A stretch of DNA of 64,000 bases. Origin: an uncultured Alphaproteobacteria bacterium (GTDB lineage Bacteria > Pseudomonadota > Alphaproteobacteria > HIMB59). Positions 1 to 64,000 of this stretch are shown here, in pieces. The position numbers and the translations under genes were made by a program. Each line of letters starts with the position of its first letter. The first letter of the stretch is position 1. The stretch covers positions 62,001 to 126,000 of the forward strand of contig CACKEA010000005.1 in assembly GCA_902599045.1 (NCBI GenBank), in the 5' to 3' direction. The notes beneath the pieces were generated by a model. The model had not been told where the DNA came from, did no database searches, and saw only the letters and a list, made by a program, of their open reading frames with translations.

Positions 1-195
1 CCTACCGATCCTAGTAAGGGCGAAACTGGAAACACATTATTTACAATAAATGAACAATTTGCATCTATGGAGAGTGTTCAAAGACATGTCGAAAATGCCA
101 GTAAAAATGATTATTTCCCAGATTTTGCAAAGTTACTAGAGGACTACGGAAAAGTTTTAAGTATGGGTGGAAGTGTATATGTCTCTATAAGATAA
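1..195 (+). CDS. C-terminal part of a small protein, possibly ABM-like
   Basis: An open frame runs from the first base of the window to a TAA at 193-195 (64 codons); the start lies outside the window. The tail has a pattern of aromatic and charged residues (NEQFASMESVQRHVEN) that resembles the helix of dimeric alpha/beta-barrel proteins such as antibiotic-biosynthesis monooxygenases, where a 'W/F-x-S-x-E-x-x-x-x-H' stretch is common. That family call is a guess from a short fragment. It is followed by an unrelated gene on the other strand. Confidence 0.45.
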   Translation, partial: PTDPSKGETGNTLFTINEQFASMESVQRHVENASKNDYFPDFAKLLEDYGKVLSMGGSVYVSIR

Positions 196-258
196 AAAGG
201 GAAGAAATAAAAAAAGACAGAAATAAAATAAACGAACAGTTTGAATATTATTTATATG

Positions 259-699
259 TTAAAATTTATCTTTTAAAGTTCTCATTATGTCTAAATGCTC
301 AGTTAAAGCCTCAAAAGATACAGCTAGTTCATATACAAGAGTGACTAATGCCAATAATACTAAGCAAAGATGAATACCAAAACTTATAGCAGAGATGAAG
401 CTGTAATTTAATAACAAAAATAATAAGCTTGTGCACAATGCTATCCCTCCAAAAAGAGATAAGTAAAGTGTGTAACGTAATAATTTAAGTCTTTTTTCAT
501 AATGCAAGATATGAAAAGAATATTCACTTTGACTTTTAAATCTTAATTTATTTGTTTCAACATTAGATCGAGAGTCTCTAATTAATTTTGCAAGAGTTGC
601 ATACCTAGCTATAACCAATGTTATATAAATAGTGCAAGCAAAGAACATTGTCCCTAACATATTACTATTGATTAATATCTCGTGATTTACTAAGTCCAT
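259..699 (-). CDS. DUF2721 family membrane protein
   Basis: A 146-residue protein with one hydrophobic segment near residues 12-30 and a hydrophobic pair near residues 75-125, separated by a charged stretch with several Arg and Lys (about 40-72). This layout, with an N-terminal helix, a cytoplasmic basic loop and a C-terminal helical hairpin followed by a charged tail, fits the DUF2721 family of small bacterial inner-membrane proteins, whose function is unknown. It ends 63 bp from the partial gene on the opposite strand and lies 24 bp downstream of the ABM-family gene, so the two may be cotranscribed. The family call comes from layout and short motifs and is moderate. Confidence 0.6.
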   Translation of the reverse strand: MDLVNHEILINSNMLGTMFFACTIYITLVIARYATLAKLIRDSRSNVETNKLRFKSQSEYSFHILHYEKRLKLLRYTLYLSLFGGIALCTSLLFLLLNYSFISAISFGIHLCLVLLALVTLVYELAVSFEALTEHLDIMRTLKDKF

Positions 700-723
700 T
701 GGTAAAAAATATGTGATATTTAC

Positions 724-1026
724 TTAAATTACTACTTCAAAACCTTCAAATTGTGGGTGATCCAAATATACTGTTTTATGTTCACCTGCATTTTTATGAG
801 CCATCCTAAAAGCTTCTGATTTAGTCCAATTAATAAAATCTTGCTTTGAACCCCACTCACTATGAGAGGCATAAAGTGTATATTCATCATTAGACTCACT
901 TTTTATTAAATTAAATTTTTTAAAACCTGGTACCTCGTTTAAATGAGTATCCCTATTCTTCCAAATATCTTCAAAATATTTCTCCTCACCTAATTTTACT
1001 TTGAATCTATTCATAGCAATAAACAT
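724..1026 (-). CDS. ABM-family (IsdG/HmoA-like) monooxygenase
   Basis: A 100-residue single-domain protein starting MFIAMNRFKVK, with the ABM pattern: a first beta strand with Arg/Lys, 'PGF..F.L' near residues 33-40, then 'W.S..DF..W..SEAF..AH' near residues 58-77. This is the dimeric ferredoxin-like fold of antibiotic-biosynthesis monooxygenases and heme-degrading enzymes (IsdG, HmoA). Whether it binds heme cannot be told; the late His of the SEAF..AH segment is conserved in the HmoA-type branch. An AGGAG Shine-Dalgarno site lies about 8 bases before the ATG. It is 17 bp downstream of the lipoprotein gene. Confidence 0.7.
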   Translation of the reverse strand: MFIAMNRFKVKLGEEKYFEDIWKNRDTHLNEVPGFKKFNLIKSESNDEYTLYASHSEWGSKQDFINWTKSEAFRMAHKNAGEHKTVYLDHPQFEGFEVVI

Positions 1027-1043
1027 TCTTTATCTCCTGTAAG

Positions 1044-1502
1044 TTATTCTGATATTATAATTCTTGTGTTAGTTCCAATAGCAATAGTCACTCTAGAACC
1101 AATTGGTATTTGTTCTGCGCCTGATTGAACTATTGAAATATCATCATCAGTGTCATCAACGTCTACAACATATTGAAAACCTGTATGATCTCCTAATGAT
1201 GAACCAGCGACATAACCTACTATTGCTCCACCAATAGTTCCAACCACTGCTGCAGCATCTCTGCAGTCATCATCTAAAATACCTTCTCCGCATCCGACAA
1301 CAAAACCTACTAAACCCCCTGTAAGGGCCCCTAGACCAGAGCTTTCACCAGTAATTTTGACTGGTTCAGCAGCAACAAGAGTTCCATATTTAACAGTATT
1401 AACTTTTTGGGTATCTGATTTTTTTACTCCTGTATTAAAGCCACCACAAGCTGATATAAATACAAAAAGAGATAAGAAGATTAATTTAGGCAGGCCTGTC
1501 AT
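1044..1502 (-). CDS. Glycine-zipper outer-membrane lipoprotein
   Basis: A signal peptide with a lipobox ending ISAC precedes the lipidated Cys, so the mature protein should be anchored in a membrane, probably the outer one. The mature part has Gly-rich repeats (GLGALTGGLVGFVVG and a second GGAIVGYVAGSSLG segment) typical of the glycine-zipper/SlyB and rickettsial 17-kDa antigen group, and a short beta-rich C-terminus. The ATG at 1502 gives a normal 19-residue signal peptide; an ATG at 1544 and a TTG at 1553 are possible but would give an unusually long leader. With the 1502 start the gene overlaps the end of the oxygenase gene by 17 bp. Two Cys (CGEG and DDCRD) sit between the zippers. Confidence 0.75.
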   Translation of the reverse strand: MTGLPKLIFLSLFVFISACGGFNTGVKKSDTQKVNTVKYGTLVAAEPVKITGESSGLGALTGGLVGFVVGCGEGILDDDCRDAAAVVGTIGGAIVGYVAGSSLGDHTGFQYVVDVDDTDDDISIVQSGAEQIPIGSRVTIAIGTNTRIIISE

Positions 1503-2463
1503 ATTCAACAAATTTTTTGAGTGAATTAGTGAGAAAATCTTCATAGTTATCAATATTATAAATTAAATTTTCATTAATATCCAAATATTTTGGATCTAAT
1601 ATGAAGTCGTAAGAAGGCTCAAAAAAGAAAGGTATTGAAATACGTTCTTCTTGATTGAAAAGGACTCTGTGGTTAGTTGCTTTCATTCTGCCATTTGTTA
1701 AATATTCCAATGCCAACCCTGTATTAATTACAAAAGCATTGGGGTCATGAGGAACATCATGCCATTCAAGAGAGTGTCTATTTTGAACTTGCAAACCACC
1801 TTTTTTATCTTGATATAAGATAGTCATTATTCCACTGTCAACATGAGTTTCACAACCTAAAGCAACTCCGTCTTGAGAGGAAACTTCAACTGGTTTATCC
1901 TGTTTGGGATAGTAGTTAAATCTTAAAGTAGAAAGCGTCTTTGGTCTTTGAAATGCTCGATCAGCGATAGATAAATTAGAGGAGAACGAAGATATAATAG
2001 TTTTAAATATAATCATTCCAAGGTTATGAAGATCATTAAAATAGTTATTTATAGTAGCTTGCCAAGATGGATCTAAAAAAGTCATATCATGATTTACCTC
2101 AAATTTTTCTTTTTTTAATAAATCAGCCATATCTTGCTTTAAAAGAGGGTCTCCTATATCTAATCCCTCTTTACCATTAACTGAGCTAGGAAAATATCCT
2201 CTATAAACTGTATTTGTATTAGGATTCCATTTTTTTGGGGCAATTTTAAGTTTATCTTCTTCCGGTAAATAAAAAAATTTTTTACAAGTTTTTAAAAGAT
2301 TTTCAATTTTAGAAATTGGAATACCATGATTTGTTACTGTAAAAAAACCAATATCTTCAGATGCTTCTTTAATACTTTTTGCTATTTGCTTAGCAGCATT
2401 ACTATTTAAGTCTTTGCTAATAATTTCAGATAAATCAATATTTGGAATATAATTACTCTGCAT
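1486..2463 (-). CDS. Isopenicillin-N-synthase-like 2-oxoglutarate/Fe(II) oxygenase
   Basis: A 325-residue protein with the two-part plan of the IPNS-like dioxygenases: an N-terminal DIOX_N region (SEDIGFFTVTNHGIP near residues 35-50) and a C-terminal Fe(II)/2-oxoglutarate domain. Iron ligands are visible as His and Asp in THVDSG (about 206 and 208) and a distal His in ATNHRV (about 264); the RISIPFF segment supplies the Arg and Ser that bind 2-oxoglutarate. The substrate is not predictable. An ATG at 2463 is preferred over a TTG two codons upstream. It overlaps the small upstream gene by 11 bp and the downstream lipoprotein by 17 bp, which suggests translational coupling in the mfd operon. 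Confidence 0.8.
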   Translation of the reverse strand: MQSNYIPNIDLSEIISKDLNSNAAKQIAKSIKEASEDIGFFTVTNHGIPISKIENLLKTCKKFFYLPEEDKLKIAPKKWNPNTNTVYRGYFPSSVNGKEGLDIGDPLLKQDMADLLKKEKFEVNHDMTFLDPSWQATINNYFNDLHNLGMIIFKTIISSFSSNLSIADRAFQRPKTLSTLRFNYYPKQDKPVEVSSQDGVALGCETHVDSGIMTILYQDKKGGLQVQNRHSLEWHDVPHDPNAFVINTGLALEYLTNGRMKATNHRVLFNQEERISIPFFFEPSYDFILDPKYLDINENLIYNIDNYEDFLTNSLKKFVEYDRPA

Positions 2464-2647
2464 CGCCAATTTTAAAATAAAGCTTTTTGATATACTTTTG
2501 TTTTCTTTTTATAGGAAGTTCATAAAATTCATCAATAGAAATAGGCTCACCTATTTTTTTTTGATTATCACTAAGTTCAGCAATTATTGATTCATAATAA
2601 TTGGCCCATTCAGCGTTAGTTTTTGGTAGTTGTTGCTGTTCTTCCAT
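2453..2647 (-). CDS. Small acidic/basic hypothetical protein after mfd
   Basis: A 64-residue protein I do not recognise. It has a Gln-rich N-terminus (MEEQQQLPK), an amphipathic middle and a Lys-rich 'KRKQKYIKKLYFK' tail. Its ATG follows the mfd TAA with no gap and its end overlaps the oxygenase gene by 11 bp, so it sits as a coupled link in the chain sdhE-mfd-this gene-oxygenase-lipoprotein. The tight packing supports that it is real rather than chance. There is no signal peptide, membrane segment or Cys. Confidence 0.6.
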   Translation of the reverse strand: MEEQQQLPKTNAEWANYYESIIAELSDNQKKIGEPISIDEFYELPIKRKQKYIKKLYFKIGDAE

Positions 2648-5600
2648 TTATTTTAATCCTAACTTTTTATAGAAAAGATTTACAGTATAAAATAAATCTT
2701 CATTTTCATTATTTTTAATTTGGATAGACCTAGAACTTTTCATTTTAATTATTTTTTCTTGTGTCATTTGAATAAGATTATCTAATATTTTTTGACTAGC
2801 TTTTTTAAAAGTAATATCAATAAAGTTTCTTTTGATATTTATTTTAGATATTCCTAATGTTAAAGATTTTATTTTAATTGTAAGTAAATTAAATAAATTA
2901 GTTACTTCAGCAGGATAATTGCCATAACGATCATATATTTCATCTAAAACACTTTTCAATTCTTGAATGTTTTTTGAATTAGTAAATTTTCGATAAATAA
3001 TCAATCTAGAGATATCATCTGATATATAGGTTTTTGGTATGTAATACTCAAAAAATGCATCAAATTCAAATTCTTCATAATCATCCTCTATTTCTGAATT
3101 ATTATTTTTTTGTCTTTCAACTTCTTCCTTTAACATGCTTTGATAAAGTTCAATACCGATGTCTTTTACGTGCCCACTTTGTTCATCACCAAGTAAGTTA
3201 CCAGCGCCACGTATTTCTAAATCTTCATTTGCTAACTGAAAATTAGACCCTAAATTTTCATAGTTAGCTAAAACTTGAAGTTTCTTTAAAGCAGTTTTGT
3301 TTATTAATTTTTCACTATCATGAAATAAATAGGCGTAAGCTCTTTTATTTGATCGACCTACTCTACCTCTTAGTTGATATAATTGAGATAAGCCAAATAA
3401 GTTAGAGTTAAAGATTATAAGAGTATTAGCATTTTTAATATCTATTCCTGATTCAATGATATTAGTAGATATAAGGCACTGAATTTCCCCTTTAGTAAAA
3501 GATATAAATACATCTTCAATGTCTTTTTCTTTCATTTTACTGTGACCAACACCATAGGAGAGTTCAATATTTAATTTTTTAATTTCACTTTCTACAAAAG
3601 GGATATGACTTATTCTAGGTACAACAATAAAGATTTGACCATTTCTCTCTAATTCATTTTTAATTGCAGACAAAAGAGCAACAGATTCATACTTTTGAAC
3701 ATAGGTTCTAATACTTATTCTATTTGATGGGGGTGTTCCAATTATACTTAGATCTTTTAATCCTAATAAAGACATTTGAAGTGTTCTTGGTATTGGTGTA
3801 GCTGATAAAGAAAACAAATGAATATTTGGATATTTATTAATTAAATATTCTTTCTGATCTACACCAAATTTCTGTTCTTCATCTATTACTAATGTACCTA
3901 AATTATTAAATTCAATATCTTTTTTAAAAAGACTATGTGTTGCAATAAGTACTTGAACATCTCCTGATTTTAATGAAAGCAGAATTTCTTTTTTATCTTT
4001 AGCTGAAGTAAACCTAGATAGTGATGCAACTTTAATATTAAAAATTGAGAATCTTTCATTGAAAGTATTGGTATGCTGCATTGCAAGTAAAGTTGTTGGC
4101 ACAACGATTACAAATTGAAAACCCGACAAATATGTTGCGCAGGCTATTCTTAATGCTATTTCTGTTTTACCAAAACCAACATCACCACATATTAGGCGAT
4201 TAGCTGGTTTCTCTAGTCTTAAGTCATTTAAGGATTGTTCTATAGAATTTAATTGATCTTCTGTTTCAACAAATGGAAATTGTTTATTAAACTTTTCAAG
4301 ATCAGAGTTATTATATTGAAATTCTTTAATATTTATAGTCGATCTCTTAGCTGCATTTTTTAATAACTTATTGGCAAGAAATCTAATTTTTTTCTTAACT
4401 GATGTTTTTCTTAACAACCAGTCATTTGTTCCTAATTTATCAAGAAGAAGGCTACTATCATCAAAACCGTACCTTGTAATAAAATTTAAATTTTCAATTG
4501 GTAATAAAAGCTTATCGTTACCTCGATAAATTAATCGAATAAATTCTCTTATACGGTTACTAACTTCAATATTATCAATAGAAACAAATCTTCCAATACC
4601 GTGTTTTTGGTGAACGACAGCATCTCCTAAGGAAAGGTCATTAAAATTTATAATCGTATCTAGGTTTGTTTTTTTGGTTGAATAAGAATTTTTGTTTAAA
4701 TGTATAATTCCATCAAATAAATAATCTTTAGATATAACAGTCTTATTAAAATAAAAGTTTCCACCATATTTAGTATTTATTTTAAGTTTTTGATAGAATT
4801 CTTTTTCAATTGGAGCGGGATTATTACCAGTATGAAAATAAATAGAATTACTCATCTTAGACAAATCATCTAAAGAGGTATTAGATGTAATTTTTAATGA
4901 TTTTGGCGAACTAGATGAAATATTCGTTAATTTAAAATTTTTGATTTTATCTTCATCTAAGTAGTAATTTGAAAAAGGTGTCTCAGGGTTGATTTGGTTA
5001 TAAATAGCTTTAAGAGAATTTAGTTTTTCTTTTAATATGATATCACTTCTATTAATCGTATATATTTCATATCCACTTATAATATCCTCTAAGTAACTAT
5101 TGTTTGTATTTGGTTCTAAGGCTTCAATATTAGGATTAATAATCACAACATTTTCTTTCTCTTCTTTATAAGTAAGTTGTGTTTGTGGATTGAATTCTTT
5201 TATAGACTCAATCATGTTATCAAAAAAAGAAATTCGATATGGATTATTATTGTTATTGTAAATATCTAAGATATCTCCTCTAAGTGAAAATTCGAGTTTA
5301 TTATAAGCATTTGCTTGATTTGAATGATTAAATTCGATTAATTTATTTAGTATTAAATTTGAGTCAATTATTTGATTCTTAGAAAGAAATAGAAAATGAT
5401 CTACATCATTTTTAATTTGAAATTTTTTTAGTAAGTTATTACATGTTAAAATAATTATATCGTTATCAGTTAATGCTCTTAGTTTATCTGATCTATCAAG
5501 TAAAATGTCTGATGCTGAGTTTTCAAAACTAAAAGGAAGAGAATCATGAGCTGGAAAATAGCAAATTTTCTTTTGAGGATAGTGCAACTTAAGTATATTT

Positions 5601-5677
5601 TCATAATCAAGTGCTATTTTATCGTCCTCACACAATAAAATAGATTTCTTACTAAAATTGATATCTTGGTTTTCCAA
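2648..5677 (-). CDS. mfd: Transcription-repair coupling factor Mfd
   Basis: Mfd displaces RNA polymerase stalled at DNA lesions and recruits UvrA. This 1009-residue protein shows the UvrB-like N-terminal module (PAHDSLPFSFENSASD near residues 43-58), the CarD-like RNA polymerase interaction domain (VVHQKHGIGRFV near 352), then RecG-like helicase motifs: Walker A GDVGFGKTE near 500, DEEQ near 600, SATPIPR near 627, the QLRGRVGRS motif near 770, and the C-terminal D7 domain. It is shorter than the roughly 1150 residues of E. coli Mfd, with the N-terminal part reduced. The start is a TTG two bases after the sdhE stop; no ATG is available nearby. uvrA lies elsewhere in the window (61 kb). Confidence 0.95.
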   Translation of the reverse strand: MENQDINFSKKSILLCEDDKIALDYENILKLHYPQKKICYFPAHDSLPFSFENSASDILLDRSDKLRALTDNDIIILTCNNLLKKFQIKNDVDHFLFLSKNQIIDSNLILNKLIEFNHSNQANAYNKLEFSLRGDILDIYNNNNNPYRISFFDNMIESIKEFNPQTQLTYKEEKENVVIINPNIEALEPNTNNSYLEDIISGYEIYTINRSDIILKEKLNSLKAIYNQINPETPFSNYYLDEDKIKNFKLTNISSSSPKSLKITSNTSLDDLSKMSNSIYFHTGNNPAPIEKEFYQKLKINTKYGGNFYFNKTVISKDYLFDGIIHLNKNSYSTKKTNLDTIINFNDLSLGDAVVHQKHGIGRFVSIDNIEVSNRIREFIRLIYRGNDKLLLPIENLNFITRYGFDDSSLLLDKLGTNDWLLRKTSVKKKIRFLANKLLKNAAKRSTINIKEFQYNNSDLEKFNKQFPFVETEDQLNSIEQSLNDLRLEKPANRLICGDVGFGKTEIALRIACATYLSGFQFVIVVPTTLLAMQHTNTFNERFSIFNIKVASLSRFTSAKDKKEILLSLKSGDVQVLIATHSLFKKDIEFNNLGTLVIDEEQKFGVDQKEYLINKYPNIHLFSLSATPIPRTLQMSLLGLKDLSIIGTPPSNRISIRTYVQKYESVALLSAIKNELERNGQIFIVVPRISHIPFVESEIKKLNIELSYGVGHSKMKEKDIEDVFISFTKGEIQCLISTNIIESGIDIKNANTLIIFNSNLFGLSQLYQLRGRVGRSNKRAYAYLFHDSEKLINKTALKKLQVLANYENLGSNFQLANEDLEIRGAGNLLGDEQSGHVKDIGIELYQSMLKEEVERQKNNNSEIEDDYEEFEFDAFFEYYIPKTYISDDISRLIIYRKFTNSKNIQELKSVLDEIYDRYGNYPAEVTNLFNLLTIKIKSLTLGISKINIKRNFIDITFKKASQKILDNLIQMTQEKIIKMKSSRSIQIKNNENEDLFYTVNLFYKKLGLK

Positions 5678-5679
5678 TA

Positions 5680-5925
5680 CTATTTAGATAGATTTATAAT
5701 TTTTAGGTATTTAACTTTATCCTCTTTAAAAGACTCATTAAAAAATACATCGAATATATATTGTGTTTCGTTTTTCAATAAATCATCTAAGAGATCAATT
5801 AGTTCAACATCGTTAGTATTTTCAAGTTTTATGTAAATTTTCTCAAAAATTACGTCTAATTCCTTTATACCTAATGTTTGACATCGATATTTTAATTTTT
5901 TTAATTTATCTTCGTTACTTATCAT
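5680..5925 (-). CDS. sdhE: FAD assembly factor SdhE
   Basis: A protein of about 81 residues of the SdhE/YgfY/Sdh5 family, which promotes covalent flavin attachment to succinate dehydrogenase. Support comes from size and the helical pattern 'KLKYRCQTLGIKELD' followed by 'LLDDLL...YIFDVFF'. The family RGxxE motif appears here as LGIKE: Gly and Glu are kept and Arg is replaced by Leu. The ATG at 5925-5923 overlaps the recG ATG on the other strand (5924-5926) within one CATG; an upstream TTG at 5934 is less likely. Directly upstream of mfd (two-base gap), a usual alphaproteobacterial arrangement. Confidence 0.8.
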   Translation of the reverse strand: MISNEDKLKKLKYRCQTLGIKELDVIFEKIYIKLENTNDVELIDLLDDLLKNETQYIFDVFFNESFKEDKVKYLKIINLSK

Positions 5926-7993
5926 GAGTGACAATAGTTTCGATTTCTTATATCAAAATGTAGACAAACTTAAAGGAATAGGTCCAAAGAAAGCGTCATA
6001 TTTTAGAAACTTAAATATAAATGCAGTAATTGATGCATTTTACAATTTACCAAGTAGATCAATTGATCGCACCCAAGATATTAATTTTAAAAATCTAGAA
6101 AAAGGACAAACTATTACAACTTTAGTAAAAGTCAAAAAGCATCACTATCCTTTTAACCCTAAGTTACCCTATGTGATTGAATGCGTGAAGGGGTCTTTGA
6201 TTATAAATATAATTTATTTTTCAATGAAAGGTAATTTCCTCAGAACCAAGTACCCTGAAAATAAAGAGTTAATAATCAGTGGGAAGGTTTCTTTTTATAA
6301 AAGTAATCTAAGTATTGCGCACCCTGATTATATAGAAGAAATTGAAAATGAGGATAAATTAAGAACATTTGAAAATATTTACCCTCTTACAAGAGGAATA
6401 ACATTAAAAGATATAAGAATAGTTTTAAAGGAAGCTAAAAATTATTTAGAAAACTTTGATGAATGGCTTAATAGTAATTTGATAAAAAAATATAATTTTT
6501 TATCCTTTAATGCCTCACTCACAAAAATGCACTTTCCCTTAGTAAAAGAGGATATTGAAAATAGAGATTTATATAGAAAAAGACTAGCAGTTGATGAACT
6601 AGTTTCAAATTATTTTGCTATTAGATACTTAAAAGAAAAGACAAAAAAGAAAAATGAAAGCTTAAATTTAGACTTCATTTTACAACAAAGATTATTAGAA
6701 AAATTACCCTTTGAATTAACTGCAAATCAGCAAGACGTTATCAATAATATAAATGACTTAAATAATACTCAGTATAGAGAAACGGTCTTATTACAAGGCG
6801 ATGTTGGTTCAGGTAAAACTATCGTATCTTTATTAACAGCAATTCCATTTCTTCAAAAAGGTTTGCAAGTTGCCTATATGGCTCCCACTGAAATATTAGC
6901 CAATCAAATATATAATAATGTAATTAAATTTTTGAATAATGATGATGTAAAACCTATTTTACTTACTGGTAGTACTAAAAATAAAGATGAGATTTATGAT
7001 AAAATTAAAAAAAGCACTTATAATTTTATAATTGGTACACATGCTATATTTCAAGAAAATTTATATTTCTCCGCTTTAGCTTATGTAATAATTGATGAAC
7101 AACACAGATTTGGTGTTCAGCAAAGACTCTATTTAGCAGAAAAAGGTATAAATACTAATATTCTTTTAATGTCTGCTACACCAATACCTAGGACATTAGC
7201 TTTAGCTCAGTACGGGGAAATAGAGCAAGTAATACTCAAAGAAAGGCCAGCTTTTCAAAAACCTATTATCACTAAAGTATCAAATGTTGATAAAATTAAA
7301 GATATTGAAATTTTATTAAAAAAAAATATTTCAAACATATCGCAAGTATACTGGATATGTCCTTTAGTTGAGGCTTCAGAGACTCAACAATATAAAGATG
7401 TAGAAACTCGTTTTAAATCATTAAAAAAGATATTTGGCCCTGAAGTAGAAATGTTACATGGAAAAATTAAGAGCGATCAAAAAGAAAACATAATTCAAAA
7501 TTTTCAAAATGGAAAAATAAAATTATTAGTTGCTACAACAGTAGTTGAAGTAGGTATAGATAATAAAAATGCAGATTACATTGTTATCGAAAATGCTGAA
7601 AAATTTGGATTATCTCAATTACATCAGTTAAGAGGAAGAGTTGGTAGAGGTAATAATCAAGGTTATTGTTTTGCTCTATACGGAAAAGATATCCAAGACA
7701 ATTCAATTGAGAGACTAAAAATATTTAAAGATAATTTAGATGGTTTTAAGTTATCTGAAAAAGATCTCGAACTAAGAGGGACTGGGGATATATTGGGATA
7801 TCGTCAAAGTGGCGACTCTTTATTTAAATTTGTCAATGTTTATCAAGACCAAGAATTAATTATTGATTCACTTAAATATGTAAAAAAAATTATTGAAAAT
7901 CAAGAATACGAAGATGAAAAATTTAAAAAAAATATATACAACCTATTATTATTTTTTAAACAACAAGAAGCTATAAAATTGTTATTTAGTTAA
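5924..7993 (+). CDS. recG: ATP-dependent DNA helicase RecG
   Basis: RecG remodels stalled forks and branched DNA. The 689-residue protein begins with the RecG helix-hairpin-like segment (VDKLKGIGPKKA near residues 13-24), continues through the OB/wedge domain (about 60-150), then Walker A GDVGSGKT near 292, DEQH near 392, SATPIPRTLA near 417, and the LHQLRGRVGRG helicase motif near 570. The start fits the known N-terminus well, so the head-to-head overlap with sdhE at CATG is probably genuine. There is no Shine-Dalgarno site because the upstream bases are sdhE coding sequence. The 3' end overlaps the DUF502 gene by 12 bp. Confidence 0.95.
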   Translation: MSDNSFDFLYQNVDKLKGIGPKKASYFRNLNINAVIDAFYNLPSRSIDRTQDINFKNLEKGQTITTLVKVKKHHYPFNPKLPYVIECVKGSLIINIIYFSMKGNFLRTKYPENKELIISGKVSFYKSNLSIAHPDYIEEIENEDKLRTFENIYPLTRGITLKDIRIVLKEAKNYLENFDEWLNSNLIKKYNFLSFNASLTKMHFPLVKEDIENRDLYRKRLAVDELVSNYFAIRYLKEKTKKKNESLNLDFILQQRLLEKLPFELTANQQDVINNINDLNNTQYRETVLLQGDVGSGKTIVSLLTAIPFLQKGLQVAYMAPTEILANQIYNNVIKFLNNDDVKPILLTGSTKNKDEIYDKIKKSTYNFIIGTHAIFQENLYFSALAYVIIDEQHRFGVQQRLYLAEKGINTNILLMSATPIPRTLALAQYGEIEQVILKERPAFQKPIITKVSNVDKIKDIEILLKKNISNISQVYWICPLVEASETQQYKDVETRFKSLKKIFGPEVEMLHGKIKSDQKENIIQNFQNGKIKLLVATTVVEVGIDNKNADYIVIENAEKFGLSQLHQLRGRVGRGNNQGYCFALYGKDIQDNSIERLKIFKDNLDGFKLSEKDLELRGTGDILGYRQSGDSLFKFVNVYQDQELIIDSLKYVKKIIENQEYEDEKFKKNIYNLLLFFKQQEAIKLLFS

Positions 7994-8629
7994 TTTTTTA
8001 ACTTTTTTCTTCTTAGGAAGACCTTTTTTAATTTCTGGAGCCTTTGGAGTAACCAATCCAGCAGAAATAATGTACTTAATTGCTTGATCAACAGACATAT
8101 CAAGTTTGATGCATTTAGATAAGGGAACAAACATTAAAAAACCAGTTGTAGGATTAGGTGTGGATGGCATAAAAACATTAATCATTTTTTTGTTTTTTCT
8201 TATAGCTATCTCCCCTTTTGTTTCACTGGTTAAAAATCCGAGCGCATACATATCTTTTTGAGGATATTCAATTAATACGACTTCTTTAAAAGCATTGGAC
8301 TGTGTAGTAGCAAAAGTATCAATTATTTGTTTTACAGTATTATAAATTGAATTTAACCCAGGTATTTTTGATAAAACAGCATCAACAACTCTGTGATAAA
8401 GCTTACCAAAAAAACTTCCAGCAATAGCTCCCAAAATAGTAAAGAATAAAAAAGCAACTATTAAACCCACACCAGGTATTTCAGATGGAATGCCAAATTT
8501 ATTTAAGGGGATGAAAGGTCTAAAGATTTTATCAGCAATACCAACGACAACCCAAGCGACATAAATAGATAATGCCAAAGGTGCAACAATTAAAATACCA
8601 CTAATAAAATGATTTTGTATTTTTTTCAT
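7982..8629 (-). CDS. DUF502 family membrane protein
   Basis: A 215-residue protein with two membrane segments (about residues 9-33 and 52-75) and the DUF502 signature in the following domain: 'KIPGLNSIYNTVKQI' near 90-105 and 'GFLTSET...NVFMPSTPNPTTGFLMFVP' near 132-170. The C-terminal tail is Lys-rich. DUF502 proteins are widespread inner-membrane proteins of unknown role. In alphaproteobacteria they commonly sit beside recG and sdhE/mfd, as here; recG is convergent and overlaps by 12 bp. Confidence 0.85.
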   Translation of the reverse strand: MKKIQNHFISGILIVAPLALSIYVAWVVVGIADKIFRPFIPLNKFGIPSEIPGVGLIVAFLFFTILGAIAGSFFGKLYHRVVDAVLSKIPGLNSIYNTVKQIIDTFATTQSNAFKEVVLIEYPQKDMYALGFLTSETKGEIAIRKNKKMINVFMPSTPNPTTGFLMFVPLSKCIKLDMSVDQAIKYIISAGLVTPKAPEIKKGLPKKKKVKKLTK

Positions 8630-8635
8630 TTGAAA

Positions 8636-8815
8636 CTATTTTTTTATATTATCTTCAAATTCAAAAACATGTTTATCATTGATTTCAAATGATACTTTTA
8701 TTGAAAGGTCCTGAACATCAGGATTATTTTCAATAAATTGATTAAGTTCTTGTTGTGAACTAATTCCAAGTCTTTTTAAAAATTTTCTTACCTTGAGTTG
8801 TGTCTCATCATCCAT
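8636..8815 (-). CDS. DUF6494 family small protein
   Basis: A 59-residue protein (MDDETQLKVRKFLKRLGISSQQELN) that matches the small alphaproteobacterial DUF6494 pattern of an acidic start, 'RKFLK..G..SQ.E' and a short beta-rich tail. The role of the family is unknown. An ATG at 8824 would add three residues; the 8815 start fits the family N-terminus better. It lies six bases upstream of the DUF502 gene. Confidence 0.65.
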   Translation of the reverse strand: MDDETQLKVRKFLKRLGISSQQELNQFIENNPDVQDLSIKVSFEINDKHVFEFEDNIKK

Positions 8816-8863
8816 ATTTTTCATAATATGGTTTTTTTTTCATATTTGAAGAGTTTTAACAAA

Positions 8864-9211
8864 TCAAATACTATAAATAATGGTCAGAATTGTTTTTAAC
8901 TCTAAAATTGTTGTAGATATACCTATTACAACAATTAATCTTGCCAAAAAGGATAATATTTTATTTCCTTTATACCGCTGAGAACTCCTCCATACTCCAA
9001 TACAAGATGTAAAGTAATAGATTAGATTTAAGACAAGATACAGTGAAAAAGTATATATGAAATTTTGAATATGAATTTTTGTCACTAATAATAATGGAGC
9101 GGATATTAAGAAATTAACAAGTACGTAGTATATCCAATAACTTTTGTATAAGGGTAAATTTCCTTTAAATAACTCAAGTAAGTTATTTTCTATTCTAGAT
9201 AAATATTTCAT
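8864..9211 (-). CDS. Small membrane protein with GVWRSS-Y-G motif
   Basis: A 115-residue protein with three hydrophobic segments (about residues 27-44, 48-68, 84-113). The stretch 'CIGVWRSSQRYKG' near 70-82 is a motif seen in small uncharacterised proteobacterial membrane proteins. No function can be assigned. It is the last gene of a run in which stop and start codons overlap by one base (TAATG) with the DUF2061 gene upstream, so expression is probably coupled. Confidence 0.6.
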   Translation of the reverse strand: MKYLSRIENNLLELFKGNLPLYKSYWIYYVLVNFLISAPLLLVTKIHIQNFIYTFSLYLVLNLIYYFTSCIGVWRSSQRYKGNKILSFLARLIVVIGISTTILELKTILTIIYSI

Positions 9212-9639
9212 TAATTAGTTCTGCCCCAATTCACTCTATTCCATATTCTTTCATGGACATAATAAATAAGAATTCCATTGATAAATTCATAAATTACAAT
9301 TGATTTAGTCCAATCTAAGTTAGAAGTAATTAATATAGCAGAAATTAATGTGATAGTAGATGCGGCTATTCTCCATGTGAGTGCCTTTAAGAAGGACCTC
9401 ATCTTGATAACAGATTTGTTTAATCTCCCAAAATCAAAAAAATTCCAAAAACGTTCATGTAAATAATAAGTTATAGTTTTAATAATTAAAACCAACAGTG
9501 CTATATATAATGAATATTTAAAGGCGTTTTCATTTAAGCCATCATTAATAACAAAAAAACTTATAAGAAACGTATTTATAAACATAATTATTCTATAACT
9601 AATTGACTTAATTAAAGATCTATTTTTTGTAACTTTCAC
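9211..9639 (-). CDS. Tandem DUF2061 membrane protein
   Basis: A 142-residue protein made of two similar halves. Each has 'SxxKxxxxRI' at the start and 'YYxHERxWNxxxxGR' at the end (SLIKSISYRI...TYYLHERFWNFFDFGR and SFLKALTWRI...IYYVHERIWNRVNWGR). This is the DUF2061 domain twice; family members often have one copy. Two hydrophobic segments per half predict an inner-membrane protein. TAATG overlaps join it to genes on both sides. The function of the family is unknown. Confidence 0.8.
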   Translation of the reverse strand: MKVTKNRSLIKSISYRIIMFINTFLISFFVINDGLNENAFKYSLYIALLVLIIKTITYYLHERFWNFFDFGRLNKSVIKMRSFLKALTWRIAASTITLISAILITSNLDWTKSIVIYEFINGILIYYVHERIWNRVNWGRTN

Positions 9640-10388
9640 TATTCAATTATATCAAAAGATTTTAAATAAAGATTTGCATTAAATTTCTTTGAATTAATAT
9701 GAAATTTAGCAGGAATATCTAAAAATTTATTTTCAAAATAATATATAGATATTTTATTTAAATTATTTTTTTTATCAATTTTATGTAGACCCTCAAAAAA
9801 AGGAAAAGTTAGATTATATAATTTAACATTACCAATATAGATAGTGGGGTTATTTTCATCAAGTAATTCATCTTTTTGCATATTTAAAGATAATTCATAT
9901 ATATTTAAGCCATCAAGAATAATCCGATCTGAGTTATTTTGGAATAAAAAATACTGAACTAATTGAGATATGGGATCAGTAAAATATTTATATTTTTGAA
10001 TGCTTCTTTTTTGAAGTTCAATTTGGTCATTATTTAATTTTTTTGAAATTTCAATTTTAGATATAGAACCATTATTATTAAAAGTTATTTTTTCAAATCT
10101 ATTTTGTTTACTACTTTTTGTTTTGCTATCATATATTTTAGGTCTTAAATGATTATTTTCAATATAACCAGATATATTAGTAACTGATTCATAATTGTAA
10201 ATTTTATCAGTTAGCCCATAACTTCTGATTATAAAATTAATATCATATTTATTGTCATCAATTTTAATAATCCAATTAAGATCTGCTAAATGAATAGATT
10301 GCCAGTCTATTTCATATTTAAGATTAATTACTTTAGAGTTAAGGTAATAAGGATATATTAATAAAATTATTATGAAAAATATGCGCAT
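9639..10388 (-). CDS. DUF3108-like exported protein
   Basis: A 249-residue protein with an N-terminal hydrophobic signal (MRIFFIIILLIYPYYLNSK) followed by a beta-rich region. Features such as 'LKYEIDWQSIHLADL' near 24-38, a repeated hydrophobic-polar strand pattern, and 'DPISQLVQYFL' near 142-152 agree with DUF3108, periplasmic proteins of unknown function common in alphaproteobacteria. Its start codon (10386-10388) lies within the first codons of mnmH on the other strand, so the two genes overlap head to head. It is the first gene of the TAATG-linked trio with DUF2061 and the small membrane protein. Confidence 0.6.
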   Translation of the reverse strand: MRIFFIIILLIYPYYLNSKVINLKYEIDWQSIHLADLNWIIKIDDNKYDINFIIRSYGLTDKIYNYESVTNISGYIENNHLRPKIYDSKTKSSKQNRFEKITFNNNGSISKIEISKKLNNDQIELQKRSIQKYKYFTDPISQLVQYFLFQNNSDRIILDGLNIYELSLNMQKDELLDENNPTIYIGNVKLYNLTFPFFEGLHKIDKKNNLNKISIYYFENKFLDIPAKFHINSKKFNANLYLKSFDIIE

Positions 10389-11412
10389 TAATAAAACTGT
10401 ATATAAAAATACTTCTCAACAAGAATATAACATTATTATTGATGTAAGAACTCCTTTAGAGTTTAAAGAAGACCATATTCCAAATTCAATCAACTATCCT
10501 GTTTTAACTAACAAACAACGTCATGAAACTGGTATTAGATACAAAGAAAATTCATTTTTAGCCAAAAAAGTGGGTGCTAGTATAATTAGCTCAAATATCT
10601 CTAAAATTATCAATAAAATTAAATTTGATAAGAAACAAAGAATATTAATTTATTGTTGGAGGGGCGGTTTAAGATCTCTTAGTTTATATTTGGTTCTAAA
10701 ACAAATTGGATATGACGTCACCCTACTTGATGGTGGATATAAGAATTACAGAAGATTTGTTGTAAATTTTTTTGAAACAAATTGTGATAAATATAAATTT
10801 AATCAAATAATGGGAGTCACTGGAGTTGGCAAAACATTATTTATAAAAGAGTTATCAAAAAGTTATCAGGTTATAGATTTTGAAGGGTTGGCAAATCACA
10901 AAGGATCAATATTAGGAAATATTCCTAATAAAAATCAACCCTCACAAAAATACTTCGAGACTTTGATATACGAGAAACTAAACTCATTTAACTCCAAAAA
11001 AAATATATGGGTAGAAGCTGAAAGTATAAAAGTGGGTAAATTAAGTATACCTAGCAAAATTTGGAAAAATATGCCATTAGGTAAGAATGTAAAAGTTATT
11101 AGTAGTTTAGAAGAACGTGTCAGATTTATACTCAAAGATTATAAATATTTCACAAATACTCCTTCACTAATGAAAGAAGCATTAAAGGTATTAAAAAAAA
11201 TAATTCCAAAAGAAGAATTTTTAATGATAGAGGAGAATTTAAAAAAGAAAGAATACTTTCAGTTTGTAAAGTCTTTAATTAAGTATCACTATGACAAAGC
11301 TTACAAAAAGACAAGAGCTGAAAGTGTCAGTAATATTTTTAATGAAATATATTTAGATAAAATTAATCTTTTAAATATAAAAAAGGCTATAAAACAGAGT
11401 AATTATTTTTAA
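10372..11412 (+). CDS. mnmH: tRNA 2-selenouridine/geranyl-2-thiouridine synthase MnmH
   Basis: MnmH (SelU, YbbB) replaces the sulfur of 2-thiouridine at the wobble base of Lys, Glu and Gln tRNAs with selenium, or geranylates it. The 346-residue protein has an N-terminal rhodanese domain with the catalytic Cys in YCWRGG near residue 94 and a C-terminal P-loop domain (GVTGVGKT near 148), with the family segments 'FEGLANHKGSILGN' and 'QPSQKYFE'. Start is ATG 10372 or 10381; either overlaps the DUF3108 gene. The 3' end overlaps thiL by 26 bp. No selD is in the window. Confidence 0.9.
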   Translation: MKNMRINKTVYKNTSQQEYNIIIDVRTPLEFKEDHIPNSINYPVLTNKQRHETGIRYKENSFLAKKVGASIISSNISKIINKIKFDKKQRILIYCWRGGLRSLSLYLVLKQIGYDVTLLDGGYKNYRRFVVNFFETNCDKYKFNQIMGVTGVGKTLFIKELSKSYQVIDFEGLANHKGSILGNIPNKNQPSQKYFETLIYEKLNSFNSKKNIWVEAESIKVGKLSIPSKIWKNMPLGKNVKVISSLEERVRFILKDYKYFTNTPSLMKEALKVLKKIIPKEEFLMIEENLKKKEYFQFVKSLIKYHYDKAYKKTRAESVSNIFNEIYLDKINLLNIKKAIKQSNYF

Positions 11413-12337
11413 AATGATCAAATATTTTAACTTTATTTAGATTAAAATTTTTAAGATGAACACCCTGCCCTTTTTCTATATGACCAATACAAGTTATTTT
11501 AATACCTCTCCTCTTAAAAGACTCTTTATTATTAAATTTTAATAGATCCATAGGAGAGCTAAAAACTGGGACAAATTCTTCACCACTAGATAATATTAAT
11601 GAATTGTAATATTGATCATTTTTAGAATAACTATGTAATTTTTTATTAATATTTAAAAGGTTATTTAATACAATTTTTTTATTTGATTGAGATGAAATAG
11701 ATCTCAATGTAGATAAAAGACTATCAGATACATCCATACAGCTATTTAATTTAATTTTTTTAAATAAATCATAATAGGTGTAAATTTTTGGACTTAAAAA
11801 TTGCTTTTTTGAGAGGGCACTTATGTCTTTTGGTAATTTTAAATTTTTATAAATATTCATAAAACCAAGCTTTGAATATCCAATACCTGAAAAAGTATAA
11901 ATTTTATCATTAATTTTAGCTTGAGATCTTTTTATTATTTTATTTTTATTTATAGCATCACTAATAATGGTCAAAGATAAAAAGATTTTATCAGAAGCAG
12001 TTGTGTCACCTCCTATTATTTCAATTCCATATTTTAAACAATATCTATGAAAATTTTTAATTATTTTGTTTACAAATCTAAAATTTTTATTTGGAAAACT
12101 TAAATTTAAAAGTACGTACTTAGGTTTTCCACCTGATGATTGGATATCACTATAATTAGCAGTAAATAATCTATGAGCTATATTCTTAGGTGTAAAATAC
12201 TTCAAATCAAAGTGTATATTTTCAACAAGTGTGTCTGATGAAATTAATTGTTTTGTTTGACTTAAATAGGCACAGTCATCACCTATCTTATTATAATTTC
12301 TTGTGAAATATTTTATTATCTTTTCCTCGTTTGACAT
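11387..12337 (-). CDS. thiL: Thiamine-monophosphate kinase ThiL
   Basis: ThiL makes thiamine diphosphate from the monophosphate. The 316-residue protein shows the family order: IGDDCAYL near residues 17-24, 'SSDTLVENIHFD' near 33-44, 'ANYSDIQSSGG' near 59-69, 'IGGDTTASDKIFLSLT' near 108-123, and the later 'MDVSDSLLSTL'. Spacing and the two GDD/GGDTT magnesium-binding motifs are standard. The Ala of SDIAAMG is replaced (SDIQSSGG), as is common in divergent members. It is a PurM-fold relative of SelD but lacks the SelD catalytic Cys/Sec loop. Confidence 0.85.
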   Translation of the reverse strand: MSNEEKIIKYFTRNYNKIGDDCAYLSQTKQLISSDTLVENIHFDLKYFTPKNIAHRLFTANYSDIQSSGGKPKYVLLNLSFPNKNFRFVNKIIKNFHRYCLKYGIEIIGGDTTASDKIFLSLTIISDAINKNKIIKRSQAKINDKIYTFSGIGYSKLGFMNIYKNLKLPKDISALSKKQFLSPKIYTYYDLFKKIKLNSCMDVSDSLLSTLRSISSQSNKKIVLNNLLNINKKLHSYSKNDQYYNSLILSSGEEFVPVFSSPMDLLKFNNKESFKRRGIKITCIGHIEKGQGVHLKNFNLNKVKIFDHFKNNYSVL

Positions 12338-12374
12338 TTTGTAGATATATTTGAGTATAATACTAAAAAAATAT

Positions 12375-13562
12375 TTAATTTATTTTTTTACGAACTAATG
12401 GAAAAGAGTCCCTTTTTTTTGTTAATACAAGCTGAAAAATAACGTTTTCACCCTTAATAAATGATAATTCACTTAAATTTAAATATGCCTCCCACATTCT
12501 AATAAAACGCTCGTCATATAATTTTAAAACTTCATCTTTAGAATTTTTAAAATTTTGAAACCAATGTGAGAGTGTTTTAGCATAGTGTAATCTTAAAACC
12601 TCAATGTCAGATATGATCAATCCTGATCTTTCTATTGCAGGCATAATTTCTGAAAGTGAAGGTATATATCCACCTGGAAATATATATTTTCTTATAAAAG
12701 CCGGTGTTAACTTTGGAGTCCTTATATTACCAATAGTGTGAACTACAGCTATCCCATCATCTGATAGCAATTCATGTATTTTATTAAAATAGGTTTTGTA
12801 AAAAGGTTTTCCAACATGCTCAAACATTCCAACAGATACTATTTTTGAGTAACTATTATTTTCATCTCTGTAATCTTGAAGAGAATAATTTAATTTTTCC
12901 TTATTTTTGTTATTTTCTAGTTGTTCATTACAGTATTTAATTTGTTCTTCAGATAATGAAATTCCTTTGACATTACACTTATAATTATCGACAAAATTTT
13001 TACTCAAAGAGCCCCAACCACAACCAATATCCAAAACATTATCTGATGAATTAAGTAATAGTTTATCAGCTAATCTACTCATTTTATTATTTTGTGCATC
13101 GCTCAAAGTATCAGTTTCTTTTTCAAAATAGGCACATGAATATTGTCTAGTTTCATCTAAAAATAAGTCATAGAGTTTGTCAGATAAGTCGTAATGATTA
13201 GCTATATTATTTTTAGACCTTTTGACAAAATTAAGTTGGAAAAATGGATTAATGATAAGAAAAATTCTGAAGAAAATAGATTTAGATACTTTTTCAAGGT
13301 ATTTATTGTAATTTTCAATCAATAGATCTGAAAATTCATAAAAAGAAGCATTTTCTAACTCATAGTCTTTATCCATGTATCCTTCAGTTAACACTAGAGA
13401 AGGTGCATAATAAATTTTTTTAAGAAATTTTTTGTTGTTAATTTTAAGAATTACAGCGTCATTACCATTATCAATTAAATATTCAGAATTATCTAACTTT
13501 ATTAATATAGATTTGGATTTAATTAATTTTCTAAGGATAAATTTAAGTATTCTAAGAGACAT
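12375..13562 (-). CDS. cfa: Cyclopropane-fatty-acyl-phospholipid synthase family methyltransferase
   Basis: A 395-residue SAM-dependent enzyme with a poorly conserved lipid-binding N-terminal third and a methyltransferase core: VLDIGCGWGS near residue 177 (SAM motif I), 'VSVGMFEHVG' near 245-254 (the bicarbonate/active-site loop of CFA synthases), and 'PGGYIPSLSE' near 301. 'RQYSCAYF' near 142 is the family segment ahead of motif I. The expected role is methylene transfer to unsaturated phospholipid acyl chains at the membrane. It is 37 bp upstream of thiL and divergent from nadE across a 132-bp AT-rich region. Confidence 0.88.
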   Translation of the reverse strand: MSLRILKFILRKLIKSKSILIKLDNSEYLIDNGNDAVILKINNKKFLKKIYYAPSLVLTEGYMDKDYELENASFYEFSDLLIENYNKYLEKVSKSIFFRIFLIINPFFQLNFVKRSKNNIANHYDLSDKLYDLFLDETRQYSCAYFEKETDTLSDAQNNKMSRLADKLLLNSSDNVLDIGCGWGSLSKNFVDNYKCNVKGISLSEEQIKYCNEQLENNKNKEKLNYSLQDYRDENNSYSKIVSVGMFEHVGKPFYKTYFNKIHELLSDDGIAVVHTIGNIRTPKLTPAFIRKYIFPGGYIPSLSEIMPAIERSGLIISDIEVLRLHYAKTLSHWFQNFKNSKDEVLKLYDERFIRMWEAYLNLSELSFIKGENVIFQLVLTKKRDSFPLVRKKIN

Positions 13563-13694
13563 AAGCTATATATGATTAATGAATATATATATAAGTTAAA
13601 TTTATAGAATTTTATCATATATTGATTAATAAAATGAATTAAAATATGAAAATATTTTGTAAACTAGTTAAGAAAACTATCGTAACTTTAGGAG

Positions 13695-14426
13695 ATGAAC
13701 ACAAAAGATAAGATAAATTATATTAGTGATTGGATCAAAACCTATGCTGAAACCAATAATTTTAAGTCTTTAGTGATAGGTATTTCTGGCGGTATAGACT
13801 CAGCAGTAACGAGTACTCTAAGCGCTAAAACAGGATTGAAAACTATCGTAGCTAACATGCCAATTTTAGATCATAAAGCCACAAACGATAGAGGCTTATC
13901 ACATATATCATGGTTAAAGAAAAATTTTGAAAATGTTGAAGATTTAAAAATAGATTTATCAGTCGTTTTTGAAAACTTCAAAAATGCACTAAACTCAAAT
14001 AATTCGGAACACGGTTATGCAAATTCTCAAGCACGAATAAGAATGACAACTTTATATCAAATAGCTGCAAGCAATAATGGCATTGTAGTTGGTACAGGAA
14101 ATAAAGTAGAGGATTTTGGTATAGGTTTTTATACCAAGTATGGTGACGGAGGTGTTGATATATCTCCTATTGCAGATTGTTTAAAGACTGAAATATGGGA
14201 CATGGGTAAAGAATTAATGATCAACCAAGACATAATCGAGGCTGCACCAACAGATGGTTTATGGAAAGATGGAAGGTCAGATGAAGATCAGGTAGGATTA
14301 AATTATGCTGAAATTGAAGAAGCAATGATCAATGAAAACTCCTCTAATAGACAGAAATATCTAGAGATAAGAAAAAATAATATTCATAAAATGAACCCAA
14401 TCCCTGTTTGTATTTTACCAAAGTAA
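13695..14426 (+). CDS. nadE: NAD synthetase NadE (ammonia-dependent type)
   Basis: A single-domain NadE that adenylates and amidates nicotinate adenine dinucleotide to NAD. The PPi-loop motif SGGIDSAV lies near residues 30-37, 'ARIRMTTLYQIA' near 115-126 and 'GTGNKVEDFGIGFYTKYGDG' near 134-153. At 243 residues it lacks the N-terminal glutaminase domain, so free ammonia should be the nitrogen donor. An AGGAG stretch abuts the ATG with no spacer, too close for a normal ribosome site. The 3' end faces ugpC with 28 bp between. Confidence 0.92.
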   Translation: MNTKDKINYISDWIKTYAETNNFKSLVIGISGGIDSAVTSTLSAKTGLKTIVANMPILDHKATNDRGLSHISWLKKNFENVEDLKIDLSVVFENFKNALNSNNSEHGYANSQARIRMTTLYQIAASNNGIVVGTGNKVEDFGIGFYTKYGDGGVDISPIADCLKTEIWDMGKELMINQDIIEAAPTDGLWKDGRSDEDQVGLNYAEIEEAMINENSSNRQKYLEIRKNNIHKMNPIPVCILPK

Positions 14427-14454
14427 ATTTATAAAATTTTATATTACGAAATTA

Positions 14455-15501
14455 TTAAACTCTTTGTCCTGAGGTGTTGTCAAAAATATGTAGCACTGAT
14501 GGAGAAATGTTGAATTTAAAATTATCACCAGCTTTCAAATTAATTTTAGATGATAATTTGCAGCTAAACTCTTGTCCTCCAACACTTGAATAGATGATCA
14601 TGTCAGAACCTAAATACTCAACCAGATTAGCTGAACTAGAATATTCTCCTTGATCTGATATTAAAATATCATCTGGTCTAACGCCAATACATGCATCTTG
14701 AATATTTAGTGAATTATTTAAATTAATTTGCATATCTGAAATTTTAGCAAATCCATTTTCTATTTTGCATTGAAATAAATTCATCTGAGGTGAGCCTATA
14801 AATTCTGCAACAAATTTAGTGTTTGGTTTAGAGTAAATCTCTTTAGGAGTGCCAACTTGTTCTACTACTCCGTTATTAATAACTACGATTCTATCACCCA
14901 AGGTCATAGCTTCGGTTTGATCATGAGTTACAAAGATACTTGTTACGCCCATCTGACGCTGTAGTTTTTTTATTTCTAATCTCATTTGATTTCTGAGTTT
15001 TGCATCTAGATTAGATAACGGCTCATCAAATAAAAATATTTTTGGATTTCTGACAATAGCTCTACCCATTGCAACTCTTTGTCTTTGCCCACCAGAAAGC
15101 ACACTTGGTTTTCTAATAAGTAATTGATCTATTTCTAGAAGTTTAGCAACATCATTAACTTTATTTTTGATTTCATCTTTAGATATCCCTCTATTTTTCA
15201 GGCCATAAGACATATTATTAAATACAGACATATGTGGATAAAGAGCATAATTTTGAAAAACCATAGCCACATCTCTTTCTGAAGGGTCAATATTATTAAT
15301 TATATTGCCATCTAATGATATTTCACCACTAGTAATATCCTCTAAACCAGCAATCATTCTTAATAATGTTGATTTACCACATCCACTAGGACCGACAAAT
15401 ACAACGAATTCACCGTTATCAATATTCAAAGATGTTTCATTCACAGCCTTTGTTCCGTTAGGATAAATTTTTGTAATATTTTGTAATTCTAAAAAACTCA
15501 T
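14455..15501 (-). CDS. ugpC: UgpC/MalK-type ABC transporter ATP-binding protein
   Basis: The 348-residue ATPase of the adjacent glycerol-3-phosphate-type transporter. It has Walker A GPSGCGKST near residues 37-45, signature LSGGQRQR near 134-141, Walker B 'IFLFDEPLSNLDA' near 154-166, and the switch His in FVTHD near 190. The C-terminal TOBE-like regulatory region (about 235-348) is typical of the UgpC/MalK/MsiK group, whose members can energise several sugar-type importers. It is the only ATPase of this type in the window, so it may also serve the MalEFG-type permeases at 44-47 kb. Last gene of the ugp operon. Confidence 0.92.
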   Translation of the reverse strand: MSFLELQNITKIYPNGTKAVNETSLNIDNGEFVVFVGPSGCGKSTLLRMIAGLEDITSGEISLDGNIINNIDPSERDVAMVFQNYALYPHMSVFNNMSYGLKNRGISKDEIKNKVNDVAKLLEIDQLLIRKPSVLSGGQRQRVAMGRAIVRNPKIFLFDEPLSNLDAKLRNQMRLEIKKLQRQMGVTSIFVTHDQTEAMTLGDRIVVINNGVVEQVGTPKEIYSKPNTKFVAEFIGSPQMNLFQCKIENGFAKISDMQINLNNSLNIQDACIGVRPDDILISDQGEYSSSANLVEYLGSDMIIYSSVGGQEFSCKLSSKINLKAGDNFKFNISPSVLHIFDNTSGQRV

Positions 15502-15502
15502 T

Positions 15503-16354
15503 TTATTTTTCTGTTTGAATTAACCCTTTGATAAACCATCTTTGAAGAATTACAACAACTAACACAGGAGGTAACATTGATAATATTATATATGCAAATC
15601 TCTCCCCTGTTCTAGGTAAAGCGACACCTTCATAATTTTCTGTAAAAATAATTTTCATTCCCATCACAACAGTCCAATATTTTTCATCAGTGGTCATAAT
15701 TAAAGGCCACAAATATTGACTATAACCATAGACAAACATAAATATAAACATCGCAGCTAACATTGTCTTTGAGAGTGGCAATAAGAAATCAATAAAAAAT
15801 CTCCAACTATTAGCACCATCTAACTTAGCAGACTCTAATAACTCATCAGGTATTGTTTTATAAAACTGCCTAAAGAAAAAAGTAGCAGTAGCAGACGCAA
15901 CTAGGGGCAATATGAGTCCCGTATAAGTATTTGTAAGACCAAGATCAGATACTATTTTATAACTGGGAAAAATTCTTACCTCTAACGGAACTAACAATGT
16001 AATAAAAATTAACCAAAAAATAGGAACGGCAAGCTTAAATCTGAAATAAACTAGTGCATACGCTGACATTGCCGAAATTACAACTTTTAATGTAGCAATA
16101 CCAAGAGCCATGATGAAACTATTTATAAACATTCTAGCTGCTGTAACTTCTTCAGACCATCCTCCTTTTTCATTGAGAACTTCGTTATAATTTTGAGAAA
16201 AACTCTCACCTAAAAAAAATTTCATACCTTCAGTTATTATCGAAACATTATCGTGGGTTGAGGTTGCAAAAGAAAACCAAATTGGAAGTACCATTAATAA
16301 AACCCCTAAAATTAAAATAATATGTGAAAGTATTTCTAAAGGCTTAATTTTCAT
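15503..16354 (-). CDS. ugpE: UgpE-like permease, second tandem copy
   Basis: A 283-residue inner-membrane permease with six predicted membrane helices and the EAA loop 'ESAKLDGANSWRFFIDFLLPLS' region near 185-206, which docks onto the ATPase. It is a close paralogue of the gene directly upstream: long stretches such as IFWLIFITLLVPLE and FFFRQFYK are shared. It differs by a roughly 10-residue insertion before 'ERFAY' near the C-terminal end. It overlaps the first copy by four bases (ATGA) and is separated from ugpC by one base. Role: second permease subunit of a UgpBAEC-type importer, or an alternative partner for UgpA. Confidence 0.88.
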   Translation of the reverse strand: MKIKPLEILSHIILILGVLLMVLPIWFSFATSTHDNVSIITEGMKFFLGESFSQNYNEVLNEKGGWSEEVTAARMFINSFIMALGIATLKVVISAMSAYALVYFRFKLAVPIFWLIFITLLVPLEVRIFPSYKIVSDLGLTNTYTGLILPLVASATATFFFRQFYKTIPDELLESAKLDGANSWRFFIDFLLPLSKTMLAAMFIFMFVYGYSQYLWPLIMTTDEKYWTVVMGMKIIFTENYEGVALPRTGERFAYIILSMLPPVLVVVILQRWFIKGLIQTEK

Positions 16355-17172
16355 TTATTTTGAAATATTCCTTGAATAAACAACTTTTGAAGAAAGATTA
16401 TTATTACTACTGGTGGTATCATTGACATTATCACAAATGCAAAACGATCGGATATCGATCCGTACATGGTCTTAAGTCCCATTACAACAGTCCAATATTG
16501 TTCACTTGTTGTCATGATTAGTGGCCATAGATATTGGTTGTAACCAAAAACAAACATAAAAATAAAAACAACAGCTATCATTGTTTTAGATAAAGGAACT
16601 AAGAAATCGATAAAAAATCTCCAACTACTCGTTCCATCTAATTTAGCTGCTTCTAATAACTCATCTGGAATTGATTTATAAAATTGACGAAAAAAGAATG
16701 TGGCAATTGCTGAAGCTGAGATAGGAAGAATTAAACCTGCAAATGTATTTACAAGATTTAATTTTGACATAACAATGTATGAAGGCATAATTCTTAACTC
16801 CAAAGGAACTAATAGAGTAATAAAAATTAACCAAAATATTATAGTTGCATACTTAATTTTAAAATAAACTAAACCATAAGCAGCCATTAAAGATGTAATT
16901 ACTGAGAGAGTTGCAATGCCTGTTGCCATAACAAAACTGTTAAAAAACATTTTAAAAGCTGTTATTTCATTAAAAAAACCTGATTGTTTGAATAAAACTC
17001 TTGAGTAATTTTCAATAAAATTATCTCCTAAAAAAAATTGTAAACCATTTGTGTTAATAAATAAGCTTGTATGTGTTGAACTTGCAAAAATAATCCATAC
17101 TGGAACAATCATAATAATAAGACCCATTAAAAGAATACAATGGTTGATAGATGAGGAGATATACTTTGTCAT
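16351..17172 (-). CDS. ugpE: UgpE-like permease, first tandem copy
   Basis: A 273-residue permease of the carbohydrate-uptake (MalG/UgpE) subfamily with six hydrophobic helices and an EAA loop (EAAKLDGTSSWRFFIDF). It matches the next gene along most of its length and lacks the small insertion near the C-terminus. It starts at the last base of ugpA (TAATG-type contact) and overlaps the second copy by four bases. A canonical ugp operon has one ugpE, so one of these two is extra; both EAA loops look intact. Confidence 0.88.
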   Translation of the reverse strand: MTKYISSSINHCILLMGLIIMIVPVWIIFASSTHTSLFINTNGLQFFLGDNFIENYSRVLFKQSGFFNEITAFKMFFNSFVMATGIATLSVITSLMAAYGLVYFKIKYATIIFWLIFITLLVPLELRIMPSYIVMSKLNLVNTFAGLILPISASAIATFFFRQFYKSIPDELLEAAKLDGTSSWRFFIDFLVPLSKTMIAVVFIFMFVFGYNQYLWPLIMTTSEQYWTVVMGLKTMYGSISDRFAFVIMSMIPPVVIIIFLQKLFIQGIFQNK

Positions 17173-18050
17173 TAATTGTAATGAATTTTTCCTTCTATAT
17201 ATCTAAATTGGAAAATAGTTATAATTAAAACGATAATCATCATCAATATTGATTGTGCACCTGCACTACCAAGGTCTAAACCTTTAAATCCATCAATGTA
17301 AGCTTTATAAACTAATGTTTTGGTTTCACTGCCTGGAGCACCTATTGTCGTAGTATCTATAATTCCAAATGTATCAAAAAAAGCATAGGTGATATTAATT
17401 ATTATCAAGAAAAATGTTGTGGGCATTAGTAAAGGAAATGTAATTGTCCAAAATCGCCTAATATTACTTTTACAGTCTATAATAGACGCTTCGATAACTG
17501 TTTTTTGAATGGCTTGAAGACCTGCAAGAAAGAAAATAAAATTTGCACTTATCTGTTTCCAAGAACCTGCAATAATTACATATATATAAGCATCGAAGAC
17601 ATCCTCATACCAATTAAATCCCCACAGATTATTAAACAAATGATGTAACAGACCATATCTTTCACTAAAGAAATAATTTGCCATAACGCCGACAACTGCT
17701 GGTGCAATTGCATAAGGCCAAATTAAAAGTGTTTTATAAACATTTTTACCATGCAATACTTTGTTAGCTTGTACTGCAAGTAATAAACCAATTGAGCCAG
17801 TTATAAGGGTTATTACGAAACTATAAATAATCGTAAATTTGAAAGCTGTGTAGTATGATGGATCAGAAAAAACAAATAAAAAATTATCAAAACCAGCAAA
17901 ATATGAACCAAAACCAAAAGCATCTTGAATTGTAAAGGCGTCACGAAAAGTTTGAATAATGGGCCAATAAAGAAATATTAACAGTATTAAAAGTTGAGGA
18001 GCTAAAAAAATATATTGAGAGTAACTAGACTTGAATTGAACTTTTTTCAT
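17172..18050 (-). CDS. ugpA: UgpA-like permease
   Basis: A 292-residue permease (MalF/UgpA subfamily) with six membrane segments; the first spans about residues 13-32. The EAA loop reads 'EASIIDCKSNIRRFWTITFP', where the usual DGA of the motif is DCK, a mild departure. The gene follows ugpB after a terminator-like hairpin and is the first of four membrane and ATPase genes that should be expressed at a lower level than the binding protein. The sugar or phosphate-ester substrate is set by UgpB. Confidence 0.9.
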   Translation of the reverse strand: MKKVQFKSSYSQYIFLAPQLLILLIFLYWPIIQTFRDAFTIQDAFGFGSYFAGFDNFLFVFSDPSYYTAFKFTIIYSFVITLITGSIGLLLAVQANKVLHGKNVYKTLLIWPYAIAPAVVGVMANYFFSERYGLLHHLFNNLWGFNWYEDVFDAYIYVIIAGSWKQISANFIFFLAGLQAIQKTVIEASIIDCKSNIRRFWTITFPLLMPTTFFLIIINITYAFFDTFGIIDTTTIGAPGSETKTLVYKAYIDGFKGLDLGSAGAQSILMMIIVLIITIFQFRYIEGKIHYN

Positions 18051-18054
18051 TTAT

Positions 18055-18084
18055 AAAAAAAGGAGGGTATATTAAATACCCTCC
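18055..18084 (-). terminator. Attenuator hairpin between ugpB and ugpA
   Basis: A perfect nine-base stem (GGAGGGTAT at 18062-18070 against ATACCCTCC at 18076-18084) with a five-base loop, followed on the minus strand by seven T residues (18061-18055). This is a classic intrinsic terminator placed 17 bases after the ugpB stop and before ugpA. It should stop most transcripts after ugpB and let a fraction continue, giving binding protein in excess over permease. Confidence 0.85.
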
Positions 18085-18100
18085 GAAATTTAAATTAACT

Positions 18101-19408
18101 TTAAAGTGTTTTTGCGAATTGTGCTAAAAGTTTTTCGGCACCCTTATCCATGTTACCAAGCGCTTCTTCAACACTTATTTCACCATTAAGCATTGGCTCA
18201 ACATTTTCGTAAATTACTTCACGAATTTGAGGCCAGTTACCAGCTCTATATCCACCAGGGATAGTTGAGCCTTCAAGACCTAATTGATCACCAACTGCTT
18301 TGTGATACGGAGAAGTTCTATAGAAGTTAATTGTCTCAGCTAACTCAATACCGCCTTTAGTGACAGCAGCATAGCCAGTCATGTTGTGATAATATAAATC
18401 CATTTCTGGTGAACCCATGAATTCAATGAATTTAGCGAGTCCTTTGTACTCCTCTTCTGTATGACCATTTAAGATCCAGTTAGCAGCACCACCAATGAAT
18501 GTTGGATATTCTTTACCACCAGTTACAGAGTCCCAATATGGAATTGGATTAGTTGTAAAGTTTGGAAGTACATCCTTCATACCACCAAAAGAGGCAGCAG
18601 ATCCAAACCAAAATGCAGCTTCACCATTAGTGAAAGGCGCTTGATTGTCTCCCCATGCTCTTCCTTTATAACCGTAGAAACCTTTTTCATACCATTCCTT
18701 AACTTTTGTCCAATGGTAAACGAACGCTTCTGTATCAGCAAAAAGAGTTTTTGTTGGAACAGCATCGTAACCATTGTTTCCGTCAGTCATTAATAGATTA
18801 TGTCTTGAGAAGAAGTTTTCAGTCCAAATCCAAGGGCTGTGACTTTGAAGAAGAGGAATATAACCAGCATCAAGTATCTTTTGTGCCATACCTTCGAACT
18901 CTTCGTATGTTTTTGGAACTTCTTCAATACCGACTTCATTTAAAATATCCATATTTGCATACATTAAACAAGTAGAGCTATTAAATGGAACACCGACCAT
19001 CTTACCATCAGCATCGGCATAAAAGTTTTTGATACCTGGGATGTAATTATCAGCATCTACATCGATACCATACTTCTCAGCCATTTCTTCAAAACCAATA
19101 ACAACACCGTTTTTAACTTGTGCTACCATGATAGCTGCACCTGCGTCATAGACTTGTGAGTAGTGAGGTTGGTCCCCTGCTCTAAAAGCAGCAATTGTAG
19201 CTGCCATGTTGTCCTCATAGCTTCCTTTACCAGTAGGAATAACCATATATTCATCTTGTGAGTCGTTGAATCGATTAGCTATTTCTATGATTACATCACC
19301 TAAAAAACCACTGTTACCATACCACCAATGAATTTCGGTTTTACTGTAACTGTTTGATGTGAATGCAAAAGAAACTAAAAGTACAAAAATACTAATTAGT
19401 TTTTTCAT
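18101..19408 (-). CDS. ugpB: UgpB-like glycerol-3-phosphate ABC substrate-binding protein
   Basis: A 435-residue periplasmic binding protein with a signal peptide (residues 1-22, cleavage near NSYSKT). The UgpB hallmarks are clear: 'IHWWYGNSG' near 26, 'ANRFNDSQDEYMVIPTGKGSYE' region, 'AAFRAGDQPHYSQVYDAGAA' near 74-92 and 'GVPFNSSTCLMYAN' near 138. Known UgpB proteins bind sn-glycerol 3-phosphate and glycerophosphodiesters; specificity may differ here. A strong GGAGGATATA Shine-Dalgarno precedes the ATG. It is the first gene of the operon. Confidence 0.88.
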   Translation of the reverse strand: MKKLISIFVLLVSFAFTSNSYSKTEIHWWYGNSGFLGDVIIEIANRFNDSQDEYMVIPTGKGSYEDNMAATIAAFRAGDQPHYSQVYDAGAAIMVAQVKNGVVIGFEEMAEKYGIDVDADNYIPGIKNFYADADGKMVGVPFNSSTCLMYANMDILNEVGIEEVPKTYEEFEGMAQKILDAGYIPLLQSHSPWIWTENFFSRHNLLMTDGNNGYDAVPTKTLFADTEAFVYHWTKVKEWYEKGFYGYKGRAWGDNQAPFTNGEAAFWFGSAASFGGMKDVLPNFTTNPIPYWDSVTGGKEYPTFIGGAANWILNGHTEEEYKGLAKFIEFMGSPEMDLYYHNMTGYAAVTKGGIELAETINFYRTSPYHKAVGDQLGLEGSTIPGGYRAGNWPQIREVIYENVEPMLNGEISVEEALGNMDKGAEKLLAQFAKTL

Positions 19409-19437
19409 TATATCCTCCTATAGGAACGTTCTTAAAT

Positions 19438-19458
19438 AAATATTATAGTATAATATTT
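19438..19458. promoter_or_regulatory. 21-bp A/T palindrome in the ugpB promoter region
   Basis: A perfect inverted repeat with ten-base arms (AAATATTATA, centre G at 19448, TATAATATTT) lies 30-50 bases upstream of the ugpB start. On the minus strand it contains TATAAT (19447-19442), suitable as a -10 element with a leader of roughly 27 bases. It could be an operator overlapping the promoter, or a chance product of an AT-rich region. Confidence 0.4.
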
Positions 19459-19527
19459 TAACTCAGGAACGAATTGATTGTATATAACTTAATGAAAAAA
19501 TATTAAACATTTATGAAAAATATTGAA

Positions 19528-19962
19528 TTAGAGCTTTTTAGTTAAATATCTTAACGCATAAATAAATCCGTCTTTACCCATTCCAATAATTGAACAATCA
19601 CACGCTGGAGCTATTAAAGACTTTCTCCTGAAGTCCTCTCTTGAGTATATATTAGATAGATGAACTTCGATTTTCATAATTGATTTAATTTCTAATGAGT
19701 CGTGCAATGAAACTGATGTATGAGTAAGACCGCCTGGATTTATGATAATTCCAACATATAACTCATCAAGACCGTTTATTTTATTTATTATTTCACCTTC
19801 AATATTGCTTTGGAAAAAATCAAGGCTACAGCCAAGTGACTCTGACTCTTTAAGTAACTCATTTTCTAAGTCTTTTAAGGTGAAATTTCCATAAACACTC
19901 TCTTTGCGCTTACCTAACATTTCAAGATTTGGTCCATTTATTATTGCAATTTTTTTATCCAT
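19528..19962 (-). CDS. aroQ: Type II 3-dehydroquinate dehydratase
   Basis: The shikimate-pathway enzyme converting 3-dehydroquinate to 3-dehydroshikimate. The 144-residue protein has the type II signatures 'IINGPNLEMLGKR' at the N-terminus with the flexible-loop Arg and catalytic Tyr (KRKESVYG), 'IINPGGLTHTSVSLHDSL' near 74-91 containing substrate-binding Asn and His, and 'EVHLSNIYSREDFRRKS' with the second active-site His. Start: ATG at 19962; a TTG at 19971 is unlikely. It is a stand-alone gene upstream of ugpB. Confidence 0.93.
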   Translation of the reverse strand: MDKKIAIINGPNLEMLGKRKESVYGNFTLKDLENELLKESESLGCSLDFFQSNIEGEIINKINGLDELYVGIIINPGGLTHTSVSLHDSLEIKSIMKIEVHLSNIYSREDFRRKSLIAPACDCSIIGMGKDGFIYALRYLTKKL

Positions 19963-20091
19963 AATTATCAATTTTATATCAAAGATTTTAACAATCCCAA
20001 TACGTATTATTTATCAATATTTTTATATTTTTTTAGTTCAAATGAGCTTTTTTAATGATATTTAAGGTATTTAAAAACTAGGAGGTTACTT

Positions 20092-20304
20092 ATGAGAAAA
20101 TTTGTTATCGATATGACCATGTCATACGACTTTCAAGTCACTATTGAGGCTGAATCAGAAGAAGAAGCCAAAGCTAAATTTACAAGCACACCTTTAGAAC
20201 AGCTTGGTAGTTATAAATTTGGTTCATTTTACAAGACGTTTAGAGGTATCAAATTAGATGAATTTGATCCAAGATTTTATAAGGACGAAGATAAAGTAAG
20301 ATAA
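20092..20304 (+). CDS. Conserved small protein upstream of bioY
   Basis: A 70-residue soluble protein I do not recognise: 'MRKFVIDMTMSYDFQVTIEAESEE' begins with beta strands, then an acidic 'EAESEEEAKAKF' helix, and a C-terminal FDPRFYKDEDK segment. The helix after strand pattern resembles small DpnD/PcfM-type or 'EAxSxEEA' proteins, but this is not an assignment. It has the best Shine-Dalgarno site seen in the window (AGGAGG, eight bases before ATG), which argues for strong translation, and lies six bases upstream of bioY. Confidence 0.6.
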   Translation: MRKFVIDMTMSYDFQVTIEAESEEEAKAKFTSTPLEQLGSYKFGSFYKTFRGIKLDEFDPRFYKDEDKVR

Positions 20305-20310
20305 AATTAA

Positions 20311-20865
20311 ATGAGTAGAACAATTTCAGAAAATATTTTTGGTACCCATTTCTTCTCCAAATACTATTTAACTATATTAGGAGTGATTTTACTTACTGTA
20401 TCATCAAAGATTTCAATTCCTTTTTACCCTGTACCAATGACATTACAAACTCTTGTGGTTTATTTCATTGCAGCTTCAATGGGAATGGTTGGATTTTACT
20501 CAACTTTTATTTATGTAGTTTTAGGTACACTTGGTTTACCTATTTTTGCCAATGGTGGAGGAATTGGTTATATATTCTCTCCTACTTTCGGGTTTTTATA
20601 CGGCATGGTAGTTGCTGCCTTCTTCATTTCTTTCATTTTCAAAAAGGAAGTAAGCACTAATTTAATTAAATTATCTCTGACAATTTTTATTGGTGCTCTT
20701 ATAATATTTTTATGTGGTTTAAGTCACCTATCGTTCTTTATAGGTTTTGAACAAGCAGTTACTGTTGGTTTAATACCCTTTTTATATAGTGAGTTTCTAA
20801 AGATTCTATTAGCTATAGCAATAATTTTTGGGTTGATTCAAAGGGTTAATTTAAAAAATCATTAA
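20311..20865 (+). CDS. bioY: Biotin transporter BioY
   Basis: A 184-residue membrane protein, the substrate-binding S component of biotin uptake systems. The family signature 'PFYPVPMTLQTLVVY' lies near residues 33-47, followed by 'GTLGLPIFANGGGIGYIFSPTFGFLYG' region near 71-97. Six hydrophobic segments are visible. No bioM or bioN genes are nearby; BioY alone can work or use a shared energising module. The gene suggests reliance on external biotin. The 3' end overlaps the convergent deacetylase gene by four bases. Confidence 0.9.
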   Translation: MSRTISENIFGTHFFSKYYLTILGVILLTVSSKISIPFYPVPMTLQTLVVYFIAASMGMVGFYSTFIYVVLGTLGLPIFANGGGIGYIFSPTFGFLYGMVVAAFFISFIFKKEVSTNLIKLSLTIFIGALIIFLCGLSHLSFFIGFEQAVTVGLIPFLYSEFLKILLAIAIIFGLIQRVNLKNH

Positions 20866-21767
20866 TAAACTTCAAATACAGTATTAAATATAGAGAAGTG
20901 CCTCGAGGCTAACTCTTTTCTGCTTTTACTGTAACCACCACCAATAACCGTGCATAGGGGTATTTTCTTATCCTTAAAATAATTGCATACAATTTCATCT
21001 CTTTTTTTTAAACCCTCATCAGAAAGGTTTAAGTTTCCGAGATCATCATTATAGTGAACATCAACACCTGCATCATAAAATACAATATCAGGTTCAAACT
21101 TTGCATCCACTCGATCAAGAGTGTTTTTAAGGATATTTAAATATTCATCATCTCTTATACCGTCATCGATAGGTATATCTAAATCGCTTGTTTGTTTATC
21201 AAAAGGGAAATTGTTTTTACAGTGTATAGAACATGTAAAAATATCGTCAATATTTTGACAAATTGAAGCTGTACCATCACCTTGATGGACATCTAAATCT
21301 AATATTAAAATTTTATTAACTTTTTTTTGATTAAGTAAGTTTATTGAAGCAAAGGCTAAATCGTTAAATACACAAAAACCAGATCCACAATCTTTGAAGG
21401 CATGATGTGTTCCTCCAGCCAAATGACATGCCACACCATTCTCTAAAGCTAAATAAGATGTTTGTAGTGTACCTTGTATTGCTAAAAAAGATCTCATAGC
21501 TAATCTCTCACTCCAAGGTAGATTTATTCTTCTCTCTTGATTTCTTAATAGATTACCTTTTTTAACATTCATTACATATTCACTATCATGAACATTTTGA
21601 ACATCTTTTATAGGTGCAGATACACTTTGATGAATAATCAAATCTTTAAATAGATTAGAGTCTTTAATAAAATTATATAGGTCAGAAAATTTTGTACCCA
21701 CAAACCTGTGACCACTTGGCAAGGGAATATCATAGTTCTGATTATAAACAACATTAAGTTTATTCAT
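20862..21767 (-). CDS. Histone-deacetylase-family (AcuC/HDAC-like) hydrolase
   Basis: A 301-residue zinc amidohydrolase. Catalytic features: 'LAGGTHHAFKDCGSGFCVFND' region near residues 115-135 with the His pair, 'LDVHQGDGTA' near 155 and 'DAGVDVHYNDDLG' near 219-231, supplying the Asp-His-Asp zinc site, and a late 'GGGYS' loop. In bacteria the family includes acetoin-utilisation proteins, acetylpolyamine amidohydrolases and protein deacetylases; which one applies is unclear. It is preceded by the NAD(P)-binding protein gene (26-bp gap) and converges with bioY. Confidence 0.85.
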   Translation of the reverse strand: MNKLNVVYNQNYDIPLPSGHRFVGTKFSDLYNFIKDSNLFKDLIIHQSVSAPIKDVQNVHDSEYVMNVKKGNLLRNQERRINLPWSERLAMRSFLAIQGTLQTSYLALENGVACHLAGGTHHAFKDCGSGFCVFNDLAFASINLLNQKKVNKILILDLDVHQGDGTASICQNIDDIFTCSIHCKNNFPFDKQTSDLDIPIDDGIRDDEYLNILKNTLDRVDAKFEPDIVFYDAGVDVHYNDDLGNLNLSDEGLKKRDEIVCNYFKDKKIPLCTVIGGGYSKSRKELASRHFSIFNTVFEVY

Positions 21768-21793
21768 TTATCATACGTTTAATTAATATTGAA

Positions 21794-22444
21794 TTAACTG
21801 ATTTTTACTATTTCATCAGACTCATATGTTACTTGATCTAAATTTTTCTTTACAATATTGGACATTGCTTTAGCTACAGTATTAGCGTGAATTGGTCTCA
21901 TTTTTTTAAGTGGTCCGATAAATAATGGTGTTAATAATTTAAAAATAGGTATTCCTATTTTCTCTGCAATTCTAAACTGTTTTCTTTCTCCTAATAAAAA
22001 AGATGGTCTCAAGATACCAAGATTATCAAAATCTAATCGTTTTAATTCTTCCTCAACTAAACCCTTAAATCTTAAATATTCTCCTTTATTTTCAGAGTTT
22101 GCAAAACCAGATGAGACGAAAACATATGATTTTATTGAGTTTTTTTTACAAGTTTGAGCAATTTTTTTAGGTAATTCAAGTTCAACTTTCTGATAGTCAT
22201 CTTTATTAGGGGAATTTTTTTTTGTTGTACCAATACAAAAAAAGCAACTATCAGCTAGTATTAAATCTTGAAACTCTTCAAGGTTATCAAAATTTATATT
22301 AATAATTTCTAATTTTGAATTTGTAATATTTATTTCTGACCGAGTGAAAGCTTTAATTTTAGTATAATATTCATCATTAATTAAAGTTTTAATTAAATAA
22401 TTTCCAACAAGTCCAGTACCTCCAAAAACTACTGCAGAAGACAT
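21794..22444 (-). CDS. NAD(P)-binding Rossmann protein (atypical SDR)
   Basis: A 216-residue protein with the N-terminal 'VVFGGTGLVGNYLIKTL' nucleotide-binding motif and an 'SYVFVSSGFANSENKGEYLRFKG' region near 103-124, in which S and the YxxxK-like 'YLRFK' resemble extended/atypical short-chain reductases (YwnB, TIP30/HTATIP2-like). 'GILRPSFLLGERK' near 142-154 is also typical of that group. No substrate can be predicted. It lies between matB (28-bp gap) and the HDAC-family gene in one direction. Confidence 0.75.
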   Translation of the reverse strand: MSSAVVFGGTGLVGNYLIKTLINDEYYTKIKAFTRSEINITNSKLEIININFDNLEEFQDLILADSCFFCIGTTKKNSPNKDDYQKVELELPKKIAQTCKKNSIKSYVFVSSGFANSENKGEYLRFKGLVEEELKRLDFDNLGILRPSFLLGERKQFRIAEKIGIPIFKLLTPLFIGPLKKMRPIHANTVAKAMSNIVKKNLDQVTYESDEIVKIS

Positions 22445-22472
22445 ATTAATTTTATATATTATAATTTAAAGT

Positions 22473-23969
22473 TTAAGAATATTTATCTTTTAAAATATTT
22501 TTTTGAACTTTTCCCATTACGTTTTTTGGTAGTTCATTTAATACTAAATACTTCTTTGGAGTTTTATATTTAACTAGATTTTTTTCTACAAAAATAGAAA
22601 GATCTTTTATTTTCGTATTATTATTAATCATAACTACTGCTGCTATAGGAACTTCGCCTAAATCATGATCTTTTATACCAAATACAGCAGACTCTATTAC
22701 AGATTTATGTTGATTGATTACATCTTCTATTTCTTTAGGGTATACATTAAAACCACCACTTATAATTAGATCTTTATTTCTACCTGATATAAATAAGTAT
22801 CCGTCTTTATCAAAGTAACCAATATCACCCGTAATAAAATACCCGTCTTTAGTAAAGGCCTCTTGAGTTTTTTCAGGATTATTTAAATAGCCTTTAAAAA
22901 CATTTGGGCCTTTAATTTCAATCATACCAATTTTATTAAGCACTGTATCTTTGTCACCTTTAGTTTTATTAATTCTTATACTTATATCTTTTAAAGGTTT
23001 ACCTACTGACCCAGCTTTTCTTTCTCCATCAAAAGGATTAGAAGTATTCATATTTGTTTCAGTCATGCCGTAACGTTCTAATATTCGATGACCAGTAATA
23101 TTATAAAAATGTTGATGTGTTTCAGTTAATAGAGGAGCACTACCTGAAATAAATAATTTCATATTTTTTGTTAGTGACTTGTCTAACCTTTTATCTTTGA
23201 TCAATCTTGTATAAAAAGTAGGCACTCCCATCATAAGAGTGGAATACTTAAATGCCTCAATTACTAAATCTATATTAAAATTTTTAATAAATCTGATGGT
23301 AGCACCGCTCATCATAGAAGTGTTTATGGCAACAAATAATCCATGAGTGTGATAGATCGGAAGAGAATGAATAAGTGTTTCACTATTATCAATATTCCAC
23401 AAATTTATTAGCTCATGAGCATTTGATACTAAATTATCATGAGTTAGCATGGCACCTTTTGGTTTACCAGTAGTTCCTGATGTATACAAAAGTGCAGCTA
23501 AATCCTCATTTACTCTGGTATTAGGTTTAAAAAAACTATCTAAATTTTCTAAATCATTGGTGACTTCACCTTCTCCATTTGCATTTAATGATAAAATTTT
23601 ACACCCAATTTCATCACAAATAGGTTTAATACTCTCAACTTCTGAGCTTTCACAGATTAAAAAAGATGGTTTTGAGTCTTCAATAAAATAAATAGTTTCA
23701 TTTAAAGTGTAATTTGAATTAAGGGGAAAAAAAACAGATCCAGTCAGAATTGATGTTAAATAAAGAGATAATGTCTCTTTACATTTAGGCGATTTAACAA
23801 GTATATGATCACCACTTTTTAAACCTAGATTAGTTAGTTTGTGAGAAATTTTAGATGAAAGTGAAATAAAATCTTTATAAGAAATCTCAGTTCCATCGTC
23901 TAGTATTAAAAAAGTTTTATTATTGTTTAAATTCGGTTCAATTAGATTTGAATAAAGTGAATTGGTCAA
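22473..23969 (-). CDS. matB: Malonyl-CoA synthetase-like acyl-CoA ligase
   Basis: A 498-residue ANL-superfamily ligase. The P-loop YTSGTTGKPKGAM lies near residues 166-178, then 'LPIYHTHGLFVA' near 200-211, 'MGVPTFYTRL' near 247 and 'SGSAPLLTETH...ILERYGMTETNMNTSNP'. The HTHGLF, GVPTFYTRL and RYGMTETNMNTSNP stretches are characteristic of MatB, which makes malonyl-CoA from malonate; methylmalonate is also used by some members. The start is a TTG at 23969; a stop lies just upstream and no ATG is near. No malonyl-CoA decarboxylase is adjacent. Confidence 0.85.
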   Translation of the reverse strand: MTNSLYSNLIEPNLNNNKTFLILDDGTEISYKDFISLSSKISHKLTNLGLKSGDHILVKSPKCKETLSLYLTSILTGSVFFPLNSNYTLNETIYFIEDSKPSFLICESSEVESIKPICDEIGCKILSLNANGEGEVTNDLENLDSFFKPNTRVNEDLAALLYTSGTTGKPKGAMLTHDNLVSNAHELINLWNIDNSETLIHSLPIYHTHGLFVAINTSMMSGATIRFIKNFNIDLVIEAFKYSTLMMGVPTFYTRLIKDKRLDKSLTKNMKLFISGSAPLLTETHQHFYNITGHRILERYGMTETNMNTSNPFDGERKAGSVGKPLKDISIRINKTKGDKDTVLNKIGMIEIKGPNVFKGYLNNPEKTQEAFTKDGYFITGDIGYFDKDGYLFISGRNKDLIISGGFNVYPKEIEDVINQHKSVIESAVFGIKDHDLGEVPIAAVVMINNNTKIKDLSIFVEKNLVKYKTPKKYLVLNELPKNVMGKVQKNILKDKYS

Positions 23970-24001
23970 AGTTAATCAAGTTTTTTAAAGAAAGTGGCTT
24001 G

Positions 24002-24026
24002 TAGGTCCTGCGTTAAGCAGGACCTA
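24002..24026 (-). terminator. Hairpin downstream of the OpuAC-type binding-protein gene
   Basis: A perfect ten-base stem (TAGGTCCTGC at 24002-24011, GCAGGACCTA at 24017-24026) with a five-base loop lies 35 bases after the stop of the binding-protein gene. No T-run follows directly on the minus strand, so this may be a weak terminator or a 3'-end stabilising structure rather than a standard intrinsic terminator. It resembles the hairpins behind the other two binding-protein genes. Confidence 0.6.
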
Positions 24027-24060
24027 AAAATGAAAATAGGAATTTTTGGTTATCCAACGA

Positions 24061-25062
24061 TTATGGTAACCATTTCTCCCATGTAGATTTATTATTAGCT
24101 TTCCATTCTGCTACCACATCATTAAGTTCTCCGCCTTCACGAACTTGAACGAGCATTGCAGCTTGGTCAGCATTAGATAAAGCCATTTTACCAAAAAACT
24201 CTAAAGCTTTTTGATTTTCTGGTTTAGCAAATGTATCAGGATTACCATAGTTCATCGGATAATCAACAGCCCAACCTGTAGCTGGCCAATAGTCAGCCCC
24301 ACAAGTTTCCCAGTTATTAGCCTCTGTGAAAGTATCACATGATTGATTTGGTGCTAATTTTACCCCAACTAAATCATTAACTCCAAAGAACCAGTGTGGT
24401 TCCCAAAGATACATTAAGAAAGGTTCACCTCTGTCATACATACCTTGAGCTTCAGCTAGTGCAGCAGTTTCTGTTCCTAATTCATCAGCAACAAAATCTA
24501 AACCAAGAAGGTCAAGTCTTTTTTGATCGTGACAGTTCCAACCAGCAACTGGACAACCAATTAATCTGCCTTTATCACCACTTTCCATAGTTGCAAAATC
24601 AGATTTGTATTTATTCAAATCAGCAAAACCAGAAAAATCTGGGTTTGCATCTGCCCAATACTTTGGAACATAGTAATCTGACATACCTGTAATACCTACA
24701 GTTCCAAGAAGCTTAACACTTCCGTCACCACTGTAAGTCATTTTAACTTCTCCACCGTGAATAAGATCGCCATTTAACATGACTTCATCAGCTTCAGCAT
24801 AACTAGGCCATGACTCACATGCAAAATCAATATCTCCAGCAGCTATAGCTTCCCAAAGGCCTGTTCCTGAGGCGAATACTATTCTATCAATCTCGTATCC
24901 TAATTCATCTTCAAGGATGCTTACAGCAACTTGACATGAAATCTCTCCACCAGTCCAGTCAGCAATGGCAGCTAATAATTTTTCTGCATTAGCTTTACTG
25001 AATGTTGCAGTAAAAAGAATAGAGGATAGAATAAAAGTAATTATTGTTTTAGATAATCTCAT
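24061..25062 (-). CDS. OpuAC-family glycine-betaine/choline-type substrate-binding protein
   Basis: A 333-residue periplasmic protein with a signal peptide (cleavage near KANA-EKL, residue 26). It is an OpuAC/ProX-type binding protein: 'AIADWTGGEISCQ' near 31-43, 'DFACESWPSY' near 77-86 and 'MYLWEPHWFFG' near 215-225 contain Trp and Tyr residues placed as in aromatic cages that hold quaternary ammonium or sulfonium groups. Four Cys (CQ, CP, CHD, CDTF/CGAD region) suggest disulfides. A strong GGGAGGAA ribosome site precedes the ATG. The likely partners are the fused permease (30.4-32.5 kb) and ProV-like ATPase (32.6 kb); BKACE is divergent. Confidence 0.85.
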   Translation of the reverse strand: MRLSKTIITFILSSILFTATFSKANAEKLLAAIADWTGGEISCQVAVSILEDELGYEIDRIVFASGTGLWEAIAAGDIDFACESWPSYAEADEVMLNGDLIHGGEVKMTYSGDGSVKLLGTVGITGMSDYYVPKYWADANPDFSGFADLNKYKSDFATMESGDKGRLIGCPVAGWNCHDQKRLDLLGLDFVADELGTETAALAEAQGMYDRGEPFLMYLWEPHWFFGVNDLVGVKLAPNQSCDTFTEANNWETCGADYWPATGWAVDYPMNYGNPDTFAKPENQKALEFFGKMALSNADQAAMLVQVREGGELNDVVAEWKANNKSTWEKWLP

Positions 25063-25197
25063 TGATTATTCCTCCCATTAAGTGATTTATTTTACCAAAT
25101 AAATTAAAAAGTACATATGCAATTTATTCATCAATAGTTATAATTAAGTTAAAAATTTGATATTATTAACTAATCTAGTGTAATAATATTGATAATT

Positions 25198-26082
25198 ATG
25201 AAAAATAAAGTCTTTATTACATGTGCAGTAAACGGTTCTGGTGATACTGCTTCAAAACATCCTGATCTTCCTAAGACGCCGAAACAAATTGCCAATTCTG
25301 CAATAGAGTCTGCTCAAGCTGGCGCCTCTATAGTTCATATTCATGTCAGAGAGGAAGACGGAACACCAAGCCGAAAATTTAAATTTTATAAAGAGGTGGT
25401 TGAAATTATTAGATCAAGTAATACTGATGTAGTTATTAATCTTACAACAGGTATGGGTGGAGATTTAGATATTGGTGAAGGAGAAAACCCTATGGATTTT
25501 GGACCTTACACTGATATGGCAAATATTATGGAAAGAATATCTCATGTTGAAGAATTACTTCCAGAAATATGTACACTTGATGCTGGAACTTTAAATTTTG
25601 GTGATAGCTCGGTGTTAGCAGTTAACACTCCTAATGATCTAAGAAAAGCAGCTAAGCGATTAAAAGAAATTGGTGTTAAACCTGAAGTTGAAGCTTTTGA
25701 TTTAGGTAACATGTGGTTTGGAGCACAACTTTATGAAGAAGGTCTTCTCAGCGATCCACCACTATATCAAATGTGTTTAGGTATTCCATGGGGGGCACCA
25801 GCTAAAACATCAGCTATGCTTGCAATGTTAGATGTCATGCCTAAAAATGCAATTTGGTCTGGTTTTGCAATTTCAAGAAATGAAATGCCATTTGTTGCAC
25901 AAACTGTTTTACTTGGTGGCAATCCAAGAGTTGGTCTTGAAGACAATTTATATCTATCAAAAGGAAAACTAGCAACTAACCCACAGTTAGTTGAAAAGGC
26001 AATTAAAATAGTACATGAATTAGGTTCCTCAATAATGAACCCTAAAGAAACTCGCGAATATTTAAAACTTAATAAAAATTAA
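25198..26082 (+). CDS. BKACE-family beta-keto acid cleavage enzyme
   Basis: A 294-residue zinc enzyme of the DUF849/BKACE family, which condenses a beta-keto acid with acetyl-CoA to release a new acyl-CoA and acetoacetate-type product. Metal ligands appear in 'VHIHVREEDG' near 45-54; 'VEAFDLGNMW' near 163 and 'GIPWGAPA' near 198 are family segments. Characterised members cleave 3-keto-5-aminohexanoate or dehydrocarnitine. Beside a betaine-type binding protein, a role in carnitine-like breakdown is plausible but unproven. ATG at 25198 preferred over TTG at 25189. The 3' end overlaps the SDR gene by four bases. Confidence 0.88.
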   Translation: MKNKVFITCAVNGSGDTASKHPDLPKTPKQIANSAIESAQAGASIVHIHVREEDGTPSRKFKFYKEVVEIIRSSNTDVVINLTTGMGGDLDIGEGENPMDFGPYTDMANIMERISHVEELLPEICTLDAGTLNFGDSSVLAVNTPNDLRKAAKRLKEIGVKPEVEAFDLGNMWFGAQLYEEGLLSDPPLYQMCLGIPWGAPAKTSAMLAMLDVMPKNAIWSGFAISRNEMPFVAQTVLLGGNPRVGLEDNLYLSKGKLATNPQLVEKAIKIVHELGSSIMNPKETREYLKLNKN

Positions 26083-26867
26083 TCCATTTTCTCAGTATTA
26101 CCATCAACTGAGATGATTTGACCAGAAACCCTAAGTGAGTCGTTAGAAATTAAAAAAGAACACATTTTTGCTATGTCTTCTTCGTAAACCCACTGCTTTA
26201 AAGAACTCATAGATACAAAATCTCTCTCAATAGATTTTACAGATTTATTTAGGATTTTGGCTTTAGCTTTTATTACACTATTCATTCTAGAACCTTTAAC
26301 AGATCCTGGACATATAGCATTTACTCGAATATTAAATTTTCCTAGTTCCATTGCTAAAGTTTTTGTCATACCAATTAAAGCCCATTTACTTGCAGAATAA
26401 GGAGCCCTATTAGGAAAACCATCTATTCCTGCAGTTGAAGAGATATTTATTATAGATCCATATTTTGATTTTTTGATCATTGGTATTGAATATTTAGTAA
26501 AATAAAAGTGACTGTTAACATTTATATGCAAAGTTTTCTCCCAATCGTTTGAATTAATTTTATCTAAAGAAGATGTGGGTCCAGCAATTCCTATATTGTT
26601 TATTAATCCATCTATTTTGTTAGTTTTATTTGAAATATATTTAAAGAAAGTTTTAACATCAATTTCTTTAGAAGCATCACATTCAAAGATAAATAATTTC
26701 TTATTAAATTTTGAGTGTCTTTTTAGTTTATTAATATATTTTTTATCAATATCACAAGTATATACAGTAGCACCTTGGGATAGTAATAATTTTACTGAAG
26801 CAAGACCGATGCCGGAAGCGCCAGCAGATATAATTATTTTTTTATTTTTAAGAGAATTATTTAGCAT
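26079..26867 (-). CDS. Short-chain dehydrogenase/reductase
   Basis: A 262-residue classical SDR: cofactor motif 'SAGASGIGLA' near residues 13-22, 'NNIGIAG' near 87-93, Ser in 'NISSTAGIDG' near 138, and the YSASKWAL catalytic Tyr-Lys near 155-159, then 'VNAICPGSVKGSR'. Asp in the first 'YTCDIDKKY' favours NAD over NADP. It is the last gene of the operon permease-molybdoenzyme-methyltransferase-SDR and overlaps the methyltransferase gene by 11 bp. It could oxidise a hydroxy intermediate to the keto acid used by the convergent BKACE enzyme. ATG at 26867 preferred to TTG at 26870. Confidence 0.85.
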   Translation of the reverse strand: MLNNSLKNKKIIISAGASGIGLASVKLLLSQGATVYTCDIDKKYINKLKRHSKFNKKLFIFECDASKEIDVKTFFKYISNKTNKIDGLINNIGIAGPTSSLDKINSNDWEKTLHINVNSHFYFTKYSIPMIKKSKYGSIINISSTAGIDGFPNRAPYSASKWALIGMTKTLAMELGKFNIRVNAICPGSVKGSRMNSVIKAKAKILNKSVKSIERDFVSMSSLKQWVYEEDIAKMCSFLISNDSLRVSGQIISVDGNTEKMD

Positions 26868-28053
26868 CAAAAAATATATTATCGGGTTTGGAAGGAATTG
26901 ATCTATCTATTCCTTTAACAATTTTTTTTTCTTTATCATAAAAGGGTAGATCAACAATAATTCCTTTGTGAGAGGAATTATCTGGAAGTAATATTTCGAC
27001 TTCTTTACCCTCCCAATCATCAGGATTATAAAATCTTACATAGCCAATGCCTTTTTGGAGTGTTGGTGAAGGGACACCAGCTGTGATATAACCTATATTC
27101 ATACTATTAAATTTAATTTTACTTTTAGCTGATGGTATTGCTGTTTTACATGTAATTCCAAATAAGCAACTTCTTTTATCTTTATGAACTAAAGCATCTT
27201 TACCTATAAAGTCTTTATCCATATTTACAAAATAACCAAGTCCAGCTTCGAAAGGATTTATTGTTGTATCTATATCAGTTAAATTACCTAATATGCCACC
27301 TTCAATTCTTCTAATAGTCATGGCTCTTGAAGCAGAAAATTGCATACCGTAGGGTTTACCACATTCAATTAGATGATCCCACAAAGCTAAATGATCAGTT
27401 TTAAAACCATCTGAAAAAATCTCAAAACCAAGTTCATTAGTAAAGCCAGTTCTGGAGACATAAAGTTCTTGGCCACCAAGATCAAAGAAATCAGAACTGA
27501 AGTAGGGCATTTTTTCATCAATCTTATCATTCGATGCTGCTTTCATAATATCAATTGATGCAGGACCTTGAATTTGAAGAACTCTAGATTTAGGATCTTT
27601 TATTTTAATATTGTAACCAGAGCTGTGAGCTAATAACCAATCCTCAAATGGACCATCTGCTTGGACATACCAAAACTTATTTTCAGAAAATCTAAATAAG
27701 ACACCATCCATAAATATTCCACCTTGTGGGGTACAAGCAAGAGCGTAGTAGCCTCTACCTTTTTTTGTTGTCGATATTTCTCTTGTTAAGACTTTATTTA
27801 AAAAAGAAACAGAGTCTTTCCCAGAGATTTCAATGGGTTTTTCTGGAACATCAAATATAAGAGCCTTTTGTCTTAATAACCAATATTTTTCTGATGGATC
27901 TTCATCAATCTTCATTGGAAAGTATCGACCTGCATAAACACCTCTCACCATATTTGATGTTTGAGTTCTCTCAATATATGGTGACTCTTCAAATCTACGG
28001 GCACTAATTTCTATAGTTTTTTTTAAATCAATTTCTTCTTGTAAATTTCCCAT
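26857..28053 (-). CDS. DmdA/GcvT-like tetrahydrofolate-dependent methyltransferase
   Basis: A 398-residue GcvT-fold protein. Features: 'ARRFEESPYIERT' near residues 18-30, 'TPQGGIFMDGVLFRF' near 108-122 holding the Asp expected at the active site, 'RTGFTNELGFEIF' near 198-210, 'RRIEGGILG' near 248-256, and a C-terminal 'GIGYVRFYNPDDW' segment. The SRR-like start and RIEGG pattern resemble DMSP demethylase DmdA more than glycine-cleavage T-protein, and no gcvH or gcvP is nearby. It probably moves a methyl group from a methylated sulfur or nitrogen compound to tetrahydrofolate. Five bases from the molybdoenzyme gene. Confidence 0.75.
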   Translation of the reverse strand: MGNLQEEIDLKKTIEISARRFEESPYIERTQTSNMVRGVYAGRYFPMKIDEDPSEKYWLLRQKALIFDVPEKPIEISGKDSVSFLNKVLTREISTTKKGRGYYALACTPQGGIFMDGVLFRFSENKFWYVQADGPFEDWLLAHSSGYNIKIKDPKSRVLQIQGPASIDIMKAASNDKIDEKMPYFSSDFFDLGGQELYVSRTGFTNELGFEIFSDGFKTDHLALWDHLIECGKPYGMQFSASRAMTIRRIEGGILGNLTDIDTTINPFEAGLGYFVNMDKDFIGKDALVHKDKRSCLFGITCKTAIPSAKSKIKFNSMNIGYITAGVPSPTLQKGIGYVRFYNPDDWEGKEVEILLPDNSSHKGIIVDLPFYDKEKKIVKGIDRSIPSKPDNIFFDAK

Positions 28054-28058
28054 ATATC

Positions 28059-30398
28059 TTATGATTGTCTTAATATTTTTTTATTATCACGAATAATTTG
28101 AGGAGGATTATAAGCAGTAACGGGTGTGATAGTATCCTTCACTAACTCAATTTCAACAAGACAAGAATGTGCTATAGGTCCTTGACCAAGTTTCGAGGTA
28201 CCTTTATCTTTTGTGAGTACATTAGGATTGCCATGTTTACATAACGTATTTTTATTTTTGGGATTTTCAGGATCATACCATGCACCCGTACTCATTTGGA
28301 CTACACCAGTACGTATTTTGTCATTTATATTTACTCCAGCTAAACAAGCACCTCTGTCATTATAAAGTTTAACAATATCTCCATGATTTATTCCACGACT
28401 ACTTGCATCATCGGGATGCATCTCAACTGGTTCACGATCTTTGATTTTAAAAGATTTACTATAACTGCCGTGGTCCATTTGACTATGTAATTTATTTTTT
28501 GGTTGATTTGATATTAAATGTAAAGGGTAATTATTATTTTTATTTCCTAACCACTCACAAGGTTCTAACCAAGTAGGATGTCCTGGGCAATCGTCATATT
28601 TAAAACTATCAACTGTTTTTGAGAATATTTCTATTTTTCCACTGGGAGTAGATAAAGGATTATTTAATGGATCACTTCTAAAATCTTTTAACATTAATGT
28701 ATTTTCCTTAGGAGGTGATACTTTAAACCACCCTAAATTTCTAAACTCCTCATAGCTTGGAAAATTTATGTTAGATGATTTAGATTTAGTAGATGTTTCT
28801 TGATAAATCCATTTCTGCCATTCTTCTTCATCTCTATCCTCTGTAAAAATTTTCTCAACACCCATTTTATTTGCTATTCCTTTAAAAATATCAAAATCAT
28901 TTTTTGCGAGACCAAAAGGTTCAACTAATTTTGCCATTGAAACAACATAAGGATCGCGAGGTGTGAGCATTATATCTTGTCTCTCAAGTGAAGTGGTACA
29001 AGGAAGAACAATATCAGAATATTTAGCTAAAGAATTCCAGCACCATTCATTAGAAATAATTGTTTCTGGTTTCTGCCAAGCCTGTAGAAGTCTATTTAAG
29101 TCTTGATGATGATGAAAAGGGTTTCCTCCTGCCCAATAAATCAACTTTATATCAGGATATTTGTATTCTTTACCATCAAAATCAAAATTTTCACCTGGGT
29201 TTAAAAGTAAATCACTAATTCTTGCAACAGGAATAAAATCATCAATTTTATTTTGAGCTTGTGGGAATGCTGCACCAGGTATGATAGAAAATTGACCTCC
29301 GATGTGGTTAGTTGCACTATAACCAAATCCAAAACCACCACCAGGCAAACCTATCTGACCTAACATGGATGCTAACATAATTGCAGTCCAAAAGGGTTGC
29401 TCACCATGATCTTGCCTTGTTAAGGACCAACTAACAGATATCATAGTTCGTTTTGATGACATCTCCTTTGCTAAAGAGATAATTTTATCAGATGAAATTT
29501 CACTAATATCTGATGCCCAATTAGCGTCCTTAGGTGTTCCATCAATATCTCCAAGTAGATAAGGAAGAAATATATCAAAACCTTCAGTGTATTTTTTAAT
29601 AAATTCAACATCATATAAATTTTCTTTATAGAGCGTGTGTGCAAGGCCCATCATTATAGCGACATCAGTATTAGGTCTTAATGCTAGCCACTCGCCTTTA
29701 ATTTGATCTAATAAATCACTTTTTAATGGACTAAAGTTTACGAATTTTATTCCTGCATCTGCTGAACGAATAAGTTTCTCTTTTTGGTAGTGACTTCCAG
29801 TGCCACCTTGAGCTATCTGTCCATTTTTTAAAGGGACACCTCCAAAACATAAAAATAATTCTGTATTTTCCTCAATTGAATCCCAACTGGTACAAGTATC
29901 AAGGTAAGTTCTATAACTTCCCAATATATGAGGAACCATCGCCTCCGCTGCAGCAAAACTATACGTATATTTAGATCTTGTGTACCCTCCAATACAGTTT
30001 AAAAAACGATGAAGTTGACTTTGAGCGTGATGAAATCTTCCAGCACTTGCCCAACCGTAAGATCCTCCAAAGATAGATGAATTACCAAAATTATTTTTAA
30101 CTCTATTTAATTCATTAGCTACGATTTTCTCAGCTTCATCCCAAGAAATTGCAATAAAAGGCTCCGTCCCTCTTAAATTATTATTTGAACCTGGTCCTTT
30201 ATCCTTCCAACTTTTTCTAATCATAGGTGAATCTATACGTGTATGATGATTGTGAATATCTACGATTCCGGAACCTATTGGAGAAGGGTCATTATCATTT
30301 TCCCATCCAATTAATTCTTCAACTTTACCATCCTTGACTTTAGCTCTGTAAGTCCCCCAATGTGAACTAGTTAGGGGTAGATCTTTTTTTATATTCAT
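28059..30398 (-). CDS. Cytosolic DMSO-reductase-family molybdopterin oxidoreductase (BisC-like)
   Basis: A 779-residue molybdopterin enzyme of the BisC/TorA/DorA group. 'TSSHWGTYRA' near residue 10-19 is the family N-terminus; no Tat signal and no N-terminal Fe-S Cys cluster are present, which points to a cytoplasmic enzyme. The Mo ligand should be the Ser in 'GGSYGWASAGRFHH' near 113-126. Later cofactor-binding segments include 'YWAGGNPFHHHQ' near 423 and 'SNEWCWNSLAKYSDIVLPC'. Known relatives reduce biotin or methionine sulfoxide, DMSO or TMAO. Stop-start overlap of one base with the permease gene upstream and five bases to the DmdA-like gene tie it to uptake and demethylation of one compound. 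Confidence 0.85.
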   Translation of the reverse strand: MNIKKDLPLTSSHWGTYRAKVKDGKVEELIGWENDNDPSPIGSGIVDIHNHHTRIDSPMIRKSWKDKGPGSNNNLRGTEPFIAISWDEAEKIVANELNRVKNNFGNSSIFGGSYGWASAGRFHHAQSQLHRFLNCIGGYTRSKYTYSFAAAEAMVPHILGSYRTYLDTCTSWDSIEENTELFLCFGGVPLKNGQIAQGGTGSHYQKEKLIRSADAGIKFVNFSPLKSDLLDQIKGEWLALRPNTDVAIMMGLAHTLYKENLYDVEFIKKYTEGFDIFLPYLLGDIDGTPKDANWASDISEISSDKIISLAKEMSSKRTMISVSWSLTRQDHGEQPFWTAIMLASMLGQIGLPGGGFGFGYSATNHIGGQFSIIPGAAFPQAQNKIDDFIPVARISDLLLNPGENFDFDGKEYKYPDIKLIYWAGGNPFHHHQDLNRLLQAWQKPETIISNEWCWNSLAKYSDIVLPCTTSLERQDIMLTPRDPYVVSMAKLVEPFGLAKNDFDIFKGIANKMGVEKIFTEDRDEEEWQKWIYQETSTKSKSSNINFPSYEEFRNLGWFKVSPPKENTLMLKDFRSDPLNNPLSTPSGKIEIFSKTVDSFKYDDCPGHPTWLEPCEWLGNKNNNYPLHLISNQPKNKLHSQMDHGSYSKSFKIKDREPVEMHPDDASSRGINHGDIVKLYNDRGACLAGVNINDKIRTGVVQMSTGAWYDPENPKNKNTLCKHGNPNVLTKDKGTSKLGQGPIAHSCLVEIELVKDTITPVTAYNPPQIIRDNKKILRQS

Positions 30399-32521
30399 TA
30401 AGACTGATCTAGTCCTAGTGCTTGTCTTTGTTTTTTAGTCCATGCGTGAGTAATTCTATCTATGATAATAGCAAGAAGGACAATAGCTAAACCAGCTGAT
30501 AGACCTCTACCTGTATCAGATCTTTGAAGAGCATTAAATACTTGAAGACCAAGTCCTTTACCTCCAATTAAAGGAGTAACAATTTGCATAGCAAATGCCA
30601 TGATAACAGTTTGATTGAAACCCATCACAAGACTAGGTACAGCTAATGGGAATTTTACCTTGTTTAATGTTTGGATACCCGTTCCACCAAAAGATTTTGA
30701 AACTTCAGAATAACCACCTGATACTTGTGATAAACCTAGAGCAGTTAGCCTTATAATTGGTGGGACAGAGTAAATTACAGTTGCAATAACAGCAGAGACA
30801 ATATTGCCCCCAAAGAACATTAAAACAGGAATTAAATAGCAAAAATATGGCAGAGTTTGCATAGCATCCAAAACTACGTTTTGTATGTCTCTGTACCATT
30901 TATTGTATGAGGCTAACACACCCAACGGCACTCCTATAACAAAACAAATTAAGACAGAAACCAATACAGAAGATAGAGTGATCATTGAATGCATCCACAT
31001 TCCAGTAGCCCCTATGAAAGCTAATAATATTGCAGTAATTGTTGCAAATCTTAAACCTACAGTTACATAACCTATAATTATAAATACAACCATCGTATAC
31101 CACCAAGGTATTTGTGTAAGGAATGCATTTAAGGGTTTAAGTAGATACAAATAAATGAAGTATTTTAAACCTTTTGCAAATGAAATAAACCCAGGATCAA
31201 GAGTCATAGCCTTTACAGCATTTTCTATCGGTTTTTGTATTTCGATAGTCCAAGTTTCTGGAAATGTTCCAATAGCAAAAAAGTATGCATCAAATATATA
31301 AATGAAAAAAAATATTAATAATGAAGAAAATAAAAAATATCTTTGGTTCATAAAATTTTTAATTATGCCAGAATATGACTTATTAAAGATAGAAATAGAG
31401 CTATCAAAAAAACTTGCAAAGATATTGATAATATTTGAAAAAATTAAATATGTAAGTTTGACTATTATTCTCAATGGTAATTCTATTAAATTAGCTAAGG
31501 GGTATCTTTGTAGACTTTGAGGTAGCAAGTAAAATTTTTCAACATCATTTGGTAAAGTTTCTTTATCTTTGCTTATTGCACTACTTAATCTATCAAACAT
31601 TATTGCCATAAATAAAATACAAAGGCCTCCTTCCATAGCCCATCCTACATCTAATTTTCTTATAGCCTGCCATACTTGACCGCCAAGACCTTCAGCTCCA
31701 ATAAATGTTGCAAGGACAACTAATGCTAATGCCATCATTATTGTTTGATTAACACCCATCATAATACTTGGTAAAGCCATCGGAATTTTAATTTTAAATA
31801 AAAGTTGATATTTATTTGAACCAAATGACTCAGCCGACTCAATTGTTTCTTTTGATACTTGTCTGATACCTAAATTAGTTAATCTTATAATTGGTGGCAT
31901 AGCGTAAATTAATGTAGCAAGTATTGCAGGAGCACCTCCTATTCCAAAAAAGAACATAGCAGGGAATAAATAAACAAAAGCAGGCATAACCTGCATTGTA
32001 TCTAAGATAGGTTTAAGAAAATTTTCAAATCTATCGCTTTGTGAACTAAATATTCCCAGAATTACTCCTAAAATTACAGACAAAATTACAGATAGTCCCA
32101 TCAAGGCTAAAGTTTGCATTGAGACTTCCCACATATCAACAGCACCCCAAAAATAAACTGTGAACATGCAAAATAAAGCTAATCTTATACCACCATAAGC
32201 TAATGCAGGGAGAGTCATCAAGGACATTATTAAAATCCATGGAGACTCAACGAAAAAATTTTCTAATGCCATGTAACCAGCCTGTAAAAATGATGCAAAT
32301 AATCTAGTTATCCATCTATAATTATCTTTTAAATAATCTTCACCAGCATTTATCCATGCAGTGAATTTAAATTCATCAGTAATAGATTTAGGAAAAACAG
32401 TAGGATCTTCGTTCGTAATTGAAAGGTAATAAGCAATAGCCCCAATAATAAAAATACTTAAATATAATATTATATTTTTATTAAGCTTTTTATTTACCTG
32501 TAAATTTCGATCTAAAGACAT
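30398..32521 (-). CDS. Fused double permease of a ProW/OpuAB-type ABC importer
   Basis: A 707-residue membrane protein in which two BPD_transp_1 permease domains are joined. The first (about residues 130-320) has the EAA-like loop 'ESAESFGSNKYQLLFKIKIPMALPS' region; the second (about 480-700) has 'EVSKSFGGTGIQTLNKVKFPLAVPS' region. Each ends in a similar 'G.GLG.QV..A....D.G....GG' helix. Such fusions provide both transmembrane subunits in one chain. The usual substrates of the family are glycine betaine, choline, carnitine, proline betaine or DMSP. First gene of a four-gene operon; the matching ATPase gene is divergent 95 bp away. Confidence 0.9.
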   Translation of the reverse strand: MSLDRNLQVNKKLNKNIILYLSIFIIGAIAYYLSITNEDPTVFPKSITDEFKFTAWINAGEDYLKDNYRWITRLFASFLQAGYMALENFFVESPWILIMSLMTLPALAYGGIRLALFCMFTVYFWGAVDMWEVSMQTLALMGLSVILSVILGVILGIFSSQSDRFENFLKPILDTMQVMPAFVYLFPAMFFFGIGGAPAILATLIYAMPPIIRLTNLGIRQVSKETIESAESFGSNKYQLLFKIKIPMALPSIMMGVNQTIMMALALVVLATFIGAEGLGGQVWQAIRKLDVGWAMEGGLCILFMAIMFDRLSSAISKDKETLPNDVEKFYLLPQSLQRYPLANLIELPLRIIVKLTYLIFSNIINIFASFFDSSISIFNKSYSGIIKNFMNQRYFLFSSLLIFFFIYIFDAYFFAIGTFPETWTIEIQKPIENAVKAMTLDPGFISFAKGLKYFIYLYLLKPLNAFLTQIPWWYTMVVFIIIGYVTVGLRFATITAILLAFIGATGMWMHSMITLSSVLVSVLICFVIGVPLGVLASYNKWYRDIQNVVLDAMQTLPYFCYLIPVLMFFGGNIVSAVIATVIYSVPPIIRLTALGLSQVSGGYSEVSKSFGGTGIQTLNKVKFPLAVPSLVMGFNQTVIMAFAMQIVTPLIGGKGLGLQVFNALQRSDTGRGLSAGLAIVLLAIIIDRITHAWTKKQRQALGLDQS

Positions 32522-32616
32522 TACTTACTTATATAAACCTCAATTTATGAATTTATAAAAATAATTTTATTTTAATAGTATTAATTCACAATATAATATC
32601 AATATATCGCTTTAGT

Positions 32617-33651
32617 ATGGATAAAATTATTTGCTCAAATATATGGAAAATTTTTGGAAATGATGAAAAGAAAATATTAGAAAATCTCGATCCAAATTTA
32701 ACTAGAGACGAAGTTCAAGAAAAAACAGGCCATGTAGTAGCAGTTAAGGATGTTAGTTTCTCCATACAAAAAGGAGAGACTTTTGTAGTCATGGGCCTTT
32801 CAGGAAGTGGTAAATCAACTTTAGTGAGATGTTTGACAAGATTAATTGAACCTTCATCAGGATCTGTAATTATTGATGACACTGATGTTACAAAGATTAG
32901 CAGAAATAGCTTATTAGATCTTAGAAGAAATAAAATGAGTATGGTTTTTCAACACTTTGGACTTTTCCCACACAGAACTGTGCTAGAGAATATTTCATAC
33001 GGATTAGAAATTAGAGGAGAGAAAAAACAAGATAGATTAGACAAGTCAATGGAGTCTTTAAATCTTGTTGGTTTAAAAGGATGGCACAACAATTATCCAA
33101 GAGAATTATCTGGAGGTATGCAACAAAGAGTTGGTTTAGCTCGTGCTATGGCGGTTGAACCTGAAATATTAATATTCGATGAACCTTTTTCTGCTTTGGA
33201 CCCTCTTATTAGAAGAGAAATGCAAGATGAACTTTTAGACATTCAAAAAAAACTTCAAAGAACTATGGTTTTTATTACACATGATTTTTTAGAAGCAATA
33301 AAAATGGGTGATCATATTGCTATCATGAAAGATGGTGAAATATCCCAAGTAGGAACACCTGAGGAAATAGTAGCAAATCCTGTTGACCAATATGTTAAAG
33401 ATTTTTGTGAAGATGTTCCAAAATATAAAGTGCTAAGTGCAGGAAAAGTTATGCGTAAAGAATGCTCTGACGAGTCTAAAAACTTATTTTTAGATAAAAC
33501 AAAGTGCATTGATGAAAATGCTAAGATTGAATCTTTAATCGATCAAATTTGTGAAGATGACACCGCTTACCCTATTATAAGTACCAATTCAGGAGAGTTA
33601 GTTGGTGAAATCGATCGAACAATTGTTATGAAATCTATGAAATCAAAATAA
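32617..33651 (+). CDS. ProV/OpuAA-type glycine-betaine ABC transporter ATP-binding protein
   Basis: A 344-residue ATPase with the betaine-type N-terminal extension ('IWKIFGNDEKKILENL' near 8-23), Walker A GLSGSGKST near 60-68, signature LSGGMQQR near 164-171, Walker B 'ILIFDEPFSALDP' near 184-196 and 'FITHD' near 216. The C-terminal part (about 255-344) is a reduced CBS-like region (KCIDENAKIESLIDQICED) as in OpuAA/ProV, where it senses ionic strength. Divergent from the fused permease with a 95-bp AT-rich gap that must hold both promoters. Confidence 0.92.
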   Translation: MDKIICSNIWKIFGNDEKKILENLDPNLTRDEVQEKTGHVVAVKDVSFSIQKGETFVVMGLSGSGKSTLVRCLTRLIEPSSGSVIIDDTDVTKISRNSLLDLRRNKMSMVFQHFGLFPHRTVLENISYGLEIRGEKKQDRLDKSMESLNLVGLKGWHNNYPRELSGGMQQRVGLARAMAVEPEILIFDEPFSALDPLIRREMQDELLDIQKKLQRTMVFITHDFLEAIKMGDHIAIMKDGEISQVGTPEEIVANPVDQYVKDFCEDVPKYKVLSAGKVMRKECSDESKNLFLDKTKCIDENAKIESLIDQICEDDTAYPIISTNSGELVGEIDRTIVMKSMKSK

Positions 33652-33660
33652 TTTGAATTT

Positions 33661-34572
33661 CTAATTTGGCTTATTAATCTTTTTATTTTTATCTCTCCAT
33701 ACAATAATTAAACCAGCAAAAACTATTAATAATACTCCTGGAAAAAGTTGATCAAAAGGTGCTTCACCAAAAAATATCCAAGCAAGTATAAATGAAGATG
33801 GTATTGCTAAATATTCAAAGACAGCTATTTTGCTAGCTGCTATCAATCTATACGAGTAAATAAAAAGGATGGCAGCAGTACCACCAAAAATACCAATTAA
33901 TGATAAAATAAAAAAGTCACTTTGGGTCTCAATATAAGTATGACCCTTTGTAAAAAAAATAAAAACTAGAGAGCCAAGAAAAGACGAGAATAAAGAGTAA
34001 AACTGTATTTTACCTGTAGAAAAATTATCTGGAATAAATTTTAATACTATTACTTGTACTGCCCATAAAAATGCAACTAGTATTGGTAAAATTGAGTAGT
34101 ATGAAAATATACTGCTATTTGGTCTCATAATCATGACGACTCCAATAAAGCCAATTATAACAGCAGACCACCTATATATGCCAACCTTGTCCCCTAAAAA
34201 AAAAATAGACAATATTACTATAAAAAAAGTTGATGAAAAAGTAAGTGTGGATGCTGTAGCAAACTCCATATTATTTATAGCAATGTAATACAGAATATTA
34301 ATTGCTAAAAAACACGAACCTCTAACAAAACAAAATAAAATAAATTTTTTACTTAAATTTTTAAAAAGATTTGAACTTTCTTTATTATAAATTAATAAAA
34401 GTATTAAAGGAATAATAGCAAAAGTATTTCTGAAAAGTGCTAATTGAATAGTTGAATACTCACCTCCTAAATATTTTACAATCAATCCATGTATATCGAT
34501 AAATATAACTCCGACTACCATTGCGGTAATTGCTAGAAAGGTATTTTTTTGACTATTTATAAAATTAATCAT
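33661..34572 (-). CDS. EamA/DMT-family transporter
   Basis: A 303-residue protein with about ten hydrophobic helices in two EamA repeats (about residues 12-145 and 158-295). 'ATASTLTFSSTFFIVILSIFFLGDKVG' region near 104-130 and 'EYLAIPSSFILAWIFFGEAP' near 250-269 are the typical ends of each repeat. DMT proteins often export amino acids or other metabolites; the substrate is unknown. Its gene converges on the ProV-like ATPase gene (nine-base gap) and is divergent from the Fe-alcohol dehydrogenase gene (41 bp). Confidence 0.85.
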   Translation of the reverse strand: MINFINSQKNTFLAITAMVVGVIFIDIHGLIVKYLGGEYSTIQLALFRNTFAIIPLILLLIYNKESSNLFKNLSKKFILFCFVRGSCFLAINILYYIAINNMEFATASTLTFSSTFFIVILSIFFLGDKVGIYRWSAVIIGFIGVVMIMRPNSSIFSYYSILPILVAFLWAVQVIVLKFIPDNFSTGKIQFYSLFSSFLGSLVFIFFTKGHTYIETQSDFFILSLIGIFGGTAAILFIYSYRLIAASKIAVFEYLAIPSSFILAWIFFGEAPFDQLFPGVLLIVFAGLIIVWRDKNKKINKPN

Positions 34573-34613
34573 TTAATATCGCTATGAACTTGTTATAAAC
34601 TTTATTATCTTAA

Positions 34614-35804
34614 ATGAAAAACTTTAAACTAAGCGAAATAGACATTCTCTCTAATCAAGATTGGACATTTCCAACAACAACATACTACGGTCCAGGAAGA
34701 TTTAATGAGATAGGAAAATTTTGCGAAGAGTTTGAGATTAAAAACCCATTAATTGTTACAGATAGTGGTAGTAAAGATCTACCATTTATTAATAAATTAA
34801 AAACGTTACTTTCCAAAAATAATATCAAATCTGAGATTTTTTATAATATATCGCCAAATCCACGTGATGATGAAATATCCAAAGGGTGTGATCAATTTAG
34901 AAGTGGTAAACATGATGCCATTATTGCAATTGGAGGCGGAAGTGCAATGGATGGTGGGAAATCGATATGTTTAACAGTAAATAGTGATACTCCATTATGG
35001 GATTTTGAGTTTGAACAACCTGTTCCAAAAATTACAAAAGAAAATGCTTTTCCAAAAATAATAACAATACCTACTACATCAGGAACTGGTGCTGAAACGG
35101 AAATTACAGCAATGGTTACACACCTAGAAAAAGGGATGAAATTTTGTATTTGGCACCCAGATGTAAGGCCTATTTTTACATTAGTTGACCCCGAATTAAC
35201 ACTAGAACTACCACCTAAATTAACAGCATGGACAGGTGTAGATGCTATGGTTCATAGTATTGAGGGTTATTGTGTGCCAGGTTTTAATCCTCTTTGTGAT
35301 GGTGCGGCCCTAGAGAGTCTCAATCTAATATCAAAATCTCTTGTCTTAGCTGTTGAAGAACCAAGTAATTTATTAGCCAGAGGAGGTATGATAATAGGTT
35401 CTTATTTGGGTGGGATTTCATTTCTTAAAGGTCTTGGAAATGTTCACTCTATTTCTCACATGGTTGGTGCAGAATATAATACTCATCATGGTTTAACTAA
35501 CGCTATAGTTTTACCACCCGTTCTAAACTTCAATTTACCAGGAATGGACGAAAAAGTTAAAAGAATGTCTGAAGCTATGCAATTTGAAAATCATTCAGTA
35601 GATGAATTTATCAAAAATATTGTGCAAATACTTAACAGACTAGATATTCCAAAAGGCCTTAATGAGATCAATATACCAGAGGACTGTGCTGAAAGAATTG
35701 CACAAAAAGCAATGCAAGATCAAGCCTACGCCACTAATCCTAAAGAGGCATCCATGTTGGAAATGAAAGAAATTGTTCTTCAAAGTATAAAACAAGCACG
35801 TTAA
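34614..35804 (+). CDS. Iron-containing (group III) alcohol dehydrogenase
   Basis: A 396-residue Fe-ADH family enzyme. NAD-binding 'AIGGGSAMDGGKSI' lies near residues 101-114 and 'TIPTTSGTGAETEI' near 144-157. Metal ligands are Asp and His in 'GVDAMVHSIEGY' near 203-214 and two His in 'GNVHSISHMVGAEYNTHHG' near 276-294. It should interconvert an alcohol and an aldehyde with NAD(P). It opens a five-gene plus-strand operon (amidase, EamA, homocysteine methyltransferase, enolase-family enzyme) with gaps of seven bases or less. Confidence 0.88.
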   Translation: MKNFKLSEIDILSNQDWTFPTTTYYGPGRFNEIGKFCEEFEIKNPLIVTDSGSKDLPFINKLKTLLSKNNIKSEIFYNISPNPRDDEISKGCDQFRSGKHDAIIAIGGGSAMDGGKSICLTVNSDTPLWDFEFEQPVPKITKENAFPKIITIPTTSGTGAETEITAMVTHLEKGMKFCIWHPDVRPIFTLVDPELTLELPPKLTAWTGVDAMVHSIEGYCVPGFNPLCDGAALESLNLISKSLVLAVEEPSNLLARGGMIIGSYLGGISFLKGLGNVHSISHMVGAEYNTHHGLTNAIVLPPVLNFNLPGMDEKVKRMSEAMQFENHSVDEFIKNIVQILNRLDIPKGLNEINIPEDCAERIAQKAMQDQAYATNPKEASMLEMKEIVLQSIKQAR

Positions 35805-35810
35805 GCATTT

Positions 35811-37223
35811 ATGCTTGAAGATCAATCAGTTGAAAAAATATTACATAGCATAAAAACTCGCCAATTATCTATTAAAGAGTTAATGGAATACTATTTAAAT
35901 AGAATTGATAAAATCAATCCAGATTTAAACGCAATTATTCTTCTTAAAGACAGAGAAACACTAATTAATGAAGCTATAAAAAAAGACAATTTAAATGAAA
36001 CACATAAACCTTTAAATGGTATTCCAATAGCTATAAAAGACCTAAGTGATGTTGTTGGTTTAAAAACAACTTATGGCTTCCCTGGAACTAAAGATTATTT
36101 GCCCTCAAAGAACACTCTATTTGTAGATCGACTTATCAAAAGTGGAGTTATTATCATAGGCAAAACTAATACTGCAGAATTAGGTGTAGGTGGGCACACA
36201 ACTAATAGATTATTTGGTCCTACATCAAATTGTTTTGATATCTCGAAATCTGCGGCAGGATCAAGTGGAGGAGCAAGTACTGCAGTTGCTACCAGATTAC
36301 TACCATTTGCAGATGGTACAGATCAGATGGGATCATGTAGAGGGCCAGCTGCGTATGCTAATATATATGGGTATAGACCTACGCCAGGTTTAATTTCTGA
36401 AGATAGAAGCAAAGATAGAAAAATACCTGTCCTCACGACACCTGGATGTTTAGCACGAACTCCAGATGATATGGCATTTTTATTAGACGAGATAGTTGGA
36501 AGTGACATTAAAGATGATTATTCATTTGATTTGAATCAGCCTTTTAGAAATCAAAAAATGGATGAAAAGGATTTTGTTAATATCAAAATTGGATGGTTAT
36601 CAGATATGAATGCATATTATAAAATTGAAAATAAAATTATAGATATTTGTGAAAAACAACTCAAAAAATTAGAGAATTTAAATATTAAAATCGAAAAACT
36701 AAAACCAGATTTTGATTATGATACTTTATGGAGTAGTTGGATTACTTTTAGATCGAAAAGTATTTATGATGATACTGTGGCAATGAATATAAAAGATATT
36801 AATACAATGACTTATCAAGCCATATGGGAATATAATAATGGTCAAAATATAAGTGATAAAGATTTACAAATTGCAAAAAATCAAAAAAATAAATGTTATA
36901 AGCAGATAGAAGATATATTTAAAAATTTTGATTTTCTTGCCCTTCCATCTGCACAAATTTTTCCATTTGATAAAACTCTTCAATTTCCAAAAAAAATAAA
37001 TTCTTTTGAACTAGATACTTATCATCGTTGGTTGGAAATTTTCACATTATCAAGTCTTCTTGAATTACCCACAATTACTGTTCCTGTGGGGTTTGATGAT
37101 AAAGGTATGCCTATGGGTATGCAAATAATTGGAAAAAACAAAAGTGATTTGAAATTATTTGCTTTTGTAAAAAAGTATGAAGAGATATTTAACTTTAGTA
37201 AGTTTAAACCTCTGCTAGATTAA
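35811..37223 (+). CDS. Amidase-signature family hydrolase
   Basis: A 470-residue member of the amidase signature family. The Ser-cisSer-Lys triad is visible: Lys76 in 'AIKDLSDV', Ser151 in 'AAGSSGGAS' and the nucleophile Ser175 in 'DQMGSCRGPA'; the 24-residue spacing of the two Ser is standard. It is not GatA: there is no gatB or gatC and the core differs. It would hydrolyse a small amide, releasing ammonia or an amine. Six bases after the Fe-ADH gene and six before the next transporter gene. Confidence 0.88.
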   Translation: MLEDQSVEKILHSIKTRQLSIKELMEYYLNRIDKINPDLNAIILLKDRETLINEAIKKDNLNETHKPLNGIPIAIKDLSDVVGLKTTYGFPGTKDYLPSKNTLFVDRLIKSGVIIIGKTNTAELGVGGHTTNRLFGPTSNCFDISKSAAGSSGGASTAVATRLLPFADGTDQMGSCRGPAAYANIYGYRPTPGLISEDRSKDRKIPVLTTPGCLARTPDDMAFLLDEIVGSDIKDDYSFDLNQPFRNQKMDEKDFVNIKIGWLSDMNAYYKIENKIIDICEKQLKKLENLNIKIEKLKPDFDYDTLWSSWITFRSKSIYDDTVAMNIKDINTMTYQAIWEYNNGQNISDKDLQIAKNQKNKCYKQIEDIFKNFDFLALPSAQIFPFDKTLQFPKKINSFELDTYHRWLEIFTLSSLLELPTITVPVGFDDKGMPMGMQIIGKNKSDLKLFAFVKKYEEIFNFSKFKPLLD

Positions 37224-37229
37224 TTAATC

Positions 37230-38123
37230 ATGAGACATCCTCATCATTACAAAATAGCATTTGCATTAGCTATATCAGCTGGATCATGGGGAATATATTG
37301 GTTACCACAAAGAATTTTAGAAGATGGTGGGCTTACAGGTGGTTGGGGAACTATTGCACAAATGATTATTGGAGTTCTAATATTATCCCCTATTGCATTA
37401 TGGCGAAAAGTTAAAGGAAGGACTTTTGGTTTAGAGTTGCCAATAACAGGGATACTTTGCGGAGGTGGTTTTATCTGTTACGCATTAAGTTTTCTTCTAA
37501 CGGACGTAGTTCGTGCATTAATTCTTTTTTATATGACTCCTATTTGGACAACTATTTTTGAGATTTTATTTTTGAAGAAAAAACCAGGTGTTGAAAGAGC
37601 AATAACACTTGGTTTAGCTCTTGGAGGGTTATGGATTGTGTTTAGTAAACAAACAATCATTCCATTGCCAGAGAATGCAGGTGATTGGTTGGCTCTTGCT
37701 GGTGGAGCTTTATTTGCAGCTGGAATGATACGTTTGGAAATAGTTAAGACTGATGGTGTATTTCCTACAATTTTTTCTTTTTTTTTTTATGGTACTTTGT
37801 TCAACATAGTTGCTGGCTTCTTTTTAACAGATTATCTAGGACCAATGCCTACAATAGATTCATTTGTTGCTATGTCCTCATTTCTTTTCTTCATATCTGT
37901 TTTTTATTTTATACCTACAGGCGTGGTTATATTTTGGTCACCGAGTAAATTAGGAGCTGGTTTATGTTCAATACTCTTTTTATCCGAAATATTAGTTGGA
38001 GTCACAAGCTCAAGTATTCTGACGGATGAACCATTTGGTTTACGAGAAATAATTGGAAGCTCGATGATTGTGATTGGAGGAATTTTAGCAGTTGTTCTAG
38101 CACCAAATCCAAAAAATAAATGA
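37230..38123 (+). CDS. EamA/DMT-family transporter
   Basis: A 297-residue protein with about ten membrane helices. Segments such as 'ISAGSWGIYWLPQRILEDGG' near 15-34, 'RALILFYMTPIWTTIFEILF' near 93-112 and 'GAGLCSILFLSEILVGVTSS' near 243-262 mark two EamA repeats. It is only distantly like the EamA protein at 33.7 kb. Embedded in the Fe-ADH/amidase operon, it may move a substrate or product of that pathway across the inner membrane. The end overlaps the methyltransferase gene by four bases (ATGA). Confidence 0.85.
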   Translation: MRHPHHYKIAFALAISAGSWGIYWLPQRILEDGGLTGGWGTIAQMIIGVLILSPIALWRKVKGRTFGLELPITGILCGGGFICYALSFLLTDVVRALILFYMTPIWTTIFEILFLKKKPGVERAITLGLALGGLWIVFSKQTIIPLPENAGDWLALAGGALFAAGMIRLEIVKTDGVFPTIFSFFFYGTLFNIVAGFFLTDYLGPMPTIDSFVAMSSFLFFISVFYFIPTGVVIFWSPSKLGAGLCSILFLSEILVGVTSSSILTDEPFGLREIIGSSMIVIGGILAVVLAPNPKNK

Positions 38124-39106
38124 TATTTAAAGAAAAATTAAAAAATAAATCAAAAATTTTTTTAGATGGTGGAAATGGTTCAGAGATAGCAAAACTTGGT
38201 GGAGATATGAGTCCAGCATTTGCTGCACTAGCTACGATTACCTCACCTGATATAGTAGTCAAAGTTCATGAAAATTTTATAAATGTAGGTTGTGATATTA
38301 TTACCGCAAATACATTTGCAACAAGTAGACACGTACTAGATAGCTTGAATCGCAAAAATGAAACAAAAAAGTTTTTAATTAAATCTGTTGAATTAGCAAG
38401 AAAAGCAATCACAAATACTAATAAAACTGAAAAAGTTGCTATAGCTGGAAGTCTGTCAAATTTTTTTGCATTAAAAGAAAATGAATTTGTACCTAATCCA
38501 AAGTTTATTCCTTCATATAAACAAGAAGAAAGAAATTATATTGAAGCTGCTAACATATTAAAAGACTCTGGAGTAGATCTATTAATTTTAGAAATGTTAC
38601 TTGATATAAACCATTCTGAAATATTACTAAATGCAGCTTTACAAACTGGTCTTCCTGTATGGGTTGGTCTAAGTTGTTGTGAAAGTAAATTTGACAACAG
38701 TATAGTTGGAAGAAATTTTAGAGCAGAAAAAGAAAAATCATTAATTTATGATGAAGAAAAGTACAAGGAACAACCAAAATTTTTACCCGAAGATGATATT
38801 ATTGAATTTGAAGACATAATAAGAACACTTACAAACATTGGTGGAGATGTTTATGGTATTATGCACACATGGTTTCAAGATAGTTCTGGTGGATTGAAAA
38901 TAATAAAAGATTATTGGAAGGGTCCAATGATGTATTATCCAGAAATACATAAATTTGATACAAGTACTCATGAAGCTATTGCTATGAGCACAGAAGATGA
39001 GTTTGCAAATTCCTGTTTAGAATTTATTGACGATCAAATACAAATAATTGGTGGGTGTTGTGGTGTTAGTGACACACACTTAAAGAGATTAATTGAAAAA
39101 TTTTAA
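38120..39106 (+). CDS. Homocysteine S-methyltransferase-family protein, copy 1
   Basis: A 328-residue protein with the MmuM/BHMT barrel: 'FLDGGNGSEIAKLGG' near residues 14-28, 'CDIITANTFATSR' near 58-70, 'LSCCES' near 191 and 'GGCCGVSDTHL' near 310-320. The Cys in the second segment and the Cys pair in GGCC form the zinc site. Family members take a methyl group from S-methylmethionine, betaine or a sulfonium and give it to homocysteine; the methyl donor here is unknown. A diverged paralogue lies 2 kb away on the other strand (40.2 kb). Confidence 0.85.
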   Translation: MIFKEKLKNKSKIFLDGGNGSEIAKLGGDMSPAFAALATITSPDIVVKVHENFINVGCDIITANTFATSRHVLDSLNRKNETKKFLIKSVELARKAITNTNKTEKVAIAGSLSNFFALKENEFVPNPKFIPSYKQEERNYIEAANILKDSGVDLLILEMLLDINHSEILLNAALQTGLPVWVGLSCCESKFDNSIVGRNFRAEKEKSLIYDEEKYKEQPKFLPEDDIIEFEDIIRTLTNIGGDVYGIMHTWFQDSSGGLKIIKDYWKGPMMYYPEIHKFDTSTHEAIAMSTEDEFANSCLEFIDDQIQIIGGCCGVSDTHLKRLIEKF

Positions 39107-39113
39107 TCAATAA

Positions 39114-40244
39114 ATGAGTTTTATAAATAAAATTGAAACCTGGATTACCAAATCTAAACCAAGTGATGATGGATGGTCGCAAATAAAGCCTTTTATATTC
39201 CTTAAACTGACTAACGATGTAGGATATTACGGATGGGGTGAAGCATTTACATTGCCTACAAGAGAAAAAGGAATTGTAGAAATTATTCATAATCTTGTTA
39301 ATTCACTCTCACATATAGAAAATTTAACACCAGAAAGATTTCATAGGGAAGTTGAAGTCATAGCGGATGGGCATCGTGGGATTGATTTTTCTGCTGCAAC
39401 AAGTGCTATTGAAATGAGTCTTTGGGATATTGAAGGTAAAAAGAAAAAAAAACCTCTATATAAAATTTTATCGAGTGAATATAGAGATAAAGTACCTGTT
39501 TACGCTACTATTTGGAGTAAAGATTTTAAAGATGATGAGACTTTATCATCTAGATGTGAAGAAATATTAAATCAGGGTTATGGTGGTATAAAAATATATC
39601 CTCTTCAAAAACGAACAATAGATCAAGCTGCTATATGTGTATCGAAAATAAGACAGACATTGGGATTTAATATACCTCTAATGTTAGATCTAGCATGTCC
39701 TAATGACCCAAATGTTTCTTTAAAATTAGCTCCACTTGTAAAAGAATTTAAACCATATTGGTTTGAAGAGCCATTTGATGGTGATGCTACTCGGACACTA
39801 ATAGAAATTAAAAATCAAACAGGTTTAAGAATTGTTACAGGAGAAAAACAATGTGGAATAAATCATTTTATTGAAACTCTAGCTGCGGATGCTGTTGATA
39901 TATTTAATCCAGATATTTCGAGTGTTGGAGGTATTATTGATATGATTAAAATAATAGAACTATCATATAAAAAAAATGTTAAAGTTTCACCTCATTGTTG
40001 GAATTCTATGTCAATAGCAGCTTCAGCAATGATCCATCTATGTAAGAGTTTTCCAAATACAGAGATGGCTGAATTTTTCCCTGAGTATATTCCCTATACT
40101 TTAAAGTTTTGTAATAAAAACTTCGAAATAAATAATGGATTTATTGAATTAAATAATAGAGAGGGATTAGGAGTAAAAATAGATACAAATTTACTAATGG
40201 AAAATACATCTTCTTATAAATTTTCAATCTTAGATAAGAATTAA
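39114..40244 (+). CDS. Enolase-superfamily enzyme, mandelate racemase type
   Basis: A 376-residue barrel enzyme. Metal ligands are Asp192 (MLDLACP), Glu219 (FEEPF) and Glu244 (TGEKQ); the His-Asp dyad is His294 (SPHCW) with Asp267 (NPDIS). On the lysine side the usual KxK reads Lys160-Ile-Tyr162, so the second Lys is replaced by Tyr. MR-type enzymes abstract a proton next to a carboxylate and racemise or dehydrate acid sugars and amino-acid derivatives; the substrate here is open. Last gene of its operon; the end overlaps the convergent gene by four bases. Confidence 0.82.
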   Translation: MSFINKIETWITKSKPSDDGWSQIKPFIFLKLTNDVGYYGWGEAFTLPTREKGIVEIIHNLVNSLSHIENLTPERFHREVEVIADGHRGIDFSAATSAIEMSLWDIEGKKKKKPLYKILSSEYRDKVPVYATIWSKDFKDDETLSSRCEEILNQGYGGIKIYPLQKRTIDQAAICVSKIRQTLGFNIPLMLDLACPNDPNVSLKLAPLVKEFKPYWFEEPFDGDATRTLIEIKNQTGLRIVTGEKQCGINHFIETLAADAVDIFNPDISSVGGIIDMIKIIELSYKKNVKVSPHCWNSMSIAASAMIHLCKSFPNTEMAEFFPEYIPYTLKFCNKNFEINNGFIELNNREGLGVKIDTNLLMENTSSYKFSILDKN

Positions 40245-41161
40245 TTTTTTAAATTTGATAGTGCTTTGATATGGTTAGGACTAATTCCACAACAGCCCCC
40301 TACTATTTGGGCACCATTATCAACCCACTGTTGTGCTTCTTCTAAATAATCTTTTGGGGAAATACTTTCTATAACATTCCAATTAGGTTTTTTAAAAAAA
40401 CCATTATTAGGGTATACACCAACGATTCCACCGTAGTTTTTTTTAGCAATCATAACTGCTTGATTAGCAACCTTAATATCAGAGTGAGCTATTAAAACAG
40501 GTCCATTATGAATGTCTTTAAATTTAATTATCGTGCTTTCAAAATCATCATAAAAAAAAGCCTCAGAGTTATTTAAACTTTCTTGATAACCAAGCATAAG
40601 CTTATTACTTTTTCTATCTAAAGCACATGATATTGAAAGCCATACTGGTAGATCAAATTGATCAGAGCTATCTAGTAATGACTCAATAGTTCTAGTAGAT
40701 GAAGTCATTGCTTCAAGAATAATTAAATCTACACCAGCATTAGATAAAATGTTTATCTGTTGGATAAAACCTGGCTTTAAATATTTAGGTTCAATTTTAT
40801 CCCAACTACCATAGGTTGATACTGAACCAGCAACAGCTATTTCACGATCAGAATCATTTGCTACTGATTTAGCTATATTTACACTGGCATTATTCCATTC
40901 TTCAATGTGATGTTCATAACCATACTCTTTCATAGAAATAGGAGTGCTAGCATATGTGTTTGTAGTTATGATATCAGCACCTGAATTTATAAAGTTTTGA
41001 TGTGCTTTGTATACAATATCAGGTTCATCAATAGAGCATCTCCCCGACCAAAGATCTTTATCCATAGAAGCTCCAAGGTTTTCTAATTCTGCTCCCATTC
41101 CACCATCTAATAGTACAATGTCACCAGAATTTAATTTATTTTCAATATTAGAGTAAGACAT
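40241..41161 (-). CDS. Homocysteine S-methyltransferase-family protein, copy 2
   Basis: A 306-residue protein with the same fold as the gene at 38.1 kb: 'VLLDGGMGAELENLG' near residues 16-30, 'ADIITTNTYAST' near 58-69, 'SISCALDRKS' near 184-193 and 'VGGCCGISPNHI' near 288-299 with the zinc-binding Cys residues. It shares only scattered identity with copy 1, so the pair is old or separately acquired. It closes the minus-strand operon that includes the MalEFG-type transporter, TauD-type oxygenase, ALDH and VOC protein. The methyl donor is not predictable. Confidence 0.85.
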   Translation of the reverse strand: MSYSNIENKLNSGDIVLLDGGMGAELENLGASMDKDLWSGRCSIDEPDIVYKAHQNFINSGADIITTNTYASTPISMKEYGYEHHIEEWNNASVNIAKSVANDSDREIAVAGSVSTYGSWDKIEPKYLKPGFIQQINILSNAGVDLIILEAMTSSTRTIESLLDSSDQFDLPVWLSISCALDRKSNKLMLGYQESLNNSEAFFYDDFESTIIKFKDIHNGPVLIAHSDIKVANQAVMIAKKNYGGIVGVYPNNGFFKKPNWNVIESISPKDYLEEAQQWVDNGAQIVGGCCGISPNHIKALSNLKN

Positions 41162-41178
41162 TGAAATTAATTATATTT

Positions 41179-41559
41179 CTACTTAGTGAAATACGTGTAA
41201 CCACAAATCTTGTTACCATCTAAATCTCTAAGGTATGAATAATACTCGCCCTTATATCTTTCACCAGGTGCGCCTTCATCTTTGGCGCCTAAGCTTATTG
41301 CAGTTGAATGAAACAAGTCAACAGTCTCTTTTTTGTCAATGTAAAAAGAAATTTGAGTTCCATTACCCACAGTGGCATTTTCTTTATTGTGAGGAACAGT
41401 AACGTAGAATTCTATTGCTTCGGAATTTGATTTTGGGGCATAAGACCCGTATGTTTCTGTTTTTTCAACTCTTTTTAAATCGATTATTTCAAGAATAGTG
41501 TCATAGAAATCAATAGCTCTGTCTAAATCGTTTGTTCCAACCATGACAAATCCTATCAT
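41179..41559 (-). CDS. VOC-family (glyoxalase-like) protein
   Basis: A 126-residue single-domain protein with the vicinal-oxygen-chelate pattern: 'MVGTNDLDRAIDFYDTIL' at the N-terminus, a central 'TQISFYIDKKETVD' strand, and 'YSYLRDLDGNKICGYTYF' at the C-terminus with the 'DxDGN' turn. VOC proteins include glyoxalases, dioxygenases and resistance proteins; the small size suggests a glyoxalase-like dimer, here probably handling a reactive intermediate of the ALDH pathway. Its ATG follows the ALDH stop directly. Confidence 0.75.
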   Translation of the reverse strand: MIGFVMVGTNDLDRAIDFYDTILEIIDLKRVEKTETYGSYAPKSNSEAIEFYVTVPHNKENATVGNGTQISFYIDKKETVDLFHSTAISLGAKDEGAPGERYKGEYYSYLRDLDGNKICGYTYFTK

Positions 41560-42990
41560 CTACTTCCAACCACTTATCGCTTTAACTTCCAAGTATTCAT
41601 GTAGGCCCCATGTTCCGCCCTCTCGACCATTTCCAGATTGATTGTATCCACCAAAAGGTGTTCCTGAGTCTGGAGCATTTCCATTAATTTGAACTACACC
41701 AGCTCTAAGTTGTTTTGATACTCTTCTAGCTCTTTCTTTATCTTCTGTTTGCAAAAAATTACCAAGACCATATGGGGTATCATTAGTGATTGAAATTGCC
41801 TCTTCTTCAGAGTCAAATGGAATAATAGACAGAACTGGACCAAAAATTTCTTCTTTAGCTATTCTCATTTCATTTTTAACATTCGTAAATACTGTTGGTT
41901 TAACATAGTAGCCTTTTTCAAAATTAGATGGTCTACCAGCTCCACCAGCTACGAGAGTTGCCCCCTCATCAATACCACTTTGAATTAATGACTGTATTTT
42001 ATCAAATTGTGATTTATTAATCACAGGGCCAATGTGGTCACCTGGTTTAGAGGGTAAATCTACACCAATCTTATTAGCTTCGTCTGCAGCTTCTTGAACA
42101 GCTTTTTCATAAATAGATTTTTCAACTAACATACGAGTTGGGGCATCGCACGATTGACCAGCATTGCTCATAATATTTCTTACACCATCTCTAACAGCAT
42201 TTGGGTATGCATCTGCAAAAATTATATTACCGCCCTTTCCACCAAGTTCTAAACAAACTCTTTTAATTGTATCGGCAGCATTCTTAGAAATTAGTTTCCC
42301 AGCACGAGTTGAACCAGTAAAAGAAACCATGTCAATATCTGGATGACCTGAGATTTGTGATCCAACACCAGCACCGTCTCCATTTACTAAATTGAAAACA
42401 CCAGCAGGAAAACCGGCTTCATGTATCATTTCAGCAAATAATAAACCTGATAAAGGTGCCATCTCAGATGGTTTTAAGATCATCGTACACCCAGTTGCAA
42501 AAGCAGGTATAACTTTTAAAGCAATTTGATTAATTGGCCAATTCCATGGAGTTATTAAACCGCAAACACCTATTGGTTCATAGACAATATAATTGTCAGA
42601 GTTCTCATCAAACTTTGACTCAAATTCAAATTCTTTTAATCTTTTAATAAAGTCCTCTATATGAGACTCACCAGAACCCATCTGTGCAGATGAAGCCCAG
42701 TCTAAAGGTGCTCCAAGTTCTTTTGATATTGCATTTGTCATTTCTTCAGAGCGATTTCTATAAATTTTTAAAAGTTTTTCTAAAAGTTCAATACGCTCCT
42801 CTTTTGATGTATTTTTCCATATTAAAAAAGAGTTTTTAGCAGCTTCAACAGCTTTATTGGTATCATCTGCACCTCCTAGTGAAATAGTAACGTATGGTTC
42901 TTCTGTAGATGGATCAATTACATTAAAATCATTTTTATTTACAGGATCCACCCAATCACCATTTATATAAAATTTTCTTTTATCAATCAT
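41560..42990 (-). CDS. NAD(P)-dependent aldehyde dehydrogenase
   Basis: A 476-residue ALDH with 'TPWNWPINQI' near residue 142, the glycine motif 'FTGSTRAGK' near 220, the general-base Glu in 'LELGGKGGN' near 244 and the nucleophile Cys in 'GQSCDAPTR' near 277. It oxidises an aldehyde to the acid. In a pathway with the convergent Fe-alcohol dehydrogenase the two could act in series. It is followed with no gap by the VOC gene and preceded by a 62-bp space to the TauD-type oxygenase gene. Confidence 0.92.
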   Translation of the reverse strand: MIDKRKFYINGDWVDPVNKNDFNVIDPSTEEPYVTISLGGADDTNKAVEAAKNSFLIWKNTSKEERIELLEKLLKIYRNRSEEMTNAISKELGAPLDWASSAQMGSGESHIEDFIKRLKEFEFESKFDENSDNYIVYEPIGVCGLITPWNWPINQIALKVIPAFATGCTMILKPSEMAPLSGLLFAEMIHEAGFPAGVFNLVNGDGAGVGSQISGHPDIDMVSFTGSTRAGKLISKNAADTIKRVCLELGGKGGNIIFADAYPNAVRDGVRNIMSNAGQSCDAPTRMLVEKSIYEKAVQEAADEANKIGVDLPSKPGDHIGPVINKSQFDKIQSLIQSGIDEGATLVAGGAGRPSNFEKGYYVKPTVFTNVKNEMRIAKEEIFGPVLSIIPFDSEEEAISITNDTPYGLGNFLQTEDKERARRVSKQLRAGVVQINGNAPDSGTPFGGYNQSGNGREGGTWGLHEYLEVKAISGWK

Positions 42991-43052
42991 AGGAAGATTA
43001 TTAACATAATATATTCAATGTTAAAAATATTAATAAAATCTAAACTTAACTA

Positions 43053-43898
43053 TTATGATATTTCTCTCTTATCATTAAGAACAGTTATTCTGTTCATAAC
43101 TCTACGATGTGGTAGGTAATCACCAATAGCATAATGCATGGTGCATCTATTGTCCCATAAAGCTAAAGTATTTGGGGTCCACTTAAACCTAACTTGATAC
43201 TGTGGCTTTGTCATAAAGTTAAATAGATAAGAAAGTAAATTATTAGAGTCTGTCATGTCTAAGCCAATAATATGACGTGTAAAACTCGGATTAATATATA
43301 AAAATTTTTTTTTTGATATTGGATGAACCTTAATGATCGGATGAACAGCATTTCCAAATCTTTCAAAACCCGCGTTCAATTTTTTTGAATATTCTTCATT
43401 ATCATCACTGCTGAAGTTATTTCTAAATGCACCCATATCATGAACTGCTCTTTTGGTTTCTAAATCAGATTTAATATTTTCTGGTAAATCATCAAAAATC
43501 GCTGTTAATGAACACCATAAAGTATCTCCACCTGATGGTGGTATTTCTTTACTGTAAAGTATGGAAGTGAAGGGTGGTTTTGTTTTAAAAGTTACATCAG
43601 TATGCCATTCATCTGTATCAGGAGGGTTAGAAGGATCGTTTTCTAGTAAAGTAATCTCAGGAAAATTTTCAACATGTGGATAGATAGGATGTGGAGGTTC
43701 AATATCACCGAAACTCTTAGCAAATGCAATGTGGTCTTCTGGTTTTAAGTTCTGATTGCGAAAAAAAATTACTTTGTGATCAATTAAATTTTTATAGATA
43801 TTATCTAGATTTTGAGAATTGAGATCTTTGGATAAATCTATACCTGAAATTTCTGCACCAATCGTTGGCGTTAAATTACTAATCTGATAATCACCCAT
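43053..43898 (-). CDS. TauD/TfdA-family 2-oxoglutarate dioxygenase
   Basis: A 281-residue Fe(II)/2-oxoglutarate enzyme with His99 and Asp101 in 'DEWHTDVTF', a distal His near 255 followed by an Arg in 'YLPHRRVMNRITV', and the N-terminal 'GAEISGIDLSKDL' strand of the TauD family. Members hydroxylate sulfonates, aryloxyacetates, carnitine precursors or other acids, often to release sulfite or a methyl-bearing fragment. Position next to the ABC permease genes suggests it acts on the imported compound. The iron-binding HxD...H triad is intact. Confidence 0.88.
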   Translation of the reverse strand: MGDYQISNLTPTIGAEISGIDLSKDLNSQNLDNIYKNLIDHKVIFFRNQNLKPEDHIAFAKSFGDIEPPHPIYPHVENFPEITLLENDPSNPPDTDEWHTDVTFKTKPPFTSILYSKEIPPSGGDTLWCSLTAIFDDLPENIKSDLETKRAVHDMGAFRNNFSSDDNEEYSKKLNAGFERFGNAVHPIIKVHPISKKKFLYINPSFTRHIIGLDMTDSNNLLSYLFNFMTKPQYQVRFKWTPNTLALWDNRCTMHYAIGDYLPHRRVMNRITVLNDKREIS

Positions 43899-43943
43899 TT
43901 AATTAGAAGATATAACAAATATTAAAAAAAAATTAAATAAATA

Positions 43944-44825
43944 TTAACCTTTTACGGCACCTGCAGTTAAACCGCTGATCAGTTGGCGTTGAAAAAACCA
44001 TATAATCATGAATAGTGGTGCTGTCGCTGAAACAACACTTGAGACAGCCCACATATAATTACCGCCATATTCAATTGTTCCTAAATAAGCATTTATTTTA
44101 GGAACCATTGTGTAGTTCTCTTGATTTAATAATAAGGCAGTAACAGTAAAATCATTATAGGCTAACATCATGCTAAATAAACCCGCTGTAACAACGCCCG
44201 GCCACATGACTGGCATAATGATGTAGCGAAATGCTTGGAAGTAAGAGCATCCATCAATTAATGCACTTTCATCTAATTCTTTTGGTACCGTTTTAAAAAA
44301 TGAATAAAGAAGCCATAATGTAAATGGCTGATTAATAGCAACAAGTACTATAATTGTAGTGGGTAAAATTCCCCAAATGTTTAATTGAAAAAAAGGAAAT
44401 AAATAACCTGAAACTAAAGTTATATGAGGCATTGCTCTAAAAATAAGAGCAGCAATTAAAATGTAAAAAGTATATTTATAGGTTGATCTTGATAATGCAT
44501 AGGCACCCAAAGTTCCAAGAAATAATGAAATTGATACGACAGATACTGTTACAATCATTGTATTCATAGAGGCTCTCCAAAATTCACCTTCTGTCCATGA
44601 CTCAATATAGGCTTTAACAGTGGTAGTAGCGCCTGTTTCTATTAAGGTATTGAAGCCACTAAGTGCATAAGTCCACTCAGCTCTTGAAAAGAAATCCGCT
44701 TTTACTTTGAAAGATCCCCATAACGTCCAAATAAATGGAAAAATTGAAATTGTTAGCCAAAATAAAATAAAAATACTGTTTATAATTATAAGCTGTTTTG
44801 AATATTTATTTAATCTGGTATCCAT
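43944..44825 (-). CDS. MalG-type ABC sugar permease
   Basis: A 293-residue permease with six membrane helices and the EAA loop 'DESALIDGCSYFQAFRYIIMPVMWP' region near 192-216. The carbohydrate-uptake-1 (MalG/UgpE) subfamily is indicated by the N-terminal 'FPFIWTLWGSFK' segment near 28-40. Its ATG follows the stop of the upstream permease with no gap (TAAATG). No ATPase gene is in this operon. Confidence 0.88.
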   Translation of the reverse strand: MDTRLNKYSKQLIIINSIFILFWLTISIFPFIWTLWGSFKVKADFFSRAEWTYALSGFNTLIETGATTTVKAYIESWTEGEFWRASMNTMIVTVSVVSISLFLGTLGAYALSRSTYKYTFYILIAALIFRAMPHITLVSGYLFPFFQLNIWGILPTTIIVLVAINQPFTLWLLYSFFKTVPKELDESALIDGCSYFQAFRYIIMPVMWPGVVTAGLFSMMLAYNDFTVTALLLNQENYTMVPKINAYLGTIEYGGNYMWAVSSVVSATAPLFMIIWFFQRQLISGLTAGAVKG

Positions 44826-45854
44826 TTATCTTTCAGTTCTAAATTCTTTCCATGTTCTTATAAGCACTGGGGTTAGTAAAATTGCTATTCCGAGAATAGT
44901 CAACATAGAGGTAGCACCTGCAGATCCAAAAAGCATTTTATTTTCATTTCTTAAATCTTGATAAATCATCCATGAAAGAGACTGTGCTACTCCTTCTGCA
45001 GAGAAGCCAATTATTGGCTCAAAAACTCTAAAATTATCCATTAAACAAATTAACATTATAAATGTTGCAACTGGGTATAAATGTGGAATTACGATGTAAC
45101 GTACTCTTTGAAATCTAGAAGCACCGTCTATATAAGCAGCCTCGATTGGATCTTGGGGCACTGTTTGTAAAGCTGCATAAAATACAACGAATGCAAATGG
45201 TGTATTATGCCATATTCCATAAATAATAAGTGTAATCCAAGTTAGATTACTTGAGGCTTTTAAAGAAAGGTTTGGGTCATCAAAAAGAATTTGAATACTT
45301 GCACCGATTATACCTTGTGAGTCAATCATCCAAAACAATACAAGAGAACCAATTAGAGGTGTCACAATCATTGGTAAAATAGTTCCAAAGACTATAAGAC
45401 CCTTAATACTCTTTGCTAATGTATTTATGCTCAAAGCTACTATGAAACCTAAAAAGATTACTGGTGGTGTGACAGCAAAACAAAACGTTAAAGTAAATAA
45501 TAAAGCTTTATAAAATGGAAGATTTAATACTATATCTTTAAATTCACCCATTGATGAAGAGATATTCCAAGCCTCTCCTATTTCATCAAAAGCTAAATGA
45601 TTTCTATCTAAATAAGTACCAAATCCATTAAATCTCCCTAAAGGGTTTTCTTCTCTTAATTTATCAGTTGCCTCTACATCAACACGAACATTAGTTTGAC
45701 ATCCAAAGGGATCACAGTTCTCAACTTCCATTAAAACTTGCTGGGTCTCAATATGAAGAGATTGAAAAAAACTTGACACTATAGGAAGTCCTATAAAGAG
45801 TATCATTGCTAATCCCGTAGGAAAAATAAACCAAAAGAAAGTTTTATGAGGCAT
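44826..45854 (-). CDS. MalF-type ABC sugar permease with periplasmic insert
   Basis: A 342-residue permease. After the first helix (about residues 8-30) comes an insert of some 80 residues before helix two, carrying two close Cys (CDPFGC) that may form a disulfide, a small analogue of the MalF periplasmic loop. The EAA loop 'EAAYIDGASRFQRVRYIVIPHLYP' region near 235-258 is canonical. It follows the binding-protein gene after an attenuator hairpin and precedes the MalG-type gene directly. Confidence 0.87.
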   Translation of the reverse strand: MPHKTFFWFIFPTGLAMILFIGLPIVSSFFQSLHIETQQVLMEVENCDPFGCQTNVRVDVEATDKLREENPLGRFNGFGTYLDRNHLAFDEIGEAWNISSSMGEFKDIVLNLPFYKALLFTLTFCFAVTPPVIFLGFIVALSINTLAKSIKGLIVFGTILPMIVTPLIGSLVLFWMIDSQGIIGASIQILFDDPNLSLKASSNLTWITLIIYGIWHNTPFAFVVFYAALQTVPQDPIEAAYIDGASRFQRVRYIVIPHLYPVATFIMLICLMDNFRVFEPIIGFSAEGVAQSLSWMIYQDLRNENKMLFGSAGATSMLTILGIAILLTPVLIRTWKEFRTER

Positions 45855-45864
45855 TAAGTTTATT

Positions 45865-45898
45865 TAGAAAAAAAGAGTGGATCATTAAGATCCACTCT
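45865..45898 (-). terminator. Attenuator hairpin between binding-protein and permease genes
   Basis: A perfect ten-base stem (AGAGTGGATC at 45874-45883, GATCCACTCT at 45889-45898) with a five-base loop (45884-45888). On the minus strand it is followed by seven T residues (45873-45867). It lies 22 bases after the stop of the binding-protein gene and should lower transcription of the permease genes relative to it. Confidence 0.85.
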
Positions 45899-45920
45899 AT
45901 CAAATTTTATTTAGGTTAGT

Positions 45921-47156
45921 TTATAAAAAACCTTGCTCAGTAGCTTTAGCTACATAAGCAGCTTCAACGTCTGCTAAAGCTTTTTCTGCAGACTCATTAC
46001 CCTGAAGAAATTCAACAAGTTCAGAACTTAATGCACCGTGCATTAAACTCATATGAGGAAAACTTGGATAAGGAGTTGCACCTCTGTTAGCTGCATCAAC
46101 AACCGGTCCAGCTGTATCACCTGGTGTGTAGCCTTTAATTAACCAAACTGTAGCGTTTGGATTGTCATTAGCTAGTTCAGATGATGAAGCAGCTCCAACT
46201 AGAGCTCTAAAAGATGCTTCAGCATTTTCATCAGAGGTATTAGTTGAAATACCTATACCATCCCACCAAAGAGTTGTAGCTGGCTTACTACCACCACCCA
46301 CACTTGGAGAAGGTGCTAATCTTGTATCTGCTTTAATAGCTTGATCACCTTCATCATCAAGTAATGATGCGGCTCCTGAATTCCAAACATGCATCAATGC
46401 TACATTGCCTGATTCCCATTCCTCTTTAACAGCGTTTGTATCTTGTGTTAAAAAGTCAGGATTACTTAATTCTGTTAATTTTTTGATTACGTTAAGAGCT
46501 GCCACTCCCTTTTCATTATTAACATTTGGTTGGGCAGAACCTGATTTAAAGAATTCTCCACCATGACCTAGGTACATGTTTACGAATTCTTGTCCAAGAT
46601 TCCATCCAGATTTAAATGCACCTGCGTATGGGTTAGGCATTACTCCAGCAGCTTTAATTTTTTCTGCAGCAGCAATTACTTCTTCATAAGTAGATGGGAC
46701 ATCAATACCTAGATCGTTAAGAATACTCTCTCTGTACCAAAGATGTTGAGCGTTTGCCATAAAAGCAACTGCATAAATTTTTCCATCAATAGTAATTTTT
46801 TGGTTTTCATTCAAGTTGGCGCCATATTTTGCGACTAAATCATCTAATGGACGAATTAAACCATCATTCATTAAAGGTGTTATTGATCCATTAGTAACTA
46901 GTTTTGCAGAAAATTCTGCAGGGTTAGCTGATAATGCTGCTACTTGTAATTTGTTATGATCAACAGAGTGCGTAACATTAAAGTCTGCATCTGGTCCAGC
47001 ACAACTTTTTACTTCATCCATAAAAATTCTGTATGTAGTAAATTCGTTAGCTAGAATATTTATTGAACCGTTCGTAACACCACATGGTGAGTGACTACCA
47101 GCAAAAGCACTAGCAGATACAAACGAGAACAATAAAGCTATTAGTAGTTTTTTCAT
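45921..47156 (-). CDS. Sugar-type ABC substrate-binding protein
   Basis: A 411-residue periplasmic protein with a signal peptide (cleavage near ASAFA-GSH, residue 20). 'TFYRI'-like aromatic strands, 'VNNEKGVAALNVIKKL' near 215, and 'ALMHVWNSGAASLLDDEGDQ' near 253-272 place it in the SBP_bac_1/MalE group. Two Cys (CGV at 25 and SCAG near 51) may form a disulfide. The ligand is not predictable; the downstream TauD, ALDH and methyltransferase genes argue against a simple sugar. Ribosome site AGAGGAAAT before the ATG. First gene of its operon. Confidence 0.88.
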   Translation of the reverse strand: MKKLLIALLFSFVSASAFAGSHSPCGVTNGSINILANEFTTYRIFMDEVKSCAGPDADFNVTHSVDHNKLQVAALSANPAEFSAKLVTNGSITPLMNDGLIRPLDDLVAKYGANLNENQKITIDGKIYAVAFMANAQHLWYRESILNDLGIDVPSTYEEVIAAAEKIKAAGVMPNPYAGAFKSGWNLGQEFVNMYLGHGGEFFKSGSAQPNVNNEKGVAALNVIKKLTELSNPDFLTQDTNAVKEEWESGNVALMHVWNSGAASLLDDEGDQAIKADTRLAPSPSVGGGSKPATTLWWDGIGISTNTSDENAEASFRALVGAASSSELANDNPNATVWLIKGYTPGDTAGPVVDAANRGATPYPSFPHMSLMHGALSSELVEFLQGNESAEKALADVEAAYVAKATEQGFL

Positions 47157-47180
47157 TTATTTCCTCTTCTGTTTAAAATA

Positions 47181-47199
47181 AGTTTATTTAATATAAACT
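47181..47199. promoter_or_regulatory. Inverted repeat upstream of the binding-protein gene
   Basis: AGTTTAT (47181-47187) and ATAAACT (47193-47199) form a seven-base inverted repeat with a five-base spacer, 25-43 bases upstream of the ATG at 47156. It could be an operator or promoter-proximal structure like the palindrome in front of ugpB. In an AT-rich region chance is a real alternative. Confidence 0.3.
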
Positions 47200-47282
47200 A
47201 TTTATACAAAATTTAATAAATTAAGAATGTTAGAGAAATCGTCGCGGAAAATTAAATGTAGTTCTTTGTTATTTTTTTTTGA

Positions 47283-47702
47283 TTACTTAAAATTTAGACC
47301 CATCTGTTCAAAAACGCCATGATTATCAACCATCACATAATTGTCCATAAATTTACCATTTTTTATTGTCCAAAAATCTGAAAACTGCATTTTAATGGAC
47401 TTACCAGTTGGCTCCACTCCAAGATATATCCCACTATGAGTTCCAGTTAAAAAACCCGTTGCACTTATCCAATCACCTTCAGCGACAACAATATCATTTT
47501 TTACATGATAGTCTGGAAAAGCCTCATAAAAAGGCTTAAGAACTTTATACTTAAAATTTTCTATACCGTGTATGTCACCAAAACCAGGAGGTCCATGCCA
47601 AATCATATCATCATTCCAATATTGATGTTGTGCTTCTAAATCCTGAGCATTCAAAGCGTCGTACATTTTTTCCAATAAAATTTTATTGTCATCTAAATTC
47701 AT
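47283..47702 (-). CDS. Single-domain SnoaL/NTF2-like protein
   Basis: A 139-residue protein of the SnoaL-like (ester cyclase/polyketide cyclase) group: 'LLEKMYDALNAQDLEAQHQYWNDDMIWHGPPGFG' region, 'FYEAFPDYHVKNDIVVAEGDWI', and a C-terminal 'NHGVFEQMGLN'. The 'W-[H]-GP-x-G' motif near residue 36 recurs in the two-domain proteins at 48.9 and 53.8 kb. The ATG at 47702 is preferred because an AGGAG site precedes it and because it gives the family N-terminus; it overlaps the upstream gene stop by four bases (ATGA). The catalytic role is unknown. Confidence 0.78.
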   Translation of the reverse strand: MNLDDNKILLEKMYDALNAQDLEAQHQYWNDDMIWHGPPGFGDIHGIENFKYKVLKPFYEAFPDYHVKNDIVVAEGDWISATGFLTGTHSGIYLGVEPTGKSIKMQFSDFWTIKNGKFMDNYVMVDNHGVFEQMGLNFK

Positions 47703-48838
47703 TTTTTTTCTCCTAAAATTTGTATTAAAATTGCTAGTTCGTTGAAACCAGTCCATTCTTTTATGATTTTATTATTTTTTATCTCCCATTGTGTAATACC
47801 CCACAAATGACATTCTTTGTTTGATGGATCTCCATATATACCATTTCCTTTATGAGTTCCTACTGCTCCCCAACGTATAGATACTAAATAACCTTCATTA
47901 TCGTTTCCCATCCAATAAAGATCTTCGATGCTAAGTGCGAGGTCAGGAAAAGAAGATATTAGTGAAATTATAAAATTTTTAAGTTTAGGTAATCCTTTAA
48001 ATTTACGACTTGTTGATCCCTCAAATTCAATATTATTTGAATATACTCTTTTTATTGCAGAAAAGTTTCTTCTATTCCAAATCGTATCGAAAACAGCATG
48101 TACAAATTTTCTCATATTTGTAATTTTATTTGGAATTTCATAACTAATTGGCTTTAATTTTTTTATTTTCCTTCTAGGTTTTGAATTTTTAAAATTAGGA
48201 GCAAAAGGACCAATATTTCCATCTTTTGCGATTTGTTTTGCAATTTCATTTAGATCTAAGCCTAACTGTTTAATTAGGCCTGCAGTATCATAAACAACAT
48301 TTTCATAATATATTTCATTATTCTTTGCGACACAGTTAGCTATACAGAACAATCGTACTGGTTTACCGGTTGGTTTTGAAAACTTACTATAACCTGTGTT
48401 AGTTCCGGTAATGATAGTTCTGTGCGATGTATGAAAACTAGTTTTATCGTCTCCAGCCCATATAACCTCGTCTGCAAATAATCTAATATCGGGAAAGGCA
48501 TTATTCGTATGAATAGTGTCAGATACAATTTTTTCAGATCCAAATTGTAGTCCAAGTTCGTCCCAAACACGGCATTCTGGACTATAGGTGTCATAAATAT
48601 AACCAATGTTTTTTTCTTCCCAAATTGTGTAAGTAATTCTTACAATATAATCGATAATATTCTTATATTGTCTCTCAAAACCTTTCATGGATTGTTTAGA
48701 TAGAGTTTTGGGCTTTGGGTTTAAAGATTTTGAATTGCCTCCTCCTCCATAAGCTTTTAGAGATAAATTAAAGTTTTTAGGCATATGATGATCTTTTAAA
48801 GGAGACGGTTTAATATCTTTTATATGCTTATTTATCAT
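47699..48838 (-). CDS. Two-domain SnoaL/NTF2-like protein, type A
   Basis: A 379-residue protein with two NTF2-fold SnoaL-like domains (about residues 60-195 and 245-375). Repeated marks are 'ITYTIWEEKN..YIYDTYSPE' and 'VFDTIWNRRNFSAIKRVYSNN', each followed by a 'FPD' turn and a strand ending in 'GDD/GND'. It is a paralogue of the protein at 51.8 kb, both beginning near 'MKGF'; here a 50-residue Lys/Pro-rich N-terminal extension precedes that point, so the true start may be internal (Met51). Coupled by ATGA to the single-domain gene. Confidence 0.75.
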   Translation of the reverse strand: MINKHIKDIKPSPLKDHHMPKNFNLSLKAYGGGGNSKSLNPKPKTLSKQSMKGFERQYKNIIDYIVRITYTIWEEKNIGYIYDTYSPECRVWDELGLQFGSEKIVSDTIHTNNAFPDIRLFADEVIWAGDDKTSFHTSHRTIITGTNTGYSKFSKPTGKPVRLFCIANCVAKNNEIYYENVVYDTAGLIKQLGLDLNEIAKQIAKDGNIGPFAPNFKNSKPRRKIKKLKPISYEIPNKITNMRKFVHAVFDTIWNRRNFSAIKRVYSNNIEFEGSTSRKFKGLPKLKNFIISLISSFPDLALSIEDLYWMGNDNEGYLVSIRWGAVGTHKGNGIYGDPSNKECHLWGITQWEIKNNKIIKEWTGFNELAILIQILGEKK

Positions 48839-48949
48839 TTAATTTTTTTAATTTTATTATTCAAGAAATACTATTAAATAAAATTCAAAGCAATATTATT
48901 TTTATGAAATGAATATTGTTATTTTATTTTTTATATTATAAATAAATTC

Positions 48950-49951
48950 ATGCCGGATTTTCAAAAAGAAAAATTATTAGTGTTAGAATTTTTAAATGCA
49001 ATTGATAATGCAAATGACAATAATTTAGTTGAAATAATATCTAAATATACATCTAAAAATTTTAATATGAAATGTACACATCCTTTTAATGAACTTAAAG
49101 GAGCTGATAAAATTGCAAAATATCTTTGGTCTCCAATTAAAAAATCTTTTAAACCCATACAAAGAAGAATGGATATTTTTTATGCTGGAACAAACTTAGT
49201 TGATAACCATTCATCAAAATGGGTTGTAAATATGGGACATTTTCTTGGAAGTTTTAATAATCCATTTCTTGGAATAGAACCAACAAAAAAAACAGTAATG
49301 CTTTGGTATTGTGAGTTCTACAGAGTAGAAAATAACAAAATTACTGAAGGTGCTTTTTTTTTAGATATTTTGAAATTTATGCAAAACTTAAAATTATCTG
49401 TAGTGCCAGACTCAACTGGAATGGTTGGTTTCAATCTCGGACCAAAAACTCATGATGGTTTATACTTTGAAAAACAAAGTGAAGAAGAAGGAAATAAAAC
49501 TCTAAATCTTATGATGAGAATGGCAAACAGATTAATTGGTGAAGGAATGAGAACAACAGTTTCTGATTTAGAAAAAGACTGGCATGAGGATATGATATGG
49601 TGGGGACCCGGGGGTATTGGTGCATCATATACATATGATGGATATTTAAAGGGTCATACTGGACCATTTGAAGAAAATCTCGAATTTATTGAATTTTCTG
49701 GTCATGTACTTGAAAATTCTGAGGGAAACTTTGGTGGATGGTTTGGTTGGCCAAATTTAAAAATGAGACCCAAGGGAAATTACATGGGATTAACTCAAAA
49801 CACAGATCTGATTGGGGAAATGAGAGTTGTTGATCTTTATAGAAGAGATAAAAATAAAATAGCAGAAAATTGGATATTAATTGATCATTTACATTTTTTA
49901 AAATGTATTGGTATTGATTTACTTGATATAAACAGAAAATTAAAAGATTAG
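48950..49951 (+). CDS. Two-domain SnoaL/NTF2-like protein, type B
   Basis: A 333-residue protein with two SnoaL-like halves. The N-terminal half has 'CTHPFNELKGADKIAKYLWSP' near 41-61 and 'GHFLGSFNNPFLGIEPTKKTV'. The second has 'DMIWWGPGGIG' near residue 214-224. It aligns with the protein at 53.8 kb over both halves ('HPxNELKG', 'WxGPxGIG', 'IDxxHxL'). The pairing of SnoaL halves is unusual, and no named enzyme matches. Divergent from the type A gene (112-bp AT-rich gap); its end overlaps the MetE-like gene by four bases. Confidence 0.75.
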   Translation: MPDFQKEKLLVLEFLNAIDNANDNNLVEIISKYTSKNFNMKCTHPFNELKGADKIAKYLWSPIKKSFKPIQRRMDIFYAGTNLVDNHSSKWVVNMGHFLGSFNNPFLGIEPTKKTVMLWYCEFYRVENNKITEGAFFLDILKFMQNLKLSVVPDSTGMVGFNLGPKTHDGLYFEKQSEEEGNKTLNLMMRMANRLIGEGMRTTVSDLEKDWHEDMIWWGPGGIGASYTYDGYLKGHTGPFEENLEFIEFSGHVLENSEGNFGGWFGWPNLKMRPKGNYMGLTQNTDLIGEMRVVDLYRRDKNKIAENWILIDHLHFLKCIGIDLLDINRKLKD

Positions 49952-51078
49952 ATTATTTTTGATGCAAGTTTTGTTCCCTCAACAAGTGCATGAAGTTTTT
50001 CATAACAAATATTTTCATCAATTTTTCCAAATCCAGCAAAAGTACTAAAACCACAATCAGTACCAGCCATTAATTGATCTTTTGGAATAACAGTTGAATA
50101 TTTTATTAATCTTTCTGCGACTACTTCGGGATGTTCAATAAAGTTTGAAGTAGAGTCTATTACACCAGGAACCAAAATTTTATCTTTAGGTAGTTTTATT
50201 TTTTCAAAAACTTTCCACTCATGAGCATGACGAGGATTTGAAGACTCAATCAAAAAATATTTTATTTTAGATTTTAAAATTATCGGTAATATTTTTTCAA
50301 GAGGTATATCACGGGTATGAGGACCTTCATAATTTCCCCAGCAAATATGCATTCTAGTCATTTCACATTCAACATTTGCTAAAGCATTATTTAAACATTC
50401 AATTTGCAATTCAGCTCGTTTTAAAAATTCTTCGTCAGACAAATCTTTAAAATTCATATGTCTTGCTAGCGCTAAATCTGGACAGTCTAATTGAACATGA
50501 ATATTAGAATTTGTAATTTGTTCATATTCTTTTGACATTATGCTAGATAATTTATCGAGGTATTCGTCATCATTTTTATAATATTTATTTGGCATAAATA
50601 CATTTATTACACCAGGAGAAGCAGCGTTCATAAATGCTTTTGTGTGGTTCGATTTCTTTAATGATTTATTAAAATTATTAATATCTTTCAATAAAGAATC
50701 TTCATCTTTAATTTTGAGTTCTTTTGTACAACAAGGTCTGGAATAAGTTGGTGTACCTCCACTATTAGCTATTTTTTCTTTGTACTCTGGAAAATCATCT
50801 AAATCTGCAGGAGCTCTTCTTTCGCTCTCACCTGAAAAACCATCAATTCTATCTTTAATATAAGTAGCATAGCTTATTTTACTCATCTCACCGTCACTTA
50901 TAAAATCTATTCCAACTTCTATTTGTCTTTTTACTATTTGATCAACATTTGAAATTAAAATATTTTCAAACTTTTCATTATCAATTCTTTCACCTTTATC
51001 TTTTGCAAATAAATACTCTGATAATTGTTTAGATCTTGGTAAGCTTCCAACGTGTGTAGTAAGAATTTTAGATACCAT
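49948..51078 (-). CDS. MetE-core (UROD/MetE-like) methyltransferase
   Basis: A 376-residue protein equal to the C-terminal catalytic barrel of cobalamin-independent methionine synthase, without the N-terminal half. Start 'THVGSLPRS' near residues 8-16 and 'SDGEMSKISYATYI' near 61-74 are family segments. Zinc ligands are visible: His and Cys in 'MHICWGN' near 242-248, Glu in 'IESSNPRHAHEW' near 277-288 and Cys in 'GTDCGFSTFAG' near 342-352. Stand-alone MetE cores use varied methyl or alkyl donors. It lies downstream of the RraA-like gene (one-base gap). Confidence 0.82.
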   Translation of the reverse strand: MVSKILTTHVGSLPRSKQLSEYLFAKDKGERIDNEKFENILISNVDQIVKRQIEVGIDFISDGEMSKISYATYIKDRIDGFSGESERRAPADLDDFPEYKEKIANSGGTPTYSRPCCTKELKIKDEDSLLKDINNFNKSLKKSNHTKAFMNAASPGVINVFMPNKYYKNDDEYLDKLSSIMSKEYEQITNSNIHVQLDCPDLALARHMNFKDLSDEEFLKRAELQIECLNNALANVECEMTRMHICWGNYEGPHTRDIPLEKILPIILKSKIKYFLIESSNPRHAHEWKVFEKIKLPKDKILVPGVIDSTSNFIEHPEVVAERLIKYSTVIPKDQLMAGTDCGFSTFAGFGKIDENICYEKLHALVEGTKLASKII

Positions 51079-51079
51079 A

Positions 51080-51784
51080 CTATTTTGAATTTAAAAATTC
51101 TTTATATTTCTCAACAAATTGTTTTTTTGAAAAATTTTTATTCTTTTTTAAAAAATTAAAAATAATATTTTCCTTTTTATTCATTCTTTTAATTAAATTT
51201 GGTAATTCTTTCAAATATTCTCTTTTAATTATGACAGCACCATGAAAGTCTGCATGTATAAGATCATTAGGCTTAACTTTCATATTAAATATATTTACTT
51301 CGCAATTTATTTTATGAATTTGATTGTATCCATGACCTACCCTAATTTCACCACTAAGTATTTGGAATTTTTTATCTATCTCTTGTAGGTCTCTCATAGC
51401 TCCATTAGTTATAGCTCCTTTAAAACCAAAATTTAAATGTATTGAAGCATTCAATTCTCCCCACCATGATCCAATTGTATTACTCTTATCCTTATCTTCT
51501 ATAACACAAATTTTTGGAAACTTTCCATCAAACATATATTCATAGTATTTATCTCTATTTTTAATAATGTTTGTATTCTTCTTTTTTGTCGATGTGATAA
51601 TAGCAGTCTTGGCAAAACCAATAACTGGTTTTAATTTTGGATTTAAACAATGCATAGTTTTTTGAGTATGTCCTTTAGATCTAAGTGAAGAGTCTAATAG
51701 CTCTAAAGAATTAGAAATAGTTGGAGTGTCATAATTTCTTATGTATTCAATAATTTTATTTTCAGTTTTAGTTAAGGGTTTCAA
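51080..51784 (-). CDS. RraA-like (HMG/CHA aldolase-type) protein
   Basis: A 234-residue protein of the RraA/dimethylmenaquinone-methyltransferase-like family: 'TPTISNSLELLD' near residues 16-27, 'ELNASIHLNFGFKGAITNGAMRDLQEI' region near 110-136, where the Arg-Asp pair 'MRDLQEI' is the catalytic/metal pair of 4-hydroxy-4-methyl-2-oxoglutarate aldolases, and 'IHADFHGAVII' near 178-188. Members are aldolases or decarboxylases of keto acids, or RNase E inhibitors; in a catabolic cluster the lyase role is more likely. Between a type A NTF2 gene and the MetE-core gene. Confidence 0.75.
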   Translation of the reverse strand: MKPLTKTENKIIEYIRNYDTPTISNSLELLDSSLRSKGHTQKTMHCLNPKLKPVIGFAKTAIITSTKKKNTNIIKNRDKYYEYMFDGKFPKICVIEDKDKSNTIGSWWGELNASIHLNFGFKGAITNGAMRDLQEIDKKFQILSGEIRVGHGYNQIHKINCEVNIFNMKVKPNDLIHADFHGAVIIKREYLKELPNLIKRMNKKENIIFNFLKKNKNFSKKQFVEKYKEFLNSK

Positions 51785-51787
51785 TAG

Positions 51788-52759
51788 TTATCCTGTTTGA
51801 AGTAATATTTGTTTCCAAATTATAGTTTCATCAAATAATACCCACTCATTTTTTATACCTTTTGGACCAAATTCAGCTTGAGATATTCCCATTATGTGAA
51901 CGTTTGCATTACTGGGGTTAGAGAAGAGATCAGGGCCTGAGTGTTTTCCCTCTAGTGACCATCTAACAGATGCTTTTTTATACTCATTTTTTTCTTCCAA
52001 ATAACTTATATGCTCTATTTTAAAAACAGCGTCGGGAAAAGTAGATCTTAGTGAGATCCAAAAGTTTTTTACTTCGTCAAGCCCTAAGGCTTTAAATCCT
52101 CCTGGCTGCTCTTGATTTACAGATCTATCATAAGAATTATCTATAACATTGAAATTGCTATAAAAAATTTCCTTTAATATATTCGCATAGTTTGTTCCAG
52201 TATTGTTTGAGGATATAGGTATTTGTAAATATTTAATTTCATGTGAAGTACTGTTATTAAAAGGTATTGAGCATTTATCTTTGCCACCTTGAAATTCAAT
52301 TAAGTTTGCAGCTTGTTTTTTAGGATCAATATTTAACTGACGTACAATAGCGCCCTGATCTCTTACAAGCCATTCATCATAAACCTGATTATTTTTACAA
52401 GCGCAGTCTGCAATAACTCTATACTTTAAAGTTTTTCCAGTTGCCTTTCCGTAGATACCATCATTTAAATGTGTAGCTTTTGATAAAATTCGGTGGGAGG
52501 ATAAATATCCATGTTCTTCATCGCCGATCCAGATGACATCTTCTCCTAATAACTGTCTATCTGGAAATTCATTTAAGGTAGCATAAGTGGCTTTAACAAC
52601 TACATCAGGTCCATATATTACACCATCAGGAGATCTTACTGGAATTCCCTCGGCATAATAATCTCTTATTGACTCAACATCTTTCTTCTCCCAAATTTGG
52701 TAAGTGATTTTTATAATATAATCTGGAAGATCTAAAAAATTTTTATCAAACCCCTTCAT
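51788..52759 (-). CDS. Two-domain SnoaL/NTF2-like protein, type A
   Basis: A 323-residue paralogue of the protein at 47.7 kb. First domain: 'MKGFDKNFLDLPDYIIKITYQI' region at the N-terminus, then 'VIWIGDEEHGYLSSHRIL' near 74-91 and 'TGKTLKYRVIADCACKNN'; second domain: 'NILKEIFYSNFNVID' near 196-210 and 'HSGPDLFSNPSNANVHIMGI'. Conserved His pair (SSHR, and VHIMG) and a CxCK segment recur in both paralogues. No enzyme activity is known for this two-domain type. Between the bicupin gene (two-base gap) and the RraA-like gene (three-base gap). Confidence 0.75.
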   Translation of the reverse strand: MKGFDKNFLDLPDYIIKITYQIWEKKDVESIRDYYAEGIPVRSPDGVIYGPDVVVKATYATLNEFPDRQLLGEDVIWIGDEEHGYLSSHRILSKATHLNDGIYGKATGKTLKYRVIADCACKNNQVYDEWLVRDQGAIVRQLNIDPKKQAANLIEFQGGKDKCSIPFNNSTSHEIKYLQIPISSNNTGTNYANILKEIFYSNFNVIDNSYDRSVNQEQPGGFKALGLDEVKNFWISLRSTFPDAVFKIEHISYLEEKNEYKKASVRWSLEGKHSGPDLFSNPSNANVHIMGISQAEFGPKGIKNEWVLFDETIIWKQILLQTG

Positions 52760-52761
52760 AT

Positions 52762-53736
52762 TTAGAGATTTTTTTGTCGAATAATAAAAATGCTTCCTTC
52801 TTGATTACTAATATTTTTTAAACTTCTATTTGACTCTCGTGGAGATGAGAAGGAGTCGTTTGGACCAATTATAGTTTTCTGATCATTACAAGTTACCTCC
52901 CACTCACCATCTAAACATAAATAAACTTCAGACTCTTTTAAAGTGTATGGGTGAATGTGAGCATTGACTCCTTTTAGCATGGTAAGGCCAAAACCTGTAT
53001 TGTGATCTATATTTGGATCAAAATCTTTATTGTGGATATTAAAATGATCAAGATAATTTAAGATTGAATTAGAGTCGTAATGCTCGTCATCTTTTAGATA
53101 TTTATCTCTATTCTCATAGCGTATAACGTAATTTTCAATTTCTTCAGATGTGTAATGATCATAAGTTTCTAAATCTTTTTCTTTAATAGGTTCTAAAGCT
53201 TCTTTACCTTTGGGGATTTTAGTTTTATCGAGATCTATTAAAGTATTATCATCAAGCAAAACCATTCCTGACTCCTTAGCTTTTTCTAAAACTTTTGGTG
53301 TCCAAGTAATAACACCTGGATCATTCTCTCCTAAAACAACAAATATTAAGGCATTTTTATCACTAACATTTTGAAATCCTCGAAACATATTTGTAGGAAA
53401 GGAAGCAACATCACCTTTGTTTAAAATAACTTCACCTTCTTTTCCCTCTGCTCCCCAATAAAATCGCCAAGAGCCAGAAAAAATTAGAAATACTTCTGCT
53501 GTCGTGTGGCTGTGAAGTCCTGATCCATTCATTGGTGCAGCACTTACAGCACCAATATTAAATCCGTGCTCCTCAGCTATCTTAACATTTTGTTTTGTAT
53601 CTTCACTAACACCAGGACCAACAATAGAATAATTTAATCTATCTTGGTGTCCTTTTAGTTTACCTTCAACAAAAGGTATTTTACTTGGAACTAGCTCACT
53701 AAACTTTACCAAACGATTATTAATATCCTGCGTCAT
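52762..53736 (-). CDS. Bicupin protein
   Basis: A 324-residue protein with two cupin domains. Domain one (about residues 65-140) has 'LHSHTTAEVFLIFSG', a full HxHx3E(x6)G motif; domain two (about 240-320) has 'HIHPYTLKESEVYLCLDG', with longer spacing. The second cupin motif normally brings a further metal-binding His; in both domains an Arg is found there ('PTNMFRGFQN', 'PRESNRSLKN'). A metal site of three residues is possible. Known bicupins include dioxygenases, isomerases and decarboxylases. First gene of a four-gene minus-strand operon with NTF2, RraA-like and MetE-core genes. Confidence 0.8.
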   Translation of the reverse strand: MTQDINNRLVKFSELVPSKIPFVEGKLKGHQDRLNYSIVGPGVSEDTKQNVKIAEEHGFNIGAVSAAPMNGSGLHSHTTAEVFLIFSGSWRFYWGAEGKEGEVILNKGDVASFPTNMFRGFQNVSDKNALIFVVLGENDPGVITWTPKVLEKAKESGMVLLDDNTLIDLDKTKIPKGKEALEPIKEKDLETYDHYTSEEIENYVIRYENRDKYLKDDEHYDSNSILNYLDHFNIHNKDFDPNIDHNTGFGLTMLKGVNAHIHPYTLKESEVYLCLDGEWEVTCNDQKTIIGPNDSFSSPRESNRSLKNISNQEGSIFIIRQKNL

Positions 53737-53820
53737 TAATTAGAATTTAAATATTTTCATATTGCTGAATATTATTCGAATTGTAAAGTTAATCAAAGTA
53801 ATATTTATTAATGTTAATAG

Positions 53821-54930
53821 GTGAGGCAATATAACTTGAGTGAAATTAAAAATTTTGATACTGGGATTCCGATAGAAAGTGGAATTAAAATTATAAATTT
53901 AGATCCTAAAGAAAATATTTTAAATAAAAAAAAAATAAGAAATATACTAAAAAAAATTTCTGAGTCTAATCTTGATGATTTAAGCCATAATATTAAAAAT
54001 GCATATCATGAAAATGCTGAGATCTATGCTTTTCATCCAGTAAACGAATTGAAAGGTGTTGATGAGATAATCGACACTCTTTGGAAACCTTTAATTTATT
54101 CTTTTCCCGACTTAGAAAGAAGAGATAATTTAATCATTGGAGGAAGTTTTCAAAATAGAGTTTATGTATCTACAGTTGGTCATTTAACGGGTACTTTTGC
54201 TCATCCTTGGTTAGGAGTTCCATCGAATGGAAAAACTATACATTTACGAATATGTGAAGTTCATCAAATAGAAAATGAAAAAATTATAAACTCTCATATC
54301 TTAATCGATATTATGGACTTTATAAGACAAGCAGGTTTTTGGCCTGTAAATCCATCTTTAGGAATTGAAGAAATGTGGCCAGGACCTATCACAGGAGATG
54401 GAACAACCTTCGAAAACCTAGATTCAAATTTATCAGCCACAACCTTGGATCAAGGTCTTACTATGCAAAGAAGCCTAAATATAAAACCGGAAACTGAGGT
54501 GGGAGTTACTAAAGATACAGTCAGAGAAAAATTAATAAACCATCCTCAAAAAGATTATTGGCATCCAAAAATGATGTGGTATGGACCGTGTGGTATTGGC
54601 ACAGCAAGGGGTCTAAAGGGATTTGTAGAACACCATCAATTACCATTTAGATTAACTTTTAAAGAGAGAGACTATTGGAAAATTGGTCATTACATAGAAA
54701 TTGGCGATGGCAATTATTCGATGACAGGTGGTTGGCACAGTATTCAGGCAACACATGGTTCAAGTGATTGGCTTGGTTATGAGGCTACACAAAGAATAAT
54801 AACAATGAGAGTAATGGATTTTTATTTACACAATGAAGGACTGATTAGAGAAAATTGGGTACCTATTGATATAGCTCATATTTTGTTTCAGTTGGATGTT
54901 GATGTTTTAAAACTGATACATAAAAAATAA
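53821..54930 (+). CDS. Two-domain SnoaL/NTF2-like protein, type B
   Basis: A 369-residue paralogue of the protein at 48.9 kb. N-terminal half: 'AFHPVNELKGVDEIIDTLWKP' region near 74-94, 'TVGHLTGTFAHPWLGVP'; second half: 'MMWYGPCGIGTARGLKG' near 251-267 and a final 'PIDIAHILFQLDVD'. The start is a GTG at 53821; no ATG is near. Length is slightly over that of the paralogue because of an N-terminal extension. It is two bases upstream of the HisD-like gene, so it is probably expressed with it and the following SDR gene. Confidence 0.75.
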   Translation: MRQYNLSEIKNFDTGIPIESGIKIINLDPKENILNKKKIRNILKKISESNLDDLSHNIKNAYHENAEIYAFHPVNELKGVDEIIDTLWKPLIYSFPDLERRDNLIIGGSFQNRVYVSTVGHLTGTFAHPWLGVPSNGKTIHLRICEVHQIENEKIINSHILIDIMDFIRQAGFWPVNPSLGIEEMWPGPITGDGTTFENLDSNLSATTLDQGLTMQRSLNIKPETEVGVTKDTVREKLINHPQKDYWHPKMMWYGPCGIGTARGLKGFVEHHQLPFRLTFKERDYWKIGHYIEIGDGNYSMTGGWHSIQATHGSSDWLGYEATQRIITMRVMDFYLHNEGLIRENWVPIDIAHILFQLDVDVLKLIHKK

Positions 54931-54932
54931 TT

Positions 54933-56258
54933 ATGGCAATAGAATACATTAAGAAAAGCACTAATGAGAAACAAAGACTTGATGATAATGAAAAAGTCAA
55001 AGAGGTTGTTGAAAATACATTAAAAGAAATTGAGTTAAGAGGAGATGAATATATCAGAGAACTCTCAGAAAAATTTGATAATTATTCCCCTACTCACTTT
55101 AAACTATCAGAAGCAGAAATTAATGAATTAATTAATGAAGTATCTGAAGAAGATATTGATGATATTAAATTTGCTCAAGAACAAGTTAGATCATTTGCTG
55201 AAGCACAATTAAAAACATTAAATGAGATGGAAATAGAAACTCAACCGGGTGTAATTCTTGGTCACAAAAATATTCCTGTTCAAGCTGTAGGATGTTACGT
55301 ACCTGCTGGAAAATTTCCAATGGTAGCATCTGCGCATATGTCAGTTGTTACAGCATCAGTTGCTAGTGTACCAAGAATTATAGCTACAACACCCCCTTTT
55401 CAAGGAAAACCAAATCCTGCGGTAGTAACAGCTATGAAAATGGGAGGGGCACATGAGATATATGTTTTAGGTGGCATGCAAGGAGTTGGCGCTATGGCTA
55501 TTGGAACAGAAACAATTAAAGCTGTAGATATGCTTGTTGGACCAGGGAATGCGTATGTTGCTGAAGCTAAGAGACAATTGTTTGGTAGAGTCGGTATTGA
55601 TCTATTTGCAGGACCAACAGAAACTATGGTTATTTGTGATGATACTGTAGATGCAGAGATATGCGCTACAGATTTACTCGGTCAAGCAGAACATGGCTAC
55701 AATTCCCCTGCTATAATGATAACAAACTCAAAAAAATTGGCACAAGAAACTCTCAAAGAAATAGATAGACTCCTAGAAATTCTACCTACGAAAGATACAG
55801 CTAGTGTAAGCTGGAGCGAATATGGTGAGATAATTTATTGTGAAACTTATGAAGAGATGTTGTTAAAAGCTAATGAAATTGCTTCTGAACACGTTCAGGT
55901 AATGACTAATAGAGATGATTGGTTTTTAGAAAATATGACCTCATATGGAGCTTTATTTTTAGGTGCAAGGACTAATGTTGCTAACGGCGATAAAGTAATA
56001 GGAACAAATCATACTTTGCCAACTAAAAAAGCAGGAAGATACACAGGAGGGTTATGGGTTGGAAAATTTATTAAGACACATACTTATCAAAAGATAACGA
56101 CTGATGAAGCAGCAACAAAAATAGCTGAATATGGCTCAAGATTATCACACTTAGAGGGCTTTATAGGCCATGCAGAACAATGTAATGTTCGAGCAAGAAG
56201 GTATGGTGGCATTAATGTTGGATACGGAAAACCTGTATCTAAAATTAAAAATATCTAG
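54933..56258 (+). CDS. HisD-family dehydrogenase (HpsN-like)
   Basis: A 441-residue protein of the histidinol dehydrogenase fold. Key segments: 'VGCYVPAGKFPMVASAHM' near residue 117-134, 'DMLVGPGNAYVAEAKR' near 199-214, 'GIDLFAGPTETM' near 222-233, 'LLGQAEHGYNSPA' near 249-261 with the zinc ligands Gln and His, and 'NHTLPTKKAGRYTGGL' near 356-371. It is outside any his operon. The 'GQAEHGYNSP' and 'GTNHTLPT' forms resemble HpsN (sulfopropanediol 3-dehydrogenase) more than biosynthetic HisD. It likely oxidises an alcohol to an acid in two NAD-linked steps. Confidence 0.82.
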   Translation: MAIEYIKKSTNEKQRLDDNEKVKEVVENTLKEIELRGDEYIRELSEKFDNYSPTHFKLSEAEINELINEVSEEDIDDIKFAQEQVRSFAEAQLKTLNEMEIETQPGVILGHKNIPVQAVGCYVPAGKFPMVASAHMSVVTASVASVPRIIATTPPFQGKPNPAVVTAMKMGGAHEIYVLGGMQGVGAMAIGTETIKAVDMLVGPGNAYVAEAKRQLFGRVGIDLFAGPTETMVICDDTVDAEICATDLLGQAEHGYNSPAIMITNSKKLAQETLKEIDRLLEILPTKDTASVSWSEYGEIIYCETYEEMLLKANEIASEHVQVMTNRDDWFLENMTSYGALFLGARTNVANGDKVIGTNHTLPTKKAGRYTGGLWVGKFIKTHTYQKITTDEAATKIAEYGSRLSHLEGFIGHAEQCNVRARRYGGINVGYGKPVSKIKNI

Positions 56259-56269
56259 AAATATTAAGA

Positions 56270-57037
56270 ATGTATTTAAAGAGTTTAGATTTAAAAAATA
56301 AAATAGCTTTAGTCACTGGTGCAGGAAAAGGCATTGGAAGAGCTTCAGCAATAGCCCTTGCTGAAGCTGGCGCAAATTTAATTATTTTAAGTAGGACTGA
56401 ATCAGATCTTGTAAAAGTAGAAAAAGAAATAATAAAATTAAAGAGAAAATGTAAATATTTTGTATGTGATATATTAAATAATAACCAAGTGATTGATATT
56501 TTTAGTAAAATTAAGAAACTTGATATTCTAGTAAATAATGCTGGTACCAATATTCCTTCTCATTTTACAAAAATTAAAAAGAAAGATATGGATTATATGG
56601 TTGATTTGAATATTAAATCAGCTTTTCACATAGCTCAATTAGCATCTAATAAAATGTTACAATCCAAAAATAGAAAATCTATTGGGGGGAGTATTATTAA
56701 TATGTCTTCTCAATTAGGCAAAGTTGGAGCTCCTAATAGAAGCACTTATAATATGACAAAATTTGGTATTGAGGGATTAACTAAAGGTATGTCGATAGAC
56801 TTAGCTTCTAATAACATTAGAGTGAATTCTATATGTCCTACTTTTGTTGAAACACCTATGGTTAAAAAATTCTTCCTAGATAAAAGTTTTAAAAAGAAAA
56901 CTTTGAATAATATTCCTCTTGGAAGATTTGCGACTGAAAGTGATATAGCCACCGCAGTTGTTTATTTGGCCTCTCATGCATCATCAATGATGACAGGATC
57001 ATCATTAGTCATAGACGGTGGATGGACAGCAAAATAA
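56270..57037 (+). CDS. Short-chain dehydrogenase/reductase
   Basis: A 255-residue classical SDR: 'VTGAGKGIGRASA' near residues 16-28, 'NNAGTNIP' near 89-96, Ser in 'NMSSQLGKVG' near 146, the YNMTKFGI catalytic Tyr-Lys near 160-164, 'VNSICPTFVETPM' near 184-196, and 'GSSLVIDGGWTA' at the C-terminus. Part of the plus-strand operon with the NTF2 and HisD-like genes. The substrate is unknown, but a role as an alcohol dehydrogenase in the same pathway fits. It converges on ytoQ with two bases between. Confidence 0.87.
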   Translation: MYLKSLDLKNKIALVTGAGKGIGRASAIALAEAGANLIILSRTESDLVKVEKEIIKLKRKCKYFVCDILNNNQVIDIFSKIKKLDILVNNAGTNIPSHFTKIKKKDMDYMVDLNIKSAFHIAQLASNKMLQSKNRKSIGGSIINMSSQLGKVGAPNRSTYNMTKFGIEGLTKGMSIDLASNNIRVNSICPTFVETPMVKKFFLDKSFKKKTLNNIPLGRFATESDIATAVVYLASHASSMMTGSSLVIDGGWTAK

Positions 57038-57039
57038 AT

Positions 57040-57486
57040 TTATAAAGAGCCTTCTAATACATATTTTAAGATACGAACAACTTGCTTTGTATCACTTGCT
57101 ACTGCTGAAGCAGCTGCATCTATTTCTTTTAAAGCGTGTTGTTGATCTTCGTTATGAATGACAATTATAGACTTGTTGAGAGCTGCTGCATAACCTGCAT
57201 CAAAGGCAGCATTCCATTGCTTATATTTTTCTCCAAACTTAACAATCACTAAGTCACAATCTTGGATAGACTTTTTAGTTCTAATTGAATTTATATTAGC
57301 TCCTTTTTGGTCTTTCCAAAAATTCTTTTCTTCACCACCTAATATTTCTACACCAACATTATCGGAGTTTTCGTGATTTGTTACAGGTGAGGTAAACTTA
57401 ATATCTAATTTATCTACTTTGCAAAGATTAATAATTTCTTCACGCCAATTACTATGAATTTCGCCTGCTAAATATACTGTGATCAT
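57040..57486 (-). CDS. ytoQ: YtoQ family protein
   Basis: A 148-residue protein matching the YtoQ family: 'VYLAGEIHSNWREEI' near residue 4-18, 'FTSPVTNHENSD' near 31-42, 'NSIRTKKSIQDCDLVIVKFGEKYKQWNAAFDAGYA' region near 66-100, and 'HALKEIDAAASAVA' near 116-129. The fold resembles nucleoside 2-deoxyribosyltransferase-like proteins; function is not established. Separated from the tRNA-Lys gene by a hairpin. Confidence 0.85.
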   Translation of the reverse strand: MITVYLAGEIHSNWREEIINLCKVDKLDIKFTSPVTNHENSDNVGVEILGGEEKNFWKDQKGANINSIRTKKSIQDCDLVIVKFGEKYKQWNAAFDAGYAAALNKSIIVIHNEDQQHALKEIDAAASAVASDTKQVVRILKYVLEGSL

Positions 57487-57497
57487 TTTATCTTCTC

Positions 57498-57518
57498 AAA
57501 ACTTCTTGTGAAAGAAGT
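57498..57518 (-). terminator. Terminator-like hairpin after tRNA-Lys
   Basis: ACTTCTT (57501-57507) and AAGAAGT (57512-57518) form a seven-base stem with a four-base loop, and on the minus strand a short T run follows. The arm touches the CCA end of the tRNA gene. It probably ends the coaD/tRNA transcript or aids 3'-end processing. Confidence 0.5.
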
Positions 57519-57593
57519 GGTGAGCCCAGCAGGATTCGAACCTGCGACACCCTGATTAAAAGTCAGGTGCTCTACCGGCTGAGCTATGGGCCC
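57518..57593 (-). tRNA. tRNA-Lys (anticodon UUU)
   Basis: On the minus strand the gene begins GGGCCCA at 57593 and ends in an encoded CCA at 57520-57518 (76 bases). The acceptor stem pairs GGGCCCA with TGGGCTC with one G-T pair; the D arm contains AGCTCAG and GGTAGAGC; the anticodon loop is CTTTTAA with anticodon TTT; the T arm holds GGTTCGAATCC. Lys-UUU is a substrate of mnmH/mnm wobble modification, and mnmH is at 10.4 kb. Confidence 0.97.
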
Positions 57594-57613
57594 AAGTAGA
57601 AAATGTGAACATT

Positions 57614-58102
57614 TCAAATTTTTGATAAGAAATCAAGAACTGGTTTAGGAACACTTTTAGAAATATCCCCGCCTAATTTATGAATTTCTTTTATAAATCT
57701 TGATGAAATAAAATGATATTTTTCTGAAGACATTAAGAATATTGTTTCTATCTCTTTGTCTATAGTTCTATTCATTCCTGTCATTAAAAATTCATACTCA
57801 AAATCTGATACAGCTCTTAGACCTCTTATGATTAAAGAAGCATTTTTTGATTTGACATAATGAACAAGTAAATTATCAAATTTTTCAACTTTAATTTTAT
57901 CTAAATCCTCTTTTGGCAATGATTGAATAGATTGATTTATCAATTCTAATCTATCGTCAACTGATATTAAATGATCTTTAGATTTATTGTTTGATACTCC
58001 AATTATCAACTCATCAACAACATTTAGGCTCCTTTGAATTATATCAAGATGACCATAAGTAATTGGATCAAAAGATCCTGGGTAGATACCTATTTTTGAC
58101 AT
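57614..58102 (-). CDS. coaD: Phosphopantetheine adenylyltransferase
   Basis: The fourth enzyme of coenzyme A synthesis, joining 4'-phosphopantetheine with AMP from ATP. The 162-residue protein has the nucleotidyltransferase (T/H)xGH motif in 'YPGSFDPITYGHLD' near residue 7-20, 'LIIRGLRAVSDFEYE' near 86-100 and 'SSRFIKEIHKLGGDIS' near 130-145. Eight bases downstream of gyrA. Confidence 0.95.
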   Translation of the reverse strand: MSKIGIYPGSFDPITYGHLDIIQRSLNVVDELIIGVSNNKSKDHLISVDDRLELINQSIQSLPKEDLDKIKVEKFDNLLVHYVKSKNASLIIRGLRAVSDFEYEFLMTGMNRTIDKEIETIFLMSSEKYHFISSRFIKEIHKLGGDISKSVPKPVLDFLSKI

Positions 58103-58109
58103 TTATAAT

Positions 58110-60776
58110 TTAATCCTCTAATCGAGCTACAGATACTATTTTTTCATTTGCATCTATTTTAAAGACAGATACACCCTGTGATACACGACCTACAACTCGA
58201 ATATTATCTCCAACATTACACCTTAATAATTTACCAGAGTCTGATATTAAAGCTATATTATCATCTAAATTTACTTTTAGAGATTGAATTACTCTTCCAT
58301 TTTTTGGTGTTATTGTAATATTAGTCACTCCGGATCCTCCTCTACTTGTAATTCTATATTCATAAGCAGAGCTTAATTTTCCATATCCATTTTCAGTAAT
58401 AGATAGAAGATACTCCTCAGTTTCGGCAAGTTCTTGAAATTTTTTATTAATTTTAGATAAGTCTTTTTTAGCTTCGTTCTTTGCTTTTAAATAAGACTCT
58501 CTTACGTCGATGGATATTTTATTATGAACAAGGCTACAAACTGAGACTACTTTATCATCCTTGGCAAGTTTAATACCCCTAACACCCGCTGAACCTAAAC
58601 CGGAAAATTCTCTTAAATCTTTTGTAGCAAATCTAATAGATTTTCCATTAGTGGTAGCTAATTGAACATCATCATTTTCAATTACTGAAATAACACCTAT
58701 TAGTCTATCACCTGTTTTTAGTTTTATAGCCGTTTTACCAGAACGAGATAGTTTTCTAGTTCCACTCATAGCCACATCTTTTAATTTATTTTTTCTTATA
58801 TTTCCGAGGTTTGTTGCAAATACCAAATTATAATTATCAAAGTCGTTAATTTCTTTTGGAAGAGAGAGAATAGATGAGATTTTTTCATTTTTTGAAATTG
58901 GAATTAAGTTGACTATAGCTTTACCCCGTGAAGTTGGGGTACCTGCAGGAAGTTCATAAGCCTTCATAGAATAAACCTTACCAACCGAGGTAAAGAATAA
59001 AATAGTATCTCTTGTTGTTGCAGCAAAAACTTGCTCTAAAAAATCTTCATCTCTAGTAGTCATTGCGTTCTTCCCTTTACCACCTCTTTTTTGAACCTTA
59101 TATGAAGATTTTAATACTCTTTTAATATAACCTTGATGTGAAACTGTAACGACAACATCTTCTTCAATTATTAAATCTTCAGTATCTATATCTTCTATAT
59201 CATGCTTTTGAATTTCAGTTTTTCTTGGTGTAGCAAAACCATCTTTAATTTCAGTCAACTCACCTTTTAATACCTTCAATAATTGCTTATCTGAATTTAA
59301 TATTTTTAGGTATGTATTTATATCTTCAACTAATGATTTAAGATTATTGAGTATATCGTCTCTTTCTAAAGCAGTTAATTTTTGTAATCTAAGTTCTAGT
59401 ATTGCTTTAGCTTGTTCTTCGTCTAAAGAAACTTTAGACGATGAGGTCTTATTAGAAGAATTTATGAGTTTAATATATTGAGCTATATTAGATTTTATAG
59501 TCCATTTGGTTGTTAATAATTTTTCTTTAGCTTCAGCGGGTGTCTTAGATTTTTTAATTAAATTTATAACAGCATCGATATTGTTAACAGCTATTGATAA
59601 TCCAATTAAAATATTGGCTTTTTCACGAGCTTTATTAAGCTTATAAACAGTTCTTTTCGTAATAACGTCTTTTCTAAAATTAACAAAGTATGAGAGACCA
59701 TCTCGTAGATTTAACGTTAGAGGTTTTGTCTCTTTTAAAGCTAACATATTACTGCTAAATGAAGTTTTTAAAGGTGTGTATTGAAATAACTGGTTTTTTA
59801 TAATTTCAGGAACTGCAGAAGATTTTAACTCTACGACAATTCTGACACCTTCTTTATTAGACTCATCTCGAATATCATTTATACCCTCTATAGTTTTATT
59901 ATTTACCACATCAGCAATACGCTCTAATAATTTTGATTTATTTTGTAAATAAGGTATTTCAGAAATTACAATTGCATTTCTATTTTTTATTTTTTCTTCA
60001 TGTAATTTCGAAAGCACAGTAACACTGCCTCTACCAGTATCATACATTGAGCTTAGACCAGCTGTTCCTGATATAATTCCTCCCGTTGGAAAATCTGGAC
60101 CTTTTACAATCTTATGAAGTTGTTTAGATGTTGTATCTGGCTCATCAATAAGCAGTAAAGTAGCGTCTATAATTTCTCCTAAATTGTGAGGGGGAATATT
60201 AGTTGCCATGCCAACTGCGATACCACTGGCACCATTTACAAATATATTTGGAAATCTAGATGGTAAAACTTTAGGCTCAGTTAATGTTTCATCATAATTA
60301 GCTCTCAGTTGAACTGTTTCATACTCTAACTCTTCTAGCATAAAAGATGATATTTTATCTAATCTTGCCTCGGTATAACGCATAGCTGCTGCAGGATCTC
60401 CATCCATTGAACCATAATTTCCTTGACCATCAATTAAAGGTAAACGCATTGTAAAATCTTGTGCCATTCTTACCATAGACTCATAAATAGCTGAGTCACC
60501 ATGAGGATGATATTTACCCATAACATCTCCAACTATTCTTGCTGATTTTTTATAAGGTTTGTTATGATGATAAGAGGACTCATACATAGAATATAATATT
60601 CGTCTGTGCACAGGTTTAAGTCCATCACGAACATCGGGTAAAGCTCTCGAAACTATGACACTCATGGCATAGTCTAAGTAACTTTTTTCTAATTCATCAG
60701 TTATATCAATGTTGGGATAAATCTTAGTATCCAATACATCTAGTTGTTTTGCTTTAGTTTTTTTCTTTTTAGCCAA
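58110..60776 (-). CDS. gyrA: DNA gyrase subunit A
   Basis: An 888-residue type II topoisomerase subunit. '[21 protein letters not shown]' region near 32-52 opens the breakage-reunion domain, '[20 protein letters not shown]' near 89-108 carries the quinolone-region Ser with Glu at the second position, and the catalytic Tyr is in 'AMRYTEARL' near 128-136. The GyrA box 'QKRGGKG' near 556-562 in the beta-pinwheel distinguishes it from ParC. The start codon is a TTG at 60776, eight bases after the ssb stop; no ATG is near the expected N-terminus. Confidence 0.95.
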
Positions 60777-60784
60777 TGATTTAT

Positions 60785-61255
60785 CTAAAAAGGAATATCA
60801 TCATCGAGTTGTTCAGCTGTTGAAGTCTCTGAACCACCCATTGCTTCATCTGCAGCTGAGTCTAATTGATTATTATTGCTTTCTTCACTGACAGAAGATT
60901 GGGAGCGAGTATCTAACATTGTTAATACTCCAGAATAGTTTGGAATTACTACTTCAGTTGTGTATTTATCTACACCGTTGTTATCTGTCCATTTTCTTGT
61001 TTGGAGCTGACCTTCAATATATATCTTTGAACCTTTTCTGAGATACTTTTCACATATATCTGCAAGCTTATCGTTAAATACAACGACTCGATGCCATTCA
61101 GTCTTATCCTCTAATTGCTGAGTGTCTTTGTTACGATATTTAGTTGAAGTGGCGATAGAAAAGCTAGCCAATCTGGAGCCAGCTTGAGTTGCTCTAATGT
61201 CAGGGTCTTTACCTAAGTTACCAAGAAGAATTACTTTATTTACTGATCCAGCCAT
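60785..61255 (-). CDS. ssb: Single-stranded DNA-binding protein
   Basis: A 156-residue SSB: an OB fold ('[22 protein letters not shown]' region at the N-terminus, '[10 protein letters not shown]' near 52-61, '[16 protein letters not shown]' near 73-88), an acidic Ser/Asn-rich linker, and the terminal 'DDDIPF' tip that binds partner proteins. Located divergently from uvrA with a 64-bp gap. First gene of ssb-gyrA-coaD. Confidence 0.95.
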
Positions 61256-61319
61256 GAATTTTTTTATTAAAAGATATTATTAATATATATTAAATCATCT
61301 TTAATTGATATCTAATTTA

Positions 61320-64000
61320 ATGGATAAACACTCACCACTTACTCACATCATAGTTCATAACGCTCATGAGCATAATTTAAAAAATATAAACTTAAATTTA
61401 CCAAAGAATAAACTTGTTGTCATAACGGGTGTAAGTGGTTCAGGTAAATCAACATTAGCATTTGATACTATTTATGCTGAGGGGCAGAGAAAATATATCG
61501 AATCACTTAGTGCCTATGCTCGTCAATTTTTAGACATGATGGACAAACCTAAGGTCGATAAAATAGAAGGATTGTCACCAGCAATTTCCATAGACCAGAA
61601 AACAACATCCAAAAATCCAAGATCAACAGTAGGAACGGTAACTGAAATTTATGATTATCTGAGAGTATTATTTTCAAGAGTTGGTATCCCCTACTCACCA
61701 GCTACAGGAAAACCAATCAAAGGTTTAACAAGTTCTGAAATGATAGATGAAGTTAATTCTAAGTTTAATTCAAAAAAAATAATGATTATGTCTCCATTGA
61801 TAAAAGGTAGAAAAGGAGAATATAAAAAACTATTTGAGGAGTATTTTAAGAAAGGTTACGAAAGATTTCTAATAAATAATAAGCTTTATCAAAAAGAAGA
61901 GATCCCTGAATTAAGTAAAAACTATAAACATACGATAAGTGTTGTCATTGATAGAATTGTGCCCTCCAAAGATAACAGAGACAGATTAGCAAATAGTATT
62001 GAAATTAGTTTAAAAGAGAGTGAAGGCAGTGTTGAGATTTATAATATTGATAAAGATGAAATTATTACATTATCAGATAAATTTATGTGTCCTGTCAGTG
62101 GATTTAGTATAGACGAAATTGAACCACGCTTATTTAGTTTTAATAATCCATACGGTGCATGTAAAACATGCGATGGTCTTGGTGAGATAGATGCTTTCGA
62201 TGAAGATATAATAATACCTGATAAAAATTTATCTTTTAATGAAGGTGCAATTAATTTCTGGTCAGAAAAGTCAAAATCACGAATATATCCAAAGCTTAAA
62301 AAGATATTCCAATCAAAAAAACTAGAAAATGTAATTTGGTCAAAAACTCCAAAAAGTTTTCAAAATGAAGTTCTTTATGGAGGAAGACTTTTTGAAGGTC
62401 TAATAAACATTATGGATAATATTTACGATGGATCTTCAAGTTGGTGGAGACAATGGGAACTTGAAAAGTTTAGAAATTCAAAAATCTGTCACAAATGTAA
62501 TGGCCAAAGACTTAATGAAAAAGCACTGTGTGTTAAGATAAATAATTTAACTATTTCAGATTTTACTTCTTTGAGTATAGCTAACTCATTAGATTGGATT
62601 AATAAATTTGAAAAAGAGTTAAAAGAACAAGAGAAATTAATAGCAGCCCCATTAAAAAAAGAAATTTTTTCTAGATTGAATTTTTTAAATGAAGTTGGAC
62701 TTAGTTATTTAAGTTTATCGAGAAAAAGTTCTACTTTATCTGGTGGAGAGTCACAAAGAATTAGATTAGCTAGTCAAATTGGTTCTGGATTAACTGGTGT
62801 CACATACGTTTTAGACGAGCCATCTATAGGTCTTCATCAAAGAGATAATCAAAAGCTAATTAATACTCTAAAAAACCTAAGAGATTTAGGTAACACTATA
62901 ATAGTTGTCGAGCACGATGAAGATATAATACGTGAGGCAGATTATGTTGTAGATATTGGTAAATACGCTGGTATCAAAGGTGGTTCCATTGTTGCAATTG
63001 GTGAGTTTAACAAAATACTAAATAACAAAGAAAGTTTAACAAGTAGCTACATCAGAGGTGTAATTGGAAGGTACCCATCTAGTGTTAACAAAATTCCATC
63101 AAAACAGTTTATTGAAATTAGAAAAGCAAATGGAAATAATTTAAAAAATGTAAACGTAAAATTCCCTTTAAGTAAATTTATTACCATTACTGGAGTCTCT
63201 GGTAGCGGGAAATCAACATTGATTAACGAAACTTTATACGGTGCAACAAATAATAGAATTTATGAAAAAATTATTAAAACACTTCCTTATGATGACATAA
63301 AAGGAATTGAAAATATTGATAAAGTTATAAATATCGATCAATCACCCATTGGAAGAACACCCAGATCAAACCCAGCAACATATGTTGGGTTGTTTACACC
63401 CATAAGAGAATGGTTTGCTAATTTGCCTGAAGCTAAAGTAAAAGGATTTAAGCCCGGTAGATTTTCTTTTAATGTCAAAGGAGGTAGATGTGAAAGCTGT
63501 GAAGGAGATGGTTTAAAAAAAATTGAAATGCACTTTTTAGCACCAGTGTATGTTAAATGTGAAGTATGTGATGGTAAAAGATATAATAAAGAGACACTTA
63601 GTATTCAATATAATAAAAAAAATATAAATGATATTTTATCAATGACTGTTGATGACGCTGAAGAGTTTTTTATTAATAACCCTCAAGTATATTCTAAATT
63701 AAAAACACTCAAAGATGTTGGCTTAGGATATATATCTATCGGTCAATCTGCTACAACTTTATCAGGTGGTGAAGCCCAAAGAATTAAACTATCAAAAGAA
63801 TTATCCAAAAGACAAACAGGAAAAACTTTGTACATCTTAGATGAGCCAACAACTGGTCTTCACTTTGATGATATAAAGAAACTTTTAGAGATACTTCATA
63901 AATTAGTTTCCTACGGTAATACTGTAATAGTCATAGAGCACAACTTAGATGTTATTAATACAAGTGATTGGATTATAGACTTGGGACCTGAGGGTGGAGA
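61320..64000 (+). CDS. uvrA: Excinuclease ABC subunit A (3' end outside window)
   Basis: An open frame from ATG at 61320 to the window edge (893 codons seen, no stop); UvrA is usually about 940-960 residues, so the C-terminus is missing. Visible parts: Walker A 'GVSGSGKST' near residue 37, the zinc CxxC pairs (CKTCDG near 280; CHKCNG near 388), the first signature 'LSGGESQRIRLA' near 475, the second Walker A 'GVSGSGKST' near 625, 'GGRCESCEGDG' near 722, 'LSGGEAQRIKLS' near 812 and 'LDEPTTGLH' near 840. It detects DNA damage with UvrB. The 64-bp gap to ssb shows no clear LexA box. Confidence 0.96.
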   Translation, partial: MDKHSPLTHIIVHNAHEHNLKNINLNLPKNKLVVITGVSGSGKSTLAFDTIYAEGQRKYIESLSAYARQFLDMMDKPKVDKIEGLSPAISIDQKTTSKNPRSTVGTVTEIYDYLRVLFSRVGIPYSPATGKPIKGLTSSEMIDEVNSKFNSKKIMIMSPLIKGRKGEYKKLFEEYFKKGYERFLINNKLYQKEEIPELSKNYKHTISVVIDRIVPSKDNRDRLANSIEISLKESEGSVEIYNIDKDEIITLSDKFMCPVSGFSIDEIEPRLFSFNNPYGACKTCDGLGEIDAFDEDIIIPDKNLSFNEGAINFWSEKSKSRIYPKLKKIFQSKKLENVIWSKTPKSFQNEVLYGGRLFEGLINIMDNIYDGSSSWWRQWELEKFRNSKICHKCNGQRLNEKALCVKINNLTISDFTSLSIANSLDWINKFEKELKEQEKLIAAPLKKEIFSRLNFLNEVGLSYLSLSRKSSTLSGGESQRIRLASQIGSGLTGVTYVLDEPSIGLHQRDNQKLINTLKNLRDLGNTIIVVEHDEDIIREADYVVDIGKYAGIKGGSIVAIGEFNKILNNKESLTSSYIRGVIGRYPSSVNKIPSKQFIEIRKANGNNLKNVNVKFPLSKFITITGVSGSGKSTLINETLYGATNNRIYEKIIKTLPYDDIKGIENIDKVINIDQSPIGRTPRSNPATYVGLFTPIREWFANLPEAKVKGFKPGRFSFNVKGGRCESCEGDGLKKIEMHFLAPVYVKCEVCDGKRYNKETLSIQYNKKNINDILSMTVDDAEEFFINNPQVYSKLKTLKDVGLGYISIGQSATTLSGGEAQRIKLSKELSKRQTGKTLYILDEPTTGLHFDDIKKLLEILHKLVSYGNTVIVIEHNLDVINTSDWIIDLGPEGG

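Follow-up and report, generated by a model that had tools for sequence, protein, structure and literature searches.

A recurrent gene module of two-domain NTF2-fold proteins in an uncultured alphaproteobacterium, with a possible role in mycosporine breakdown

Organization of the locus

All ten ORFs that the initial annotation placed between positions 47283 and 57037 of the window (the whole stretch of DNA analysed, 64,000 nucleotides long) are present at its coordinates. On the reverse strand, a single-domain SnoaL protein (47283..47702 from the 139-aa start seen in relatives; the listed ORF starts at 47756) lies beside A1, a two-domain SnoaL/NTF2 protein (47699..48838), and, with the start at 47702, shares 4 bp with the end of A1. 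A divergent spacer of 111 bp (48839..48949), a probable regulatory region, separates A1 from the forward-strand B1, also a two-domain SnoaL/NTF2 protein (48950..49951). B1 converges on a stand-alone MetE core (49948..51078) with a 4-bp overlap. In coordinate order, the MetE core is the first of four reverse-strand genes, followed by an RraA-type protein (51080..51784), the two-domain SnoaL/NTF2 protein A2 (51788..52759) and a bicupin (52762..53736), with gaps of only 1, 3 and 2 bp respectively. Beyond another divergent spacer (53737..53820, 84 bp), probably regulatory as well, the forward strand encodes the two-domain SnoaL/NTF2 protein B2 (53821..54930), an alpha-type HisD-fold dehydrogenase (54933..56258) and an SDR oxidoreductase (56270..57037), spaced by 2 and 11 bp.

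The module is not confined to these ten genes. Three reverse-strand genes of a CUT1-type ABC transporter, encoding permease 2 (43944..44825), permease 1 (44826..45854) and a sugar-type extracellular solute-binding protein (SBP; 45921..47156), adjoin the cluster in relatives and are part of the module, which comprises 13 genes in the window. The window carries two joined modules: System I, with A2, B2, the HisD-fold dehydrogenase, the SDR, the bicupin, the MetE core and the RraA-type protein, and System II, with A1, B1 and the single-domain SnoaL protein, which elsewhere can occur with the transporter and LacI alone. Both the transporter and the junction had been overlooked in the initial annotation.

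CUT1 transporters with LacI regulators are typical of sugars, and this combination is compatible with any sugar-like ligand. The PDB matches of the SBP, at 6e-13 to 3e-6, are sugar binders (of chitin oligosaccharide, trehalose/maltose, sulfoquinovosyl glycerol and acarbose, among other ligands), which supports the class only; sequence comparison with the PDB finds no close relative of the SBP among solved structures.

The SnoaL/NTF2 proteins and their recurring partners

In a Pfam search, all five SnoaL proteins of the window exceed the PF07366 gathering score of 28.4 bits (48.4-87.2), with two PF07366 stretches each in A1, B1, A2 and B2 and one in 47283-47756. The proposed arrangement of four two-domain proteins as an A and a B pair, plus one single-domain protein, is borne out by these matches and by the pair identities, which are 36% for A1 and A2 (over A2 residues 1-319) and 30% for B1 and B2. 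A1 and the single-domain protein are 59% and 57% identical, respectively, to their System II counterparts in Phaeobacter piscinae, and on the A tree A1 belongs to a deep clade separate from A2. The structure models have mean pLDDT values of 93.1 (A2; pTM 0.91) and 87.5 (B2; pTM 0.87), and Foldseek gives 7-21% identity over the aligned part to 50 chains among the matches listed. Nine A-family residues (H89, R90, C119, E129, D134, R266, H273, E305 and E311) are invariant in 27 of 27 alignment rows, as are D333, E344, N345, W346 and D350 in 33 of 33 rows of the B family.

A-type proteins are found in 101 of 149 relatives, in 53 plasmid records and on at least 584 contig stretches, 80 of which were kept. 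The module genes occur together in all 15 relatives read, which were hand-picked among those with an A2 match, and they recur together in other phyla too, with mostly the same kinds of partner gene in the loci read. Since this is so, and since nine of the 11 SnoaL-family matches in the entire 1.37-Mb genome fall in the cluster, the grouping is not due to chance. The 80 named loci were selected by an A2 match and hence all contain A2; their other members are LacI (78), a B4-type protein (77), the bicupin (75), the SDR (74), the two permeases (74 and 74), HisD (73), the single-domain SnoaL protein (69), an ATPase (68), the SBP (66), MetE (66), RraA (62) and an alpha/beta hydrolase (57). The hosts are mainly marine alphaproteobacteria, along with soil, leaf and saltern organisms, and the annotated records read name the module enzymes just "ester cyclase", "histidinol dehydrogenase", "methionine synthase II" or similar.

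Several variants of the module can be distinguished. In eight of 148 loci, Vibrio pelagius among them, the NTF2 genes have no other module enzyme within the contig stretch examined, and six of the eight have the CUT1 transporter. RraA is present in 88 of the 148 loci and is replaced by an HpcH-type aldolase in up to 16 (the matches in L033, L085 and L151 lie at a stretch edge and may be strays); no locus has both. The two families both include pyruvate-type aldolases, and this shared chemistry, together with their mutual exclusion, makes a retro-aldol final step likely.

In System III, an amidase and a second HisD type (HisD-beta) replace B and mostly also MetE. HisD-beta and the amidase are found together in eight loci, HisD-beta only in two, the amidase only in one and neither in 137. 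B is absent from all ten HisD-beta loci and present in 132 of the 138 others, and MetE is missing from nine of the ten, the exception being L157. HisD-beta is the sole HisD in the stretch in two of these loci (L145 and L157), and an extra two-domain SnoaL protein is found in four (L153, L180, L182 and L183). HisD-beta scores 333 bits to HpsN and 297 to HisD, and is less skewed to HpsN than the window HisD. The Fisher p-values take no account of relatedness: four label changes suffice to place System III on the A tree, so that only two to four of its cases may be independent. In the two Deinococcus loci, a CN-hydrolase and a HisD of a third type take the place of the amidase and HisD-beta. The variants are not sorted by habitat: System III hosts, which include Labrenzia (from a marine aquarium), Alloyangia and Martelella, are not cleanly terrestrial, and System I hosts include soil Ensifer and Paracoccus.

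The accompanying enzymes

The assignment of the MetE core, RraA-type protein, bicupin and SDR agrees with their Pfam matches (PF01717, Meth_synt_2; PF03737, RraA-like, 60.3 bits; PF07883, Cupin_2, in two stretches; and an SDR family). Four residues of the MetE core, H244, C246, E278 and C342, are each kept by at least 97% of the 67 sequences compared and, by analogy with the MetE motif, which also guides the choice of the glutamate, are probably the zinc ligands. The protein scores 111.5 bits against the best curated methionine synthase cut-off of 406. R131 and D132 of the RraA-type protein are shared by at least 97% of the 63 sequences compared and by nine of nine rows of a separate alignment; the protein falls below every curated equivalog cut-off (26.2 vs 179 bits for PRK09262 and 24.3 vs 304.5 for ligK_PcmE).

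Domain 1 of the bicupin contains H75-x-H77-x3-E81, whose H75, H77 and E81 are conserved, and R119. The full 3-His/1-Glu site of cupin dioxygenases is not present, as Arg119 occupies the position of the fourth ligand, which is usually a histidine; a three-ligand metal site is possible. The second metal motif is not conserved among relatives. The best solved-structure match of the bicupin profile is acireductone dioxygenase, a weak match (E 0.0019 over 43 columns) that could reflect a mere shared cupin motif.

The HisD-fold dehydrogenase (PF00815, Histidinol_dh) was initially described as HpsN-like, and this holds for the fold and for the nearest solved sequences, which are those of HpsN (366 bits, vs 246 for HisD), but not at the level of residues. 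HpsN has the motif G-R-Y-A/S-H, which includes the sulfonate-binding His126, as well as the catalytic Glu318 and His319 and the metal ligand Asp352 (PMC11382572). The corresponding motif in the window protein is G-K-F-P-M, in which methionine replaces the sulfonate histidine, and this histidine is found in none of 20 aligned module HisDs; E319, H320 and D353, the equivalents of the catalytic pair and the metal aspartate, are kept here and in every one of the 20. Given this combination, the enzyme probably acts on a vicinal-diol-like substrate other than that of HpsN. With regard to histidine synthesis, the protein reaches the TIGR00069 (histidinol dehydrogenase) cut-off (425 vs 243.8 bits) and does not match the biosynthetic motif G-S-A-P-L, and a second HisD on another contig of the genome (C2:81919-83127) scores higher (489.6 vs 439.2 bits).

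Possible substrates and comparison with known systems

The module very probably encodes ABC import and a catabolic route that centres on NTF2 proteins and finishes with a pyruvate-type aldolase. The earlier interpretation, in which the module is dedicated to catabolism and NTF2-fold proteins occupy its center, is sustained by the SnoaL paralogues, which are not scattered and whose partners are fixed across the loci read, and by the invariant polar residues of both families. The view that no described pathway has this make-up is likewise consistent with the listings of one open-access library, in which none was found.

From these patterns we infer a substrate and a sequence of reactions. Mycosporines and mycosporine-like amino acids (MAAs), the UV screens of algae and fungi, share a 4-deoxygadusol core with seven carbons and an O-methyl group. 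The substrate may be a small polar cyclitol-type compound of this kind, and import and breakdown of mycosporines/MAAs is the tentative favorite. In the order proposed, the CUT1 transporter would take up the mycosporine or MAA, and the three kinds of NTF2-fold enzyme (A, B and single-domain) would hydrolyse its enaminone or imine C-N bonds to give amino acids and 4-deoxygadusol. The MetE core would transfer the activated enol-ether methyl group to homocysteine, yielding the reductone 2-desmethyl-4-deoxygadusol, and the HisD-fold enzyme would oxidize the ring hydroxymethyl adjoining a hydroxyl to a carboxylate, removing four electrons as HpsN does with DHPS. The bicupin would cleave the reductone ring; C1-C2 cleavage would give 4-carboxy-4-hydroxy-2-oxoadipate, which the RraA (or HpcH) aldolase would split into pyruvate and oxaloacetate. 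No step in this scheme falls to the SDR or to the alpha/beta hydrolase of relatives.

The fixed composition, the NTF2-only loci, the RraA/HpcH exchange, the window HisD without the sulfonate histidine and the weak acireductone dioxygenase match are all counted for mycosporines. Glutaminol contains a single amide and a single amino-alcohol CH2OH group. Fungal mycosporines carry glutaminol, added to 4-deoxygadusol by an ATP-grasp ligase (PMC10057719); the System III amidase and HisD-beta are counted for mycosporines as well. Against mycosporines stand the loss of MetE from most HisD-beta loci, though fungal mycosporines are O-methylated too, and the occurrence of HisD-beta as the sole HisD, which misfits a pure side-chain role. 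The further two-domain SnoaL protein of four HisD-beta loci, the lack of sorting by habitat, the possibly few independent System III cases, the Deinococcus loci, the bicupin arginine and second metal motif, the sub-cut-off RraA score, the SBP with no close solved relative, a transporter and regulator that would suit any sugar-like ligand and the unassigned SDR and alpha/beta hydrolase also count against them. With still greater reserve, the module might represent the first gene-level account of mycosporine breakdown, combining NTF2-catalysed C-N cleavage of aminocyclohexenones, cobalamin-free MetE demethylation of a vinylogous methyl ether, bicupin opening of a reductone and side modules (B with MetE, or amidase with a second HisD) exchanged according to the side chain.

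A sugar or sugar-acid-like compound degraded by a non-phosphorylative route is somewhat unlikely. Here the SDR and HisD would oxidize the ends, the NTF2 proteins would be dehydratases, the alpha/beta hydrolase would open lactones, the bicupin would be an isomerase or epimerase and RraA or HpcH would split a 2-keto-3-deoxy acid into pyruvate and a semialdehyde. The sugar-typical transporter and regulator, the SBP matches and the aldolase exchange all fit such a route, but no kinase, classical sugar-acid dehydratase or MocA-type oxidoreductase was recognised among the conserved families, and the route leaves MetE, the amidase and HisD-beta without a role. It is unlikely that the scheme proposed for mycosporines (NTF2 hydrolases, demethylation by MetE, oxidation by HisD and an aldolase) serves a different natural product, O- or N-methylated and bearing amino or amide substituents. 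The substrate is not fixed by composition alone, and the amidase or CN-hydrolase and the amino-acid-handling genes beside some copies suggest that the substrate contains nitrogen, but such a compound must explain the amide and amino-alcohol handling of System III, the B and MetE of System I and the NTF2-only Vibrio locus, and we know of no other class that fits all three.

NTF2 folds often only bind ligands, and turnover here is predicted; even so, it is improbable that these proteins are intracellular binders or regulators while the oxidoreductases and aldolase do the chemistry, as six loci have the transporter and NTF2 genes while the stretch lacks all other module enzymes, and acid/base-type residues are invariant in the A and B families. 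A DHPS (dihydroxypropanesulfonate) pathway with an HpsN-type dehydrogenase is scarcely credible, for although DHPS is abundant at sea and HpsN is the nearest solved relative, the missing sulfonate histidine contradicts it at the residue level and no sulfo-lyase was recognised among the conserved families.

With one module, its NTF2-only form and its variants recognised, the substrate becomes directly testable in cultured strains, for instance those of Ruegeria conchae, Phaeobacter piscinae or Vibrio pelagius. Whatever that substrate is, two-domain NTF2 proteins at the heart of a catabolic operon and a MetE core acting in catabolism would, to our knowledge, be new roles. If it is a mycosporine, these genes would account for what becomes of a major class of UV screens and the nitrogen they contain; a 2021 review on nitrogen storage reports no evidence on intracellular MAA degradation and nitrogen release (PMC7828830).

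In relation to known systems, the proposed breakdown would reverse the last steps of fungal mycosporine biosynthesis (DDGS, OMT and ATPG; PMC10057719), with the amino group and then the methyl group removed, and no shared genes are claimed. The window HisD has the fold, the catalytic Glu-His pair and the metal aspartate of HpsN, but not its sulfonate histidine, and no DHPS genes were recognised nearby. The RraA-type protein shares family and Arg-Asp pair with the 4-carboxy-4-hydroxy-2-oxoadipate/HMG aldolases, but lies far below their equivalog cut-offs. Core-MetE homologues are found in cosmopolitan marine bacteria, where their function has been termed questionable (PMC12478193); like core-MetE methionine synthases, the window protein consists of the catalytic C-terminal half only and keeps His-Cys-Glu-Cys, but unlike them it is part of a catabolic operon. 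PhzA/B of phenazine biosynthesis also have an NTF2 fold, as single-domain proteins of a biosynthetic condensation, and membership in their sequence family is not claimed. Finally, no polyketide genes were recognised around the cluster, and the A and B proteins differ from the polyketide cyclases and ketosteroid isomerases of the SnoaL/NTF2 group (PF07366) in having two fused domains and in belonging to catabolic operons that include a CUT1 transporter.

Gene content and conservation among close relatives

The five SnoaL/NTF2-like genes of the initial annotation, and the enzyme genes placed among them, are borne out by the ORFs of the window between 47283 and 57037. Each of the four long SnoaL proteins contains two Pfam SnoaL stretches and the short protein contains one, and the partner enzymes are supported by matches to Meth_synt_2 (the MetE core), RraA-like, Cupin_2 (two stretches, in the bicupin), Histidinol_dh and SDR. 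The two-domain proteins form the paralogous pairs proposed, with 36% identity between A1 and A2 and 30% between B1 and B2. Spacing is as tight as described, with 1-11 bp between genes inside operons and 4-bp overlaps at single SnoaL/A1 and B1/metE; divergent spacers of 111 bp and 84 bp separate A1 from B1 and the bicupin gene from B2, respectively. The initial annotation was thus right in outline. It was incomplete in missing a CUT1-type ABC transporter (43944-47156) and the junction of two modules, and wrong on the HpsN residues (vide infra).

The source genome comprises 1.37 Mb in 16 contigs, and GC content in the window ranges from 0.245 to 0.335. Nine of the 11 SnoaL matches of the whole genome fall in this cluster, and a second, higher-scoring HisD is encoded elsewhere. 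No ATPase gene lies beside the module; a MalK-like ATPase encoded at 14455-15501, some 28 kb away from the closest of the transporter genes, matches the Ruegeria module ATPase at 44% and may be shared with the module. The neighboring genes at 38-43 kb (TauD-like, aldehyde dehydrogenase, glyoxalase-like, two homocysteine-methyltransferase-like and enolase superfamily) were considered as members and excluded, because they were not recognised in the stretches of 15 relatives, apart from the aldehyde dehydrogenase, which has matches of 26-27% in L035 and L045. The two homocysteine-methyltransferase-like (BHMT-type) proteins, named by eye, are encoded at 38120-39106 and 40241-41161, no more than about 13 kb from the MetE core, and the three together represent possible methyl-to-homocysteine routes lying close together in a small genome. 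Farther away, 24061-33651 contains, by eye, a glycine-betaine/proline-type ABC transporter (binding protein, fused permease and ATPase) with BKACE-like, GcvT-like, molybdopterin oxidoreductase-like and SDR genes, and looks like a quaternary-amine catabolic set.

An A-type match (E <= 1e-10) was detected in 102 of 150 genomes including the window's own, or 101 of 149 others, and in 12 of the 20 genomes with completeness of 90% or more and contamination of 5% or less; G029, a single-contig congener, is without one. In all 15 relatives read at length, which were chosen among genomes with an A match, hisD, B2, the bicupin gene, A2 and metE are recognised, with a split hisD and short metE in L032 and a metE that meets the contig end in L044. 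A1 is present as an ORF in eight of the 15, and the single SnoaL in nine. Genes for a solute-binding protein (SBP) and permeases flank the cluster in 14 (the L044 contig stops before them), but the SBPs are of more than one type, at 40-48% or 78-95% identity, and the transporter is therefore a fixed partner of variable kind. This neighborhood check, in which the same partner genes recur, supports the expectation that the SnoaL genes keep fixed partners. In two relatives of the same order (L037, 13070-14356, and L038, 6348-7634), the cluster HisD is swapped for a different type, 46-47% identical to that of the window and with the motif G-R-N-N-Y or G-R-Y-N-N. The two hisD ORFs of L032 (genome G038, 8824-9644) overlap and its SBP gene, like metE, is broken or short, reflecting either decay or assembly error.

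Distribution and the joining of two modules

The module is real and widespread. A tblastn search with A2 gave matches in 53 of 72,556 plasmid records; the 14 strongest (45-52% identity) belong to Ensifer, Ruegeria, Octadecabacter, Paracoccus, Marinovum, Vibrio, Tritonibacter, Rhizobium and Phaeobacter, and B2 matches 23 plasmid records, including a haloarchaeal plasmid of Halobellus limi. An A match is found in 28 of 385 genomes drawn evenly from the class and in 23 of 398 drawn from the phylum, with the window's own counted in both. Named genome contigs include at least 584 relatives, the best 80 of which, dominated by roseobacters because the first query row was a Ruegeria protein, were kept for counting. 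In these 80 loci, chosen by A2, the genes detected are A2 (80), LacI (78), B4-type (77), bicupin (75), each permease (74), SDR (74), HisD (73), single SnoaL (69), ATPase (68), SBP (66), MetE (66), RraA (62), alpha/beta hydrolase (57) and B1-type (25), with some misses due to contig ends. Many of the 80 rows share the order ATPase-SBP-permeases-SnoaL-hisD-B-SDR-LacI-A2-bicupin-metE-hydrolase-rraA.

Gene counts were made by tblastn with named reference proteins; automatic gene calling undercounted on high-GC loci, where true genes gave way to shadow ORFs on the antisense strand, and families 14-25, which looked like shadows, were left unused. Since all loci were picked by an A-type match (L050 and L056 by a B-type match), the counts describe what accompanies the A and B proteins and not the frequency of the module. 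Foldseek and VIA matches, which barely cover the second domain of B2, speak to fold only, and families absent from them are not thereby excluded. Transfer or contamination may explain why L097, labelled Desulfosarcinaceae, carries a roseobacter-like A2 (78%), and likewise why two contigs that agree in length and contig number, L101 and L103, are labelled Roseobacter and Flavobacteriia.

The window joins two sets that also occur apart, System I (A2, B2, hisD, SDR, bicupin, metE and rraA) and System II (A1, B1 and the single SnoaL). In Phaeobacter piscinae, A1-, B1- and single-SnoaL types stand with an SBP, two permeases and LacI, and the stretch contains no other module enzyme. Ruegeria conchae has such an NTF2-only copy in addition to a System I copy, and in Ensifer adhaerens the System I and A1/B1 sets lie about 4.6 kb apart, each with its own transporter. 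In a tree of 128 of 168 A proteins (near-identical rows removed), made by a quick method and with several long branches that meet, window A1 and A2 fall in two deep clades, with A1 among System II rows in the half that also contains System III (see below). The paralogous pairs therefore look like old paralogues brought together and not like products of recent duplication. The NTF2-only copy of Vibrio pelagius (L049, 1-7708) adjoins genes for a four-subunit sarcosine oxidase, which share their strand with two of its B-type genes. In two other NTF2-only loci (L090, 10094-11275, and L096, 11007-12218), the ORF after A2 resembles an MFS transporter by eye, and may export the stripped core.

System III and the exchange of parts

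A third arrangement, System III, is found in Priestia, Alloyangia, Martelella, Pantoea, Novosphingobium, Sinorhizobium and some other genomes. It combines A with SDR, bicupin or cupin, alpha/beta hydrolase, RraA or HpcH aldolase, LacI, amidase and mostly a second HisD type (HisD-beta; the window type is HisD-alpha), with either ABC or MFS transport. A Labrenzia stretch has only A, amidase, two HisDs, a transporter and LacI, and in two Deinococcus loci a CN-hydrolase and a HisD of a third type take the place of amidase and HisD-beta.

Co-occurrence was assessed in 148 of 157 loci, after those under 12 kb or without an A hit were dropped. HisD-beta and amidase occur together in eight loci and are both missing from 137; HisD-beta stands without amidase in two (L157 and L180) and amidase without HisD-beta in one (L152). 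B is present in none of the 10 HisD-beta loci versus 132 of the 138 others, and HisD-beta loci also contain HisD-alpha (8/10), a further two-domain SnoaL protein (4/10) and MetE (1/10). B and MetE occur together in 106 loci, and MetE without B in two. RraA (88 loci) and HpcH (16, three of them hits at a stretch edge) never occur together. Fisher values, which ignore relatedness, are 8.5e-11 for HisD-beta with amidase, 7.9e-12 and 3e-5 for the avoidance of B and MetE by HisD-beta, 1.4e-7 for RraA and HpcH and 1.3e-7 for B with MetE. Independent System III cases are few, since the label takes only 4 changes on the A tree (14.4 for shuffled labels).

Habitat fails to sort the variants. Among the System III hosts are isolates from leaves, fresh water and plants, but a clean land/sea split is contradicted by System III in Labrenzia (from a marine aquarium), Alloyangia and Martelella, and by System I on soil Ensifer and Paracoccus plasmids. 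Two single cases fit the release of hydroxy amino acids, an L-serine ammonia-lyase near a B1-type gene in Vibrio europaeus (L056, 4290-9966) and a threonine/serine dehydratase near the Martelella System III cluster (L148, 1-2683).

Candidate substrates

Any reading must employ NTF2 proteins able to stand with a transporter alone, a MetE core, HisD oxidation, a bicupin and an exchangeable pyruvate-type aldolase, and must also explain the replacement of B and MetE by amidase and another HisD type in some clusters. Mycosporines are the best candidate, held with somewhat less than even confidence, and account for much of this. They are built on 4-deoxygadusol, a cyclic 1,3-diketone that carries an enol methyl ether as well as a hydroxymethyl group next to a hydroxyl; algal mycosporines bear amino acids and fungal ones glutaminol, which offers an amide and an amino alcohol. 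In a scheme whose reactions are all inferred, hydroxymethyl oxidation, methyl removal and ring C1-C2 cleavage would yield 4-carboxy-4-hydroxy-2-oxoadipate. Substrates of this type are known for RraA-family aldolases, and the aldolase step would give pyruvate and oxaloacetate. The best solved-structure match of the bicupin, found after the scheme was set down, is a weak one, to acireductone dioxygenase (E 0.0019, 43 columns). The mycosporine reading is opposed by the incomplete metal site of the bicupin, by the absence of MetE from nine of 10 HisD-beta loci, which does not fit, by HisD-beta without another HisD in two of the 10, by hosts not cleanly sorted by habitat, and by two module enzymes without a step in the scheme.

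Homarine or trigonelline would suit the organisms, but the transporter type is unsuitable and no similar gene set appears in the literature searched. The DHPS pathway was rejected on the HpsN motif, in whose residues the proposed HpsN-like dehydrogenase was not borne out.

The impression that no described pathway has this make-up holds for the open-access literature searched, with preprints and most subscription papers outside it. Titles and abstract openings there revealed no module-like gene set, including for mycosporine degradation or roseobacter mycosporine use, although one could be published elsewhere. The AEGEAN-169 paper treats sugar transporters, and its main text uses 'SnoaL' 0 times (PMC10308909). 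According to a review that names Vibrio harveyi, bacteria turn shinorine and porphyra-334 into mycosporine-glycine and 4-deoxygadusol (PMC3083659); the Vibrio with an NTF2-only copy here is a different one. In the fungal route, desmethyl-4-deoxygadusol is methylated and then ligated to glutaminol (PMC10057719), and mycosporine breakdown by the module would run this route in reverse.
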